A program made the translations under genes and the position numbers. Below the pieces are notes generated by a model. The model was not told the DNA's origin, did not search any database, and saw only the letters and a list, made by a program, of their open reading frames with translations. This document shows, piece after piece, positions 1-64,000 of a stretch of 64,000 bases of DNA. Within the stretch, counting starts at the first letter, position 1. Each line of letters starts with the position of its first letter. Source of the stretch: Lytechinus variegatus (lineage: Eukaryota > Echinodermata > Echinoidea > Temnopleuroida > Toxopneustidae); NCBI RefSeq assembly GCF_018143015.1, contig NC_054746.1:34070830-34134829 (forward strand), written 5' to 3'.

Positions 1-410
1 TCTGAATCGGACAACTCGACCACTTGAATTCTTCTTCAAAATTTCATTAAATAAAATTTCAAACTTTACTTCAATAGTATTTTCCCGCATAATCCATGTT
101 TCTTCAATACATTCTCGACAGAAAAATTGACATTTCAGTGCGTTTTGAGCTATTTTGAAAGAAAATATAGCGAGTTCCCTTGCAACGAGAATAATCCGAT
201 ACCGCCGGCGAGCCGTGTTCATTAATCTTACAACTTGCAAATTTGAGTTGATTTTTCCGTCACTTTACATATTTTGATGGTGAGTGTGTGCTATTTTGTA
301 TTTTCATATTCCATTTTCACATTTCCTGTACTTATTTAAAGTTATTGCATTTTACAAAACTGATAATTAATGCAAACTTTTTGAGATAGTTCACCTGGAA
401 AGGACACCGA

Positions 411-490
411 TGCGGTGCTTCGCCTCGCCGGCCGGCCAGCTGGGCGACCGGCTGTGCTGTGATTGTGACTGAGTGAGGCAGTCGGCTCAA
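411..490. repeat. GC-rich block conserved in both palindrome arms
   Basis: A GC-rich segment containing GGCCGGCCAGCTGG sits in AT-rich DNA and is nearly identical to the inverted copy at 9412-9487. The contrast with the diverged flanks suggests slower change or a recent gene-conversion tract. It could be a promoter-like part of the element, but no start site can be assigned. Confidence 0.5.
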
Positions 491-910
491 CTAGAGCGAA
501 GTCAACTTACTTATTTTTAGTTAATATTTCCCATTTTCCAATGGCGAGAGTGTGCTATTTTTGTATTTTTACACTTCTACTTATTAAAAAGTGTTTTAAT
601 ATCACTAAGCTGATTATCATTAGGACAGTGACTGCGTGGTCTGAGAATGCGCTTCCCAATTAAAGTAACCAGCCTTGACGCCCTTCAGGCCGCGGGGGGG
701 GGGGGGGGGTGGTGCTTCCAACCAACATCTAAACCAATTAAGGAAATACATTTGTAAGTTATGAAGTTTACGATATGGAATAGTTTATTGAAAAAATGTA
801 TTGTACCGAAATTGAAAAACTTGTTTTTATAAAAATCTAAATTTTAAAACTTGCTTTTTCTTATCGAAAAACATGTCTCTTATTTTTTTACCTGTCAGTA
901 TCTGTCACAG

Positions 911-1114
911 CTTTTTAAAATGCAAATTCCACTGGAAACAACGGGTCTTCTGGAGGATACAAGCACTTGGGCTGGTCCCAACCACCTACACCCGGGATGA
1001 GGAGAAGAGATTTCATACTCGACAAGCGATGGCCTTTCCATTTCTTTCACGAGCAGAAATGATACCGAGTTCCAATGACTTGGGCATCAGAGCAGCAGTC
1101 CCTTGATCGATGAG
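911..1114 (+). other. Exon-like segment, left arm
   Basis: The segment is preceded by CTGTCACAG, a plausible acceptor, and followed by GATGAG/GTAAGTACA, a near-ideal splice donor at 1115. The inverted copy in the other arm keeps both signals. Small indels between copies (for example about 12 bases near 985-1000) do not respect a reading frame, so a non-coding exon is more likely than a protein exon. No protein was recognised. This is inference from splice-site-like motifs only. Confidence 0.3.
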
Positions 1115-1484
1115 GTAAGTACAGCTTCTTAGATAATAATCAAATTTGTGCACTTCATGCAGGCATATCAAATTTCTATTTTTATTTCTTGGTATTTTCA
1201 AATTCTTTAAATGGAAGAAAGAACAATTGAATTGAACATTTACTTATTATTTCTTTTATACATTGTTTGAATTGAAAAAAAAAATAACTTTTTTTTATAT
1301 ATATGCATTGTATTCATAAAAATTCAAAATTGCTTCTTAAAAATGTAACTACTACATGTTTAGGTTAAGTAGAAGTTGTAACATTCTAAATTAATTTTGG
1401 GTATGTAGGGGTTATGCTTAATTCATGAGGAACATTTATGTCATACACATATAGATGATACCAAGTATCGTTCAAGTGAGCTTG

Positions 1485-1984
1485 AAGGGAAAGTTCACCC
1501 TGACAAAAAGTTAATTGTAAAAACAGCAGAAAAAATAATAAAAAAATATTGACAAAGGTTTGAGGAAAATCCATCAAAGAATTGAAGTTATTAGAATTTC
1601 AATTATTGGATTTGTGATGTCATGTGCGAGCAGCATTTCTGCATAATAAATGGTAAAAAGTCAAGAAATTGTAATTTTCTAAGAAAATTGAAACTGGTTT
1701 TACTATTCCTTTTGTATATATTCAAAGACAAAACATTTCACACCCAAACATGAAAAGAAAACAAAAATAAGTCATCAGGAACCATTGAAAAAAATTGAAT
1801 TCATGAATTTTATATTACAAAACATATGGGGCAGCTGCTCATTTATGACGCCACAAATCTAATACTTAAAATTCAAATAACGTTTTGAAACTTTTCCTCA
1901 TACATTCACCAATATTTTTTTTGGTATATATTACTTTTCTGCTATTTTTACGACCAACTTTTTTTCAGAGTGAACTTTCCCTTT
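1485..1984. mobile_element. MITE nested in left arm
   Basis: Its ends are inverted repeats: AAGGGAAAGTTCACCCTGA at the left, and the complement of AAGGGAAAGTTCACTCTGA at the right. The interior pairs too (a block near 1610-1640 with one near 1830-1865). The corresponding site in the right arm lacks it, so it inserted after the arms formed. Confidence 0.7.
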
Positions 1985-2807
1985 ATGATATTGAATTAGT
2001 TGCAATTAATTTAACTTTAATATATTTAAAAGTATTTGCTTCTAAACTGAAGGTTGAAATGATTTGATTTGTTTCAGTAGCAAAAGAGGTGCAGAGCTTC
2101 AAATAGTTGAAATTACTTTATTTTATTTCTATCTTTCCAGCTCTTTGAGACCACCTGAATTGCAAGCTCTGTATGGCCAGTTTTTGTGTGACAAAATAAA
2201 AGATAAGGGTTGAAAATCCCTCCAGCTAAGTTAGGGATCATGTAATTGCCATGGAAACCAAATATAGTAATGTATAACAGGTTGTATATTCATGAAAGTG
2301 CAATTGTTGGATAAATGTTAATTTATATTGGCACTAATGTAATTTTAAGATTGTCCTTATTTTTAGCTTTACATAAACACCAAAAGCAGAGAATATTGTT
2401 CCCAGTTGGAATTGTGTCATATTTATTATCATAATAGTATTATCATAATTGTGGTAATGTAATCCTATTTGAAATTATGAACCAGTATTTATTTTGTGTG
2501 GGATATAATATGTTTTATATACACTGAAGTTCAATATGTGTTACTATGTAATTTTAGATCTGATCAAGTTTACCTTAATGTTACTTAATAAAACCCACTT
2601 AAATCCAAAGAAGTATTTTGAATATTTGGTTCTTGCACTATTTTGTATCCCTTTTCTCGCTAAATATTTACCTTTTATTGAGAGCTGTGTTGACGGGTTC
2701 CATGACATTTGCTCTGGCAAATTCCACACCATAATCTTATGAACAGCTTCAACCAGTAAGGTCTAAACCTAACTTAAAACCATATTGCAACCCTGAACCT
2801 CTATCTT

Positions 2808-2933
2808 AAGGGGCTTTCACAATTGCTCGTGTGATTGTTTGCGATCACTTGGTCACAATATATGTTGCACAGAATTGCAACGGTGAAGGGTCGTAAGTAG
2901 TCACGCAACCAATTGTGAAAGGGGCTTTAGACA
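2808..2933. mobile_element. Short MITE-like palindrome
   Basis: CTTTCACAATTG near the left edge is matched in inverted orientation by CAATTGTGAAAG near the right edge, with weaker pairing inside. It sits in the left palindrome arm. It carries no coding capacity. Confidence 0.45.
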
Positions 2934-2984
2934 AAATTAAGCCTGGGGCAATTGTCGCAGGAGCAAATGTTGTGTCAAATGGTA

Positions 2985-3540
2985 ATCAGATGGAGATGAC
3001 TGAGAGATGAAGATGGGAGGGGGTGAAGATGGTGAAAGGTGGGATGGCCATGATGAGGAGTGATGGAGTTGAGAGGGGTGTGGATGATGAGTGGGTGGAG
3101 ATGAGAGGAGGGATGGGGATGATGCAAGGATGGATGGAGATGATGCGGGGAGGGATTGAGATAAGGTTTAGAGATGAGGATGGAGATGGTGAGGAGTGGT
3201 GGAGATGGTGAGAGGATCGAGTAGAGATGATGAGGTGAATGGAGATGATGTGGAAGGGTTGACAGGAGTAGGGGGTGGAGATGAGAGAGATTGAAATGAA
3301 ATGGGGATGGAGATGCGAAAATGGTTGGAGAAGACGGGAATGGAGATAATGGGGGTGGAGATGTCAGGAGGCGTGTTGATAACGGGAGAAGAAAGATAAA
3401 GGGCAGGGGGGATCATCATCACAAACATTATTGCCTCCACCAACTTCATCATCATCAATATCATTACCGTCATCGTCATTATGACATCATCACCACAAAC
3501 TTCATCATTATCATTGGCGCAATGAGTGAAAGATTTTGAG
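2985..3540. repeat. GA-rich minisatellite then CATCAT repeat
   Basis: 2985-3400 is an imperfect purine-rich array of GGAGATGATG-like units; 3410-3530 changes to ATCATCACC-type repeats. Their complements occur in mirrored order at 5070-6030, so this low-complexity tract belongs to the giant palindrome. Apparent open frames here follow from the repeats and are not genes. Confidence 0.7.
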
Positions 3541-3779
3541 GGGTAAGATGTGGCCCATCATGCCAAAGTTATTTTTTTTTAATTGTGAATGAGTAAAATT
3601 TTTGACATTTTTATTAGACAAACTCATTTTTTTATTATAACATCATACTAAAACTTTTCTCTTTTCGTTTCTCTTTCATTCATTTTTTGGGGGGTATTTT
3701 ATCTTCTTTTTTTTGAGGGGGGTGCTCTTGCCCCCAAGACCATGATCCCCCACCACCTGTACCAACTGATGACATCACT

Positions 3780-4200
3780 CACTCACTTATTTCTTTTGTA
3801 TTTTATTATATGAAATATGAATATTTTTATTTTCTCGACATTTCATGTGAAATGAAGTTTCATTCCTCCCTGAACACGTGGAATTCCATTATTTTAACAT
3901 TTGTGCTTCAGGCAAGGAGGTCCTAATCATTAAATTTGTAAAAACTGAAATATTGTATAATTCAAACGATAAAAAACAAGAGAAGTAGTGAGTGGGTGAC
4001 ATCATCGACTCTCTCATTTGGATGTAACTGGCTCGTTCATATAACTATTTTGTTAAAAATAAGCGAAACTTTGAAATGTCATAACTTTCTTATTCTACAT
4101 CCGATTTTAATGAAGTGTCAGCATTGTGCTTGTCTGATTTTTCTCTATTGATTCTAATCAAAATTTTCTGAGTTGGGACTTGACCTTTAATGATAAGTTC
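3780..4200. mobile_element. Degenerate copy of the GTCCACC foldback MITE
   Basis: It carries the family core seen at 7577-8165 and 40966-41490: a GTGAGTG-type block, ATGTCATAACTTTCTTAT, then an A/T-rich stretch ending near GGGACTTGACCTTTAA. It lies in the loop of the giant palindrome. The left end is poorly preserved. Confidence 0.55.
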
Positions 4201-4599
4201 CGAAAATTGGGGCATCAAGTTTTACCCATCAATCCTTCTGTCAAAAATTTATCAATAAATCAACTCAATCAATGTGCAATATGCTTGATCAAACATTCAT
4301 TTTTTTCAATAAATTATTTAATAAATCATCATCGGCCTTATCAGTCAATTTCTTGGTAATCATTTGGCACCCCCTAGTTCAAGTATCAACCCCCCCCTTA
4401 GTTCAAACATCAATTTTGCACTCCTACATGGATAGAACATGGCAGCGGATAAGGTTTTAATATCAATGACACCCTTAAAATTGTTATGAGGGAATGTGGT
4501 GACCGGGGATAAAATCTTTGAAGAATTTGAATAGTAAAACTTAGTTGATTCTAGAGCAAATTGATGACATGAATGAAATAGTACATTAATACATAATAT

Positions 4600-5060
4600 G
4601 GCCCACATATATAGCGATTATTTTTCTTTGTGGTCGAAAAAACTTGGTAGGGCTTGAGCGATTTTTTTGGGGGAAGGGGGGCTTTAATCCCCCCCCCCCA
4701 AAAAAAAAAACACGCACCTGAAGAAGAGCAAAAGGGAGGGAAAGAAGAAGAGAAAAAGTGGAAAGACAGAGCGAATGAAACAGTGGAATGGGGGATAAAG
4801 GAAAGAGGAAAAAGAAAAAAAAACAGAAAAAGCGAGAGAAGAGGGGAAGAGAGTGACGGTCCAACTTTAGGCCTTTTGAGATAACCTAATCCTGTTTTTT
4901 AGAATGAAATTATGATTTTCTTAAACTTTGGTCTGCAGGATTATCCCCACAACATATTTATCTTGGTGCCCCCTACAAAAGTTCAAGGCCCCCAGTGCAC
5001 CCAAAGCTGAATAAACCCAGCTACTTCATGCACTGATGAGATCGAGTCAATGGATTGCAT
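4600..5060. other. Unassigned loop of the palindrome
   Basis: The stretch has homopolymer runs (G and C tracts near 4666-4698, then AAGAAGAG purines to about 4860). No gene or clear repeat ends were seen. Confidence 0.4.
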
Positions 5061-5069
5061 CATTTCCAA

Positions 5070-6030
5070 GAGGTTCTCAATAATATTCCTGAGATGATGA
5101 AAAGGATGTTGGTGGCGATGGTGATGATAATGATGAACATTGGTGATGACGGTGACAATGGTGGTGATGATGATATTGGTGATCATGATGATGATGATTA
5201 TGATGGCGATTATACTGGTGATACGATGACAATAATGGATGATGTTGTGATGATGGTGGTGATGGTGGCGATGATGGTGATGTGATGAAGATTATGGTGA
5301 TAATAATGATGGCGATGATTATGATGATGATGGATGAGAATGATATTGGTGGTGATGATAATGATGTTGGTGTGATGATGATGGTGGTGATGGCAATAAT
5401 TGTGATATTGATGGTGGCGATGATAGAGACGATGATGTTGGTGATGATGTTGAATGATAATATGAAGATGATGATGATGATGACAGCGATAGTGATTATG
5501 GTGATGATGATAAGTGGTGATAATGATGGCGATGAAAATAGCGATAACGATTGTGGTGATGATGATGATAATTAAGATAATGGTGATGATAATGATGGCG
5601 ATGATAATAGCATAGTGATTTGGTGGTGATGATGATGATGGTGGTGGTGATGGCAATGATTGTGACGATCGTGGTGGCGATGATAGAGATGATGTTGGTG
5701 GTGAACTGGTGATGATGTTCCATTCCTCCTCTACATCCCCTCATCTCCATCGCCTCCTCATCTCTGCTCCTCTCAGCTTCATCTCTCATCCTCTCAGCTT
5801 CATCTCTCATCGTCATCCCCTCCATCCTTTCCCTCATAATTTCAATCCGTCCTCTCATCATCTTTTCCTCTCATCTCCATCCTTCCTTTCATCTCCATGC
5901 CTCCTCTCATCATCTCTATCCCTCTCATCTCCATCCTTCTTCTCATCTCCAACCCACTTTTCATTACCATCCTTTTCACTTCACCGTCTCCATCCCTCCA
6001 ATTTCAACTTCATCTCTCCCAAAATGTCCA
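5070..6030. repeat. GATGAT microsatellite then TC-rich minisatellite
   Basis: 5070-5715 is an imperfect GATGGTGATGAT array; 5716-6030 is a pyrimidine-rich array of CTCATCTCCATCC-type units. Together they form the complement, in reverse order, of 2985-3540. Reading frames of 70-150 residues open on both strands are products of the repeat. Confidence 0.75.
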
Positions 6031-6212
6031 CCTGATCACCACAGCACTTAACAGTGAAATGTTCAGCAGAAAAAAATACATGGGAGTAATAGAACCCAAT
6101 ATTCACAATACTTTTTAGTAGACTCTTTATTTTCTATGTAACAATGTGATAAACTTGATCACAACTAAAATTACTAAGTAACACATAATTTTCTGTTATA
6201 TCTTACAAACAG

Positions 6213-7084
6213 TAGGGGAAGGCGGGGTAAGTTGTGATAGTTTTTGCTTTTTGCATGTTAAAATTGATATGATTAATAATCTTGTCGAAATAAGTACCTT
6301 GCCTTTAAATTTAATTCTTCTGAAATATTTTCCACCTATATATAACTTTCTATCCCCACACTGAAAGTCATCGTGACCTTTAAAAAAAAACAATGTCAAA
6401 TGGCTCAACTTGCCCCATATATGGGGTAAGTTTGAGCCATCTTCTGGGGTATGTTGAGCCTCAAAAACTATGTACAAAGTGTATGAGGGGGGAACCAGCA
6501 TGTCAATTTTTTGTTTAGTCTTTTCACTTGCTAATTCTCTATAAATACTAACATCCTTTAAAAGGAAAAGAGCAGTCATGTAAATTTGCTCCTTTCAGCC
6601 GGCATTTCAATCAATTTTTATGGTTTGTTTGTTTTTTAAGATACATTACCATAGGAATTACCATGGCTCAACTTGCCACATGCTGTTCGGCTCAACTTAC
6701 CCCAGTCCGAACTAAGTGCGATAATTTTGTATCCACACATTTATTATGCATCCATCATATAAAAGACTATGACAAGAATGAAGATCTACCGGTATACCTG
6801 GACTAACAATGTTGTTATCATGTCTTTATTATATTTAAAGACGTGTGTGTTTATAAAGCACTTATTTATTTCACACTCTTTTTTTACTTTTTTGGCTGAA
6901 ATTCATATTTTTCCCTCTAAAAAACTACTTTTTGTTTCAAAGTTGAAAACATTGTGGTGGGGTTAGGGGTTATGCTATGGGTCATCAATACATGACACCA
7001 CCACAGTGTCTGACTCATTCATTATTGGCCTGGGGCTGGTGGCTCAACTTGCCCCTATGCTCAACTTACCCCGCCTTCCCCTAT
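6213..7084. mobile_element. TIR element with GGCTCAACTTGCCCC motifs
   Basis: The terminal inverted repeats are GGGGAAGGCGGGGTAAGTT at the left and its complement at the right, each next to TA, consistent with a TA target duplication. The interior holds at least five more copies of the 15-mer GGCTCAACTTGCCCC or close variants in both orientations (near 6400-6460, 6663-6710 and 7040-7075). It splits the right palindrome arm between sequences matching 2400-2530 of the left arm. It has no transposase frame and is a non-autonomous DNA element. Confidence 0.8.
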
Positions 7085-7576
7085 AGCATAACAAAACATG
7101 GTCTTGTTATGCTGTTGAAAAAAAAACATACATAAAGAAAATCAAATAGTGCACCATTCCTGGTATATTTGTTTATTATTTATATATTCACAAATTCATG
7201 TGTGCCCAGTCATACTTTTGCCTCTTAGTATAAAAAGCAATTGCCAGTCCAACTTCAGACAAATAATTCCTGCTATACTTCCTTAAACTTAAAGCCTGCT
7301 ATTATTTTTGTATACTATTTGTGCATATTCACATATTCATGTGTGCCCATACTATATTTGTTGATTTGTAACTCTGATTGAGAACAATATTCTCTGCTTT
7401 GGGTGCGAATGTAACAATATAGACAATCTTAAAACTACAATAGTAACCATACACATTAACATGTAAAAATTAATTGCCCCTTTTGGTTTAAGAATATACA
7501 TTTCAAAATTTATTGCATGATTACCATGACAACTAACTTAACCCTAACTTATGTAGAGGGCTCTTTCAAGGTTAAT

Positions 7577-8165
7577 TAAGTCCACCCCAGAAAAATGCTA
7601 ACTTGTATACATAGAGAAAATCAAACTAGTATAGTGCTAAAACTCATCAAAATCGGATTTAAAATAAAGTTATGACATTTTAAATTTTCGCTTATTTTTC
7701 GTAAAACAGTGATATGCACAAATAGGTACCGATAAGTAAGTCGATGATGCCCATCACTCACTATTTCTCCTTTTTTTATTGTTTGAATAATAAATATTTC
7801 ATCTTTTTAAATAGATCTGATTTGACAATAAGGACTAATTTGACTGAACCATATTAGCATTAAACAATGATAATTCCACATGTTCAGGGAGGAATTAATC
7901 GTTGTATCACTTGACAATGAGGAGAAAATTAGAATATTTCATACAATAAAATACAAAAGAAATAGTGAGTGGATAACGTCATAGTCTCCTCATTTGCATA
8001 CCAGCCAGGATTTGCAGATAACTGTTTTGTGAAATTAAGCGAAACTTTAAAATGTCAAGACTTTCTAATTTTACATCCGACTTTGATGAAATTTTCAGTG
8101 TTATGCTTGTTGGATTTCTCTCTTTTTATTCAAATCAATTTTTTGTTAGAGTGGACTTGTCCTTT
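7577..8165. mobile_element. Palindromic MITE (GTCCACC family), full copy
   Basis: It starts TTAAGTCCACCCC and ends GAGTGGACTTGTCCTT, an inverted pair, and its interior also pairs: GAAAATTTTCAGTG-type and TTCGCTTATTTT/AAATTAAGCGAA-type blocks mirror each other. Related copies are at 3780-4200 and 40966-41490. It is inserted in the right arm of the giant palindrome only. Confidence 0.8.
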
Positions 8166-8738
8166 CAGCACTTCCTTACAATTTTGTTTTATAAATAAAA
8201 ACAAGCTAAGTACGGTTTGCAATCCATGTTGTCTCAACTAAGTCAAACAGCTGAAAAGATGAAATGAAGTATGAAATGAATTATTGACAAAATTATTGTA
8301 ATTTCAAATATTTGAAGATCTGCAGTCTGCACCTCTTGATAATAAAAGAAATTAGACCATTTTCAATCGTCACCTTGTCTTGAACAATTTAGAAGCAAAT
8401 ACAAGTTTAATATATCAAAGTTAAGTTAATTTGCTAAACACACTAGAACTATACCTGTTATATTCTGGAATAATTACATAACATAAAGGATCCACATAAA
8501 TTTCGCATTACCATACCCAAAAATTAATTTGAAATGTTACAACTTCTACGAAACCTATAAGTAATTTTTTTGTTCAATTCAAACAATGTATAAAGAAAAA
8601 AAGTAAATTCATTTATATTCAATTGTCCATTCTTTCTTTTAAAGAATTTGAAAATACAAAAAAAATTAAATTTCACTTTGATATGCCTGCATGAAGTGCG
8701 CAAAAATTGATTTATTGTATCTATAAAGCTGTATTTAC

Positions 8739-8932
8739 CTCATCGATCAGGGGACTGCCGCTCTGATGCCCAAGTCACTGGAACTCGGTAATATTTCTGC
8801 TCGTGAAAGAAATGGAAAGGCCATCGCTTACAAGTCGAGTATGAAACCTCTTCTCCTCATTCCTGGTACAGCCCAAGTGCTTGTATCCTCCAGAAGACCC
8901 ACTGTTACCAATGGAAGTTGCATTAAAAAAAG
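8739..8932 (-). other. Exon-like segment, right arm
   Basis: This is the inverted counterpart of 911-1114. On the minus strand it begins after CTGTCGCAG and ends GATGAG/GTAAATAC, keeping acceptor and donor. It is one of the better-conserved blocks shared by the arms. No protein is recognised. Confidence 0.3.
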
Positions 8933-9904
8933 CTGCGACAGTAATCGATAACGAAAAAGCAAGTTTTTAGATTTTGATAAAAAGTTAAGTTTTTCAATTT
9001 CGGCAGAGTACATTTCATTTTTCAATAAATTATTCAATTTTGATAATTATAAATACCCAATATATTGTCAGTTGTTTACCCCTGCCCTTCAAAACTTCGA
9101 AAACAATAAAAAAATTATAGTTATTTAAGAAAAAAAAATAAACAATGACACTTTCCTACAAAAATTGTAAACTTCATATCTACATGTAGTTACATGTACA
9201 TATGCCGGCTACGAAGACATTTTCAAATCTATTTCCCTTTTTTAGTTAGAGACATTAAAATTTAAAAAAAAAACCTTTTCAATAAGTGGAAGAAGCGTAA
9301 AAATACAAAAATAGCACACTCTCGCCACTGGAAAATGAGCAATATGTCAAGAGACGGAAAATTAACTGAAATAAGTAAGTTGACCTCGCATAGCATAGCT
9401 AGCTAGTTGAGCTGACTGCCTCACTCAGTCACAATCACAGCACAGCCGGTCGCCCAGCTGGCCGGCCGGCGAGGCGAAGCACCGTACCGTATCGGTGTCC
9501 TTTCCAGGTGAACTATCTCACAAAGTTTGCATTAAGTATCAGTTTTGTGAAATGCAATAACTTTAAATAAGTAAAGGAAATGTGAAAATGGAATATGAAA
9601 ATACAAAATAGCACACACTCACCATTAAAATATGTAAAGTGACGGAAAAATCAACTCAAATTTGCAAGTTGTAAGTTGAATGAACACAGCTCGCCGGCGG
9701 TATCGGATTTTTCTCGTTGCAAGGAAACTCGCTTTATTTTCTTTCAAAATAGCTCAAAATGCACTGAAATGTCAATTTTTCTGTCGGGAATATATAAAAG
9801 AAACATAGATTATGCGGGAAAATACTTTTGAAGTAAATTTTGAAATTTAATTTAATGAAATTTTGAAGAAGAATTCAAGTGGTCGAGTTGTCCGATTCAG
9901 AGCC

Positions 9905-10000
9905 AACCCTGGACAACTCGACCGGGACGAGTTGTCCAGGGCAGCGGGTCGGGCTGTCCAGGGTCGGGCTGTCCGGTGGTCGGGCTGTCCCGGAACCATG
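9905..10000. repeat. Hairpin and tandem GGTCGGGCTGTCC motif at palindrome end
   Basis: TGGACAACTCG and CGAGTTGTCCA form an 11-bp stem with a 7-base loop at about 9909-9937. It is followed by three copies of a GGTCGGGCTGTCC-like motif to about 9990. The stem sequence is itself part of the arm terminus (also at bases 8-20). This may mark subterminal repeats of the element. Confidence 0.6.
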
Positions 10001-10140
10001 AACGGAACGCGATTTACGGTATCTTCGAAGCTCAAACACAAAACTTATTGCAATTGTAATAAGGTTCAAGATCTTCTCGGTGCGATTTATCGCTATCTCC
10101 GAAGAGCTGAGGATCAAAACACAGAGAGAGAGAGAGAGAG

Positions 10141-10381
10141 GGGTGCTAAAATGCGGGCTAAAATGTTCATAAACGGTAAACCCCACCAGAAAATGTACTA
10201 TTTTATGCTGAAAATTTAATGTAGACAATAACACTAGAGTTCAGCGAACCGAGAAAGACAAACTTTATTGAATGTAATATTTTATCACCTTACTCTACAA
10301 TTAAATATCCAAATGATGGCAGAATTTGATCAATTTTAAATATTTCAATTTCTGGTGGGGTTCACTTACTTTTTAGCACCA
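10141..10381. mobile_element. Tc1/mariner-type MITE
   Basis: The left end GGTGCTAAAATG...GTAAACCCCACCAGAAA is mirrored by TTTCTGGTGGGGTTCAC...TTTTTAGCACCACTG at the right, followed by TA. CAGTGGTGCTAAAA-type termini and a TA target suit Tc1/mariner. About 240 bp, non-coding, preceded by an (AG)n run at 10121-10140. Confidence 0.7.
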
Positions 10382-11106
10382 CTGTATCTCTATGTCCAGC
10401 TCATGTTGATAAACAGTACGCATAAAACAGTTTACGCCTATAAATGATCCTATAAAATAGGTAAATAATCAAAGGTTTTTTTTCCCCACATTTATACATT
10501 GGTAAAGATCTCTTTAAGAGAATTACGATATAAGGAAAAAAAATCTGCTTGAGTGTGCACCGCTTATATTTTAAAGTTCGTGAAAAATGATTTGCGCAAT
10601 ATCGATAATAGACTTTCATCGTGAAGAGCACATGGACGAGCTAAGAAGATTGATTTGAAAACATATTTTACCTTAACTTCATGCCAAATGCGCCCATCCC
10701 TTCCTCCCCACCCACCGAGACAATCGTGATGATGTCTGCTTTTACTGAGCTGTGATTCACATGAAATGGATTAGGCTCTATTTCGTTCTGTTAATCATTA
10801 TCCTGCTAGGCAAAAGTGTAGAGAAACATCTTTAAAACAAATATGAAATGTAAACCTACTTTAAATGATGAAAAAATTAGTAAAAAGTTAATGCTGGAGA
10901 TGTCTGAAACAAACTTTTGTTTGCATTCATTAATGTCCTCAGTTGCAGCTGGAACAAAAAGGGTAAAGTCTGTGCTTACCTAGGGGCACAATGATAATAA
11001 GGGTGACAAAGTTGTCACAAAATTTTAAAATGTATTTGTTTTATTTCAATTTGCTTTCCGTTTTTCCTCCAACACAGATTCTTTTTCTTCTTCTGTTGGT
11101 TTGAGT

Positions 11107-11136
11107 GGCGAGTAGTCATATTTGACTACTGTCGCC
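11107..11136. repeat. Hairpin
   Basis: GGCGAGTAGTCA and TGACTACTGTCGCC form an almost perfect stem around TATT. It stands alone in AT-rich DNA. Function unknown. Confidence 0.55.
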
Positions 11137-11705
11137 ATTTGACTTCATCTAAAAATATTTCACGTCTTATATCACACAATTATTCTTATCTTTATATTTT
11201 ATCTTTATCTTTTTTTTCTTTTATTTCAATGATATTTACTGAATCACAGTCAATATCTTAATGCGAACGAGCGAAGCTAACCCGTTTTCAGAATAATTCA
11301 AAAAATATCTTTCATGGGATGTGAAATAAGATAACTGTGGCGAGTGAGAGAGCCTTGAAAAACTTGCTTCAGTTGTTTAAAACAATGTGCATAAGAGAGA
11401 GTAGTAATGGTAATTTATTGATAAGAAAAGGGAAAAGAAATATAAAGTTGATTTATACAAAAATAAGGATAAAACAGTCGAGATTTGTTCAAAGAAAATC
11501 CATTTTGTTCCTTAGAAGTGAGTTCAGAATAAAGAAAATATGGGAACATAATTATTATCGGGTATAACGCACGGTGCCTTATGAAATGATTTTAGAAATG
11601 GCACAATGATGCAAATGAAAAGATTGCAGATCATGTAGGGAAAATATTGAATAATATTTAAGATTATATTCTGGCGCGAAGCGCAAGCAAACAATTTATA
11701 TAGTA

Positions 11706-12014
11706 ACATGAAAAAATTTTTTTTGCAAGTCTTCCCCTCACATTATTTCATTCACTGGTCTTCCTCCTCTTATTTTCTTTTCTTCTGTCTTTCTTCTTTT
11801 CCTTTTTTCTTTTCTTCTTTCTCCCTTTTTTTGCTCTGCCAATTTTTTCTGGGGGGGGGGCACACCAAATCTCAGGGGGGAGGGCACGTGCCCCAAGGCC
11901 CCCCTGTAGCTACGCCACTGGTTCGTTAGTCCGAAAACGAAATGAGGTTCGTAATTCCGAAGGTTCGTTAGTCCGAAAACAACATGAGGTTCGTAATTCC
12001 GAAGGATCGTAATT
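11706..12014. repeat. Remnant of G-rich TIR repeat plus TTCGTAATTCCGAA repeats
   Basis: 11706-11921 is a pyrimidine tract, a G run, GGCACGTGCCCC and a terminus TAGCTACGCCACTGG. The same order ends the element at 19998-21455. It abuts 11921-12014, where GGTTCGTTAGTCCGAAAACG and GTTCGTAATTCCGAAG alternate, the unit that builds the arms of the 31.3-34.5 kb foldback. Confidence 0.6.
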
Positions 12015-12788
12015 TTTTTAAAGTTGCAAAGTCTGTGCACTCAGGAGCGGCATATCGTTGTCTTGGGAAGGGGGGGGGGGGCTATCAAAACAGATATGAA
12101 CCAGAGAAGATTTTTTTTTATTCATAGTTATGTTTCACCCCCCCCCACCCCCAACCTGCTTGTTAAGAAATAAATAAATTTGTTTTGAAAATAATCGATC
12201 CATAAAAGCATTACTATTCAATTCAATTCAATTCATCTTTATTTCACAAGCCAATTAAAAAGGCTCTTATTAAAAACAACATACATACAGTATAAACAGT
12301 TCAAAGAGAAAAAATATAACAATGAAAAGTAGCTCATCGCAGGATATATAAATGTTCCATAAGGCATTGTGGTAAAATACAATACATGTTGACTAATTAT
12401 TAAAATATAAGGACGTGTTCAGAAAATAAAGGCTTGTGAGGCACACCTAAAAAGGCCTAGAGGCCTGCAGGCAAGATAGCCTGAATAGGAAAAATTAGCT
12501 ATTAATAAAAGAAGAGAACACATAGTTGGGGCAGGAAGCTTAGAAAAAAAAGAAGAAGAAAGGGGGTACAAAACAAGAGAAGAGATAAGAGAAGGGGGTA
12601 GATGTGGAAAGAAATAAGAAAAGAAAGAAAAGAGGAGAAGTGAAAAAAAAATGAGCTCCAAAGTAGGGAAGATGAGCAGGAGAGATTGGATAGAGATATG
12701 CAAGTATATAATAAAGAGTAGACATTCCTTTAGACCAGACAAACCCAGCAAAAAAACAAAAATACCTTGATGTAATGTACATATGCTA

Positions 12789-14259
12789 TTATTCGATGTG
12801 AGCTTGTAGAAAAGACTTGTAATATTTTTTGAAAGTATTTAATAAAGGTGAGTTCTTTAAGTAGGATGGCGTATTATTCCACAGCTTTGAACCATTCACT
12901 GTGATCGAATTTGAAGAAAGTACGTTTGATTTCATGAATGGGATGCGGAGATGTTTGTTATGTCTTGTGTAGTAAGAATGAAGGGAGTCTGCAGTGGAGA
13001 ACATGTTGTCAAAAATATGGGGTAAAATTTGCTTGTGGTATTTATACATGAATAAAGCCGTTTGGTATTTAACAATGTCTGGAAGTCGTAGGATATTCAA
13101 CTGCTTATATAGAGGGGGTGTGTGAGCACGGAAATCTGCATGCGTGAGGATGCGAATGACCTTCTTTTGGAGGATCAGTGTACGGTTCAAAGCTGTGGGA
13201 GATGCTCTGCCCCATAATATGTTACCATAATTTAAGTATGGCAAAAACAAAGTATTATACAGTACATGAAGTGTTTTTAAAGGTAATACATGCGACAATT
13301 TATAGATTATACCACAATTTCTTGACAAGATTTGATTAAGACTGTCTATGTGACTTTTCCAATTTAAGTTTTGGTCAATAATCACACCAAGAAATTTAAT
13401 ACAATTGACTCTCTCAATAGTATTCGAATTAAGAGTTATATCATTATTTTTTATCAATTGTTGATGAAAGCCAAAATTCATGAATTTTGTTTTTTGAACA
13501 TTAAGAGAGAGTTTGTTAGCTTGAAGCCATTCTAATAAATTGGCAAGATTATTGTTAATATCCTCTGTGAGTTTTGCAGAATCTTTGTTACTAAATATTA
13601 AGTTTGTGTCATCTGCATATAAAATAGTGTCACAATGTGTTGAGGAATTATTAATATCGTTCACGTATAAAAGAAAAAAACAATTGGCCAAGAATTGACC
13701 CTTGCGGAATTCCGCACTTAACAGATAACAGAGGGGAGGAATAAGTATCGACACAAGTGAATTGTCTCCGCCCTTTAAGATAACTTTCTATAAGATCCAG
13801 GGCGGTACCTCGAATACCATAGTAATACAATTTTTTCAACATGATATCAAAGTCTAGGGTGTCGAATGCCTTGGAGAGATCAATAAAAATGCTTGTACAA
13901 AGTTCTTTTTTGTTCAAGGCATTCGACACCCTATTTATGAAATATAAAAGTGCATGTTCAATGGAATGATTTTTACGAAAACCGAATTGGCTTGGATGTA
14001 ATAACTGATTTTTTTCAATATAGAGTGATAATCTTTTATAAATAATTTTTTCAAGTATTTTGGAAAAGAATGGCAGGATAGAAACAGGTCTGTAGTTATT
14101 TACTTCATGTTTATCACCCTTTTTGAAAATTGGAATAATTTTAGAGACTTTTAATTTATCTTGAAAAATACTTTTCTTTAAGCAGTGATTGAAAATATAA
14201 CATAACGGATCGGCTATGGAAAAAATTACATACTTTTGACAATATACCATCAAAACCAC
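12789..14259 (-). pseudogene. LINE ORF2, reverse transcriptase part
   Basis: Two overlapping minus-strand frames (14259-13651 and 13754-12789) carry RT motifs in order: KVSKIIPIFKKGD, NNYRPVSILPFFSKILEK, QFGFRKNHS, FIDLSKAFDT, GIPQGSILG, then in the second frame YADDTNLIFS (catalytic YADD) and FLGVIIDQNLNWKSHI. The frame changes between the GIPQGS and YADD motifs, around 13690, so the protein is broken. The C-terminal part matches the thumb region usual in CR1/L2/Jockey-group RTs. Confidence 0.9.
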
Positions 14260-14448
14260 TGGAATTACTATTCTTCATGCTTTTCACATGTTGAATTATT
14301 TCACTGGGGCTAGTAGGGGAGAGGAATATTGAGTTGGAAAATTTGTGTTCAAATAATCGTTAAAACATTTTTTTGGAATTGGAATATTTTTATTGAGTTC
14401 TGGACCAATATTCTGAAAGTGTACGTTGAATAAGTCGGAATTTTTTTG

Positions 14449-15700
14449 TTAATCCTGGGTTACATCACCATTACATTGAACATAACTAACATGTGAACCT
14501 GCATTTTTGTTGAGTGCGTGGTTTATTATTTTCCAAGTCTTTGTTGTGTTACCACATGCAGTATTTGATGCATTATGATAATATTGGCGCTTACTTAGTC
14601 TAATAAGTGAGTTTAGTCTATTTCGGTATGATACATACTTCAACCGTTTCAGGGTGGTTGGCTTTTTCAAAAATTTGCGGTATAAATCATTCTTCTTATT
14701 AATTGATTTAATAATGCCCCTTGTAATCCACGGTTGTCGTGGACATTTACGATTTACAACATTCTGAAGGGGCAAATGTTTATCATATAGCTCCTGAAAA
14801 TTAGAAAGAAAAATATTGTATGCTTCATTTGGGTCTTCAATTCCAAAAATACCAGACCAGTCATGCATGCTCAAAATTGACGAAAAGTGGTTAAGGTTGT
14901 CGATTGATAAATTTCGTTTTTGAAATTTTGTTTTGGGTTGATTTTGTAGTTTAGATTCTGAAATATGAAATAAAGGAAAATGGTCAGATATATCGGAGTA
15001 TAAAACGCCATTGTTTGATTTTTTATTACAGAGATTGACAAAAATATTGTCAATACATGAAATTGAAGTAGCTGATACACGCGTTGGTTTCGTAATAAGC
15101 GGTCTGAATGAGAAAGACGCAAGTGTATCAGAAAAAGTTTGAGTGGATGCATGATGAGGTCTGAGTAAGTTGAAATTAAAATCACCCATGATATAGGCTG
15201 GTTTATTTTCCTGGGTTATATGGCATAGACATTGTTGTAAAGAATTAATAAAAACATTTGGATTACAGTCAGGAGCGCGATATATGATCCCTATAATACA
15301 CGAAGTCTCTTCACGTGTACCTGATAATATTTCTATAAATAAAGTATCAATTTTTTCAGAACTGAAATTCAGATCGTCACGTGTATTATAGACAAGTTGA
15401 TCAGATACATATAAACAATACAAACAAACCCCTCCACCTCTTCTTCGTGGTCTATATTTTTGTAAAAAAGAATAATGAGGAATATTATACAAAGTGGAAA
15501 CAGAGCTCTTGAACCAGGTTTCAGTGAAACCATATATTTGAAAATTATGTGATAAACTCTGTAATAAGTTCATGCAATAGGGGAATTTCTTGGCTAAGCT
15601 CTGGGTATTCATATAGAATATAGAAAAAGATGAAGTGTTCAAGTTAGATGTACTACATGCATTATTAAAAGAGTCAATCGAGTAGTATTTACAGTATCCC
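14449..15700 (-). pseudogene. LINE ORF2, AP endonuclease part
   Basis: The minus-strand frame contains apurinic endonuclease motifs: FYMNTQSLAKK (Asn), GFTETWFK (catalytic Glu), IIGIIYRAP, MGDFNFNLL, SCIDNIF and YSDISDHFPLF (Asp-His). The open frame reaches a stop at about 15700 and overlaps the end of the zinc-finger frame, suggesting a frameshift between two parts of one original ORF2. It ends at a stop at 14449; about 190 bases separate it from the RT frame. Confidence 0.9.
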
Positions 15701-16109
15701 TAAAAGCTACGTCAAAATTTGACTCGTCAAGTAGAGGAGAAGAGAAAATCTCTAGGTTCTCAAAATGTCGAGTTTGTACAGGTAAGCATGAGGAACATGA
15801 GACTGCATTAACAAATTCTTGTTCATTTTTTATATTATAGAAAGGTAAGATAGAGGCAAGGCAAGATGGACATGGCGAATATGTATTGATACCGAGTCCT
15901 ACTTTATTTAGACAAGTGATGTGTGCAATGGACTCACATATAGTACAGTTAGCAGTATCAGCTATGTCATTCACATCATTTTTGCAGATAGAGCAGGTGT
16001 ATGACATGGGCAACACAAATACAATTAACAACCAACAACAATTACACAGTAAAAAGAGAAAAATTAAGACTACAGTTGGGTAAAACAAAAATACCCGATA
16101 TACTCTCAA
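15639..16109 (-). pseudogene. LINE PHD-like zinc finger segment
   Basis: The 156-residue frame holds a C4HC3 pattern: YTCSIC, NCTIC, AHITC, CPSC, the spacing of a PHD finger. PHD fingers are known in CR1-like non-LTR elements. A hydrophobic stretch lies before it. Its 3' end overlaps the endonuclease frame out of phase, consistent with a broken fused ORF2. Confidence 0.75.
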
Positions 16110-16156
16110 GACATTAACAATGGAAGATCAATAAGTTCATCGCGTAAAGTCCAGTC

Positions 16157-16714
16157 CTAGAGATTCAAGAGATCTTGTTCACATGTGATGAGTTTCTTCA
16201 CAGTCTTTCCATTAGTGGAGGGTAGTGACACAAATACTCTGCCATCAGTGCTCCAACAAGATAAGATCTTGGAAGTTTCTCTCGATTTGAGGACCTTCTG
16301 ATAGAGGATTTGGCGAACTTGTGTCAAATCTTCTTGGATACTCATTTTCTTCCCTTTCAGAAGCTTTCTAGCACCAATGACCTTAGCTCGGACTCTGTAA
16401 GAACAGAACTTTACAAGCACTGGACGCGGGTGGCCATTGGAAGCTCGTTGCTTTACTCTGTGGCATCTGTCGATATCATCTTTGGATACATTGACTTGTA
16501 ATTCCTTTTTAAACAGAGAGCACACAACATCGTCGACATTTTCTCCTGATTTTTCTGGAATCCCGAAGATACGTACGCTGTTACGCCTTGTATACTGCTC
16601 CAGATTATCAATGAGGGAGGTTGCCTTCTGCAGCTTGTTGTTTTGGGTTTCCAGTTGCTCTTGTAGTTTCTTGACCTCTGCGTGACTGGAGACCTGGGAT
16701 GATTCTATATCCAT
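16157..16714 (-). CDS. LINE ORF1 protein (coiled coil, RNA-binding type)
   Basis: The 185-residue frame starts MDIESSQVSSHAEVKKLQEQ and has a coiled coil (about residues 10-45). Then comes LEQYTRRNSVRIFGIPE (about 38-54), the hallmark of L1/CR1-type ORF1 proteins with an RRM-like domain, followed by DIDRCHRVK and RPVLVKFCSYRVRAKVI. Such proteins bind the element's RNA as trimers. The frame is intact but short. Downstream ORF2 is broken. Confidence 0.8.
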   Translation of the reverse strand: MDIESSQVSSHAEVKKLQEQLETQNNKLQKATSLIDNLEQYTRRNSVRIFGIPEKSGENVDDVVCSLFKKELQVNVSKDDIDRCHRVKQRASNGHPRPVLVKFCSYRVRAKVIGARKLLKGKKMSIQEDLTQVRQILYQKVLKSRETSKILSCWSTDGRVFVSLPSTNGKTVKKLITCEQDLLNL

Positions 16715-16799
16715 AATTTTGGCTTGGTTAATCTAACATGTTATACTCTACGTTGAGAATGATTTCATGAGATTAAAGTCAAGACTTCCTTTCTTTCGT

Positions 16800-19700
16800 A
16801 TATATAATTTTGATAACTTCCTTCTTTACCAGCAGAGCATGCGTCAAGAGCGACATATGCCTCGTGTTGGAGCTGAGGGGATAACGCACGTAAAACATTA
16901 CCCATAGACTCCTGTGTTAAAACGGCACTGTTAAAAATCTAATGAAATATTAAGTTGAAATTAGAGGGTTGAATCTGAATGTTTACTACAGGTGGATAGG
17001 ATATATATCAGACATTCTATATCTGACCAGAATAGGATATCTAAGCTCATTTAAAAAATAAATCGGCCTTTATGAGACATCTCTTCACGGGATCAAAATC
17101 ATCGCCTGAAACAGTAAAGAAGCCCCAATTCTTCCGCCAGCCAAAAAAAATAGTTCCAAAGTCATCAATATTTCGTCCTAATTTGGGCAAAGGAAGTTCA
17201 GTAGTGACCCTCCCTATAATCAGTGTTAGATGGTCAATCATAATTTATTCATACACTTTTACAATCATGGTTAGGTCGAATGAATCTCTTTTGCCTTCCT
17301 GTTGTAATAAGGCTCGTGGCATCTGAGGGCATTGGGGTATTGGGGCGTGGCTATAAAAAGAGACATTTCATGTACTTCAGACATAAAGATAAAAGTGGAC
17401 TGTCCATATTAAAACGACGATCACTTTCTTTCCTTCAATTAACTGAGGTGATTGTTACGCGTTGTACGGATCTGAAAACTCTTCGTCTTTGCAAATAGTA
17501 AGTTTCCTTTTGCTGTATCATTTTCAGTCAAAATGATGTATTCATTGTTCTTATAATTACTTATAAAGACAGTGAGTTATTTTTTTATTAGATTGTTTAA
17601 TTTTTTGTTCCAGAATCCAAAGTTTATATTGAGAAGCCAATGTGATTAATATTGATGAGAACTTCGATGGAAATCGATTTGCTAACGTAAATTTCTCTTG
17701 ATTTTAAACAAGAAAATATATAACTAATGTAGTTTAAGACAGGTCTGCGAAATACATTTTACTTCTCATTTTCTATCGAAATATTGTCTCAAACTTCTAG
17801 CAATTTTTCCAGAGCATGATATAATTATTCAAGCTATCACTAATGGTAAAACAGATGGGGTAGACTATTATTTTGAATGCAATATTCATGTAGCTATAAT
17901 CCAAACTGGGGAAATATCATTCATATAGTCCCTCTGAGGCTCATAACGCAGAAATTAAAGTGACAGTTAATACCCTGACTGAAATCAAAATGTGATTATT
18001 TTGATGTACATTTTACATTGGAATCAATCAAAGGTACCACTACAGCAGTGCTATTTCTAATCAAACTGAAAATAAAATATCTTAAGAAGTCCACCGAAAG
18101 TTCAGTCAAATTCAAAACTAAGACTACAAAACAACAAATCTGATAATAATCAAAGTTATATTTACTTAATTTCATTCTTTAAAGTGAAACGATTATAATC
18201 ACAACCCAGGCGGTATGCAAATAAGATAGCCGATGATGTTTAACTTTTGATATTTCTTTTGTATTACATTTTATGAAATGTATATATTTTTTTCATTTAT
18301 CCACCGTCGTTGTCACATCTACCAAAACGAAATACTAGGTAAACGTAGAAAATAAATACCAGTGAAAGATTATCACTCCTCCATTTGTGACCTGAATTGT
18401 AATGCAGAGATTACTGTTTTTTAATAATTAAACACAATTTCAAAATGCCACAATTGCTTTACTTTTTCAGTCTGTGTCGTTTTTAAAGAGAATAAGGTTA
18501 GAATAAAAACAACTAGTAACGACATAGTAGGAGAAACCTATTAGATTCACATTTTCAAAATAAGTTTTGATAATATTCGCCAAATCAAAATGAAAGTAGA
18601 TCGTTGTTTCACCAATGTGTCCCGAGTAAACTGGCACGTGGCAGTAATTACAAAACTAAATTAGATCAATCATTTACTTGACAAAGGGCAATCACCTCCC
18701 GATTCTATGTTCGGTCAAAAAATCTAAATGCTTTACCAATCATTGTGTAGCACCCCTTTGGTGTACTATACTCTTTTTAACTACGATATGAATTCTTTAT
18801 CATTTTAAACATATAATAACTTCTATAATGTTTCGTTTTCAAGAATATAAAATATATTCTTAATTCCTTCAAACTCAATGCATGTGTTAGAAATTATAGG
18901 TCTTGCTGATTGCAGATCCCATTTGTCTTTATATTGTCTGAGCTAAACAATGAATGTTCAGATTACTTCCAACCTTCTTTGTCTGAGAAAGACTTCCCTC
19001 CATACTCTGATTTGCACACACCCCTATAGTGAACTGAACGTATGTATTGATAGGTCAGCTTGAGATTTAAGTGTTATATGTTTTATTTCATACATTTTAA
19101 TATTTTGAGGTGATGTCTTATTCTAAGCATTATGTTTTGTATCATTTTGTTGCATTTACAAATACATAAGTATTTCTGAAGTATAGTCAAGTAGAAATGG
19201 CCATGGATTATTACGTAATATCTAACACCCCCCCCCCACACACAGATTATAATATTGGAACAGTCTGCTTTTTACTTCCAAGGGTAATTTCTCGTTTCAA
19301 TTAATATTTGAACTAAAGTTTGTTCCTTAAGGTTATAGGGTTATTTGAAAGTTCAATACTTCTGGAAACATTTATATCTTAGCATTCTAATTCATATGGC
19401 CTTAACCAACGATATATTTTGCTTACTCCATTATTTAAACTATATCACAAATATTACATTTGCTGTTTATTGATATTCAAATATTGAAATATATTCACAA
19501 TATTTTAAAGTAAAAAAATGATTTGATTTTGATCGATGGTCAGTTTCATACTACACAATTCGCTTTAGAGATGGAGACAGGACAGGCCTCCAAAAATTAC
19601 CTCTCATAATTCATTCTCTCGTACTTCACACTGAGCTAACTATTTTTCATTTTGAGGAGGGGGTGGATCGTGAATGAAGTGGGACAATGAGAAAATAAAC

Positions 19701-19986
19701 ACGGATGACACCTATAGCGACATGGGCGACGTTCCCTACAGGGACAGGAGAAGTGCAAGTTCTCTAGAAATTTTGAATTTGTAATCAATGAAAGAGGGTC
19801 ACCCGGGTCCCCGGCCATTAAAAAAAGATATCACACATCACAGCGCATGGTTTGTGTGATAGGATATGAAGTAATTCGAACCTAAAGATATTCCAGAATG
19901 ATTTTTTAGATTATTTTTTCTTCTTCAGGACATTCTAATATGTAGAGGCACAGCTTTGCAAGGCGGCCGGTGGCCGCCCATGTACC
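16800..19986. other. No recognisable feature
   Basis: About 3.2 kb of AT-rich sequence. Short frames at 17047-17498 show no family motifs or splice context. No clear repeats, RNA genes or TIRs were seen, apart from a C run at 19230-19240. Confidence 0.5.
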
Positions 19987-21466
19987 GTCTTGAGCTAGTG
20001 GCGTACCGTGGGTCACGGCATTGGGGGTGCACCAGCAAAAATCTTGAGTCACCAAGTGAGCGCGCTTCGCGCGCTCAGTTGCTAATTTTGCTGACCTAAT
20101 AGAGATATTTTAAGGACAGTGTCATTAAACGGATATGTATGCCACTGATCACATAATGCGAGCGCGAAGCGCGAGCTGAACATTTTTTATATTCAGACCT
20201 AAAAGGGGAAATTATAAGCAAATTTTTGTAATTATGATATGTACCTGTTTCGCTAAACAAACAATGCGAGCGCGAAGCGCGAGCTAAATTTTTTGTATAA
20301 ATTGATCCCAATCAGACATTTTAAGGACTATATTTTAGGAGTCTATTAAGAGTATACATATCTCACCAAAGTATTCTAATGCGAGTGCCAAGCTCTTGCT
20401 GATTTTGTTAGAATTATATACATCCAAACACATAAAGCAATTGTCATTGTAATCATGATTAAAATGCGCATCTCACTGATCAAATATTGCGAGCGCGAAG
20501 CAGGAGCTAAAAATTTAGGAAATTCAGACCTGAAGAGGGACATTTTAAGGCTTTTTTTGTAGGAATTCACGACGACCCTACGTATTTCATTAACCAAATG
20601 AAGCGAGCGCGAAGCGCGAGCTGAAATTTTTGTACATATTGACCCCAAACATGGATATTTTAAGGACTATTTTTAAAAGAATCCATTAAGAGTACACATA
20701 TCTCACCATAGTTATCTAATGCGAGTGCCAAGCGCATGCTGATTTTGTTAGAATTACACCTAAAGACATACTTTTTGTAGTCATTGTAGTCATGATTATC
20801 ATACGCATCTCACTAGTCAAATATTACGAGCGCGAGCTGAAAAATTTGGAAATTCACACCTGAAGAGGGGGATTTTAAGTCTTGTTTGTAGGAATTCACG
20901 TAGACCACTAACCAAATGATGCGAGCGCAAGCTAATATCTTTGATATTCAGATTTAAAAAATTGACATTTTAAGGACTGATTTTAGGAAATCATGAAGAG
21001 CAGACATATTATCTCACTAATCCACTAATGCGAACGTAAGCACGGACGGGAAATGTTTTATATTAAGACCTTAAAATGATATGTCACTACATAAAACAAT
21101 AATAATTCGAAGTGCGAGGAGATATATTTGGTGTATATTGGCTTAAAAACGGGAGGTTTTAGTACAACAGGATTATATATCTCGTCAAACAGACAATATG
21201 CGAGTATCAGGAACAAGAAAGACATAGGCCTTGAGCAAATTATGTTTCATAAAGTTATATATATATTTTTTTATTTTTATGTAATATAACATAAAATAAT
21301 TATATTATAATATAACATAATAATAATTTCTTCCTTCCCACTATGTTTCTTTCACTTTCTCCTTCTTTTTCTCTTTTTCCCCGTTTTTTTTTTTTTTTGG
21401 CCAGCCGATTGGGGGGGCACGTGCCCCCCCATGCCCCCCCGTAGTTACGCCACTGGTCTTGAGCTA
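19987..21466. mobile_element. TIR element with satellite interior and 11-bp target duplication
   Basis: GTCTTGAGCTA occurs at 19987-19997 and again at 21456-21466. Between them the termini AGTGGCGTA and TACGCCACT are inverted. The right end has a pyrimidine tract, a T/G run, GGCACGTGCC and TAGTTACGCCACTG. The middle is a tandem satellite (separate entry). No transposase is present. A 9-11 bp duplication suggests Mutator-like or a similar superfamily; assignment uncertain. Confidence 0.75.
20040..21060. repeat. GCGAGCGCGAAGCGCGAGC satellite with three-unit higher order
   Basis: About ten units of 105-117 bp, each with a core near GCGAGCGCGAAGCGCGAGC (itself partly palindromic), occur near 20060, 20159, 20267, 20382, 20489, 20603, 20720, 20827, 20920 and 21031. 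Units three apart match best: 20267 with 20603, and the variant core GCGAGTGCCAAGC at 20382 with 20720, giving a period near 336 bp. Related units occur inside the foldback at 31272-34467. Confidence 0.85.
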
Positions 21467-21783
21467 CCCATGTACAAAGAAAGACGGAGTCAAGATATGA
21501 CAAGTTTGAACGAAGAGATGAAGTAAAGTTGTACATAAAGTGTTTATTTCAAATCAATGTCAAATCAACAAGCTCGCAAATCTGGGATAAATGCATAACT
21601 AAACCGACATGGCCTACGGCAGCAAAACAAGTCGTGAACAAAAAAAAACTACCCCGCCCGACCTAGCACACGCCCTTTTTATCCTTCTTGGCTCAAACAC
21701 CACGTTGAGAGTAAACCCTTTCCCAAATCGGTCCTATCACTTTTGGTGCAATGCGCCCATTTAAACAGCCTGTAATATTAGGG

Positions 21784-21790
21784 TATAAAA
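21784..21790 (+). promoter_or_regulatory. Candidate TATA box for the cyclase gene
   Basis: GGGTATAAAATGG is a strong TATA-box match about 585 bases upstream of the start codon. A 5' UTR or an upstream intron would have to span the gap; a pyrimidine-rich AG just before 22341 could be an acceptor. Inference only. Confidence 0.4.
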
Positions 21791-22374
21791 TGGAACTCAA
21801 ACTCTGATTCCAAATTCAAGTTCTTCGGCTTCATTATTCTTCCCTCTTACGTAACTCTCTCTGCACCACTCCCCAGCAACTCTGTTGATCAACTTTCCCC
21901 TCTGCGACTCTCACACTTTAACCACTCCCACTACATGCCTCTCTCATCCACTCTAGACTCCTTTGTCTTACAGCTCAGTTATCTCTCCCACCTGTTCTTT
22001 TTATCTCCCTTTCTCTCTCTTTCTATAGTCGCTAAAGAATGCAAGCGAGCCGGAGAACAGGAAATCAGAAGCAGAATAGAAAAAAAAGTTCAGCTGGACT
22101 GTCCATAAATTCTAATTCAGTATTCAATTCTACTCTTCAAAATCCATTGAGTCCCGAAAAATACTAATTCTACAGCCCAAACGCATAGCAACCATTCAGT
22201 TTGAATTCCTTAACAAGTTCACTACCACATTCCAAACACAGCTGTTCTGATCGACCAAGAAAACCGGCAACTCAAACTAACACAACAGTGCAAGACGGCA
22301 AACGAACTTTTTACCTCACCCGCTTTTTATATCCCTTCAGAAAAATCCTAAACTCTTTAGGCTAAAGAGTCACG

Positions 22375-25300
22375 ATGAATCTCCTCCGTGTGTTCATTTG
22401 CTTGTCATCAATGACGATGACGGCTATTGCCTATACACTACCTGGACCAGGAACTACTTGGAACATGACAGACGTTTTGAGAGGTAGATGCCAGGAGTAC
22501 CGCCAGTGCCTCCACGGGGGTCTTTGTCTACCCTATTAGTAAGTCCCCCGTTCCCACTTTTGTAATGTTTTGAGACGATAACAATATAATTGCTTGTGAT
22601 GGTTGTGTCAGGTAAAAATATTCTTTTTTATTTGTATTTGAGAATACAATAATGAATACAAATATATTTTTGTACGGTTGATGATTAATTCTTGAAAAAT
22701 ATTGATAATTCATTACAAATGTCTGAATATTTATTTCATTTAGGCTTTATAATGATCGTAATCTTTATTCTCAATCTTATATCTCTCAGCTCAGAAATTC
22801 TTTCTGAATATTCTCATTATCCTATACTCCATGTGTCTCTCTTTCTTCCCCTCATTTCCTTTATCCCAACACATGCGCACTCTATTTCGATTTCTCCTTC
22901 ACCCTCCCACACACACCCCCGCATACACATACTAAGTCTCTATGTTTATATATACAATGTATATATATATATATATATATATAATCTGTCGATCTGACGG
23001 TCAATCGGATCTGGCTCGCCCTAACCATTAACCCGTCTCTGTGGTCTAGTGGTTAAGGCACCGGCGTTCAAAGCTGGGGGCCCGGGTTCGATTCCCGGCA
23101 GAGACATTTTTTCGGCATCACCAATTTTTCCAAAGGGTAGATAGCTCTGGGGAACCTTGATATAAGCTACGCCTACCATTGTTCTCTTCATCCATTTCTT
23201 TACTATATATATATCTCTTCCGGTCTCTCATCCTTATCCATATACCTTACCATGCACGCATCTGTTCAGCTTTCACTAGTCTTCTACCCACACCCACACG
23301 CCATTATTTCAATCCATATACCATCCATCTCACTGTCTTTCTACCACACACACACTTTCTCTTTCTCTCACCGTCACGAACAGACAAATTTTACTCCTGT
23401 CCCCTTTCTCTCTATCTATCCATTTCTCACTCCCACACACTCAATTTATCTTTCTCCTCTCACCCTGACTTAAAAACACAACTCATTCCGCCCAAGAGTC
23501 CAAATCTCTCTCTTCCGATTTCTTTCTTACCATCACTCTCACTCCAACACACTCTCCCTTTCTCCAGTCTAACCCCACACATACACTCTCTTTCTCGTAC
23601 ACTCACCAACACACTCACAATCTCTCCTCCTTGTTTACCATCACCCCTGTCCCTCTCCCACACGCACACAATGTTTCTTTCCCTCTTACCCTATTACGTT
23701 TGTTATATCTTCTGCTTTTATAATCATCGCTATACCCACACACGCACCTTCTTTCTCTCTGTTATCACCCACACCCTCACACTCTTCGAACATTTATCGT
23801 ACCCAATATACGCTCTTTTTCCTTTTCATACTCTCACCCATACTCAAACCCACACAAGCACCTCTAGTCTATTGTTTTTTTTTTCTCTCTCTTCTTTCCC
23901 CTTAAACATAAACAAATACACACACACACACCTCACTCACACACGCCCTCTCCCTCTTTATAACACTCGATCTCACCTTCACCCACTCTTAAACCTGTTT
24001 CCCTTTCTTTTTCCTCTCGCCATCACCATGGCATGCCCCTTTTTTCTCTCTCCAACTTTTCTCCCTCTCTTACCGTCACATACAGTTACATTCATTTTCA
24101 TCATTACCCACACACCCTCCCTTCTTGTATTTCATTTCTTAAATTTTTGTGCATCAATAAATATCAGTTTTGCGACGGATCCATGTCAACAGAACATTTA
24201 TCCCTCAAATAAAAAAAAAATCATTTTTCTAACTATATATCGTTATCGTGTTTAGCGGTGATGTCCAGTGTGATGCTGCCGTGAATTCCTTTCTTGGAGC
24301 TATCCGAGGGATGGATCCCTGTAATACCCCATACAACGCCTATGATGAATTCCTTACCATGGCTCCACCGAATACTAAACCTGGAACGGTAAGTAGGAGT
24401 CGGTCTGAAGCTTTTTTTCTCTCTCTTGACATCCCGATCATTTATTTCCCGGATTTCTTTACCTTAGATATTTCTTTAAAGTAAGCTCTAGTGCATGTTA
24501 AGCTGTTTATGCTTTGTTTTCTCCATCAAATTTTCATCTGTATGAATTCATCTTGAAAATCAGATATTCATTCTCACTCCTTTTAGTCTTTCAATATTAC
24601 GAACTTACTTTACAATTGGTTGAGTCAGAGCAGAGACTTTTTAAGACTACTTCAAGCAGCATTATTAGCCATTGAAAAATAAAAATCAGAGAAAAATCAA
24701 ATTTTATCAAAGTAGGATAGAAATCTCTCATAGCATTTGGTGGCATATCTCGTGTGACAGATCGCGTTTCATTTCCCATGGACTCGATTTCTAGCACTTT
24801 GCGCCAAAATATTTCCTGTTTCCAAAATATCTTCTGTTCTTTAGTCGTATTAATTTTGGTAGAAATTATTAATTAATAATGTTGTCTACTGTTTGATGAT
24901 GAAGGAGATAGTGATAATGAATATGATAATGATTATGTTGTTGATAATGATGATGATGGTGGTATGATCCTATCAATGACGATAATGATTTTGAGGAAAG
25001 GAAGGACATGCAATGGTGGTTATAATGATACTAATGATGATGTTTCAGCCCCTCTCCTTGGCCCTCATCAGTTCCCTTATTTTGTTTTCAATTCTCCATC
25101 TTCCCAACAGACAACGATGTGGACAGGTGTCAGCGGTGCCTACATACCGCATGACGTTGCCGAGGTGAGTCGTGAGTACATCGTCCTGGGTGAAACTTTC
25201 CCAGGATACATGGCTCTAAACCTATCCTTCTGTGGTTCTACTGATCCAGATGAACCGTCTGGGTTCAACTACACAGTCTGCCCTACTGAAGACACCGACC

Positions 25301-28300
25301 GATCTGGATGTAGCAACAACACAGTTGCTACCTTCTGGGATCGTGCGTCCGAGCTAGTAAGTGCAGTATTCGGATTAAATACTTTAAAAATAATAATAAA
25401 AGCTGGTTTTATAAAGCGCTATTTGCAAGAGGATACAAAGCGCTGCTATTTTTACCCCGGCTTTAGCTCAAGCTACCGTCACCGGTGCTCAGTGCATGCA
25501 AGGAATTACTCCTGTCGGATACTCATTCACCTCACTTGGGTCGCGTGCAGCACAGTGTGGGTAAATTTCTTGCTGAAGGAAAACACGCCATGGCTACGAT
25601 TCGAACCTACGACCCTCTGTTTCAAATGCAAGAGTCAGAACCACTAGACCACCAAGCACCCATCTTATTTATCTTTTATTTGAACATTTACCTTTGCCAA
25701 ATCATGATGGATGAATATACTGCAAGTATATAGTTAATCTTACAGCAGTGGCGTAATGAGCCAATTTGATGCGCCAAACATGGTGTGTTTTGGGCAAAAT
25801 ATCATTAAAGTCGTACACGAGCAAATATTTTGACATTTTGAAATAAAACATTCTATATTCTTTTATAAATATATATATTCAACCATTGAGGTTCTTTTTT
25901 TAGCTCCAAGATTTGACGATATATTAAGATGAAAAAAATATATATTTAACCCTTTACCTTTCCATTTTTTTTTCTCTTTATTTCTTTGTCGAGGAACTCC
26001 CAATAAGATCCCTACCTCCCCCTATTTATACGCCAGTGGCTTCCAGTGTCTAGACTTATACTTCTTTTTAGTACGTTCATGCATGTCCATCAATTCTAAA
26101 TCGATGAACAAGTCGTGAAGACTAGAGGTAGACATTTTAAAAGCTTTAAAAAAATATTGGGGACTATAATGGGTATATTCCCAACACTGCCTTAAAAAAA
26201 AATTACTGCCACAAATGCCTCAAAATGTCCAAACTGAGACCACCATCATAATTTTGATTATAGGTCTCCGATACATAATTAGTTGCAACTCTACATTTTA
26301 CTTGGCTTTGAAATTTTATCCATACAGTTTACAAGACAAGCTAGTGGTGTGGTCTATGTTGTTTTGAATGCACAAAGAGATCGAGGGGCGTACCATCTCG
26401 AAAGGTAATACTTTTTTTCAACATACATGCTAAGTATGCTACCTTAACAAAGAGATGGATAGTAGGCCTAATCATTGCCGCGTAGATTATACTCAAAAGT
26501 CTTTTTACCCATTTTGTGTAGATAAAGTGACAATGATTATCATGATACCCTCTTAATAACCCATTGCGGCAATTATAGTGTCAATCAAGCTGAATTAAGC
26601 CAATCAATCAAACAGTAGTGTTTTACCCATGCAGTGCCTATTCCTTGGAAAAATAGGATAGGTGCCCAAACAAGGAAGCACATTATTCTTAAAAATGTAA
26701 TTTGTTTACAATTTAATGAGGTGCAATGTTTGTCCAATTCCTTAAAGTATATAGGGTGAAACCATCGACAGATCGACTCGTCAGATATTACTTTAAAATA
26801 GGTCTGTCTAACAACACCCATTTCCGCTATCCCCCATTACCGATAAGAAATATTGTTGAATTGGCTTTGATAAGGATGATCTACATTTACACTATCTGGG
26901 AATCGTCACCAACCGTAATAAGATCAGTTAATCGAGCGATGACTTAATGAACCCATTTGAATCCATAGTAGATCGTAAAATCATTATTTTCAATGTTAGT
27001 TTGGATTTGTTTTAACCACAATCTTATGATACGATTAGAAAATGAGAGCATAATTATGTTTATATGTATTATACATATATATCATAGACTATGACTCATT
27101 CTTTCTATTTTTTTTATTTATATTTTGGTCTTGCCGATAATTTTATCTTTCGTTATCACTTTATTTTTCAAAATTTTCAGTATTTTTCGTGTTCTTTAGC
27201 ACTGTGAGGAGCCGTCAAAATATTATGGTATTGTCCAATTTTTAACCAGTTTGCCACCATGTTCCATTATATCTCTATAATAGTACATTTGCCCGTATTG
27301 AAGTACCTGCATTTGATCGTACCAAGGTTACAAACATTGCCATCTATCTCATCCCGGACTTCACAATTCCGACACCAAACAATCGGTAAGATCAGACATT
27401 CACCTTATTTAAAAGGAAATTGTATTTTTTAATGAATGGGGTGATACTCGAAGTTGCTGACTAATACTAAACTTGTAATAAACAGTAACAAGATTTAACG
27501 GACAGACAATTACGAATTTGATGATTATTAGCTCAAATTATCATTTGAGTTATTACAAGGCATGATAAATATTTATATTATGCACCACCCTTTGGTAGAA
27601 AAATATGTAAACCTACACACTAAGAAAAAAGGGTTCAACTTTGCACCTTTAAAGGTGCAGACCAAATATCACACTGGGAGCATGCACCTTTGAGGTGCAA
27701 CTTTGTACCTTTTTGGAAAGGTGCAACTTTAAGGTGCAATTGGCACCATTAAGGTGCAGAATTGCACCCCACATGTGCTTATTTGCACATTCAAGAGAAA
27801 TGCAAAGTTGTACCTGTCCAAAAAGGAACAAAGTTGAACCTTAAAGGTGATCCCAGTGTGACATTTGGTCTGTACCTTTAAAGGTGCAAAGTTGAACCTA
27901 TACACGGTTCTAACTTTACGCGGTTTTCCTATCAGGATGCCACCGTGCCTGGCCGTCCGCTTCTTCTGTTTGGCCAAATATATCCGGTATTCATGGAATT
28001 CTTCTGCTAAGCATGATTATAACCAGAGTCAAAGATTTCTTATTCTACCTTTCCGCAATAATCAATAAACATTGGCACAAACAGGAAAGAAATGGTGGAT
28101 CGTGTGCAATGTTTGGTTCCCCATATATAAAGGTTTACTAAAGTTGCAGTTATCAAAATGACTATCTTAGCCAAACGACCTGATCCCCCAAATGAATATT
28201 AAACATAGACCACTTTTCTTACAATTGATTTTCCCAAAACAATCATGGCAACCGTAACAATAAAATATACGAATAATGCATTTTTATGTGTGTTTGAATT

Positions 28301-30708
28301 CACAGACCCCTCAACAAGTACGATTTTAGTACATTACCTTTAGTAATTTAAGCCTACACTGTTAAAAACCCCAGATTTTACCCCTCAAAATATATAAATT
28401 TGCAGAAAGCAATTTTGTAAATTCTTAAAACAGGAATTTTTCTACAATTTAACAGAACAGGTCTGTTTTAAATAGGGTGTTTTATTTCAGGAAATCTGGA
28501 AGGTTTCATATATACACCAAATACCAATTTCCTGTATTTTTACACGATATGTGTTCTCGAGACTCTGCTGCAGGAACTTCTTTTTTGGAGAAATTTTCTA
28601 TAACAGTAAAGAAAACGGTACAAGCAGGTGATGAAATCACGCCTTGATAAAACTCCTGTTGTTCATCGGATTGATTTCTTTTGAAACAGATGCCTTAATC
28701 ATCCCCTTCTCTATCTAACTCTAGCATATCTCAAAGTGTTCAGTGATAACATTAATATGGCGCTGAGAACAAGGTCGTTTTGCGATTAGCACTTACTGAG
28801 AGTGATGTGCAAACGCAGGAATGAGCAGTAAACAAAATCAATCGAAGGACAGACGGTAAAGAGATCAGAATCTGACTTGCTAGAAGATAATTATCAATAT
28901 ATCTATAAATCGATATTGCTGCCGCTTGCTAAAAATAAGAAAAATACCCAAGGTTCATTCGTATTAATGAAATAACACTGAAGCATTCCGAAAGTTTCTT
29001 AATTGTCACCGATTACATACATTTATTTTACAGGGCACGTGAGACCTGTACAAACGGTACTGTGGCTTATTTGAGAGGAATCTTGGACAACTTGGGTCTT
29101 AACAATACATGTGAAGAAGATCCAGAGTAAGATATCCTGAAAATATAAATGTTGATGATTCACTTCATAACATTCTTTTTAAAACTATTTTAGTAGGTTT
29201 CCACTTTCCCTTTCATTTCTCCCTCTCTGGATCCCTTCTCTTTCTTCTCTCAGCCTTTTCTTTTTGAATTTGTGTCACACATGCAGACGTACCCCGCCAC
29301 ATACTTTTGCTTTTAATATATGGAATTACGCCGCCTACTGCTAAAAAAATCTGTAATAATGGCCAATAATTTGGTATAGTTAACATCGAAAAATCATATT
29401 TCGTGAAAATGGAAGGAAATAAATTTATCTGAATGAATGATTGAATGAGTTAAAAAGGGAGCGGCTCAATAGTAAAATCATTCAAATGGGCCCGCGTAGG
29501 CTTATTTATATTTACCATCATGTCTGTCTTGTGTGACAAAAAATGATTTTCTTTATGTTACAATATCAAGCAAATTATATAGCTAGTGCTTGGAACTTGC
29601 ATAAATTCTTCAAGTACATGAGAAAAAATGAATTTAGTCCTTTCATTATAATGTATATATTTTTTCATTTAGTTTTTTTTTCTTCTTCGTTCATTCATAA
29701 TAGTTATTGCCAAAATGCCATTAGTTATAAATTCATAGTTTTAAAAAATGCTCAGCATTGGCTTAATGAAAATTTAATATTTGAAAACTGACCAAGGTAA
29801 TGATTCCATTTTCGAAAAGTGCATTTACAAATTCAAATCAAAATTTTCTTTTAGGAATGAGAGTAATAAACGATATCGAAAGAAACAGTAAAAGTGAAAG
29901 GCGGGTTATTTTGACATAAAATTGAGAGGTTCTAAGCATTCGCAAGATTTGACAAATCCAAGAAGTACGGTTATTTATGTAAATAGAGTAGATGGGTTGC
30001 GGCAGTCCTGAATATGAAAATTAACGAATGTAGTTCCCGAGTTTTTATTTCCGCTTAACAAATTCAAACATATGTTTGTTTTTATTTGACCGTTAGGCCG
30101 TTACCTATAAGGTCATCAACCCAAATTTTAGGGGGGGGGGACAACACACGTTTCGAGGGTGGTCCACGTGACGTGGGGACGCTGGAAAAAAAATGACAAG
30201 CAAAAAAAAAAAAAAAGGTTATAAAAAAAAATTTAGGGGGAAACGTCCTGTGCCCTTAACCCTAAATAAACTGGATTTGTACACGAATATTCGTTTTTGA
30301 GCAATTTTGGGTCTTCATGCACTTACGAAATGTTACGTAATTTTGGAACCGTGTACCAGGGGGTCGCAATTTTGGTCTCAAAAGACTTTAAAGTAAAAAA
30401 GTCATACAGCGACGCGGTCAAACAAAATTTCACAGCGGATTTATCGTGAAAAATGTCGGGGGGGGGGCTGAATTCAGGTGGAGTGTAAGGTGAATTCTGA
30501 ACAAAACTTTCAATTGATTTTTTGTCATTTTCCCAGAGACATCATGTGGCTGCAGTGTGCTCGATACACAGACAGCCCTTACTGCGTTCCATACAGAAGA
30601 CATCAGCCTGATCCGCCCTTAAATGGAGCCAAAACCATCGTCGATGTCCTACCTTTGGCCTTCCTAATGATTCAAGTAGTGTCTGCCATTTTGATCAGTC
30701 GTCGATAA
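22375..30708 (+). CDS. ADP-ribosyl cyclase (CD38/BST1/Aplysia cyclase family)
   Basis: Coding exons are 22375-22538, 24256-24388, 25111-25356, 26328-26404, 27284-27385, 29034-29126 and 30537-30708. Reading frames join through GT-AG introns to give 328 aa. The family makes cyclic ADP-ribose from NAD and NAADP from NADP, both Ca2+-releasing messengers; sea urchins have several such enzymes. Residues 1-19 look like a signal peptide. Family blocks are MWTGV (Trp103), YIVLGETFPGYM (122-133), TFWDRAS (Trp175) and TFARIEVP with Glu213 at the catalytic Glu position (Glu226 of CD38). The mature part has 12 cysteines, as in CD38, and six N-glycosylation sequons. After NGA (301-303) comes a hydrophobic C-tail ending SRR, suggesting a GPI signal or a membrane anchor. 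The usual TLEDT motif reads VLGET. The 5' end could include a non-coding exon. Confidence 0.92.
22830..24170. repeat. Pyrimidine-rich low-complexity DNA in cyclase intron 1
   Basis: Long runs of CTCTCT and CACACA, with a (TA)n tract at 22958-22982. The bias leaves a 358-codon frame open at 23179-24255, but it runs into exon 2 and has no domain-like composition. It is interrupted by the tRNA-like gene at 23035-23106. Confidence 0.75.
23035..23106 (+). tRNA. tRNA-like gene with UCA anticodon
   Basis: The 72-base cloverleaf has acceptor stem GTCTCTG/CAGAGAC (7 perfect pairs), D arm GTCT-AGTGGTTA-AGGC, anticodon stem CCGGC/GCTGG with loop GTTCAAA (anticodon TCA at 23068-23070), a 4-base variable loop, T arm CCGGG-TTCGATT-CCCGG and discriminator A. 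A run of T follows at once, a Pol III stop. A and B boxes are intact. UCA would read UGA. The body is short and glutamate-like, lacking the long variable arm of tRNA-Sec, so it may be a mutated tRNA copy, a suppressor-type tRNA or the head of a SINE. Confidence 0.7.
25387..25661 (-). mobile_element. tRNA-derived SINE in cyclase intron 3
   Basis: Read on the minus strand it begins with a tRNA-like head (A box TGGTCTAGTGGTT, B box GGTTCGAATC). A body follows containing GTGTTTTCCTTCAGCAAGAA, CCCACACTGTGCTGC and CAGGAGTAATTCCTTG, and it ends in a TTATTATT-type tail. Related copies are at 41583-41750 and 49051-49227. It sits about 30 bases after the exon 3 donor. Confidence 0.8.
25746..26038. mobile_element. 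Small TIR element in cyclase intron 3
   Basis: CAGTGGCGTAATGAGCC at the left and ATACGCCAGTGG at the right are inverted. Similar GTGGCGTA ends occur on the satellite element at 19998-21455. AT-rich, non-coding. Confidence 0.45.
27631..27898. mobile_element. Foldback MITE in cyclase intron 5
   Basis: The outer ~50 bases (GGTTCAACTTTGCACCTTTA and on through a GACCAAAT block to CACTGGGA) are mirrored at 27850-27898 with few mismatches. The inside has repeated AAGGTGCAA motifs in both directions, so almost the whole element can form one hairpin. Confidence 0.85.
28356..28606. mobile_element. Possible MITE in cyclase intron 5
   Basis: It begins ACACTGTTAAAAACCCC and ends near TATAACAGT, a weak inverted pair. 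ACACTGTTAAAA-type termini are common on short DNA elements. Bounds uncertain. Confidence 0.35.
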
Positions 30709-30769
30709 AGTGCTTAATATCTCTCAAATCTCTAGTCCATTTTATAAATGAGAAATTATATTTTAGCAG

Positions 30770-30775
30770 AATAAA
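30770..30775 (+). terminator. Poly(A) signal of the cyclase gene
   Basis: AATAAA lies 62 bases after the stop codon of the ADP-ribosyl cyclase, in AT-rich DNA. It is the first canonical hexamer downstream. Confidence 0.6.
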
Positions 30776-31271
30776 CAAAAATTGGATTGTAATTATTCCT
30801 TGGTAGCAATTATTGTAAAAGAAGAAGCAAATCTCCAACAACAGCCAGGTGCTAACTATCTCGAGTAACTTTAGCTTCGATCCTTCTGTGTCAAAGGGTT
30901 AAAACTGAGATAAATTTTACCATTTAGGGGAAATAATTACAGGGCCGTAACCAATGACTTGATAATAATAGGTCCTATCCAGCTTGTTATAGTATGTACT
31001 GAATTGTCTCTATATATTAAAGACTACACCATTACTTATTGAATCCAAAGGTGTCAATTTTATTGCAGGCATTCACCTAATATCGTTTTGAACACCTAAA
31101 TTAATCCTTTATTTACAAAGATTCTTGTTACTAATTTGATTGGTGGCCATAAACAATGTTATATTTTATGCCTTTTCATTCTTGGTATATAGCCTTCCCT
31201 GAAAAGCCCGTGACAACATAATTGTGTAAAATGAAATTATAATTAGTGTTTTATTTTTATACAAGAATATC

Positions 31272-34200
31272 CGCATACATTCGTAATTCCGAAGCTTCGT
31301 AATTCCGAAGGTTCGGTTATTCCGAAGGTTCGCATTTCCGAAGGTTCGTAATTCCGAAGGTTCGTCAATCCGAAAACGAAATAAGGTTCGTAATTCCGAA
31401 GGTTCGTTAATCCGAAAACAAAATAAGGTTCGTAATTCCGAAGGTTCGTTAATCCGAAAACGAAATAAGGTTCGTTAATCCGAAAACGAAATAAGGTTCG
31501 TTAATCCGAAAACGAAATAAGGTTCGTTAATCCGAAAATTAAATAAGGTTCGTATTTCCAAATGAAAATAATTCATTTTGGTAACAAAAACGATGTTGTC
31601 ATTACAAGATTACACGATATTATGCAATGATAGTAATAACGATCGATGATACATGCGTGTGTTGGGGCCAAAGCATGTATTTCATTAAGAATATAGGCGC
31701 CCTGATCAAGCATAGGCTAATTTCGATTTTATCTGAGCAATTGCTGCCTATAAGCAAATGGTTTAATTAAAGATGCAGGGGATCAAGTGTGTTGGAAGCG
31801 TGCGAGCAACCTCTAGATAATAGGATTTGTATTGGAGGGGATGTCATTTTAATAACAGCTTCTGCTGGTAATAAAAATAAAAATAATACTAATAATGATC
31901 CTTGTGAAATGTTGAAAGCGCGAATCGCAAGCTGAAACTATGTAACAAGACGTGAAGTGAGCATTCGGAGCATTTTTTGTAATCGTGAGAAAGATGTGTA
32001 TCTTTCTAAAGAATTAATGCGAGGGCGAGCTGTAATTTGTTTATATACTGACCTGGGGCCCGTTGCATGAAACTTTTGGCGGAAATCAGACTAACCTTAG
32101 TTTTCAGTTTTTACCAGAGTTTTCTCAGGTAAAAAGTTTTATGCAACAGGCTTCAGAAAGTAATCTTTTAAGGACTGCATTTAGTGACTCATGAATAGAA
32201 TATATATCTCACGAACTAAATAATGAGAGCGCGAACCGCAAGCTTAAAATTTGTTATATTCCAACCTGAAAACTGGACATTTCATACTTCTTTTTTGTAA
32301 CCAGGAATAGAATGAGTTCCTCAATAAACAATACTTGATGCGAGCGAGAAACGTGAGCCAAATTTTTCCGATTTTCCAACCTGAAAACTGGACATTCTAA
32401 GCATTCTTGTAAAAAAAAAATAATAATAGCTGGGAGAATAGTTTTCAGAACTGAAGTGGCTGGGTAAATGATATTTATATCAATATTATCATTCTAGGCC
32501 CACATGAAATTTCCAAAAGTTTGAGCACGTGATTCGCTCGCAACATCTCACAAGGATGCCCTTTTAACAGTATTGACCAAAAAGGTGAATTTTACATCTT
32601 CAGATTTGACTTTTCCCCCAAACCGCTTGCTCTCTACGCTCGCAGAAATGAAACGTAAATATATAACTTTAGTGATCACTTAAAAAATGGTGCTCAATTT
32701 AGTTACTACAAAACACACAACCTCTTTACACAGATGATAATCTAATGGTGAAAATATCCGTTTGCACCAAATTGCCCCTATTGGCCCCTTTTTTTTGCTT
32801 TGCCCCCCCCCAAAAAAAAATACGTTCCGCCGCCATTGGCTAAAACACGCATCGTCTTCATGGCTAACTGCAAAAAGTTCTTAAAATGTCCCCTTTAGAT
32901 CAGGTCAGAGCTTATATATTTAAAAATTCTCTTCGCGCTTCTTGCTAGCAGTTATTATCTAATTTTAGTTACATAGGCATCTCGCTTTGAAGATCACAAA
33001 CATATTGCTCATCATATTAACAAAAATATATAGCTCGCGCTCGCATTATTTAAAAAGGGTTTATCATGTTATCACATAATTATTTACTTTATTTTATAAG
33101 GATAAAGCTAATTATTGACTGTTAGGACTACCCTTTCAAAGAAACAAACAAAAATCAACTTTAAACTGCCGATCAAGGAAAATATGGCTTAAAAAATTGC
33201 CCCCCCCCCCTATTTGACGAAAGTTGGATCCACCGGGAGGGAGGCAGGGGGCATCAAAAATGGAATAAAAAACAGGGGAATTAATATTTTCCAAAATGGG
33301 AAAGTTCCTTTTTCAAAAATAAATATGCCGTTTTTCATGTTTTTTTCGAAATAAAATACTCTTTTTAAAGTATACAAGTTAAGTTAAGTTTTCAGGCTGG
33401 AATATTGAAAAATTTCAGCTTGCGCTTCGCACTCTCATTCGATTGGTGAAATATTCATCCTAAAGAGGTCACTAAATGCTTTCTTTAACAGGTTCCTTTT
33501 CTGGTCAGTATGTTCAAGCTCGCGTTTTGCGCTCGTGTTAATTCTTCAGTTAGATGCACATCTTTTTTAATGACAGCAGAAATCTGCTCGGATTTTTAAA
33601 AACTAATTTTCATTTTTTATTGAAATAACCTAAGGTTTAGCTTGTGATTCACGCTCGCAACACCTCGCAATAATGCCATTTTAAGAATAATTGACCACAA
33701 AAAACGTTATACAACTTCACCTTTGAATTTGTTTTACCAAGCCGCTCGCTCATTATACTCTCTCCCGAAAAATAAAGCCTAAATATACATTTTGCCATAA
33801 TAAGAAGTCACTTCAAAAAAGTTTTTCTCTTCTTAATCACTATCAAACACACAATGACTTCAAGCAGATGATAATCTTAAGGTGAAAATATCACCAAAGT
33901 GCCAATTTCGTTCGTTCGGCCGCCCTTGCCTTCCCATCCTCATATGATAATTAAACGGCAACAGTGTCCCCCGCCCCCTCCCCTTGCCTCTGCCTCTGCT
34001 TTCCCGGTTTTCATTTTTCGGATTAACGAACCTTATTTTGTTTTCGGATTAACGAACCTTATTTCGTTTTCGGATTAACGAACCTTCGGAAAAACGAACC
34101 TTATTTCGTTTTCGGATTAACGAACCTTCGGAAAACCGAACCTTATTTCGTTTTCGGATCAACGAACCTTCGGAATAACGAACCTTTTTTCGTTTTCGGA

Positions 34201-34467
34201 TTAACGAACCTTCGGAACAACGAACCTTATTTCGTTTTCGGATTAACGAACCTTCGGAACAACGAACCTTATTTCGTTTTCGGATTATCGAACCTTCGGA
34301 ATAACGAATCGTCGGAATTACGCCACAAATGTTCGGATTAACGAACCCTTTTTCGTTTTCGGATTAACGAACATCGAGGTATAGGCAATTTACGTGTTTC
34401 GGAATTACGAACCTTCGGAATAAAGAACCTTCGGAATTACGAAGCTTCGGAATTACGAAGTGTAACC
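31272..34467. mobile_element. TU-like foldback element with tandem-repeat arms and 8-bp target duplication
   Basis: AGAATATC at 31264-31271 recurs at 34468-34475 as a target duplication. The left arm (31280-31560) and right arm (34010-34460) are inverted arrays of TTCGTAATTCCGAAGG and GTTCGTTAATCCGAAAACG units. Inside, 31910-32450 carries GCGAGCGCGAA units, and 32880-33640 carries the same units inverted. 32505-32775 and 33635-33905 are direct repeats. No protein frame. Sea urchin TU foldbacks have tandem-repeat arms and 8-bp duplications, a close structural match. Confidence 0.8.
32055..32152. mobile_element. Short GGGGCCCGTTGCATGAAA MITE
   Basis: GGGGCCCGTTGCATGAAACT at the left is mirrored by AGTTTTATGCAACAGGC at the right, with an inner stem. 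It is nested in the TU-like foldback. Relatives occur at 59407-59549 and 61626-61769. Confidence 0.65.
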
Positions 34468-35852
34468 AGAATATCAACCCTTACCTAACTTAATAGTTTT
34501 GATAACATATCAGTATATATACATCGTCTCATTTATAGACCTACATTATTTAATAAAAATTAGGCAATACAATTGATTTATAATACAGTGCAATTAAACT
34601 CAATTCATTAATTTTCCTCTTTCAGCATTTTCATATTTACAATGATCTATATATTGATTCTTCGATCATACTCCAAAAATGTTGAAAATGGAGGGGAATG
34701 CTGAGAAGTAAAGCTTGTAGTTTCCATTCCCCTCTAAACAGAGAATAGATTAATTAGTCATTGAATAAATGAATGAATACATAAATTAACATGTAAACAA
34801 ATAATATATGTATTATATACAGGTATATAATGTATAGGCATATGACATAATGAAAAGATGAAATCAACACAATTTTCTTTCATTTTATTATTATTCTTTT
34901 TCATGTATACAGCATAAAACGGATATATTTGCAAAATTTTCATGAAAAATGTCATTATTGAAAAATATTCATGAGTTCATAAAATACAATGCAAAATTGA
35001 AAATGGAGGGAAATTCTGAGAAGCAATGCTTGTAGCTTGTATATAAAAACAAATTGAAAAACGTATAAATAATATATGAATAAAGAGTTTGCAATATATA
35101 TTACATTTGTGTAGAAAAGTCAACAAAAATTCTTCGTCATGAAACTTATATTATTGTTTGAAACTTATGAATATTTTGTTGACGTTTTTTCATTACAAAG
35201 ACACTATTTATGATAATTTTGTAAATGTATCTGCACAAGCATTATATGTAAATTTGTTTTGAGTGCTATAAGATGAAGTATCTCGAAATCAAACATGACA
35301 AGTCATCGTCCCACTACAACCTTTTTGTCATTGTTTAATCAATTTCTGATGATGTTGATGAAAATTGTTATTTTGACGTGCTGATTTTGCTTTGATCATT
35401 GCATCTTTTATTTTTTTTCTTAATGTCTTTTAATTATGCAACAATAAAGGAAAAAAACTGACTGGTTATGAATTTTTAAGAATGTATATATTTATAATAA
35501 TGTATTTTGCGCAGCACGACTTCCAGTTACCCTACACCTTAAAAAAAAAGGAGAATTGTATGAGATAACAAAATTTGGTAGGCACTGTCCCATCATATAG
35601 CTCGGTGTCAATCCAGAGAGTGATACATGTAGGCCTTATGGGCCTACAATATTTATACCTCACTCAAATTTGCTCTTTACTAACGGCCGCTATACTATAC
35701 GGAGAGTCGAAAACGGCTGTTCAATTTTATTCAAACCACCTATTCGGCCGCCGTAGAGAAAACGTGACTGGGGTATATAGACCGTCACTGTACAAACGCT
35801 GTTTAAAATTGTAAGCACGTTGATTAAACCCATCACAATAACTAACAACTAC

Positions 35853-35939
35853 TGTTTAAACTTTGTAAACAACTGTTTAAACTTTTTAAACAAGTTGTTT
35901 AAACCTTTTAAACAAGTTTTTAAACTTTTTAAACAATTG
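35853..35939. repeat. TTTAAACAA tandem repeats
   Basis: Alternating GTTTAAAC and TTTTTAAACAAG units occur about seven times in under 90 bases, giving a self-complementary tract. Confidence 0.7.
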
Positions 35940-37249
35940 CAATAGAGTGACATGCTTTAAACAACGCCTTATTTTTTCATATGCCCATCGGTTCTATTCG
36001 AGTGTTTCAAATCACTCCTCCGGGGATATCAATTTTTACGAGGATGATGAAAGACTTAATTTGAATTGGAGTATTCGTTTTGAAATCTATAATTTTCTAA
36101 TAAAACAATCGAAAACATAAAATTCATGATTATAAAACCCTACTATATCTGACGCGGTTCCGACGCGGTTATAGCGGTTCAAGGCCTAATTCATACGTTG
36201 AAATTTGAAGTTCTGCTATTTTTTTTAAATTCGTATTGATTGCAAACAAAACAGTTTACCTAATTTCTGTTTGCCAAAAATAGGAAATATAATACGCAGA
36301 CCGTCTAGACGGTAGATCTATACAATAATTTGATTTTTTTACGAAAGAGTTCATTTTTCATTTTTGGCAATTTTTTTTAATAGAACGTCCGACTTTTTTA
36401 AAGAAACGAAATTATATTGGCTTCCTCTTAAACCCCATAACATTATCGGGACCAGAAATTCTGACTCTGATTTCAGGAATTTGGCGGCCAATTTAAACGG
36501 GTAAAGTGAGTAAAACTTGAATTAACTGAGTTTCTCAGTTATGAACTGGTTGTATTTTTATGATATGATATATTTTCTGTAAGTCCTGTTAATATGTGAG
36601 AAGTAATGATAATTGGATAATGTGAATGCGCGATGCACGTCTGTCCTCAGCCGCCCGCAAGCGCGAGCGTGATCCCAAGGAAGTTTGTCCCCGGAGCTCC
36701 GGCGCAGGTAGCCTACCGTTACCGTGCGGTGTTATCGTAGTTGGGAGGAAGCTCCCTTGCCTTGACAGTTGAAGTTGAACTTTGAGTGATCCCTTTCAGC
36801 AGCTTCAAACCTATCCCGTGTCAAGACCAAGAATGGAGGAAAGACTTCCTTATGTCCCCTCCACTAATTTAAATTTATAAAAAATACTTTCTCCAAAAGA
36901 TTAAAGGCAACGTACGTCCAAAACACCCTTTCGTTTTTTTTCTTCCGGTTGGAACTTGGGATTCTGGGGCCCGTTTCTCAACACCTGGACAAGTTAGTCA
37001 TATCTTTATCCACAAACCACTGAGTTAGTTCCAACCTAAACCTGTTTCACTAAAGGCTTCCAAACTAAAATACCTTGATAATGATATCGATACTATCGGT
37101 AAAAAGAGCAGACGAGACGTAGCCTTAGACTTTAGTCTTAGTCACAAAATAGCATAATTTTCAAAAAGAAAAATTATGACAAAATTGCAAATATTGTGAT
37201 GAATCGGGAATTACATCTTTTAAAAATAATAGCACAGGTAAATTTAGAC

Positions 37250-37326
37250 AGCTGGCAGCCGTCTGTTTCGAGGAGTTCTTTAACATTTTAAAAAAAATTT
37301 CTCCTCGTACACAGACGGCTCGCTAT
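37250..37326. repeat. Imperfect hairpin
   Basis: GCCGTCTGTTTCGAGGAG and CTCCTCGTACACAGACGGC pair across a 23-base AT-rich loop. CCCCCCGTCGGGG follows at 37364. Role unknown; an old MITE is likely. Confidence 0.55.
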
Positions 37327-37597
37327 CGTGCAGCCACCATTAGGGGACTTGCAATGCAAAATCCCCCCGTCGGGGTTCTTCAATTTTTGTCTTTAATGAA
37401 TAAAAAAATTGACAATTATTGCGACCAAAGTGCAAATTAATATTCCCTCTTGGCATTAATTGCCAAAAAACGGAAAAAAATCAAGTTAAAAGGAACAAAA
37501 ACAGTGACTTACCTCGGCTGTCACGCAAATTCACTTCCCTGTTTTGTCCGATCTTAAGTATTGAGCCATTGAGTCCCCTGTACAGATCGCGCTAGAA

Positions 37598-37668
37598 CTC
37601 TGGTCTCTGTATTTGGTGAGTGAAGCCAACGGAGTTCAGCTGAATAACCAAAATAACAGAGACCGAAG
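37598..37668. repeat. Hairpin repeat, copy 1
   Basis: GGTCTCTGTATTTGGT and ACCAAAATAACAGAGACC pair around a loop containing GAAGCCAACGGAGTTCAG. A related hairpin is at 51907-51976. Each lies beside an ACCATT minisatellite region. Confidence 0.65.
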
Positions 37669-37700
37669 CTTTTGGTCTAACGTAAATTATGCATCATACA

Positions 37701-38775
37701 CCCTTATAAAAAAAATTGAATGGTATACCATTGACTACCATTTATCATACACCATTGATATACCATTGGAATACCATTCGCACAGCACCCACCATACACC
37801 AATGGTATACCATTCAAGCCTCAATGGTATACCATTCAAACTAATTTAAATAATTCGGACGTTACTATTACCATATTCATGAGCACCATTTACCATTCAT
37901 ATACCATTGATCAAACACCATTCACCATTGATCTACCATATGGCCACTATAGACAGGTTTACCATTGACCACCATTCACCATTCAGCCACCATTCACTGG
38001 CCTACCATTTACCATTCAGCCACCATTCACTGGACACCATTGGCCTACCAATTACCTTACACCATTCGCCTACCATTCAACATACACCATTCGTGTACCA
38101 TTCACCATATACCATTCGTGTACCATTCGCGTACCATTCACTTTACACCATTCGCGTACCATTCACCGTACACCATTCGCCGTACACCATTCGTGTACCA
38201 TTCACCGCTCACCATACACCATTCAACTACCATTCGTCGTACACCATTCGCGTACCATTCACTGTACACCATTCACCGTACACCATTCGCCGTACACCAT
38301 TCGTGTACCATTCACTGCTCACCATACACCATTCAACTACCATTCGTCGTACACCACACACTGTTCACCATTGATTGACCATTCACTTTACACCATTCTA
38401 CCATACACCGTATACCATTGACCTACCATTTACAGTGCACCATTGGCCTACCATACACCATTGAACTACTATTCACCGTACACCATAGGCTTACCATACA
38501 CCATTGGCTTACCATACACTGTACACCATTGACCTACCATTTACCATACAACACTGTCATACACACTATACTATTAGTCAACCATTCAAATAACATCATT
38601 GGTCATACACTATAGACCACAAGTGTAAATTCAATGGTAGACCAATGGTTTACACTGAATGGTAGACAGTAGAACAACGATGTGCAATGTATAGTAGGCC
38701 AATAAAGTACAGTGAATGGTAGACCAATGAGGAACAGCATATCTCTGGGGTTAATGGTAGGCTTAATAATGGAAT
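37701..38775. repeat. ACCATT minisatellite region with strand switch
   Basis: From a CCCTTATAAAAA terminus the sequence is dominated by ACCATT every 9-14 bases (TACCATTCGCGTACCATTCA and variants) up to about 38600. Near 38625-38770 the motif appears as AATGGT, the opposite strand. Several frames stay open because the array lacks stops. No coding role is supported. Confidence 0.85.
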
Positions 38776-38824
38776 AAGTATACACAAGAAAAAAAATGAA
38801 AACAGTTACTTATTTCAAGAACGT

Positions 38825-39535
38825 CAATAAAATGTTTTTACTATAAGAAGTTTAAGTACAGCATAAATGGCACAGAGTATTCACAAGTATAGACTTTATA
38901 ATAAAGCACAAAAGTTATCAATATATATGACTTAGCTACTCGTTGATATCTATACTCTGTCAATCTTGTTATCTAAAAATAAACATGCATCAAGACAGAG
39001 TTTGATTGAAAAACACAACAAATGAAGACTAACATTTCCAAGAATAAACCTGTTCTCTCATATTGCTTTTTACATGGATTGAGTACTTGGCAAAACCACT
39101 GTTCTGCATACAAACCTGATACTTGTAATACAATAAACTTGATGTTAAATCTGTTATGTGTAATTGCTTTCAACGACATTAATACACATTTTTTACTAAT
39201 AAGTTCAAGTACAAAAGAGTATTGACAGGTATGGCATAAAAGCACCATATTATGAATACATGTGACTGTGCGACTCCACAAGAGATCAATGATTGCACTC
39301 CACATAAATATTATGTTAATCTTCCTATAAACAAATTTACATGTAAGACAGAGTTTGGACAACAAACTAATGAACACCAAATTTCGAAGATTAAACTCAA
39401 AATGTGTGATAGCCTTCACATGGTCAAATGAATAAAGTGTACCACACCTAGAAGAAATGAAATATCCCCAAAAGGGGGGAAAATAGTACCCCCAAATTGG
39501 TCTCTTTTTTCTTTTCACCTAAAAAGATATATCAA
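38825..39535. repeat. Diverged tandem duplication, ~355-bp period
   Basis: TTTTTACTATAAGAAGTTTAAG (near 38833) and TTTTTTACTAATAAGTTCAAG (near 39187) lie about 354 bases apart. ACAGAGTTTGATTG at 38995 and ACAGAGTTTGGACA at 39350 lie about 355 apart. Other blocks align in order with gaps. Confidence 0.5.
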
Positions 39536-40419
39536 TGGCATGTTTCTACATAGAATTGTTAAAAGGTATTACCCGCCTAAGTATCCAGAATCCCGGATAA
39601 CTGTAGAAACAGACGCGATGCGGTTTATTGATAAATTGCATCGCACAAAATACGGTTTCTCATAACCATCTCTCTGAGAGGTGGTTATTGCCATGTTAAT
39701 CCGTTTAAATTTTTTGTAAAAACATGGGGCAAAATAGCATACGTGTCTGGCTTAAGTGCGTGAACCAAGAAGTGCGATCTCACAGTATACATATATTCTG
39801 GCCGGTTTTTATCTCGCCAGCTGATCGCGAAACGTGTGTACCTGTTACAATGAGTGAGATCTACCATGAATTTTGAAAATTTTCCTAACGAGATGCAATT
39901 TTTGACATACCAAAATGCAATGTGAGGTTATAGGTTGAATTTTCCGATTTTCCAATTTCCGCCGTATTTGCGACGCGAAATGCAAGTTAATCAGATTATT
40001 CAGTCTGTAGAAAGAGTTTGGTTTAAGAACGATAAGGTTATTCGAGTCCGGAAAAGATAAACTGTTTTTAATGATTTAATGTACAAACACGCCAAAAGTT
40101 TATCATAAATACAATAATGATACATTAAGAAATGAATAATATATCACACATAGAAAAAAAAATATAATGAAAATAGGGAAAGAAAATTATTCAATTTGGA
40201 ACACTAAAAAACAGAAGAAAAATAGAGACCTTTTTTGCAAAAAATATAGAAAATAATATATACAAGATACCCACTTATTTCTTTCTATTTTTGTTGTGTT
40301 AAATCAGATGAATAACTCAACTATGTGTGAGAAATAATATGATTATTGTCTTACACAGTAAATCAGTAGTCAATCGTAATTTTTTACAACCGAGCTTGGA
40401 CAAAATTTAAATTCATATA

Positions 40420-40870
40420 ATACAAAAAATATATAAATTGTGATCTTGTATATTCATGAGGACTTGCAGAGAACAGTTTTACCAAAAAATAACAACTTTA
40501 ATTCGTCAAAACTTTGTTAATCCTCAACAAATTTTTATGAAATTTTCAGTGTTTTTTGTTGTCTGATGTACACTTTCAATTATATCACATAGCTTTCAGT
40601 CTCGAGTACCTCTAGCCCTTCAATCAAATTGGTTGGACGACCGGTTACATTTTACATATAACATAGTTATAAGGAGAATGAAGGGGACCATAGAAAGAAA
40701 GCATGAGAAAATGGGAGATTTTGGTAGGGAGAGAATGAATCAGAAAAGGATCATGCTGAAAATTTCATTAAAATCTGATAATAACAAAGTTATTGAATTT
40801 GAACAACATTTTGGTAAAAAATTAAGCTAATGTACACATGATCGTCAGGAATATTTGTTAGGCTTATTCT
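40420..40870. mobile_element. Degenerate foldback MITE
   Basis: TATGAAATTTTCAGTGTTTT and the later complement-like CTGAAAATTTCATTAAAATC mirror each other about a centre near 40630, as in the GTCCACC family. Ends are not clear. Confidence 0.4.
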
Positions 40871-40965
40871 ATAAAATGAAATAATTATTTCATATTTTCA
40901 TACATGTGTGTATGATATGTCCCAAGTATCATATCATTATTTCCAGCAATGCATATCTTCACATT

Positions 40966-41490
40966 AAAGGTAAAGTCCACCACAGAAAAGGTTGTTTTGA
41001 ATCAAAAGAGAAAATCAGGCAAGCATCATGCAAAATATTTCATCTAAATCGGATGCAAAATAAGAAAGTCATGACATTTTGAAATTTCGCCTATTTTTCA
41101 CAAAATAGTTATATACACAATTTACCCACATGCATATGAGAGAATCGATGATGTCCCTCACTTTTTGTTTTGGTTTTCATTGTTTGAATTGTACAATATT
41201 TCGATTTTTACAGATTTGACAATAAAAAAATCAAAATAAAACTTTATTTCATAGGACAATGAGGAGAAAATTATAATATTTCATATTTAAAAAACAAAGA
41301 AAAGTGAATGAGTGATGTCATCAGTTCCCTCATTTGCATACCGACCTGGATGTGCATGTAACTATTAAGTGAAATTGAGCGAAACTTTAAAATGTCATGC
41401 CTTTCTTATTTTTCATCCGATTTTTATGTTTGATTTTTCTCTTTTTAATCAAATCAACTTTTTTGTTAGGGTGGACATGTCTTTGAAATA
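40966..41490. mobile_element. Palindromic MITE (GTCCACC family)
   Basis: It starts AAAGGTAAAGTCCACCACAG and ends GTTAGGGTGGACATGTCTTT, inverted. The interior repeats the family blocks seen at 7577-8165, including AAGAAAGTCATGACATTTTG and its mirror TAAAATGTCATGCCTTTCTT. Non-coding. Confidence 0.8.
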
Positions 41491-41582
41491 AATTTTCACT
41501 CCATTTTTTATAGTTCTCGGAGGACAAAATGTAAATTAGCGCGACTTCTTGTAATAAAATACAAGTGGGGATATGACATCAG

Positions 41583-41750
41583 CTGGTTAGTGGTTCTGAC
41601 TCTCACCTTCCAAACAGAGGGTCGTGAATTTGAGTCCTAGCCATGGTGTGTTTTCCTTCAGCCCGAAATTCATCCACACTGTGCATCACTAGACCCAGAT
41701 GAAGTGAATGGGTACCCGGCAGGATTAATTCCTTGAAGCTGTAATAAGAA
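41583..41750 (+). mobile_element. tRNA-derived SINE, partial
   Basis: Head GGTTAGTGGTTCTGACTCT, an eroded B box, then GTGTTTTCCTTCAGC, CACACTGTGCATC and CGGCAGGATTAATTCCTTG. This is the plus-strand counterpart of the 25.4-kb SINE, truncated at both ends. Confidence 0.7.
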
Positions 41751-42046
41751 ATATTGGATGATAACAATGCAAAGGACAGTATATTAGCTAAGGGTTCAAA
41801 ATATGAATGCTTGTCGTGTGTGTAAGCTTTCTTTAGAAGTTCATATATTTTTTTATATATCGAGAAATTTGCAGTATACTCTACCATTCAATTGAATGAT
41901 ACCAATTAACAAATATCAACAAAACATTTGGTAAAATATGATAAATAAATTAATGTTTAACCATAGATGGGTAGACAATAACCTATCTAATGGGAGGTTG
42001 CCCCAATGATGAAAAATACCACAACAAATGAATACCTGGGGACAAA

Positions 42047-42212
42047 TTGTCCACCCTTACCCCCTCAGCCAACATGCTGATATTTTTTCTGGGGGGGGGG
42101 GTGTCAGAAAAGACTTGTGCTCCTCTAAATAGGGATGACATTTGTCCTTTCTCAGGATTTTTTACCATTCCTGACAAGGTTTTTTTTTCCAGCTATGCCA
42201 CTGCAGGAATAC
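42047..42212. repeat. G-run repeat with GCTATGCCACTG end
   Basis: A G run, a T run and a terminus CCAGCTATGCCACTGCAG resemble the right ends at 11.9 and 21.45 kb. It is probably a fragment of the same element type. Confidence 0.35.
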
Positions 42213-42275
42213 AATCTGTTTTATCTCATGAAGCTTTGCAATTTTTTCTACTGAAGAAAATTCTTACACACCTAC

Positions 42276-42395
42276 CTTTCATAAACTCCAATTGTTTCTT
42301 GTACATGGCACGTTTTCTGTGTTCAACACCCGTCGTGTCATTCCCAGATAAGGCTGGACCATCTACCTTATCATCCAGTGTATCCGTCGTCCAAA
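42276..42395 (-). CDS. Candidate internal exon of an unrecognised minus-strand gene
   Basis: On the minus strand an acceptor (TTTCATTTTCAAAG) precedes 120 bases that stay open through a peptide containing TTDTLDDKVDG and EHRKRAMYKKQLEFMK. It ends at ATGAAAG/GTAGGTGTG, a good donor. The peptide is charged and looks coding, but I do not recognise the family. The exon needs two bases to complete a codon and leaves one over. A donor at 46917 leaves the complementary phase, so the two could join across a 4.5-kb intron that holds the repeats. No start or end of the gene was found. Confidence 0.4.
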
Positions 42396-43186
42396 CTTTG
42401 AAAATGAAATAAAATCAATTTGAGTGTTGTAAAATCTGCATGTATGTGCAGATACAAGCAAAAATAGAATACTAATATAGTAATAGAAAAAGAATGATCT
42501 TAGAACTTTAATGTTAAAGATATTTTTCATGGATCTCTGATTACCAGCCCAGAATTCAGGATAAAGATAAGGAAATGTGATAGTATTCAGCGTAGTTCAG
42601 ACAAGGCTGTATTATAACTGTGCATGCTTTATACTAGTAAAAGCTAGGTCATCTGAAATCAAATGTCTATAGCAGCAATTTTCAAGAGGGTAATCGATGA
42701 CATAAATTCCATTTTTCTGGTATTGACAACCGCAGAAGCAGATCCAAGAGGGCACATTTGACCTGTGCCCCCACCTTGAGAGCAATAGTCGATGTGTTTG
42801 ATAAAAATGTGGCTTTCTTACACAAGTGTTCCCCCCCCCTTCGAAAGTTACAGCAAATATATTAAAAATATTGTCTCATACAAGAGGATCTCTTTTTTGG
42901 TTTGCTTGTTATTTAAAGTTTCCTTGGGAAAATGTGCCCCACTACCCCCTTTGAGAAATCATGGATCTGTTCATGGACAATCATATGCCAGTGGATGGAC
43001 TCCAGACGTTTTTAGGCAAGTTTTGATCAGTAAATAAATAAAAACAGATAAAATGTGATCACAGGACAAACTTAACTTTAAAAAAGGATAAAATTTACTT
43101 TAAAAAATTGATATGCCTAGCCCCATGAAAGGATCTAAGAATACCCTCCCGCACTAATGCAGTTTCACACCAGCCAACTCACAGTG

Positions 43187-43862
43187 AACAATTGTGTACA
43201 ACGGATAGCGGAGCGTGAACGTAGTGGTCGTGTACATTTTTGCTTATTACATGACGTCATCCAGCCACTGCCGAGAACCAATTTATGAATGAAAATATAG
43301 TAAGCATGCGCAGTGCAAGCCTTTTGTTTCCCCACACAGAATTCCACCAAAACAAGTGTGCAATTCCCTATCACCTCGTACCAAAATCGACCTAGAATTT
43401 CAATTTCGCATATTTTATATGAATTATGAAAGGTATTCTCGGAGGATCTATTTTCTCACCGATACCGCACAGGTAAGCGAATTTCGAATACTTCTTGCTT
43501 TTCCATCAAAATTTTACGAATTAGCATCTATATGTCATTGTGTTCCTTGGAATTTATAGAGTCTATCGCAACGTGCAAAAAGTCAATTGGCTTCCGGGTT
43601 TCAGAGCGTCGCGTGAATATGCATGAAATTGCAGAGTTTCGATAATTTTTGATCGATACCGGAGCGATCCGATCACGAACCAAGACCATTTACCGCGTAC
43701 ACAACATGACCTGATATCGTTATTGCTATTTCCGCACGCAGTCCAAAGGAATTATTTTTGGGACCATGTGGTCATGACGTGATCTGCGCGATTGACCGAT
43801 CAGCGGTCTTCGAATCGCTGTGCGGAGACGATCTATCCGTTGTACACAGTCTATGGACAATT
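43187..43862. mobile_element. TIR element with CRE and splice donor, copy 1
   Basis: Ends ACAATTGTGTACAACGGATAG and CTATCCGTTGTACAC...GGACAATTG are inverted. Inside are a perfect CRE (TGACGTCA, 43252-43259), GCATGCGCAGTGC (NRF-1-like, near 43304) and CCGCACAG/GTAAGCG, a strong splice donor at 43473. The second copy at 44437-46357 keeps all three. This is promoter-plus-first-exon architecture, but no transcript is shown. Confidence 0.6.
43252..43259. promoter_or_regulatory. Perfect CRE palindrome
   Basis: TGACGTCA, the consensus CREB/ATF site, is conserved at 44505-44512 in the second copy of the host element. Regulatory activity is inferred from the motif only. Confidence 0.4.
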
Positions 43863-44953
43863 GTTTGTTGTGCATGCAACTTCGAGCGAAACTCCCCACC
43901 AGAGTTGTCTACACACATTTTGAGATCAATATTCAATATGCCCACCACTTTTCAAAATATTGCGGATCGCTTGGATTCGCCGTCATGTTGATATGGACCG
44001 AAATTATGTGGTCAAAAGATTCGCATGCGGCATGCTGGCAGTTTGTTCGCCACATGTTAGCATGATTTGGTTGCTAACTTCAGTCCATATAAATATTAAG
44101 GCGAATCCCAGCGATCCGCGAAGTGATGTCTACGGATTAGATCAACGACGTCGAGATCAAGACTAAATACAGCCGTTCCCAATATTTTGAAAAGCGGTGG
44201 GTATATTAACATAGAAATGTGACTGAGAGACCTGTCATGACATTTGGGAACAAGTTTTGGTGATGAGGTATGCTGGTAATCGGCCGGTGCAAAACTGCAT
44301 TAGCGCCAGTTTTCTCTGCATAATTATTGCAGCCTCTGTAGAAAAATTGAATAGGAATCGTTTGTCACTCCGTCCAGTCACAGTTCCACACACAAAGTGC
44401 ACATTTTACCATTGAAATAGTATGTGCAATTACACAGCGACAAATTGTGTACAATGGATAGCGGAGCGTGAACGTAGCGGTCGTGTACATTTTTGCTTAT
44501 TACATGACGTCATCCAGCCACGGCTTATTTCGAAAGGGTGGGTGCTGTCGCGTTAGGGTGCGTCAACGCGAACGCGAAGATTCGTCCAAAGCCCCCCCGG
44601 TTTGGCCGAAAGGGTGCGTTGGGAGCGCCACGTCGCGTCGCGTTCACTGGAACGCGCCCTTTCGTCCAAAGCCCCCCCCGGTTTGGACGAAAGGGTGTGT
44701 TTAATAATAATGAATAAATAAATACAAATATTTATAAGAAAGCTGAAGAAACAAAAAAGACGAGTGATATGTGAAATTTGCATAGGAACATAAATCATCA
44801 TATGGCATAAACATTCTTTTTAAGGTAAAAAAAAACAATGACGGCATGCTGCATGAGGATTTTTTCGGTGGAAATGTTTTATGGTATAATATTGATACAT
44901 GTAAAAATTATGACTGATTTCAAGGTTCTTTCAAATAAATAAAAGTAACTTAC

Positions 44954-45059
44954 CTTCAATTTTATATTTAGCAGGTGTGTATTTATTACAAAGGAAAACA
45001 TTAGTATACCTGGAGATATTTGGTGTCCCCCAAATTATAAAACTTACGGCAGATGTGTC
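44954..45059 (-). CDS. Possible exon fragment inside the Mutator-like element
   Basis: On the minus strand GCCTTGCCTTTCCAG precedes 106 bases open in one frame (DTSAVSFIIWGTPNISRYTN and on to KYTPAKYKIE), ending GAAG/GTAAGTTAC. Both splice sites look good. Mutator-like elements are known to capture gene fragments, so this may be captured host sequence. The peptide is not recognised, and a chance open frame of this length is possible. Confidence 0.3.
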
Positions 45060-45204
45060 CTGGAAAGGCAAGGCCAAAATTGATGTCGGGTCAGCATTCA
45101 CAACGTTTAACTCTTCAGACCCTACCTTACTATATTTTACACTTGAGACCCTGCCTCAGTATATTTTGTGAGATGTGTCTGTTGTGCATGTGTGCGTGTT
45201 GTGT

Positions 45205-45373
45205 GTATAATAATAATAATATGTGCGTGTTGTTTGTATACTAGTAATAATAATAATAATACTTATAATAATAAAAATAACAACAATAATAATAATAATA
45301 CTTATAATAATGATAATAATAATAATTTTCACGCCAAGTGGCTTATTGCAAGGGTGGGTTTCTGATTTTATTA

Positions 45374-45404
<31 letters not shown>

Positions 45405-45418
45405 CATTATTATTCTTA
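45205..45418. repeat. (TAA)n and (TTA)n microsatellites in inverted order
   Basis: TAATAATAA runs to about 45327; after 45 bases of unique sequence the complement TTATTATTA runs 45367-45416. The tract could fold back. It is inside the Mutator-like element. Confidence 0.8.
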
Positions 45419-46916
45419 GTTGAACTTAAATTCTTTCTTTTCCTCAAATTGTAAATGCTTTAAATGATTGAAAATCCACTATTTTACGTGCAAATTGGCA
45501 ATGTTTGACAAAATACCTTATATTCAGCTTTCTTATATTTGTATTTAATTATTCATTATTATTAAACACACCCTTTCGTCCAAACCGGGGGGGGGGGGGC
45601 TTTGGACGAAAGGGCGCGTTCCAGTGAACGCGACGCGACGTGGCGCTCCCAACGCACCCTTTCGGCCAAACCGGGGGGGCTTTGGACGAATCTTCGCGTT
45701 CGCGTTGACGCACCCTAACGCGACAGCACCCACCCTTTCGACATAAGCCTCCAGCCACTGCCAAGAACCAATTTATGAATGAAAATATAGTAAGCATGCG
45801 CAGTGCAAGCCTTTTATTTCCCCACACAGAATTCCACCAAAACAAGTGTGCAATTCTCTATCACCTCGTACCAAAATCGACCTAGAATTTCACTTTCGCA
45901 TATTTTATATGAATTATGAAAGGTATTCTCGGAGGATCTATTTTCTCACCGATACCGCACAGGTAAGAGATTTTCGATTACTTTTTGCTTTTCCGTCAAA
46001 ACCTTACAAATTAGCGTCTATATGTCATCGTGTTCGTTGGAATTTGTAGAGTCTATCGCAACGTGCACAAAGTCAATTGGCTTCCTGGTTTCGGAGCGTC
46101 GCGTGAATATGCATGAAATTGCAGAGTTTCGATAATTTTTGATCGATACCGGAGCGATCCGATTACGAACCAAGACCATTTACCGCGTACACATCATGAC
46201 CGGATATCGTTATCGCTATCGATACTTCCGCACGCAGTCCGAAGGAATTATTTTTCGGACCACGTGATCATGACGTGATCTGCGCGATTGACCAATCAGC
46301 GGTCTTCGAATCGCTGTGCGGAGCCAATCTATCCGTTGTACACAGTCTATGGACAATTTGCCGTTGTGGTGTACAGTGTAGCTAAGTTATAGACCTGCGT
46401 AGCCTTTATCATTTTTTAAACTTTAGGACCCATGTTTCACCTCCATTTTATCTCATTTCAATACCAACATCTATCAACAACAAATTATAGGCCTAATTTC
46501 AAAGCAATATTTGTCGGCAAGTTTTCAATTTCAGTGAATTAACGTGTGCAGTAACGGTCTATTTCACAATTAAAACTTTGACAGTCTTGACATTAGCATT
46601 AACAAATCATTCATTCATGAATTCAATGTAGGCCTATTCAGAGATGGTTTTTGTAAAACATTGACAATAAACATCAGGCAATATGAGCGAATTACTATTC
46701 ACTGCTCGCCGAGCTAAACTCTGCCAATACAAAGCATAAAAACCATAAGCACTCCCTATCGTCAAAGCCACATCCCGGCCCGTAGAGCAGCGGCCAGCGC
46801 CAACGGGGCAGTGACGGTGGCAGTGCAGTGGTCGTGCATGTCGTGGCGGTACAACGACATCTAACATTTTGAGACAATTTGAGAAATAAATCAAAGAAAA
46901 TTGTTATAGAACTTAC

Positions 46917-47010
46917 TGTTTAGCCTTCTACAAATGACTTTGAAGTCGCTGTCCGAATCTGACCCGTGTTCCTTTAGTTTTTGATGAATTATCGACGGAC
47001 TTATCAACAG
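46917..47010 (-). CDS. Candidate exon of an unrecognised minus-strand gene
   Basis: The minus-strand frame reads SPSIIHQKLKEH, GSDSDSDFKVICRRLN and ends AAACA/GTAAGTTCT, a near-consensus donor. The upstream limit is unclear: the frame stays open into G-run repeats beyond 47150, so the true exon start or initiator is not fixed. Acidic-serine composition and a phase matching the exon at 42395 support a real gene fragment. Family not recognised. Confidence 0.35.
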
Positions 47011-48850
47011 CAAAACGGTAGTAGGCCTACCGGTAGATCGAGTTTTCTTTTTCAAATATTGCACTTGGCGGTTAGACGTTCGCGCGTGCGTGCGAGAACA
47101 ATACGTATTTATAATAGAGCTACCTGGCAAGCAGCCAAGCGGCCCTGCTCGCCAACACATATGGGGGGGGGGGGATAAATTATGACCAAATCTGGGGGAG
47201 GGGACTTCTTCGCCAAGATAAATACACATCCCGATATGGGGGGGGGGGTGAATCAAACCCAAATCAGGGGTGTCTTCTTTTTCCTCTCGATTGGTTCGTG
47301 GTTGGAAACCATGATGGCGTGAGATCAATTTTTGCCACTGTTTCCCTTGGATCTTGGAATCTATGAAAAAAGTTTTCGATCCCTTCATTTTTTTCCTTTT
47401 CTTTTCTCTTCTTTTCTTTTTTTATTTTCGTTTTTTTTTTCTTTTCTCCTCTGCCTTTTTCTTTTCTTGTTTTTTCCCTTTATATGTATATTTTTTACTC
47501 ATTCCTCTTCCCTTTCAATTTGCTTTTGTTTTGATTGAAATAGAGATTTCATTCAGTATATTTCTTTTCTGTTACATTGTACTATACCCTGTATGGCGGC
47601 AGGGAATTTTGATAGGGGTGGGGGAGCAAGACAATATGGATAAATCATTTCAATCAAGTAATGACCGTCCTATAGAATAGCTCTCCTCTTTATGAACGCC
47701 GTCCGTGAGAAAGAATAATTAGGGCCTAAAAATAGAATTAGAATTTTGAAAATATCATTTGTAAAAAAAAGAGAGGAATAATTCATGATTGGAAGCAGCT
47801 ATAAGGTACAAATGGGTTCGGAGGGGGCTTTGGACGTTGCAGACTGACCATATCAGGGTTTGCGGATGGGAATTTGATATAGGTTGGGGGACCAAGACAA
47901 CCAACAGTGAATTCATTTTGAGCAAAATATGGGCCGCGGGCATTGCAAGAAACTTTCAATCGAACGAAAATCAATTTCACACTCCAAAATTAATTGAAAG
48001 TCATACTTTTCATTGCAAACTTGCAACTGATTTATTGTTTCTTCCATCAAAAAAATCCAAATTGATATGTTTTAGATAAAATTAATGTATATAACCTATA
48101 AATTTGTATCTTGGGATTAATTGCAAATATCTAAGTTTGGAACACTCCAGATATAGTTCTCTTCATAAAAAGCGGCCATAAATAAGCAAAATGATTATAA
48201 ATTAAATAGAATAAAACTTTGAAAATAAAAATATGAAGAACGTAGTTTAGAATAAAAACGAACAGTATACCGTACGATAGAGGAGCTACATTCATGCCGT
48301 TCATTAATTTTGACTACCAAGAAACAAAAAGCGAAAGGAAACAAAGGGAAAAAGAGAGGATGGTGATCAATGTACAATTTTCTATTTAGCACGATACGCA
48401 TCTTCTTCATGCTCCCTATAAAACGTGCATGTTTGAATTTCAAGATTTTAATGGTAAATGATTACAGGGACCTTTCGGGAGCGGCTGTGAAATGATTTGT
48501 CCGTTGGTATTAAGGTACAATTAAAACCCTTTTTTCTCAAATAAGATTTCATTGACCGATTGATTTTGATTTTGCACCCATTGCATCAGATTTAAATTTA
48601 GAAGGTAATATGTACAATCGTAAAATATACAAATTTATAGTATTGTATTATAACCACTGGATCAATTATATTTAAACACATATAGACCTTTTACTTAATA
48701 AGGACAAAGACAATTTAAAAGAATGCAAGAGACCATGTGTACCATCATGAGCGATTACACTTGATTAGGGGAAGCTGCTCGCATAAAAGTCACGACTCAA
48801 AAATTTTATTAACTCTAAATACTTTTAAATCTTTGATATATTTTCTTTAA
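47010..48850. other. No supported gene
   Basis: It contains G runs at 47162-47174 and 47238-47248, a T/C-rich tract at 47385-47520, and otherwise plain AT-rich sequence. Short frames here follow from composition. Confidence 0.45.
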
Positions 48851-48879
48851 ATCTTCGAAATTATGTTATTGGGTAATGC

Positions 48880-50577
48880 AATTGGGCATACCATTCTCCA
48901 TTAACACAAATGACATTCATTAGGCACACACCACTAAGCCACTATGGCATTACAATTATCCAACAACTATCCAATGATTATACCACTAGGCACATACTAC
49001 TAAGACACAATATTGGGCATATGGTATACCATTGATACCAATCATATGCCTAATAATAATAATAATAATAAAGGTATATTTACCCAGGGTAGCCACTTCA
49101 GTTCCGAAAACTGTTCTCCCAGCGGGCCCTGCTATTATTACCCGGCTAAGCTAGGCTACCTTCTCGGTGCACACAGCTTTTTTGAGGAATTACTTCCTGC
49201 CGGTACCCATTTACCTCACCTGGGTCATTAGGCATATGCCACTGAGACTATTGGATATCACTGAGACACCATTGAGTATATGGTATACCATTCACCATAC
49301 CAGTCATACCACTATAGCGGCACATACTACTGAGACACTATTGAATATCACTGAGACAACATTGTATACCACTGAGACACCATTGGGTGTATGGTATACC
49401 ATTCATCATACCATTATAGAGGCACATACTACTGAGACACCATTGAATACCACTGAGACACCATTGTATACCACTGAGACACCATTGGGTGTATGGTATA
49501 CCATTCATCATACCATTATAGAGGCACATACTACTGAGACACCATTGACCACCACTGAGACACCATTGTATACCACTGAGACACAATTGTATACCACTGA
49601 GACACCATTGGGTGTATGGTATACCATTCATCATACCATTATAGAGGCACATACTACTGAGACACCATTGAATACCACTGAGACACCATTGTACACCAAT
49701 GAGACACCATTGGGTGTATGGTATACCAGTCAAACCATTAGAGGCACATAGTACTAAGACACTATTGAATACCACTGAGACACCATTGGGTGTATGGTAT
49801 ACCATTCATCATACCATTATAGAGGCACATACTACTGAGACACCATTGAATACCACTGAGACACCATTGTACACCACTGAGACACCATTGGGTGTATGGT
49901 ATACCAGTCAAACCATTAGAGGCACATACTATCGAGACACCACTGACCACCACTGAGACACCATTGTATACCACTGAGACACCATTGGGTGTATGGTATA
50001 CCATTCATCATACCATTATAGAGGCACATACTACTGAGACACCATTGAATACCACTGAGACACCATTGTACACCACTGAGACACTATTGGGTGTATGGTA
50101 TACCAGTCAAACCATTAGAGGCACATACTACTGAGACACTATTGAATACCACTGAGACACCATTGGGTGTATGGTATACCAATCATACTATTACAGGCAC
50201 ATACTACTGATACACCATTGAATACCACTGAGACACCATTGTATACCACTGAGACACCATTGGGTGTATGGTATACTATTCATCATACCAATCATACCAT
50301 TACAAGCACATACCACTGAGACACCACTGAATACCACTGAGACACCGTTGGGTGTATGGTATACCATTCATCATACTAATCATACCATTAGACACATACC
50401 ACTGAGACACCATTGGGTATATCGTATACCATTTACCATTGAATAAACTACCAATTACCATTAAGAACTTACCATTGAAACACCACTTAAATACCATTCG
50501 CGTACCATTTACCATTCAGACCACCATTCAACTACCATTCGGCACCATTCAAATACCATTGGCGATTTTTATAAGGG
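48880..50577. repeat. ACCATT minisatellite with ~100-bp composite units
   Basis: Twelve copies of TTGGGTGTATGGTATACC (some with one change) occur at intervals of about 65-123 bases, mostly 97-105, between 49381 and 50411. Each composite unit contains two to four 21-base subunits, GAGACACCATTGTATACCAC plus T. Length changes by about 21 bases fit gain or loss of one subunit. The right end is TTTTTATAAGGG, the inverse of the left end of the array at 37701. Frames up to 194 codons open on both strands are repeat by-products. Confidence 0.85.
49051..49227 (-). mobile_element. 3' part of a SINE inside the minisatellite
   Basis: A TAATAATAATAA tail, then sequence with GTGCACACAGC, GAGGAATTACTTCCTGCCGG and TTACCTCACCTGGGTC. 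This is the body of the 25.4-kb SINE family without its tRNA head. Array sequence resumes on both sides. Confidence 0.7.
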
Positions 50578-51652
50578 CATACTTAGACCATGAAGACTGG
50601 GGCATTCAATTGCTGAAAAATTGAATTATGAATAATTTATTTCATGACTTAAAAAATCACATGTGGACGTTGAGATAGGTACCCCCGGGATATCCAATTT
50701 AAATAGTCTACGAAAGTAAACCATAACGGTTTTATTTGTAAAATTATAATAATTATACAATGTTTTACGATTCCATACATCATCAAAATATAGTTTATCA
50801 TTTTTTTTATAAATCTTTGATACTGATCTTATGATTTGACAAATTCTATGCATAAATTAGAGATTAGAATTTATCCAAATGTCAATAGGGTCTGAAAACG
50901 ACAAATACAAGTCAAGATATGGATGGCCTGACGTACAATTTCCGACATTTCTACAATATTGATTCCATTTTTAAACAAGAATTCATTTTTAAAATGAGAG
51001 AAATATTGTGAAAATACAGGAAAAACTTGCCGCTATTTTACGTCTCCATCTTGTTCGAATCAATAACCCCCCCCCCCCTCTTTGATAAATCTTGGTCAGA
51101 AAAATCACCAGACCTTCAAAAAAGGGATTTATCAATTTCACAATTTTCTGTAGACAGGAATAACCGTCGTTTCTGGGGATTTCCTTAACAATGTCTGACA
51201 TTTCACTATAATTTCCATTCAACAACGGTAGTATGTTAGTGTGAGCTCGCATGTGTTATCACTTCCTCTAATTCGCCGACTAACTGTCTGGACTTCAATA
51301 TTCTTTTTAAATCGAATTTACAGTGTAAGGATCTAGAAACTAAATACTGTCTTGAATATATAACAAATAACTAAACATGTGAAAAAATAGATCAAAAGGT
51401 ATGAAAATGGTACTTTACCAATGTTGACCGGTACTTGTCTTGGTCTCGAGAATCACCCCAAAATGGCAGCCAAAATATGAGATATTTACCAACGAACAGT
51501 GAGGGCGTCAACAATTTACGAATGTGATATCGATATTGCTTTCGATAGTATACGATCTGCTCCATATGTCCATATGCGAGCAAAACCGCTACGATCACAA
51601 GTAGCAGACGACATTCGATATATTGAGACATTAAAAAGTTAATAACTATAAT

Positions 51653-51671
51653 GACGTCATTCAAGATGGCA
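51653..51671 (+). promoter_or_regulatory. Candidate CCDC61 promoter: CRE and YY1-like site
   Basis: A perfect TGACGTCA (51653-51660) followed by CAAGATGGCAAC (51663-51674, YY1-like) lies about 1 kb before the CCDC61 start codon. It is followed by GCTCAG/GTGACA, a possible 5' UTR donor. CRE and YY1 sites close together are common at housekeeping and cilia gene starts. Not proven. Confidence 0.35.
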
Positions 51672-51906
51672 ACTTGCAAGAAAAACCCTCAGCTCAGGTG
51701 ACAATGTCTTAGATGAAAGATTTCTCAATCATCCAGAGGATTTTTTTCAATAACTATGGTCCAAGGTATGCAATTACTTCAGTTATTTATATTTCCCTGA
51801 TAATGGAAACCATGAAACTGTAAATTTCGCTTAAAAATAGTTTAAATCGCGACCTATAAAACGTTAGTTCACTTATTACGTTGACTGTACGTACAGGCCT
51901 CCAAGC

Positions 51907-51976
51907 TCTTCAGCCTATGTATTGGTGATTGGAGCCAACATAGTTTAGTGGAACAACCAAAATACAGAGACTGAAG
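51907..51976. repeat. Hairpin repeat, copy 2
   Basis: CTTCAGCCTATGTATTGGT pairs with ACCAAAATACAGAGACTGAAG. It has the same design as 37598-37668, including a shared GGAGCCAACATAGTT-like loop and a TTTTGGTCTAA flank. Confidence 0.65.
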
Positions 51977-52682
51977 CTTTTGGTCTAAATTTTCTGCAGT
52001 TTTGTATTGTTAAGTTAATACCTTAATGAACTAGCTGGCGAAGAAGATCTTTGATATGTTGATATCCTGTATAGGTAGCCTCAGCATGATCAATACACTA
52101 TGCATGACTTTGAAAATGAGAATTTAAACAAATTTGTCATGAAGCAGAGACATTGTGCTATCAAGCATTTTCCTTGTCTTTCATTCACATGGGGCATAGT
52201 TCTTGATATGATATTTTGACAATAAAATCCATAAGGCAGAGCCTTGACAGTTAACAACAAAAGTTTAGGAAGATCTGGGATTGACAGCCTTCCTGTATTA
52301 CAGATTCTGAATCCAAAGTGGTTCACTGGTAGGAAAATTCTCCTTGGTTCTTGTAAAATTGGATAGCAAATTGGTATACTAAATTGCACTCATGGAATGT
52401 TAAACAGTAATACATTTACATCAGTGAAAGAAAATGTATAACAAGCAAAGCAAAAAAATAATAATAAAAATTTCAATAGGGTAAATAGTATATCTTGATG
52501 CAGAGAATTTAGCAAATTGTTGACGTTATTTTGCCTTTCCTCCAGCAATGTGGCATGAATCAATTGCTAACTTCAGCTCATCATTTCGTATTTCTTTTCT
52601 TCATATATTCATATATGATCAAAAATTATAAATTATTTGTTTGCCTCTTCTAGATTTTCATTGTACGATGATCAACTAAGGC

Positions 52683-55600
52683 ATGATGCAGGAAGAAAGG
52701 GGCGTAGTGAGCTCTCGGTTCACATTCCGTGGAGTTGACTACATAGTCAGCATATGGGTGAATGATGATAATCTACTCACTGTAGAGGTAGAGGATAGAT
52801 TGACTGCAGACCAATGGAGAGGATCATTTGAACCAGCTTGTAAGTTTGCTTGATTGTTTGAGGAGTTATTACTACCTTCATGGGCGTTCAATGAGAACAC
52901 TAACAGTGGCAGTAATTTTAGTTTTGTGCTCTTTATCATTCGCAATAACTCTGCATTAATCAGAGAAAGTCATTGGGAAATCTACTTCTGACTTCCCCTG
53001 TCAGGAAAAAAAAGGTTAAATTTTATAATTGTAACATTTTTCTTTTAATGAGATGAAATACACAAAAGGTTTTAAAGTTGGGAATTGATAGGCTGTAAGG
53101 TTTCTTATCAAAAGAAATAGTGATATTTTTCCTCATTTAAACATTGTTTCACATGCCACTGAAGTCATGTTGACTCATGTGTCATCTTTATGTGATGGTT
53201 ATATTTTATTATTTTTTTTAACACAGATATTGAAGACTTAACACACAAAACTGGGAACTACAAGCAGTTTTCCATCTTCTTGAGTATGTTAGAATCAGCA
53301 TTGTTACAGGTTGGTATTGAAGGGTGTTCTTTTTTTCAAAGTTTCTCAAGAAATGGAATTATGAGTGATTGTGGGAATGTGTGAAAACTAATAATGATTA
53401 AATTCCGCTTTCCAATATATAGCACTTGATTCATCAGGAATGGGTCTCTCAGGACTTTAAAGATACCCATTAAGATGACTTTCCAAAGGATGCTAACCCA
53501 CGGAGGGGTCACAACCCTGTTTTTACAAGTTGAGAGTCAGATCAGAACCATACATGTTCTTCAAAAATATATACCAACGTTACTCCTTAATAACCCTCTT
53601 ACTAATGAGTGCATGAATGTTTCCTTATGATGATAAATAATTGAATGACTAGTATTGGAGTGGTCTTATTGGAAAGAATACTTCTTTTTACTATTTGGGA
53701 AGGTGTTTTTCATTTCTCTTTGCTGCTCTGTGGATTGCCCCTGTTTATAGACACATTACCTTGTATATTTATTATTTCTGCAGAACTCTGAATCTGTGAG
53801 CCTTGATCTTTTGACCTATGCTGATCTTGAGTCGCTTCGTAACCGCAAAGCTGGTCTTGGTACCCGGACTATCCCAGGGGCTCAGAGGTCTGCACTCAAC
53901 ACTAAACGTTATCTGATTGTCACCTACACTGTGGAATTTGACAGGTAAGAATGGAAATTACCAAATGAGTTACAGATGGGTAATACATGTAGATGATAAA
54001 TTTGTCATCCTTTGCAATTCCCTATGAAAAGTTATTATCATCAGACTTTTTATACCCATGTGTGGAGGAATAGCTTTGGATCTTGAGGATTCTGATCCAA
54101 CTATTTATTGAGGAAAATTATCAATCTTAACCCCAATTGATATGAAGGCATTGCGTAAAACTGGCGAACTAAATGTTATTCTTGATTATTAAAAAAAATC
54201 ATGTGTAACTGAAGTCAGTATGCATATATTTTAAATCACATTTTTACTATTGACTTATTTTGTAGGGCAAGGTATACATTTCCTGCAACTCAAATGTTTT
54301 TTTTTTCAATTAATATATCAGATTTCCTGAAAGTTTATATCATATCATGAATACAAATAATAGCATATTGAGACCTCCAACCAAATTCAGTTATGAAATA
54401 ATGACATACAGTACACAGTTCCACTCATATTTGTTTTTTTGTTAAGTTTGTTGAAACCAATTGCTACATACAATTCATGTTTTGATTTTTTTTTTGATCA
54501 ACTGTATGTGGAACTCCAATACTATGTAATTTGAAATATTTACTTGTTTCTTTCAGGATCCATTATCCTCTACCTCTGCCCTACCAAGGTAAACCTGATC
54601 CTGTGGCTCTACAAGATACTGTCAGGGAATTACGCAAAGAAATCAAACTTCTCAAATCACAGGTATGTCACAACTAGGGAATTTACCTCTTATTCTTTGG
54701 TCTGTTCTTTTATCATGGCAGACCAGTGGTTTGATTAGCACAAGTTAACAAATATATATATAAAACACTTCATACAAATACTTCAAAACACTACATAACC
54801 ACACAGCTTTGCTTGGTCATGCCCTCAAACATTCTAGAAATTTTCTTCTACATGTTACACATTAACTTGCACCTGAGTGGAGCATTGCAAATGTAGATAC
54901 TACATCTAGTAAATGCCCCATCTGGCAACAATGACCTTGGCCTCTTATTATTTGTTTGCTGATTATTAGAATTGAATGCAACTGCAAACAGCTCAAGGTA
55001 AATAATTATTAGACAATATTGTATGTGATTAGGAAAGTGGTTTATTTCCCAAACTGTGTGTGATATGATCAAATCATCCTGCTATACAGTAAATGAGTTG
55101 AATTGAAATTAAGCCAAGACAATGTTATTTGTAAAGAGTCATTGTATTGATATCATGACTGAATGTCCAATGCAGAGATATATGAATACCTTATGAAACT
55201 ATAAACCTAAAACTAACAACAATGGATAAAAATGAAATTGTGCTGCAAATTATTGCATGATTAGTCAATTCTGGAAATAATGTAAATTTCTGTCTACATT
55301 CTATTCAATTCTCAGCTTACTTCAGATCGCAAATCTTCAGAACTTGTTAAGCTGACCAAAGAGTAAGTAACATTTTATAAATTCATTTTTGATTTCAGAG
55401 TGATCGATCCATTTACACCCAATATTTGTGATAAGTCTGTATATCTCAAGCTGTTTTGAAATTGTATAGCAAGAGGAAATAAAATCTTAGTTGTCAATTG
55501 CAATGTAAATCTGTTCACATATTCACTGATTTCATTTTTAAAATTGTATCAAGGATTTCCCCCAGACATTGACATTTTCTTAATTTTCCTAATTATGCTA

Positions 55601-58600
55601 AGCTATACATGAAATCAAACTGTGCGCTTGATCACTAGATACAGCTTTAGATGGGTTAATTTTTTGTTTGAATACTCCCCCCCCCCTTTCATCAGTTTTT
55701 AGTACATAAGATATTCATGATATGATATAATATATTGCATGTATAATTTAATATAGAACACCCATTTAGATATTTTGAATTGCTTTCTGTTCCTTTTGTT
55801 AGCTATGAGAATCTCCTATTAGAGAAGCAAGAAATAGAGGATGCTTTCCTTCGATACCGAAGAGAAGTGAAGAACACGTCGACAGGTAGTGCAGCCAAAG
55901 AGGTCCGCATTCTCAAAACTGCTATCCAGAATCTAGAGGAAGATTTGGTGAATGAGAGAAGGAAATACCAGAGGTCGTCCAGTAAGAGAAGTCAGAATTA
56001 CAGGGAGCTGCTGGAGGAGGTGGGTTCCTTGGGGTAATATCTCTTCTCCTAGCCAATCACAGCATGCACAAGAATTTCAGTAGCTTATTACAGTGTTCAG
56101 AGAGAGACCACTGGTAAATTAGTAATGAAATTATTCCTAGGGGAATGCACTCAATCTTTAAATCAATTTTAGAATTGATTTCATTCAATATTTCATTCAA
56201 TAAAACATTGCCAAGTCCATATTGCTTTTAAATGTTTTCTCAATTCAATTCATTTGAGTGGTGTTTCATCAAACTTAAATGTTGTTTTAAAATTTGATTT
56301 GGGTTGAAGATTTACCTCATGAAGTTTGGAATGTATGACAACTTCAATAAATCCTTACTTTTGATTGGCTGAGGAGCACTGTTACTTGGGTATCTGGGAA
56401 TGACTACTTTTTAGTGATGACAGCCTTCATGATCAAAAGCCTTTGAAATGATTGATTCATTATCCCTCTATGTTAGATATATGTTGGTTTATTAATACAT
56501 AAAATGAATTAACTGATTGATTATATTATGTGAATTCTGGATTCAGAAATACATTATGAAGATCTTACTCGCATAATTGTTACAGGTTGAAGAACTGAGA
56601 GCCAGTGAGCGGAATCTAAAAGTGCGAGTCAAAAGTCTCACAAATGAGCTAAGCATCTTGAAAAGAAAGTAAGTAATACTCCCTAATATGAATTATGGTG
56701 ATGTAGACGATGATTTTCCTTAACTATAAGATATGACAGATGTTTCTTAAAGTTGCTCAGTCATGAGATTTCATGTTAACTGGATCATAATTTGCTGACA
56801 CTAGACTTAGTGAAAATCACCAGATATCTATAACACAGTGTCCCATTTCTGAAGCACAATATACAATAAGACAAATCTGGAACACCACGGATAGCTTTAG
56901 GAATTCCACAACCAAAGAGAAAATAGCTTTGCCTGGAGCAAAGGGAGAAATATGCAGAGCATTCATGGAGATCCACGGTCATCGAACTCAAAGTGATATA
57001 TATACTAGACAACTCTAGTAGCTTGGTAAGCACCCGAGCGCCAGCCAACATCCGGGCGCAATGATCGAAAAACCTGTTTGCTTGAATAATCTTCATATAG
57101 TATATCCTAAATGTAAAATTGTAAATGACACTGTTAATGTGATATAGCACCAAACCCTTATGATCTTTATTTCCTTTACAACCAACCTAGTCCATCAAGG
57201 CGGAGTAGCCGTTCTCCAATGGTACCCACCCCATTATCCCAACGTCAGTCAAGACCTGCTGCTAGGAGACCACCATCAGCTGACATAGCGAGATCTAGGC
57301 CTCGATCAAGAATAGACACAAGCAGTAGAGAGAGATCACTTTCAAGGGGTCGAAGGTCAAGTGTGTCATCGGTGGGGAGTAGGAGTCGAAGCATCTCACC
57401 TGCAGGTCTGTTAGTTTCTGATTATCAACCTGTTGTTTGTACTGAATAAATTGAATTTATGGTTAAATTATTCATCACTTGAAAGGAGATTAAGCACTGT
57501 TTCAATATTGTCACTCTGACCAGGGATAATGTTTATTGAAAATTTCCAAATAAGGAAAGAGGGGAAAATATATATTGATCCTTTGTACAACTTTTCATTT
57601 CTTTCAGGGAATACTTGTAAAATGCAGTCCAATAATCCTGCTATTTTTTGCTAAAATTAATGTTACTTGTAATCATGATCTAGTCATTTTCATTTCATCT
57701 GAAAAAAGTTGAATATGTCTTATCTTATCATCAGGTGCCAGAGGTCCCAGATTTGACCCTACAGCTTACATTCTGGAGAAGAAACGCAGAGAAGAAGAAT
57801 CCAAATTGAAAAGGTTGAATATATATATATATGAATATTCAAAGGAAAATCCATGTTTGAGAAAAAGTATGAGAAAATAGAGGAATAAAAATTTAGATCA
57901 GAGTCCAATTCCAAGTCATCAAAGAAGCACACAAAAAATAAATGCACTTATTTTTTATAATCCTTTTATCTCCATTTGATCATTCCATGAAATTTACATG
58001 TAAATTAATGTTCATTCCTAATTCATTGATGATACAATACCAGGTAACTTTGTCTAGTAAGGATTTATTTAAAAAAAAAACACTGTTGAATCACATAGAC
58101 AATGATTACATTTAAGACCCAGTAATTAATCAAAATGTATTCTTGATGGTTAATACAGTTTGATGATTTGTTTTAGTTTTGTTGGTGTTGTTTGTGTTTC
58201 ACCAGTGCCAGGTTACAGAACAGTGCAGTGCGGTCCAGTGGTAAATCAAGGTTAGCAGGTTCAGGAGAGAGGGGTAGAACCAGGAAACGGCTATCAGATG
58301 GGTACAGAGGTAAGATTCATTACATAATCAATGTTTACTGTACCGATTGTGACAGTGAGTAGTGAAGTACAGTGGAGTAGACCTTCCTTTGGTCAAATAA
58401 TTATTTAAGACAATGTGATTTTTTTTAAAGAATTGAATTATACAAAATGCATAAAGTGAAATGATTAATATTGGAATGTTTTCTTATGTACTTTTTTCAA
58501 AAAATGTTAATGTATATTTTTCTTACTCTTGGTTTGCTTTTATTTCATTTTTTACATATTTTTGTTTTTTTTTTAAAGTAAATTTTCAATGACACTTTTC

Positions 58601-61600
58601 TGATCATTAGCAACTTGAAATTAAAGTATTTTCCTGAGTAGAAGTAGAAATAATGTTAACAGTTATGAATTTGTGTAAACACAGAAACTTATTGGATTTG
58701 TATATGGAATTATTTGTTTTTTTTTTTTGGCAATTTGGAGTCTGACAATCAGACAGTCATTTACATAATGTTGCATAATTTGAGAACCACATACTAGGGC
58801 ATTGCACATTTGGTCTCAAATATTCGACTCGAATAGAAAAACCATGAAACAATGTAGCACCTACCTGTAACCTTACAAAGTGATTACAAAAATTGTCAGG
58901 GTTCTTTTAGGTAATTTTGAGTCCTGCTGGATTCTGAATAAGATCTTGGCAACGAATGGTTCATCTTGAATCTGTGTATCTTAGGGTTTCGTTCAAGGAG
59001 CTCATCAGCTGGAAGCAGAAGATCATCTGGGGGTGGAGTCAGTGATGTTGAGGTTCTATCTGATGCCTCAGAAGGAAGGAGAAGGTAATTATCTTTCATC
59101 TGTCATTCATATGAGTACAGTACTCTTGTTTTAATCAATCTAGAAAAATATTATTTTGAAAATTAGGGTAGCCATTTATATTGAGCTGCCCTTTTTGACC
59201 ATGTAACTAATGTTCCATACATTTTATAGGTAGGAGAAATCTGTAAAGAGATGGACACAGACGTAATATGCAAGAAATAATATGTAGGTATCCAAAGACT
59301 ATAAGTATGAAGAAGTTGAAATATTTAATGGAAAAAAAGAATGAATGATATTGTTTGGTACATGTATTCTCATAGTTTTTATAAAGCTAACCCTAGACTA
59401 AGACCAGGGGCCTATTTCAACTATGGTAGCTTTGCCATTATGACAAGTACCATGGTAACCTTGATTCTGATTGGCTGCTGAGCCCTGTTACCATGATAGT
59501 TGCCATAATGACAGAATTAAGTTGTAAGTCTTGTATGAAACGGACCCAAAATTTTAATGAAATGACTTGCCAACACATTCACAGAATGAGTTCAGAAATA
59601 TTTCAGTCCTTCAGTGAAAAGTGATTGAAGATTAGTCATTAGATAAATGAATCTTCATTTGTATTACTTATTTAAACAGGAGATTACGAGAAGTACTACA
59701 GCCAGGCAAGACTTCTTCATCTAAAGCATGGTCTAGTCCAAATGTGGTAAGCCGTCTCTGGTTTTAAATCTTTGTATAAATAAATGCATAGCATTGTAAT
59801 TCATTGTTTATAAAACTATGTTACCCTCAGTATAGTATGACTTGCAGATTAATAATTGTTAACGTTTTTGACCCTGTATATGTGATTAATCTGGGCTTCA
59901 TCTTTAGAAAGAGTTGTGGCTGATTAAAAATAAAAGTCAAATTAAAATAGAGTTTTAATTTTGCCATTTATAGATTTAAGTCATATAAACCTTAATTTGA
60001 ATTTTTAATGGAATCAATCACAACCCTTATAAGATGAGCCTCTCAAAAAACTATTAGCTCTTTTGGGATGCTTTAATGCAGAGTGAATGATGTATATGAT
60101 CCACTCTTGACATGTTTCTTTTTAAAAAGCCTATTATTAATGTCAAATTAATTATGGTCATACCAAGCCATATGGTTAGAAATTAAATAACCTTGAGAAC
60201 GTGGCCTTGTAGCACGTGAAGTGACAAATACAATCAATTCAAACTAAAAGGATGAGTGTAAAGCTATGGCAGACCATGTCCAAAGATTTTGAAATTAATT
60301 GTAAAATATCAGTTGTATCCCTTTGTGTTACATCCAAAATGAATGCTCCAAGGATTATGCTCATAATGTAAACTATCAATTGCTTTTCTTTCTTTCAGCC
60401 ATTCAGGAGGAAAACTGGAGCTGCTCCCAAAAGATATCCTTTTCATATTTCTTTAACCTACTGATACGTTTTTGAGTAAATTTTATTACATGGTCATATA
60501 AGGGGTTATTGAATATTTACCTGGTCTATCTACATCAAGTTCTGCCTTACTATTGACTTCTCCAATATATTATTAGTGCTTATATCACTGAATTGTTCTC
60601 TTGTTTTAGAGCATTGAAATGAAGCATTCCATGAGTGATTTTTTATGTGTGTGGTCTCTTAAAATCGATATATACATTGAAACAAGTTATTCATTTTCAG
60701 TGATATGGTTTTATTTTTCATCCCTGGCTTGGGTTTCATTTTCCCAAGGTAACCTTACCACTTTGATGTTTCCTTTACTTTCTTCATCACATTAATGAGT
60801 ACACCTGATCCTGACTATCCATCAAGGAGAGGGGCTGGTAGCAAGACTAGGAGCAGACCGCTCTCTGAATACAATGGCCAAGGTAAGGAAGACTAATTAA
60901 AAACAACACCTTTAACAGGCACCTTCCCTTTTGAATTTGCTTACACAGTCATGGTTACAGAGTTTCACAGCCATCCCTTTCCTTTGTGATCTTTATCCAA
61001 TCAAATTTGATGAAATAATGTTCTAAAGTGTAACATATTTGATAGAGATGACTTGCATATGTCAAATTTCTTGGACTCAATAAATGTATTTGATTTAGGA
61101 AGAATATAATTTTCAAGAGTTAATTGAGACATCTTGGCATATGCTGGGGCTGCAGCATCATGCTAAATGCATTATTATACCCTTGTTATTTAATGCCTAT
61201 TCTGTGTATGTAATAATAAATATCACCTAAGTATGATTTTAACAATGTGGTTATGTGTTACCATATACCCTCATGCAAATAGAAATTTAAAAGAGAGTTT
61301 GAGTCATATTAACAAAACATGGGGGATGTTTCACAAAGATTTAAGTATGACTTAGAGTCACACTTAATGCCGATGTGTATGTGATATGCAACGCCCAAAA
61401 TAATAGGCAATAGTCCGCGTCCTCTTGGCATGATCTGACCAATGTGTCATGGCTTTTATAACACACACAACTAGGCTTTCAAGTGTGACTCTTCAGTCAT
61501 ACCTAAATCTTTGTGAAACACCCTCCTGCTCCTTATTTTTTATAATTGCACTAAAATAAAGTCAAACAAGTGCACTACATACCCAAGTTTACACACCTAC

Positions 61601-61968
61601 AGCCATCATGTTTGGATCATATGCTGGGGACCGTTTCATAAATCTTTTATCATGACAAATTTGCAATAAGAGTTTAAAGCTACTGAAATCATTCAAGTTG
61701 ATTGGCTGATCATAAAGTTGTTATAGAAACTACACATTTGTTAAAACAAGTCTTTATGAAACAGGCCCCTGGTGTGCACACATGCTTAATAAAAACCTAG
61801 ATGGGGTTTACTTTAAATTTCTATCATGACTTATGACCAAAGTGATTATTTTTTAATTTTGTTGATTCTGCAGATCGGAGTGCAACCCTGTACAATGATA
61901 CGAATGAGATGTCGGAAATTGATGCAAGACTCAGTGCCCTGCAGCAGTTTATGAAACATAATTTGTAA
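52683..61968 (+). CDS. CCDC61: CCDC61/VFL3, basal-body and centriole protein
   Basis: Coding exons: 52683-52839, 53227-53309, 53784-53944, 54557-54662, 55316-55362, 55803-56019, 56586-56668, 57191-57405, 57735-57813, 58206-58309, 58985-59084, 59680-59746, 60399-60433, 60791-60882 and 61874-61968. They join in frame to 546 aa (human about 512). Residues 1-140 form the XRCC4/SAS6-like head with DRLTADQWRGSFEP, IEDLTHKTGNYKQF, LDLLTYADLESLRNRK and EFDRIHYPLPLPYQGKPDP, nearly identical to vertebrate CCDC61. About 150-285 is coiled coil. 286-515 is Arg/Ser-rich and probably disordered, with RFDPTAYIL near 363. The C-end has EIDARLSALQQFM. VFL3 orthologues in algae, Paramecium and planarians position basal bodies and rootlets. 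An acceptor-like TCTAG at 52654 suggests a 5' UTR exon upstream. Intron 13 is AT-AC. Confidence 0.96.
59407..59549. mobile_element. GGGGCC..TTTCA MITE in CCDC61 intron 11
   Basis: GGGGCCTATTTCAA and TATGAAACGGACCC mark the ends. The inner blocks TGCCATTATGACA and TGCCATAATGACA, and CCATGGTAACC with GGTTACCATG-type sequence, fold back. Non-coding. Confidence 0.65.
60434..60790 (+). other. U12-type AT-AC intron (CCDC61 intron 13)
   Basis: The exon ends CCCAAAAG and the intron opens ATATCCTTTT, the exact U12 AT-AC 5' splice consensus, with no usable GT nearby. The intron closes TTTCCTTTACTTTCTTCATC then AC. TCCTTTACT is one base from the U12 branch consensus TCCTTAACT, with its A 13 bases before the end. 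Splicing at AC keeps the frame (codon 485 becomes Arg, then LMSTPDPDY). An AG nine bases further on would also keep the frame, giving an AT-AG form. Confidence 0.85.
61321..61525. mobile_element. Foldback MITE in CCDC61 intron 14
   Basis: GGGATGTTTCACAAAGATTT plus AAGTATGACTTAGAGTCACACTT is mirrored by AAGTGTGACTCTTCAGTCAT and ACCTAAATCTTTGTGAAACA. The outer 45 bases pair well; no coding capacity. Confidence 0.8.
61626..61769. mobile_element. GGGGACCGTTTCATAAA MITE in CCDC61 intron 14
   Basis: The left end GGGGACCGTTTCATAAA and right end TTTATGAAACAGGCCCC are inverted. Same family as 32055-32152 and 59407-59549. Confidence 0.75.
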
Positions 61969-62538
61969 AGACTGGATGGCAACCAACCTTGAAGAATATG
62001 GAAATCATTATAATATATGTATGGATTTAATTCTGTAAATTGGACAATTATATAGTGATCTTCCAAGTTCTATGGATGGAGATAACAGTTGAATGTTCAT
62101 TCAAGCGATCATTTATCACTCTAGGATCGCCAAAGATTTTCATTTTTTACATGGGTGTGTTCAATCAATCTTTTGTCTGACTTAAAAAACAAAATGTCTT
62201 TTAAAACACAAACATGAAACACTGAAAAAGGTGTGTTCCATGACCTGATTCTTCAGAGTGGCATTGCTAAAAATCTCTTTAAGACATTGGGGATATCAAT
62301 TACAACTTCCTGTCATTGTTGTGGCATAATACTCTAGGTTGAGAGATGATTCCTGTATCAACGACTGCACAGTGTTTTTGTTTAAATGAAGGATAAACAG
62401 GGTTGATAAAAAGAGCTTGAATGCTCTCCTGTATTAACTTTGTTATATGATTATATTTGGAGAAAATTCATTTGTGGTTTTACTTGAACGCACCCAAACC
62501 TGTCTGCTTGAATCCTTGTGAGTCATGAAAAAAGAAGA

Positions 62539-62544
62539 AATAAA
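62539..62544 (+). terminator. Candidate CCDC61 poly(A) signal
   Basis: AATAAA about 570 bases after the stop codon, in an A-rich context. It gives a 3' UTR of ordinary length; other sites further on are possible. Confidence 0.4.
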
Positions 62545-63296
62545 ACAGAAGGAAATTTGTGATCATGGCTACCTGATGATTGAAAGATTGAAACATACAG
62601 CATATTTTTTAATCTCATCAGTCAATTGCCAATTCAACAAAGAATAATGATTTTTCGATTATATAAGAGGCTGAAATTAGCAGCTTATTATAATGAACTT
62701 ATCATAATTAACTTCAATGTGCCAAAAAAAAAAATAGTGAATGCATGACAATCCCCAAATCTGATAATTTTCTATGGTTCCACCACAAAATAATCCTTGT
62801 TAAAGATCTTTCTTTGGCTTTTATTTAATCTTGATAGAAATATGTGAAAGAACATCTATTACATTAGGGTGTGGCAGTGATTCAGTCGTCGTAGGGTCTC
62901 TAAAAAATTGTGTGTCAGTTAAGAGGCTACCAATGAAATGGAAAAGAATAGAAAATGGCTATTTTATGTAAGCAATTGATTGTGGCCCTAAGATAGAAAA
63001 AAGTCATACAATAAAATAGCATACACCGATCATAACATGAAAAAAAACATAACCCACAATTGGATATACTTGAAACTTTTCTATAGTTGTACATTTAGAT
63101 GTACACATGTTTACAAAGTAAAGTCTGTATATTGCCTGTCAGCAACTGAGTCTAATATTGGAAAAATTGAACTGCCCAGACTAATGAAAAATTGCAATTT
63201 TTCTACAGGGTATATTTCCTACTTGTTTTTATTCTGAATTACATTTTGTACCAGTCCTAATATCACCTAATTTTATGGAAACCTTAATTGCTTCTG

Positions 63297-63835
63297 AAAG
63301 GGGATTCCAGGCTAAAAATAATATGATTTGAACAGAAAAAGAAATATCAGACAATTTACAGTTTTGCATCAATTTTGATGAAACAGTTCTATGCATGTCC
63401 TCATGAATATTCAGTGAGCAAACTGATGATGTCGTATCCCCACTTGTTCTCCTGGATTTTATTACATGAAATTATGTTTTTTAAAATTTTCCCTCCAATT
63501 AAAAACAAAGAGTGACAAGCGATTAAAGTGCATTCAGTATTCATTGCCACAACTTATTTTATTAAACAGGAGATATAACATAGATATGTATGAAAATATG
63601 AAATAATTATGATTTTATGTAATGACACAATATAAAGGAAAGTGGGGATGTGACATCAGCCAAGCTGATGAATATTTATGATGCCATGCATATGTTTTCA
63701 CAAAATATTGATTAACTTTAAAATTCAACAACTTCGTTATTTGTTGTCAGATTTTGATGAAATTTTTAGCATTTTGCTCAATGAATATTACTCTAATTAT
63801 TTAGATATGATTATTTCAGCCCCAAGTACCCCTTT
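63297..63835. mobile_element. Palindromic MITE, right edge of window
   Basis: AAAGGGGATTCCAGGCT at the left and AGCCCCAAGTACCCCTTT at the right are inverted with mismatches. The interior has mirrored ATCAATTTTGATGAAA and TTTTGATGAAATTTTTAGC blocks and mirrored GATGTCGTATCCCCAC / GTGGGGATGTGACATC. It resembles the GTCCACC family in design but not in its ends. Confidence 0.7.
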
Positions 63836-64000
63836 AATTGGTATTCTTTCATTGGGGTTTGGTTAGTTATACATGTCAATCTGCCTTAGTCCAATCTCAT
63901 CATATCACAGTTGTACTCAAGTAAAATTCAATTTGTGCAATCTTTTCCTTGATGGGCTGTTGGCCAGTTTTTTTAAATTTAAATCATAATTTCTTTTAAC

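Follow-up and report, generated by a model that had tools for sequence, protein, structure and literature searches.

A large, old palindrome with well-matched outer ends and diverged inner arms in the sea urchin Lytechinus variegatus

The TU elements of sea urchins have long inverted repeats whose outer portion contains short tandem repeats of ~15 bp. The palindrome described here resembles this general description in its long inverted repeats and, judged from its right end, may also do so in a 15-bp tandem repeat, but it differs from it in having gene-like signals in its interior. In the foldback elements Galileo and Tetris, too, the inverted repeats at the termini are long, and their arms contain internal repeats (PMC3688188; PMC4079207). 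As far as the cited accounts go, the arms of Galileo are 0.5–1.2 kb (PMC3688188), while those of Tetris, which is present in several copies flanked by target duplications of 8–10 bp, reach 1735 bp (PMC4079207). Compared to this range of 0.5–1.7 kb, the arms studied here are ~2.7–3.0 kb when the left insert (and an unmatched stretch) is subtracted.

Inverted arms homogenized by arm-to-arm gene conversion are described for primate sex chromosomes, where the arms of the reported palindromes are >99% identical (PMC8981503; PMC3723533), whereas here ~95% is found in the outer 500 bp only. The inverted-repeat paralogous gene pairs described in Caenorhabditis share with our locus convergent or divergent arms that in some cases are partly homogenized, with a near-identical part next to a diverged rest. 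One such pair is a mosaic in which the first 297 nt are 100% alike, compared to 59.6% for the whole, and in one case an insertion breaks the inverted repeat, similar to the inserts found here (PMC1803023). The arms of those pairs contain recognizable genes and were compared across species, whereas no gene was recognized here and a single sequence was analyzed.

The window is the whole stretch of 64,000 nucleotides (64 kb) from contig NC_054746.1. Nested inverted matches were found in register from 1/9901 to 3506/5543, flanking a loop of 1578 bp (3515–5092). Without low-complexity filtering, the best chain consisted of eight blocks with a total of 1671 bits, covering 1927 of the 3514 left-arm bases (left member, right member and identity are given):

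Block 1: 1–597 and 9270–9901, 633 columns, 89% with gaps counted
Block 2: 775–1290 and 8559–9038, 78%
Block 3: 1361–1478 and 8441–8557, 75%
Block 4: 2004–2124 and 8290–8431, 71%
Block 5: 2210–2404 and 7379–7569, 69%
Block 6: 2535–2693 and 6036–6187, 70%; the left member is an inner arm block on the forward strand
Block 7: 3084–3243 and 5825–5964, 71%
Block 8: 3446–3506 and 5543–5604, 79%

With the filter on, the best chain (1654 bits in total) contained the four outer blocks and then ran through a pair of related inserts and the ends of a further one; the four outer blocks alone accounted for 1408 bits. Dinucleotide shuffles of 1–9901 (n = 50), which were run with the filter on and are comparable to the filtered score, gave at most 36 bits. 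The palindrome is real, and non-repetitive sequence is homologous between the arms in register. As the filtered chain keeps just the four outer blocks, the outer 2.1 kb of the arm is palindromic beyond doubt, while the inner palindrome rests on weaker blocks.

The window starts inside the left arm, which is still 96% identical to the right arm at base 1 and shares with it 59 of the first 60 bases. The left arm therefore very probably extends past the window start, and the visible ends of the palindrome are an artefact of the window edge. The first-pass annotation described a ten-kilobase palindrome with ~3.5-kb arms, in which ordered inverted matches ran from the outer ends to a ~1.5-kb loop. 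The order, the nesting, the loop and the mirrored arms were all recovered, but the "outer ends" and the total size reflect where the window begins, and the arm length takes in one-sided inserts and an unmatched left-arm stretch at ~2694–2990. As in a foldback, long inverted repeats enclose a middle segment, with the left terminus very probably lying beyond the window. The features of the palindrome and its right edge are:

1–600, forward strand: outer part of the left arm, CpG-normal and promoter-like, 95.4% identical by substitutions (1–495 against 9387–9901, two indels)
911–1114, forward strand: exon-like block of 204 nt in the left arm, read inward, containing an identity island
1479–1990: one-sided left-arm insert, foldback MITE-like, with self-inverted arms 1485–1634 and 1834–1983 (75%)
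2141–2404, forward strand: second exon-like or 3' region of the left arm, following a pyrimidine-rich acceptor
2992–3514, forward strand: simple repeats of the left arm, GGAGATGA-type then ATC-type, mirrored at 5093–5964
3515–5092: loop, ~1.6 kb, holding an insert-family fragment
5093–5964, reverse strand: simple repeats of the right arm, GAT-type and TCTCATCTCC-type
6036–9038, reverse strand: inner and middle right arm, with blocks matching 775–2693 in register and one-sided inserts
6213–7083: one-sided right-arm insert of 871 bp with perfect 22-bp terminal inverted repeats
7575–8166: one-sided right-arm insert, foldback MITE-like, self-palindromic over 7578–8158 (66%)
8739–8932, reverse strand: exon-like block of 194 nt in the right arm
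9268–9901, reverse strand: outer part of the right arm, mirror of 1–600
9881–9990, forward strand: cluster of the 13-bp motif GGTCGRGYTGTCC, six copies, one of them reversed

The low-complexity tracts were found to be mirrored, as first noted, with the complements of the left-arm types following in the right arm in equal outside-in order. The ends of the 871-bp insert, 6213–6234 and 7062–7083, are reverse complements of each other (100%), and the TA at both ends may be a target duplication. The insert at 7575–8166 has relatives in the loop (a fragment at 3764–4192) and at 40962–41484. Three arm or arm-end patterns had no match in viral contigs, and one pattern had none in genome contigs. Both are non-animal collections, so these negatives carry little weight, and the repeat unit of a foldback at 31–34 kb, run as a positive control in viral contigs, also gave no match.

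Substitution identity between the arms was, from the outside inward, 0.954, 0.909, 0.920, 0.918, 0.876, 0.805, 0.825, 0.773, and 0.788 in nine blocks. The rank correlation with inward position was -0.92, for blocks that follow matches we chose from BLAST and with gap-lenient scoring that inflates the inner values. Some stretches are thus far more alike than the remainder, as in a gene-converted palindrome: the outer ~500 bp are ~95% alike and the inner arms ~78%. Selection could be an alternative source of this gradient. Within the left exon-like block, positions 1001–1100 form an island of 95% identity, while the two neighbouring bins on each side are at 77–86%, those directly adjoining it being at 86% and 80%. 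The arms are scarcely alignable at 601–775. This gap counts against a smooth gradient of conversion, which does not predict it.

The CpG observed/expected ratio is 1.18 in the left outer arm and 1.08 in the right (9270–9901), climbing to 0.79–1.46 toward both outer ends (bins 1–900 and 8701–9900). It is 0.50 or less in seven of the eight 1-kb bins of 1001–9000, a depletion that spans the loop and both arms and that GAT and GA repeats deepen in two palindrome bins. The same low values were found in all 12 bins of 52001–64000, a stretch taken for a gene body, and in 4 of the 44 remaining bins (12, 42, 49, and 50 kb); just outside the right arm, the 300-bp bin 10801–11100 has a ratio of 0.13. In the sea star data cited here, methylation is 4.9–5.1% in promoters, 48.4–49.8% in introns and 11.5–12% in intergenic sequence, and repeats are methylated too (PMC12550476). 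CpG depletion is non-specific, which counts against reading the arms as a transcription unit.

Splice-like signals that point inward were found in both arms, with donors after 279/9623 and 1114/8739 and acceptors ending at 2140/8251; the sites were chosen by eye and scored with untrained matrices. Among GT sites, the donor GAG/GTAAGT after 1114 ranks within the best 0.06% and its right-arm counterpart GAG/GTAAAT (8739) within the best 1.2%. Among AG sites, the acceptor ending at 2140 ranks within the best 0.17% and the one ending at 8251 within the best 0.85%, while the acceptor of the exon-like block itself (ending at 910 in the left arm) is weak in both arms, with ~10% of the AG sites of the window scoring equally. 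The exon-like blocks are 91.8% identical (918–1116 against 8740–8930), with indels of 5, 14, and 4 bases. Because they differ by 10 nt, the frame is not common to both, and either one of them is broken or they are non-coding.

Searches with six frame pieces of both arms (stops as X) against Pfam gave a single best match at E 0.13, two arm ORFs had no Pfam match at E 0.01, and two peptides gave nothing under E 0.08 in the PDB. With no convincing match and the arms split by the indels, a protein-coding reading of the exon-like block was dropped. The lack of a protein-family match in the arm frames counts against the duplication of a transcription unit. Rfam at gathering thresholds returned one match in the whole window, a tRNA at 23035–23106. 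AATAAA occurs in the matching inner blocks at 2587 (left) and 6131 (right) and was given no weight as a conserved signal, since 5 and 10 such motifs occur in the two arms. As neither arm has a recognizable gene but only splice-like signals, the arms look like a duplicated transcription unit, and a gene pair is not claimed.

The data show a palindrome with graded identity, inserts confined to one arm or the other, contrasting CpG levels and splice-like signals in both arms. At a probability of roughly 0.5, it is best read as a transcription unit that underwent an old inverted duplication, tail to tail, and whose outer ends were later homogenized. A single unit would have been duplicated long ago, each arm beginning outermost with an unmethylated promoter-like region of ~600 bp, and transcription would run from the outer ends inward to the loop. 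The arms would then have decayed separately, each receiving its own transposon inserts and inner identity falling to ~78%, and gene conversion would later have homogenized the outer ends; the copies may have, or may once have had, a function. The first-pass annotation left the choice between a giant TU-style foldback and an ancient inverted duplication. We favor the duplication because a CpG-depleted interior lies between CpG-normal ends, because both arms have inward splice-like signals, and because a clear foldback that lies elsewhere in the window, at 31–34 kb, has no such depletion (bins of 0.85–2.22).

The foldback is the main rival, and we consider it possible but the less probable of the two: a very large, old, non-autonomous TU-like DNA transposon, with transposase-binding repeats at its outer ends and decayed inner arms. 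The ends would stay alike because transposition needs both, and the inner arms would have decayed in the element lineage and after insertion, in keeping with the best preservation being at the outer ends. The end motif speaks for such an element. At two mismatches or fewer, GGTCGRGYTGTCC has seven matches in the window, all confined to the arm ends (six at 9881–9990, one at 9–21), compared to a mean of 1.24 and a maximum of 4 in 100 shuffles, for a motif picked after the sequence was read. A 15-bp tandem repeat (9946–9990, 2.9 copies by TRF) closes the cluster just beyond the visible right arm, and the corresponding stretch on the left falls outside the window. The cluster counts against a duplication and is expected of a foldback. 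Each outer arm also has an internal direct repeat, as in the described arms of Tetris (PMC4079207) and Galileo (PMC3688188), with a score of 27 in the left arm and of 35 in the right, for which 100 single-base shuffles gave no more than 18. A clear foldback with tandem-repeat ends occurs at 31276–34464. However, the CpG contrast and the inward splice-like signals better suit a gene, and no transposase was recognized by Pfam in the tested ORFs. Elsewhere in the 64 kb, positions 1–11000 match only the MITE-like insert family and GAT repeats, with no second copy of the arm proper, and the arms exceed the lengths reported in the cited accounts of Galileo and Tetris.

We regard it as improbable that the palindrome is a structural one inside a larger methylated domain, such as the intron of a host gene. 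Its arms would then lack a transcription unit and its CpG depletion would come from the surroundings, which fits the continuity of the depletion across the loop and both arms but not the rise of the ratio near both outer ends. An assembly or library artefact, such as a hairpin read or collapsed haplotypes, is the least credible explanation by far. The left arm does reach the window edge, but the arms differ by 5–23% substitutions by block, with 50 indels over the nine blocks, and carry unrelated inserts. Since each arm has its own later inserts, the palindrome is old and an assembly fold is rejected; the earlier argument from arm divergence is upheld.

Within the preferred duplication, a more specific proposal is a rather unlikely one: the palindrome would record a polarity gradient of gene conversion in an animal, in which conversion would start at the unmethylated promoter-like ends and fade inward, from ~95 to ~78% over 2.7 kb and with the gap at 601–775, and read-through of the loop could yield a long hairpin RNA. 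If the locus is a foldback instead, it would exceed both foldbacks compared here in arm length and would tie gene-like signals to such an element. If the duplication reading holds, the reach and the start point of arm-to-arm conversion would be measurable from a half-decayed duplicate.

The first-pass annotation had described a palindrome of about 10 kb at 1-9900, either a giant foldback transposon in the style of sea urchin TU elements or an ancient inverted duplication. BLAST comparison of the window with itself recovered the palindrome as nested, in-register inverted matches, and the mirrored simple repeats were found to be real, with the same outside-in order on the two sides. The proposed outer ends had to be given up. 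Base 1 is located inside the left arm, with 59 of the first 60 bases matching the right arm, and the arm therefore very probably runs on past the start of the window.

Run without the low-complexity filter, the comparison gave a single chain of eight blocks that totalled 1671 bits and covered 1927 of the 3514 bases of the left arm. Once the filter was applied, the best chain retained the four outer blocks (1408 bits) and then passed through two inserts related to each other and the ends of one more, for a total of 1654 bits. In control runs under the same filter, the score never exceeded 36 bits (mean 1.44) in 50 dinucleotide shuffles of bases 1-9901 and ranged from 0 to 372 bits in nine half-overlapping blocks of the same size elsewhere in the window, the highest value belonging to a different element, a foldback at 31-34 kb. 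Judged by the filtered chain and these control scores, the palindrome is beyond doubt in the outer 2.1 kb of the arm, and support for the inner part is weaker.

Features of the palindrome (paired coordinates are left arm/right arm; splice-like sites read inward, toward the loop)
279/9623: donor after this position, top 0.29% of window GT sites in both arms
910/8933: acceptor ending here, weak in both arms, about 10% of AG sites scoring as well
1114/8739: donor after this position, top 0.06% (left) and 1.2% (right) of window GT sites
1479-1990: foldback MITE-like element, left arm only
2140/8251: acceptor ending here, top 0.17% (left) and 0.85% (right) of AG sites
3515-5092: loop
6213-7083: element of 871 bp whose 22-bp terminal inverted repeats match perfectly, right arm only
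7575-8166: second foldback MITE-like element, right arm only

The two halves of the element at 1479-1990 were 75% identical to each other. A left-arm stretch at about 2694-2990 lacked a partner in the right arm and was read by eye as a putative further insert. Because the three inserts are confined to one arm each, the palindrome is older than they are and is not a recent event. For the same reason it is not an assembly fold, and an artefact is extremely improbable.

Arm identity, counted over substitutions only in nine blocks from the outside in, was 0.954, 0.909, 0.920, 0.918, 0.876, 0.805, 0.825, 0.773, and 0.788 (rank correlation with inward position -0.92); the blocks track BLAST matches and the alignment was lenient to gaps, so that the inner values are upper bounds. 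The arms were hardly alignable at 601-775 (42% in bin 601-700 and 57% in bin 701-800), and an island at 1001-1100 was 95% identical with adjoining bins at 86 and 80%. A single age for the whole palindrome without a later process does not yield this pattern. It would be expected if the outer ends had been homogenised, if they were under selection, or if a transposon required its ends to match.

The ratio of observed to expected CpG was 1.18 at 1-600 and 1.08 at 9270-9901, and 0.30-0.66 in the eight 1-kb bins of 1001-9000 (window median 0.72). Bins at or below 0.50 made up 7 of 8 in 1001-9000, 12 of 12 in 52001-64000 and 4 of 44 in the rest of the window. The palindrome thus looks like a gene body flanked by two promoter-like ends. 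The region 52001-64000 was sharply depleted (0.11-0.43 in all twelve bins) and was taken for a methylated gene body. Within it, an open stretch of coiled-coil look (55747-56034) gave nothing above cut-off in Pfam and nothing below E 0.38 in PDB. In the crown-of-thorns sea star, one study reports methylation to be lowest in promoters and highest in introns, with that of repeats likewise raised (PMC12550476), and an old methylated transposon could also account for the CpG pattern. The gene-body reading is, however, weakened by low bins at 12, 42, 49, and 50 kb, none a known gene, by an equally low 300-bp bin just beyond the right arm (10801-11100, 0.13), and by two palindrome bins in which GA and GAT repeats lower CpG through composition. 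That the palindrome lies within a larger methylated gene is unlikely.

An exon-like block of 204 nt in the left arm (911-1114) and 194 nt in the right (8739-8932) gave no convincing protein match in Pfam and PDB searches. As the splice-like sites were chosen by eye and scored with untrained matrices, they support a transcription unit and do not prove one. We favour, at a probability of about 0.5, an old inverted duplication in which a transcription unit was copied and the outer ends were homogenised; this reading draws on the contrast in CpG, the splice-like signals pointing inward and the 1001-1100 island. Comparable pairs exist in Caenorhabditis: in one inverted pair the first 297 nt are 100% alike, against 59.6% for the whole (PMC1803023).

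A foldback transposon is a possible, less probable origin, retained because of a motif cluster. When up to two mismatches are allowed, the window has seven copies of GGTCGRGYTGTCC, a motif selected after inspecting the sequence; one lies at the left arm end and six fall within 9881-9990 (mean 1.24, largest 4 in 100 shuffles). The last three of these copies form a 15-bp tandem repeat immediately beyond the part of the right arm that is visible. In TU elements of sea urchins, 15-bp tandem repeats occur in the outer parts of the arms, which serves as a lead only; a literature search on these elements found no paper. An internal direct repeat scored 35 in the right outer arm, for which 100 single-base shuffles reached at most 18, and 27 in the left. 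Repeats within arms are described for Galileo, with extra transposase-binding sites (PMC3688188), and for Tetris (PMC4079207). Readings beyond those named here are very unlikely.

The separate foldback element (31276-34464, about 3.2 kb) ends in inverted arrays of 16/26/42-bp units (TTCGTAATTCCGAAGG, AAGGTTCGTTAATCCGAAAACGAAAT), with inner arms (32157-32274/33387-33499) 75% alike; a clear target duplication was not seen by eye. Its bins had CpG ratios of 0.85-2.22, partly because the repeat unit contains CG. A lone array was located at 11920-12010. Right of the palindrome, a short element at 10142-10385 (outer limits by eye) has inverted ends at 10176-10203/10338-10365 (86%). The minus strand carries a LINE-type retrotransposon (12792-16732) whose reverse transcriptase is split between two open stretches (Pfam E 1.1e-9 and 4e-21) and which has an endonuclease-like stretch just under the Pfam cut-off, and the plus strand carries ADP-ribosyl cyclase (CD38-like) gene pieces at 24233-25647 (Pfam E 1.5e-12; second piece 5.6e-4, below cut-off). 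A recent local duplication at 43260-46358 comprises direct copies (43260-43862 and 45750-46358, 94%) and inverted copies (44522-44747 and 45523-45749, 95%), with CpG ratios of 1.14-1.32 over its four bins. A long minisatellite array (49230-50500, core ACTGAGACACCATTG, periods 11 to 225 bases) had a ratio of 0.16 in bin 49001-50000, and a second array of ACCATTCAC units was found at about 37724-38587.

Neither old inverted duplicates nor foldback elements are new as kinds; what is mildly unusual here is the identity gradient in combination with a contrast in CpG.
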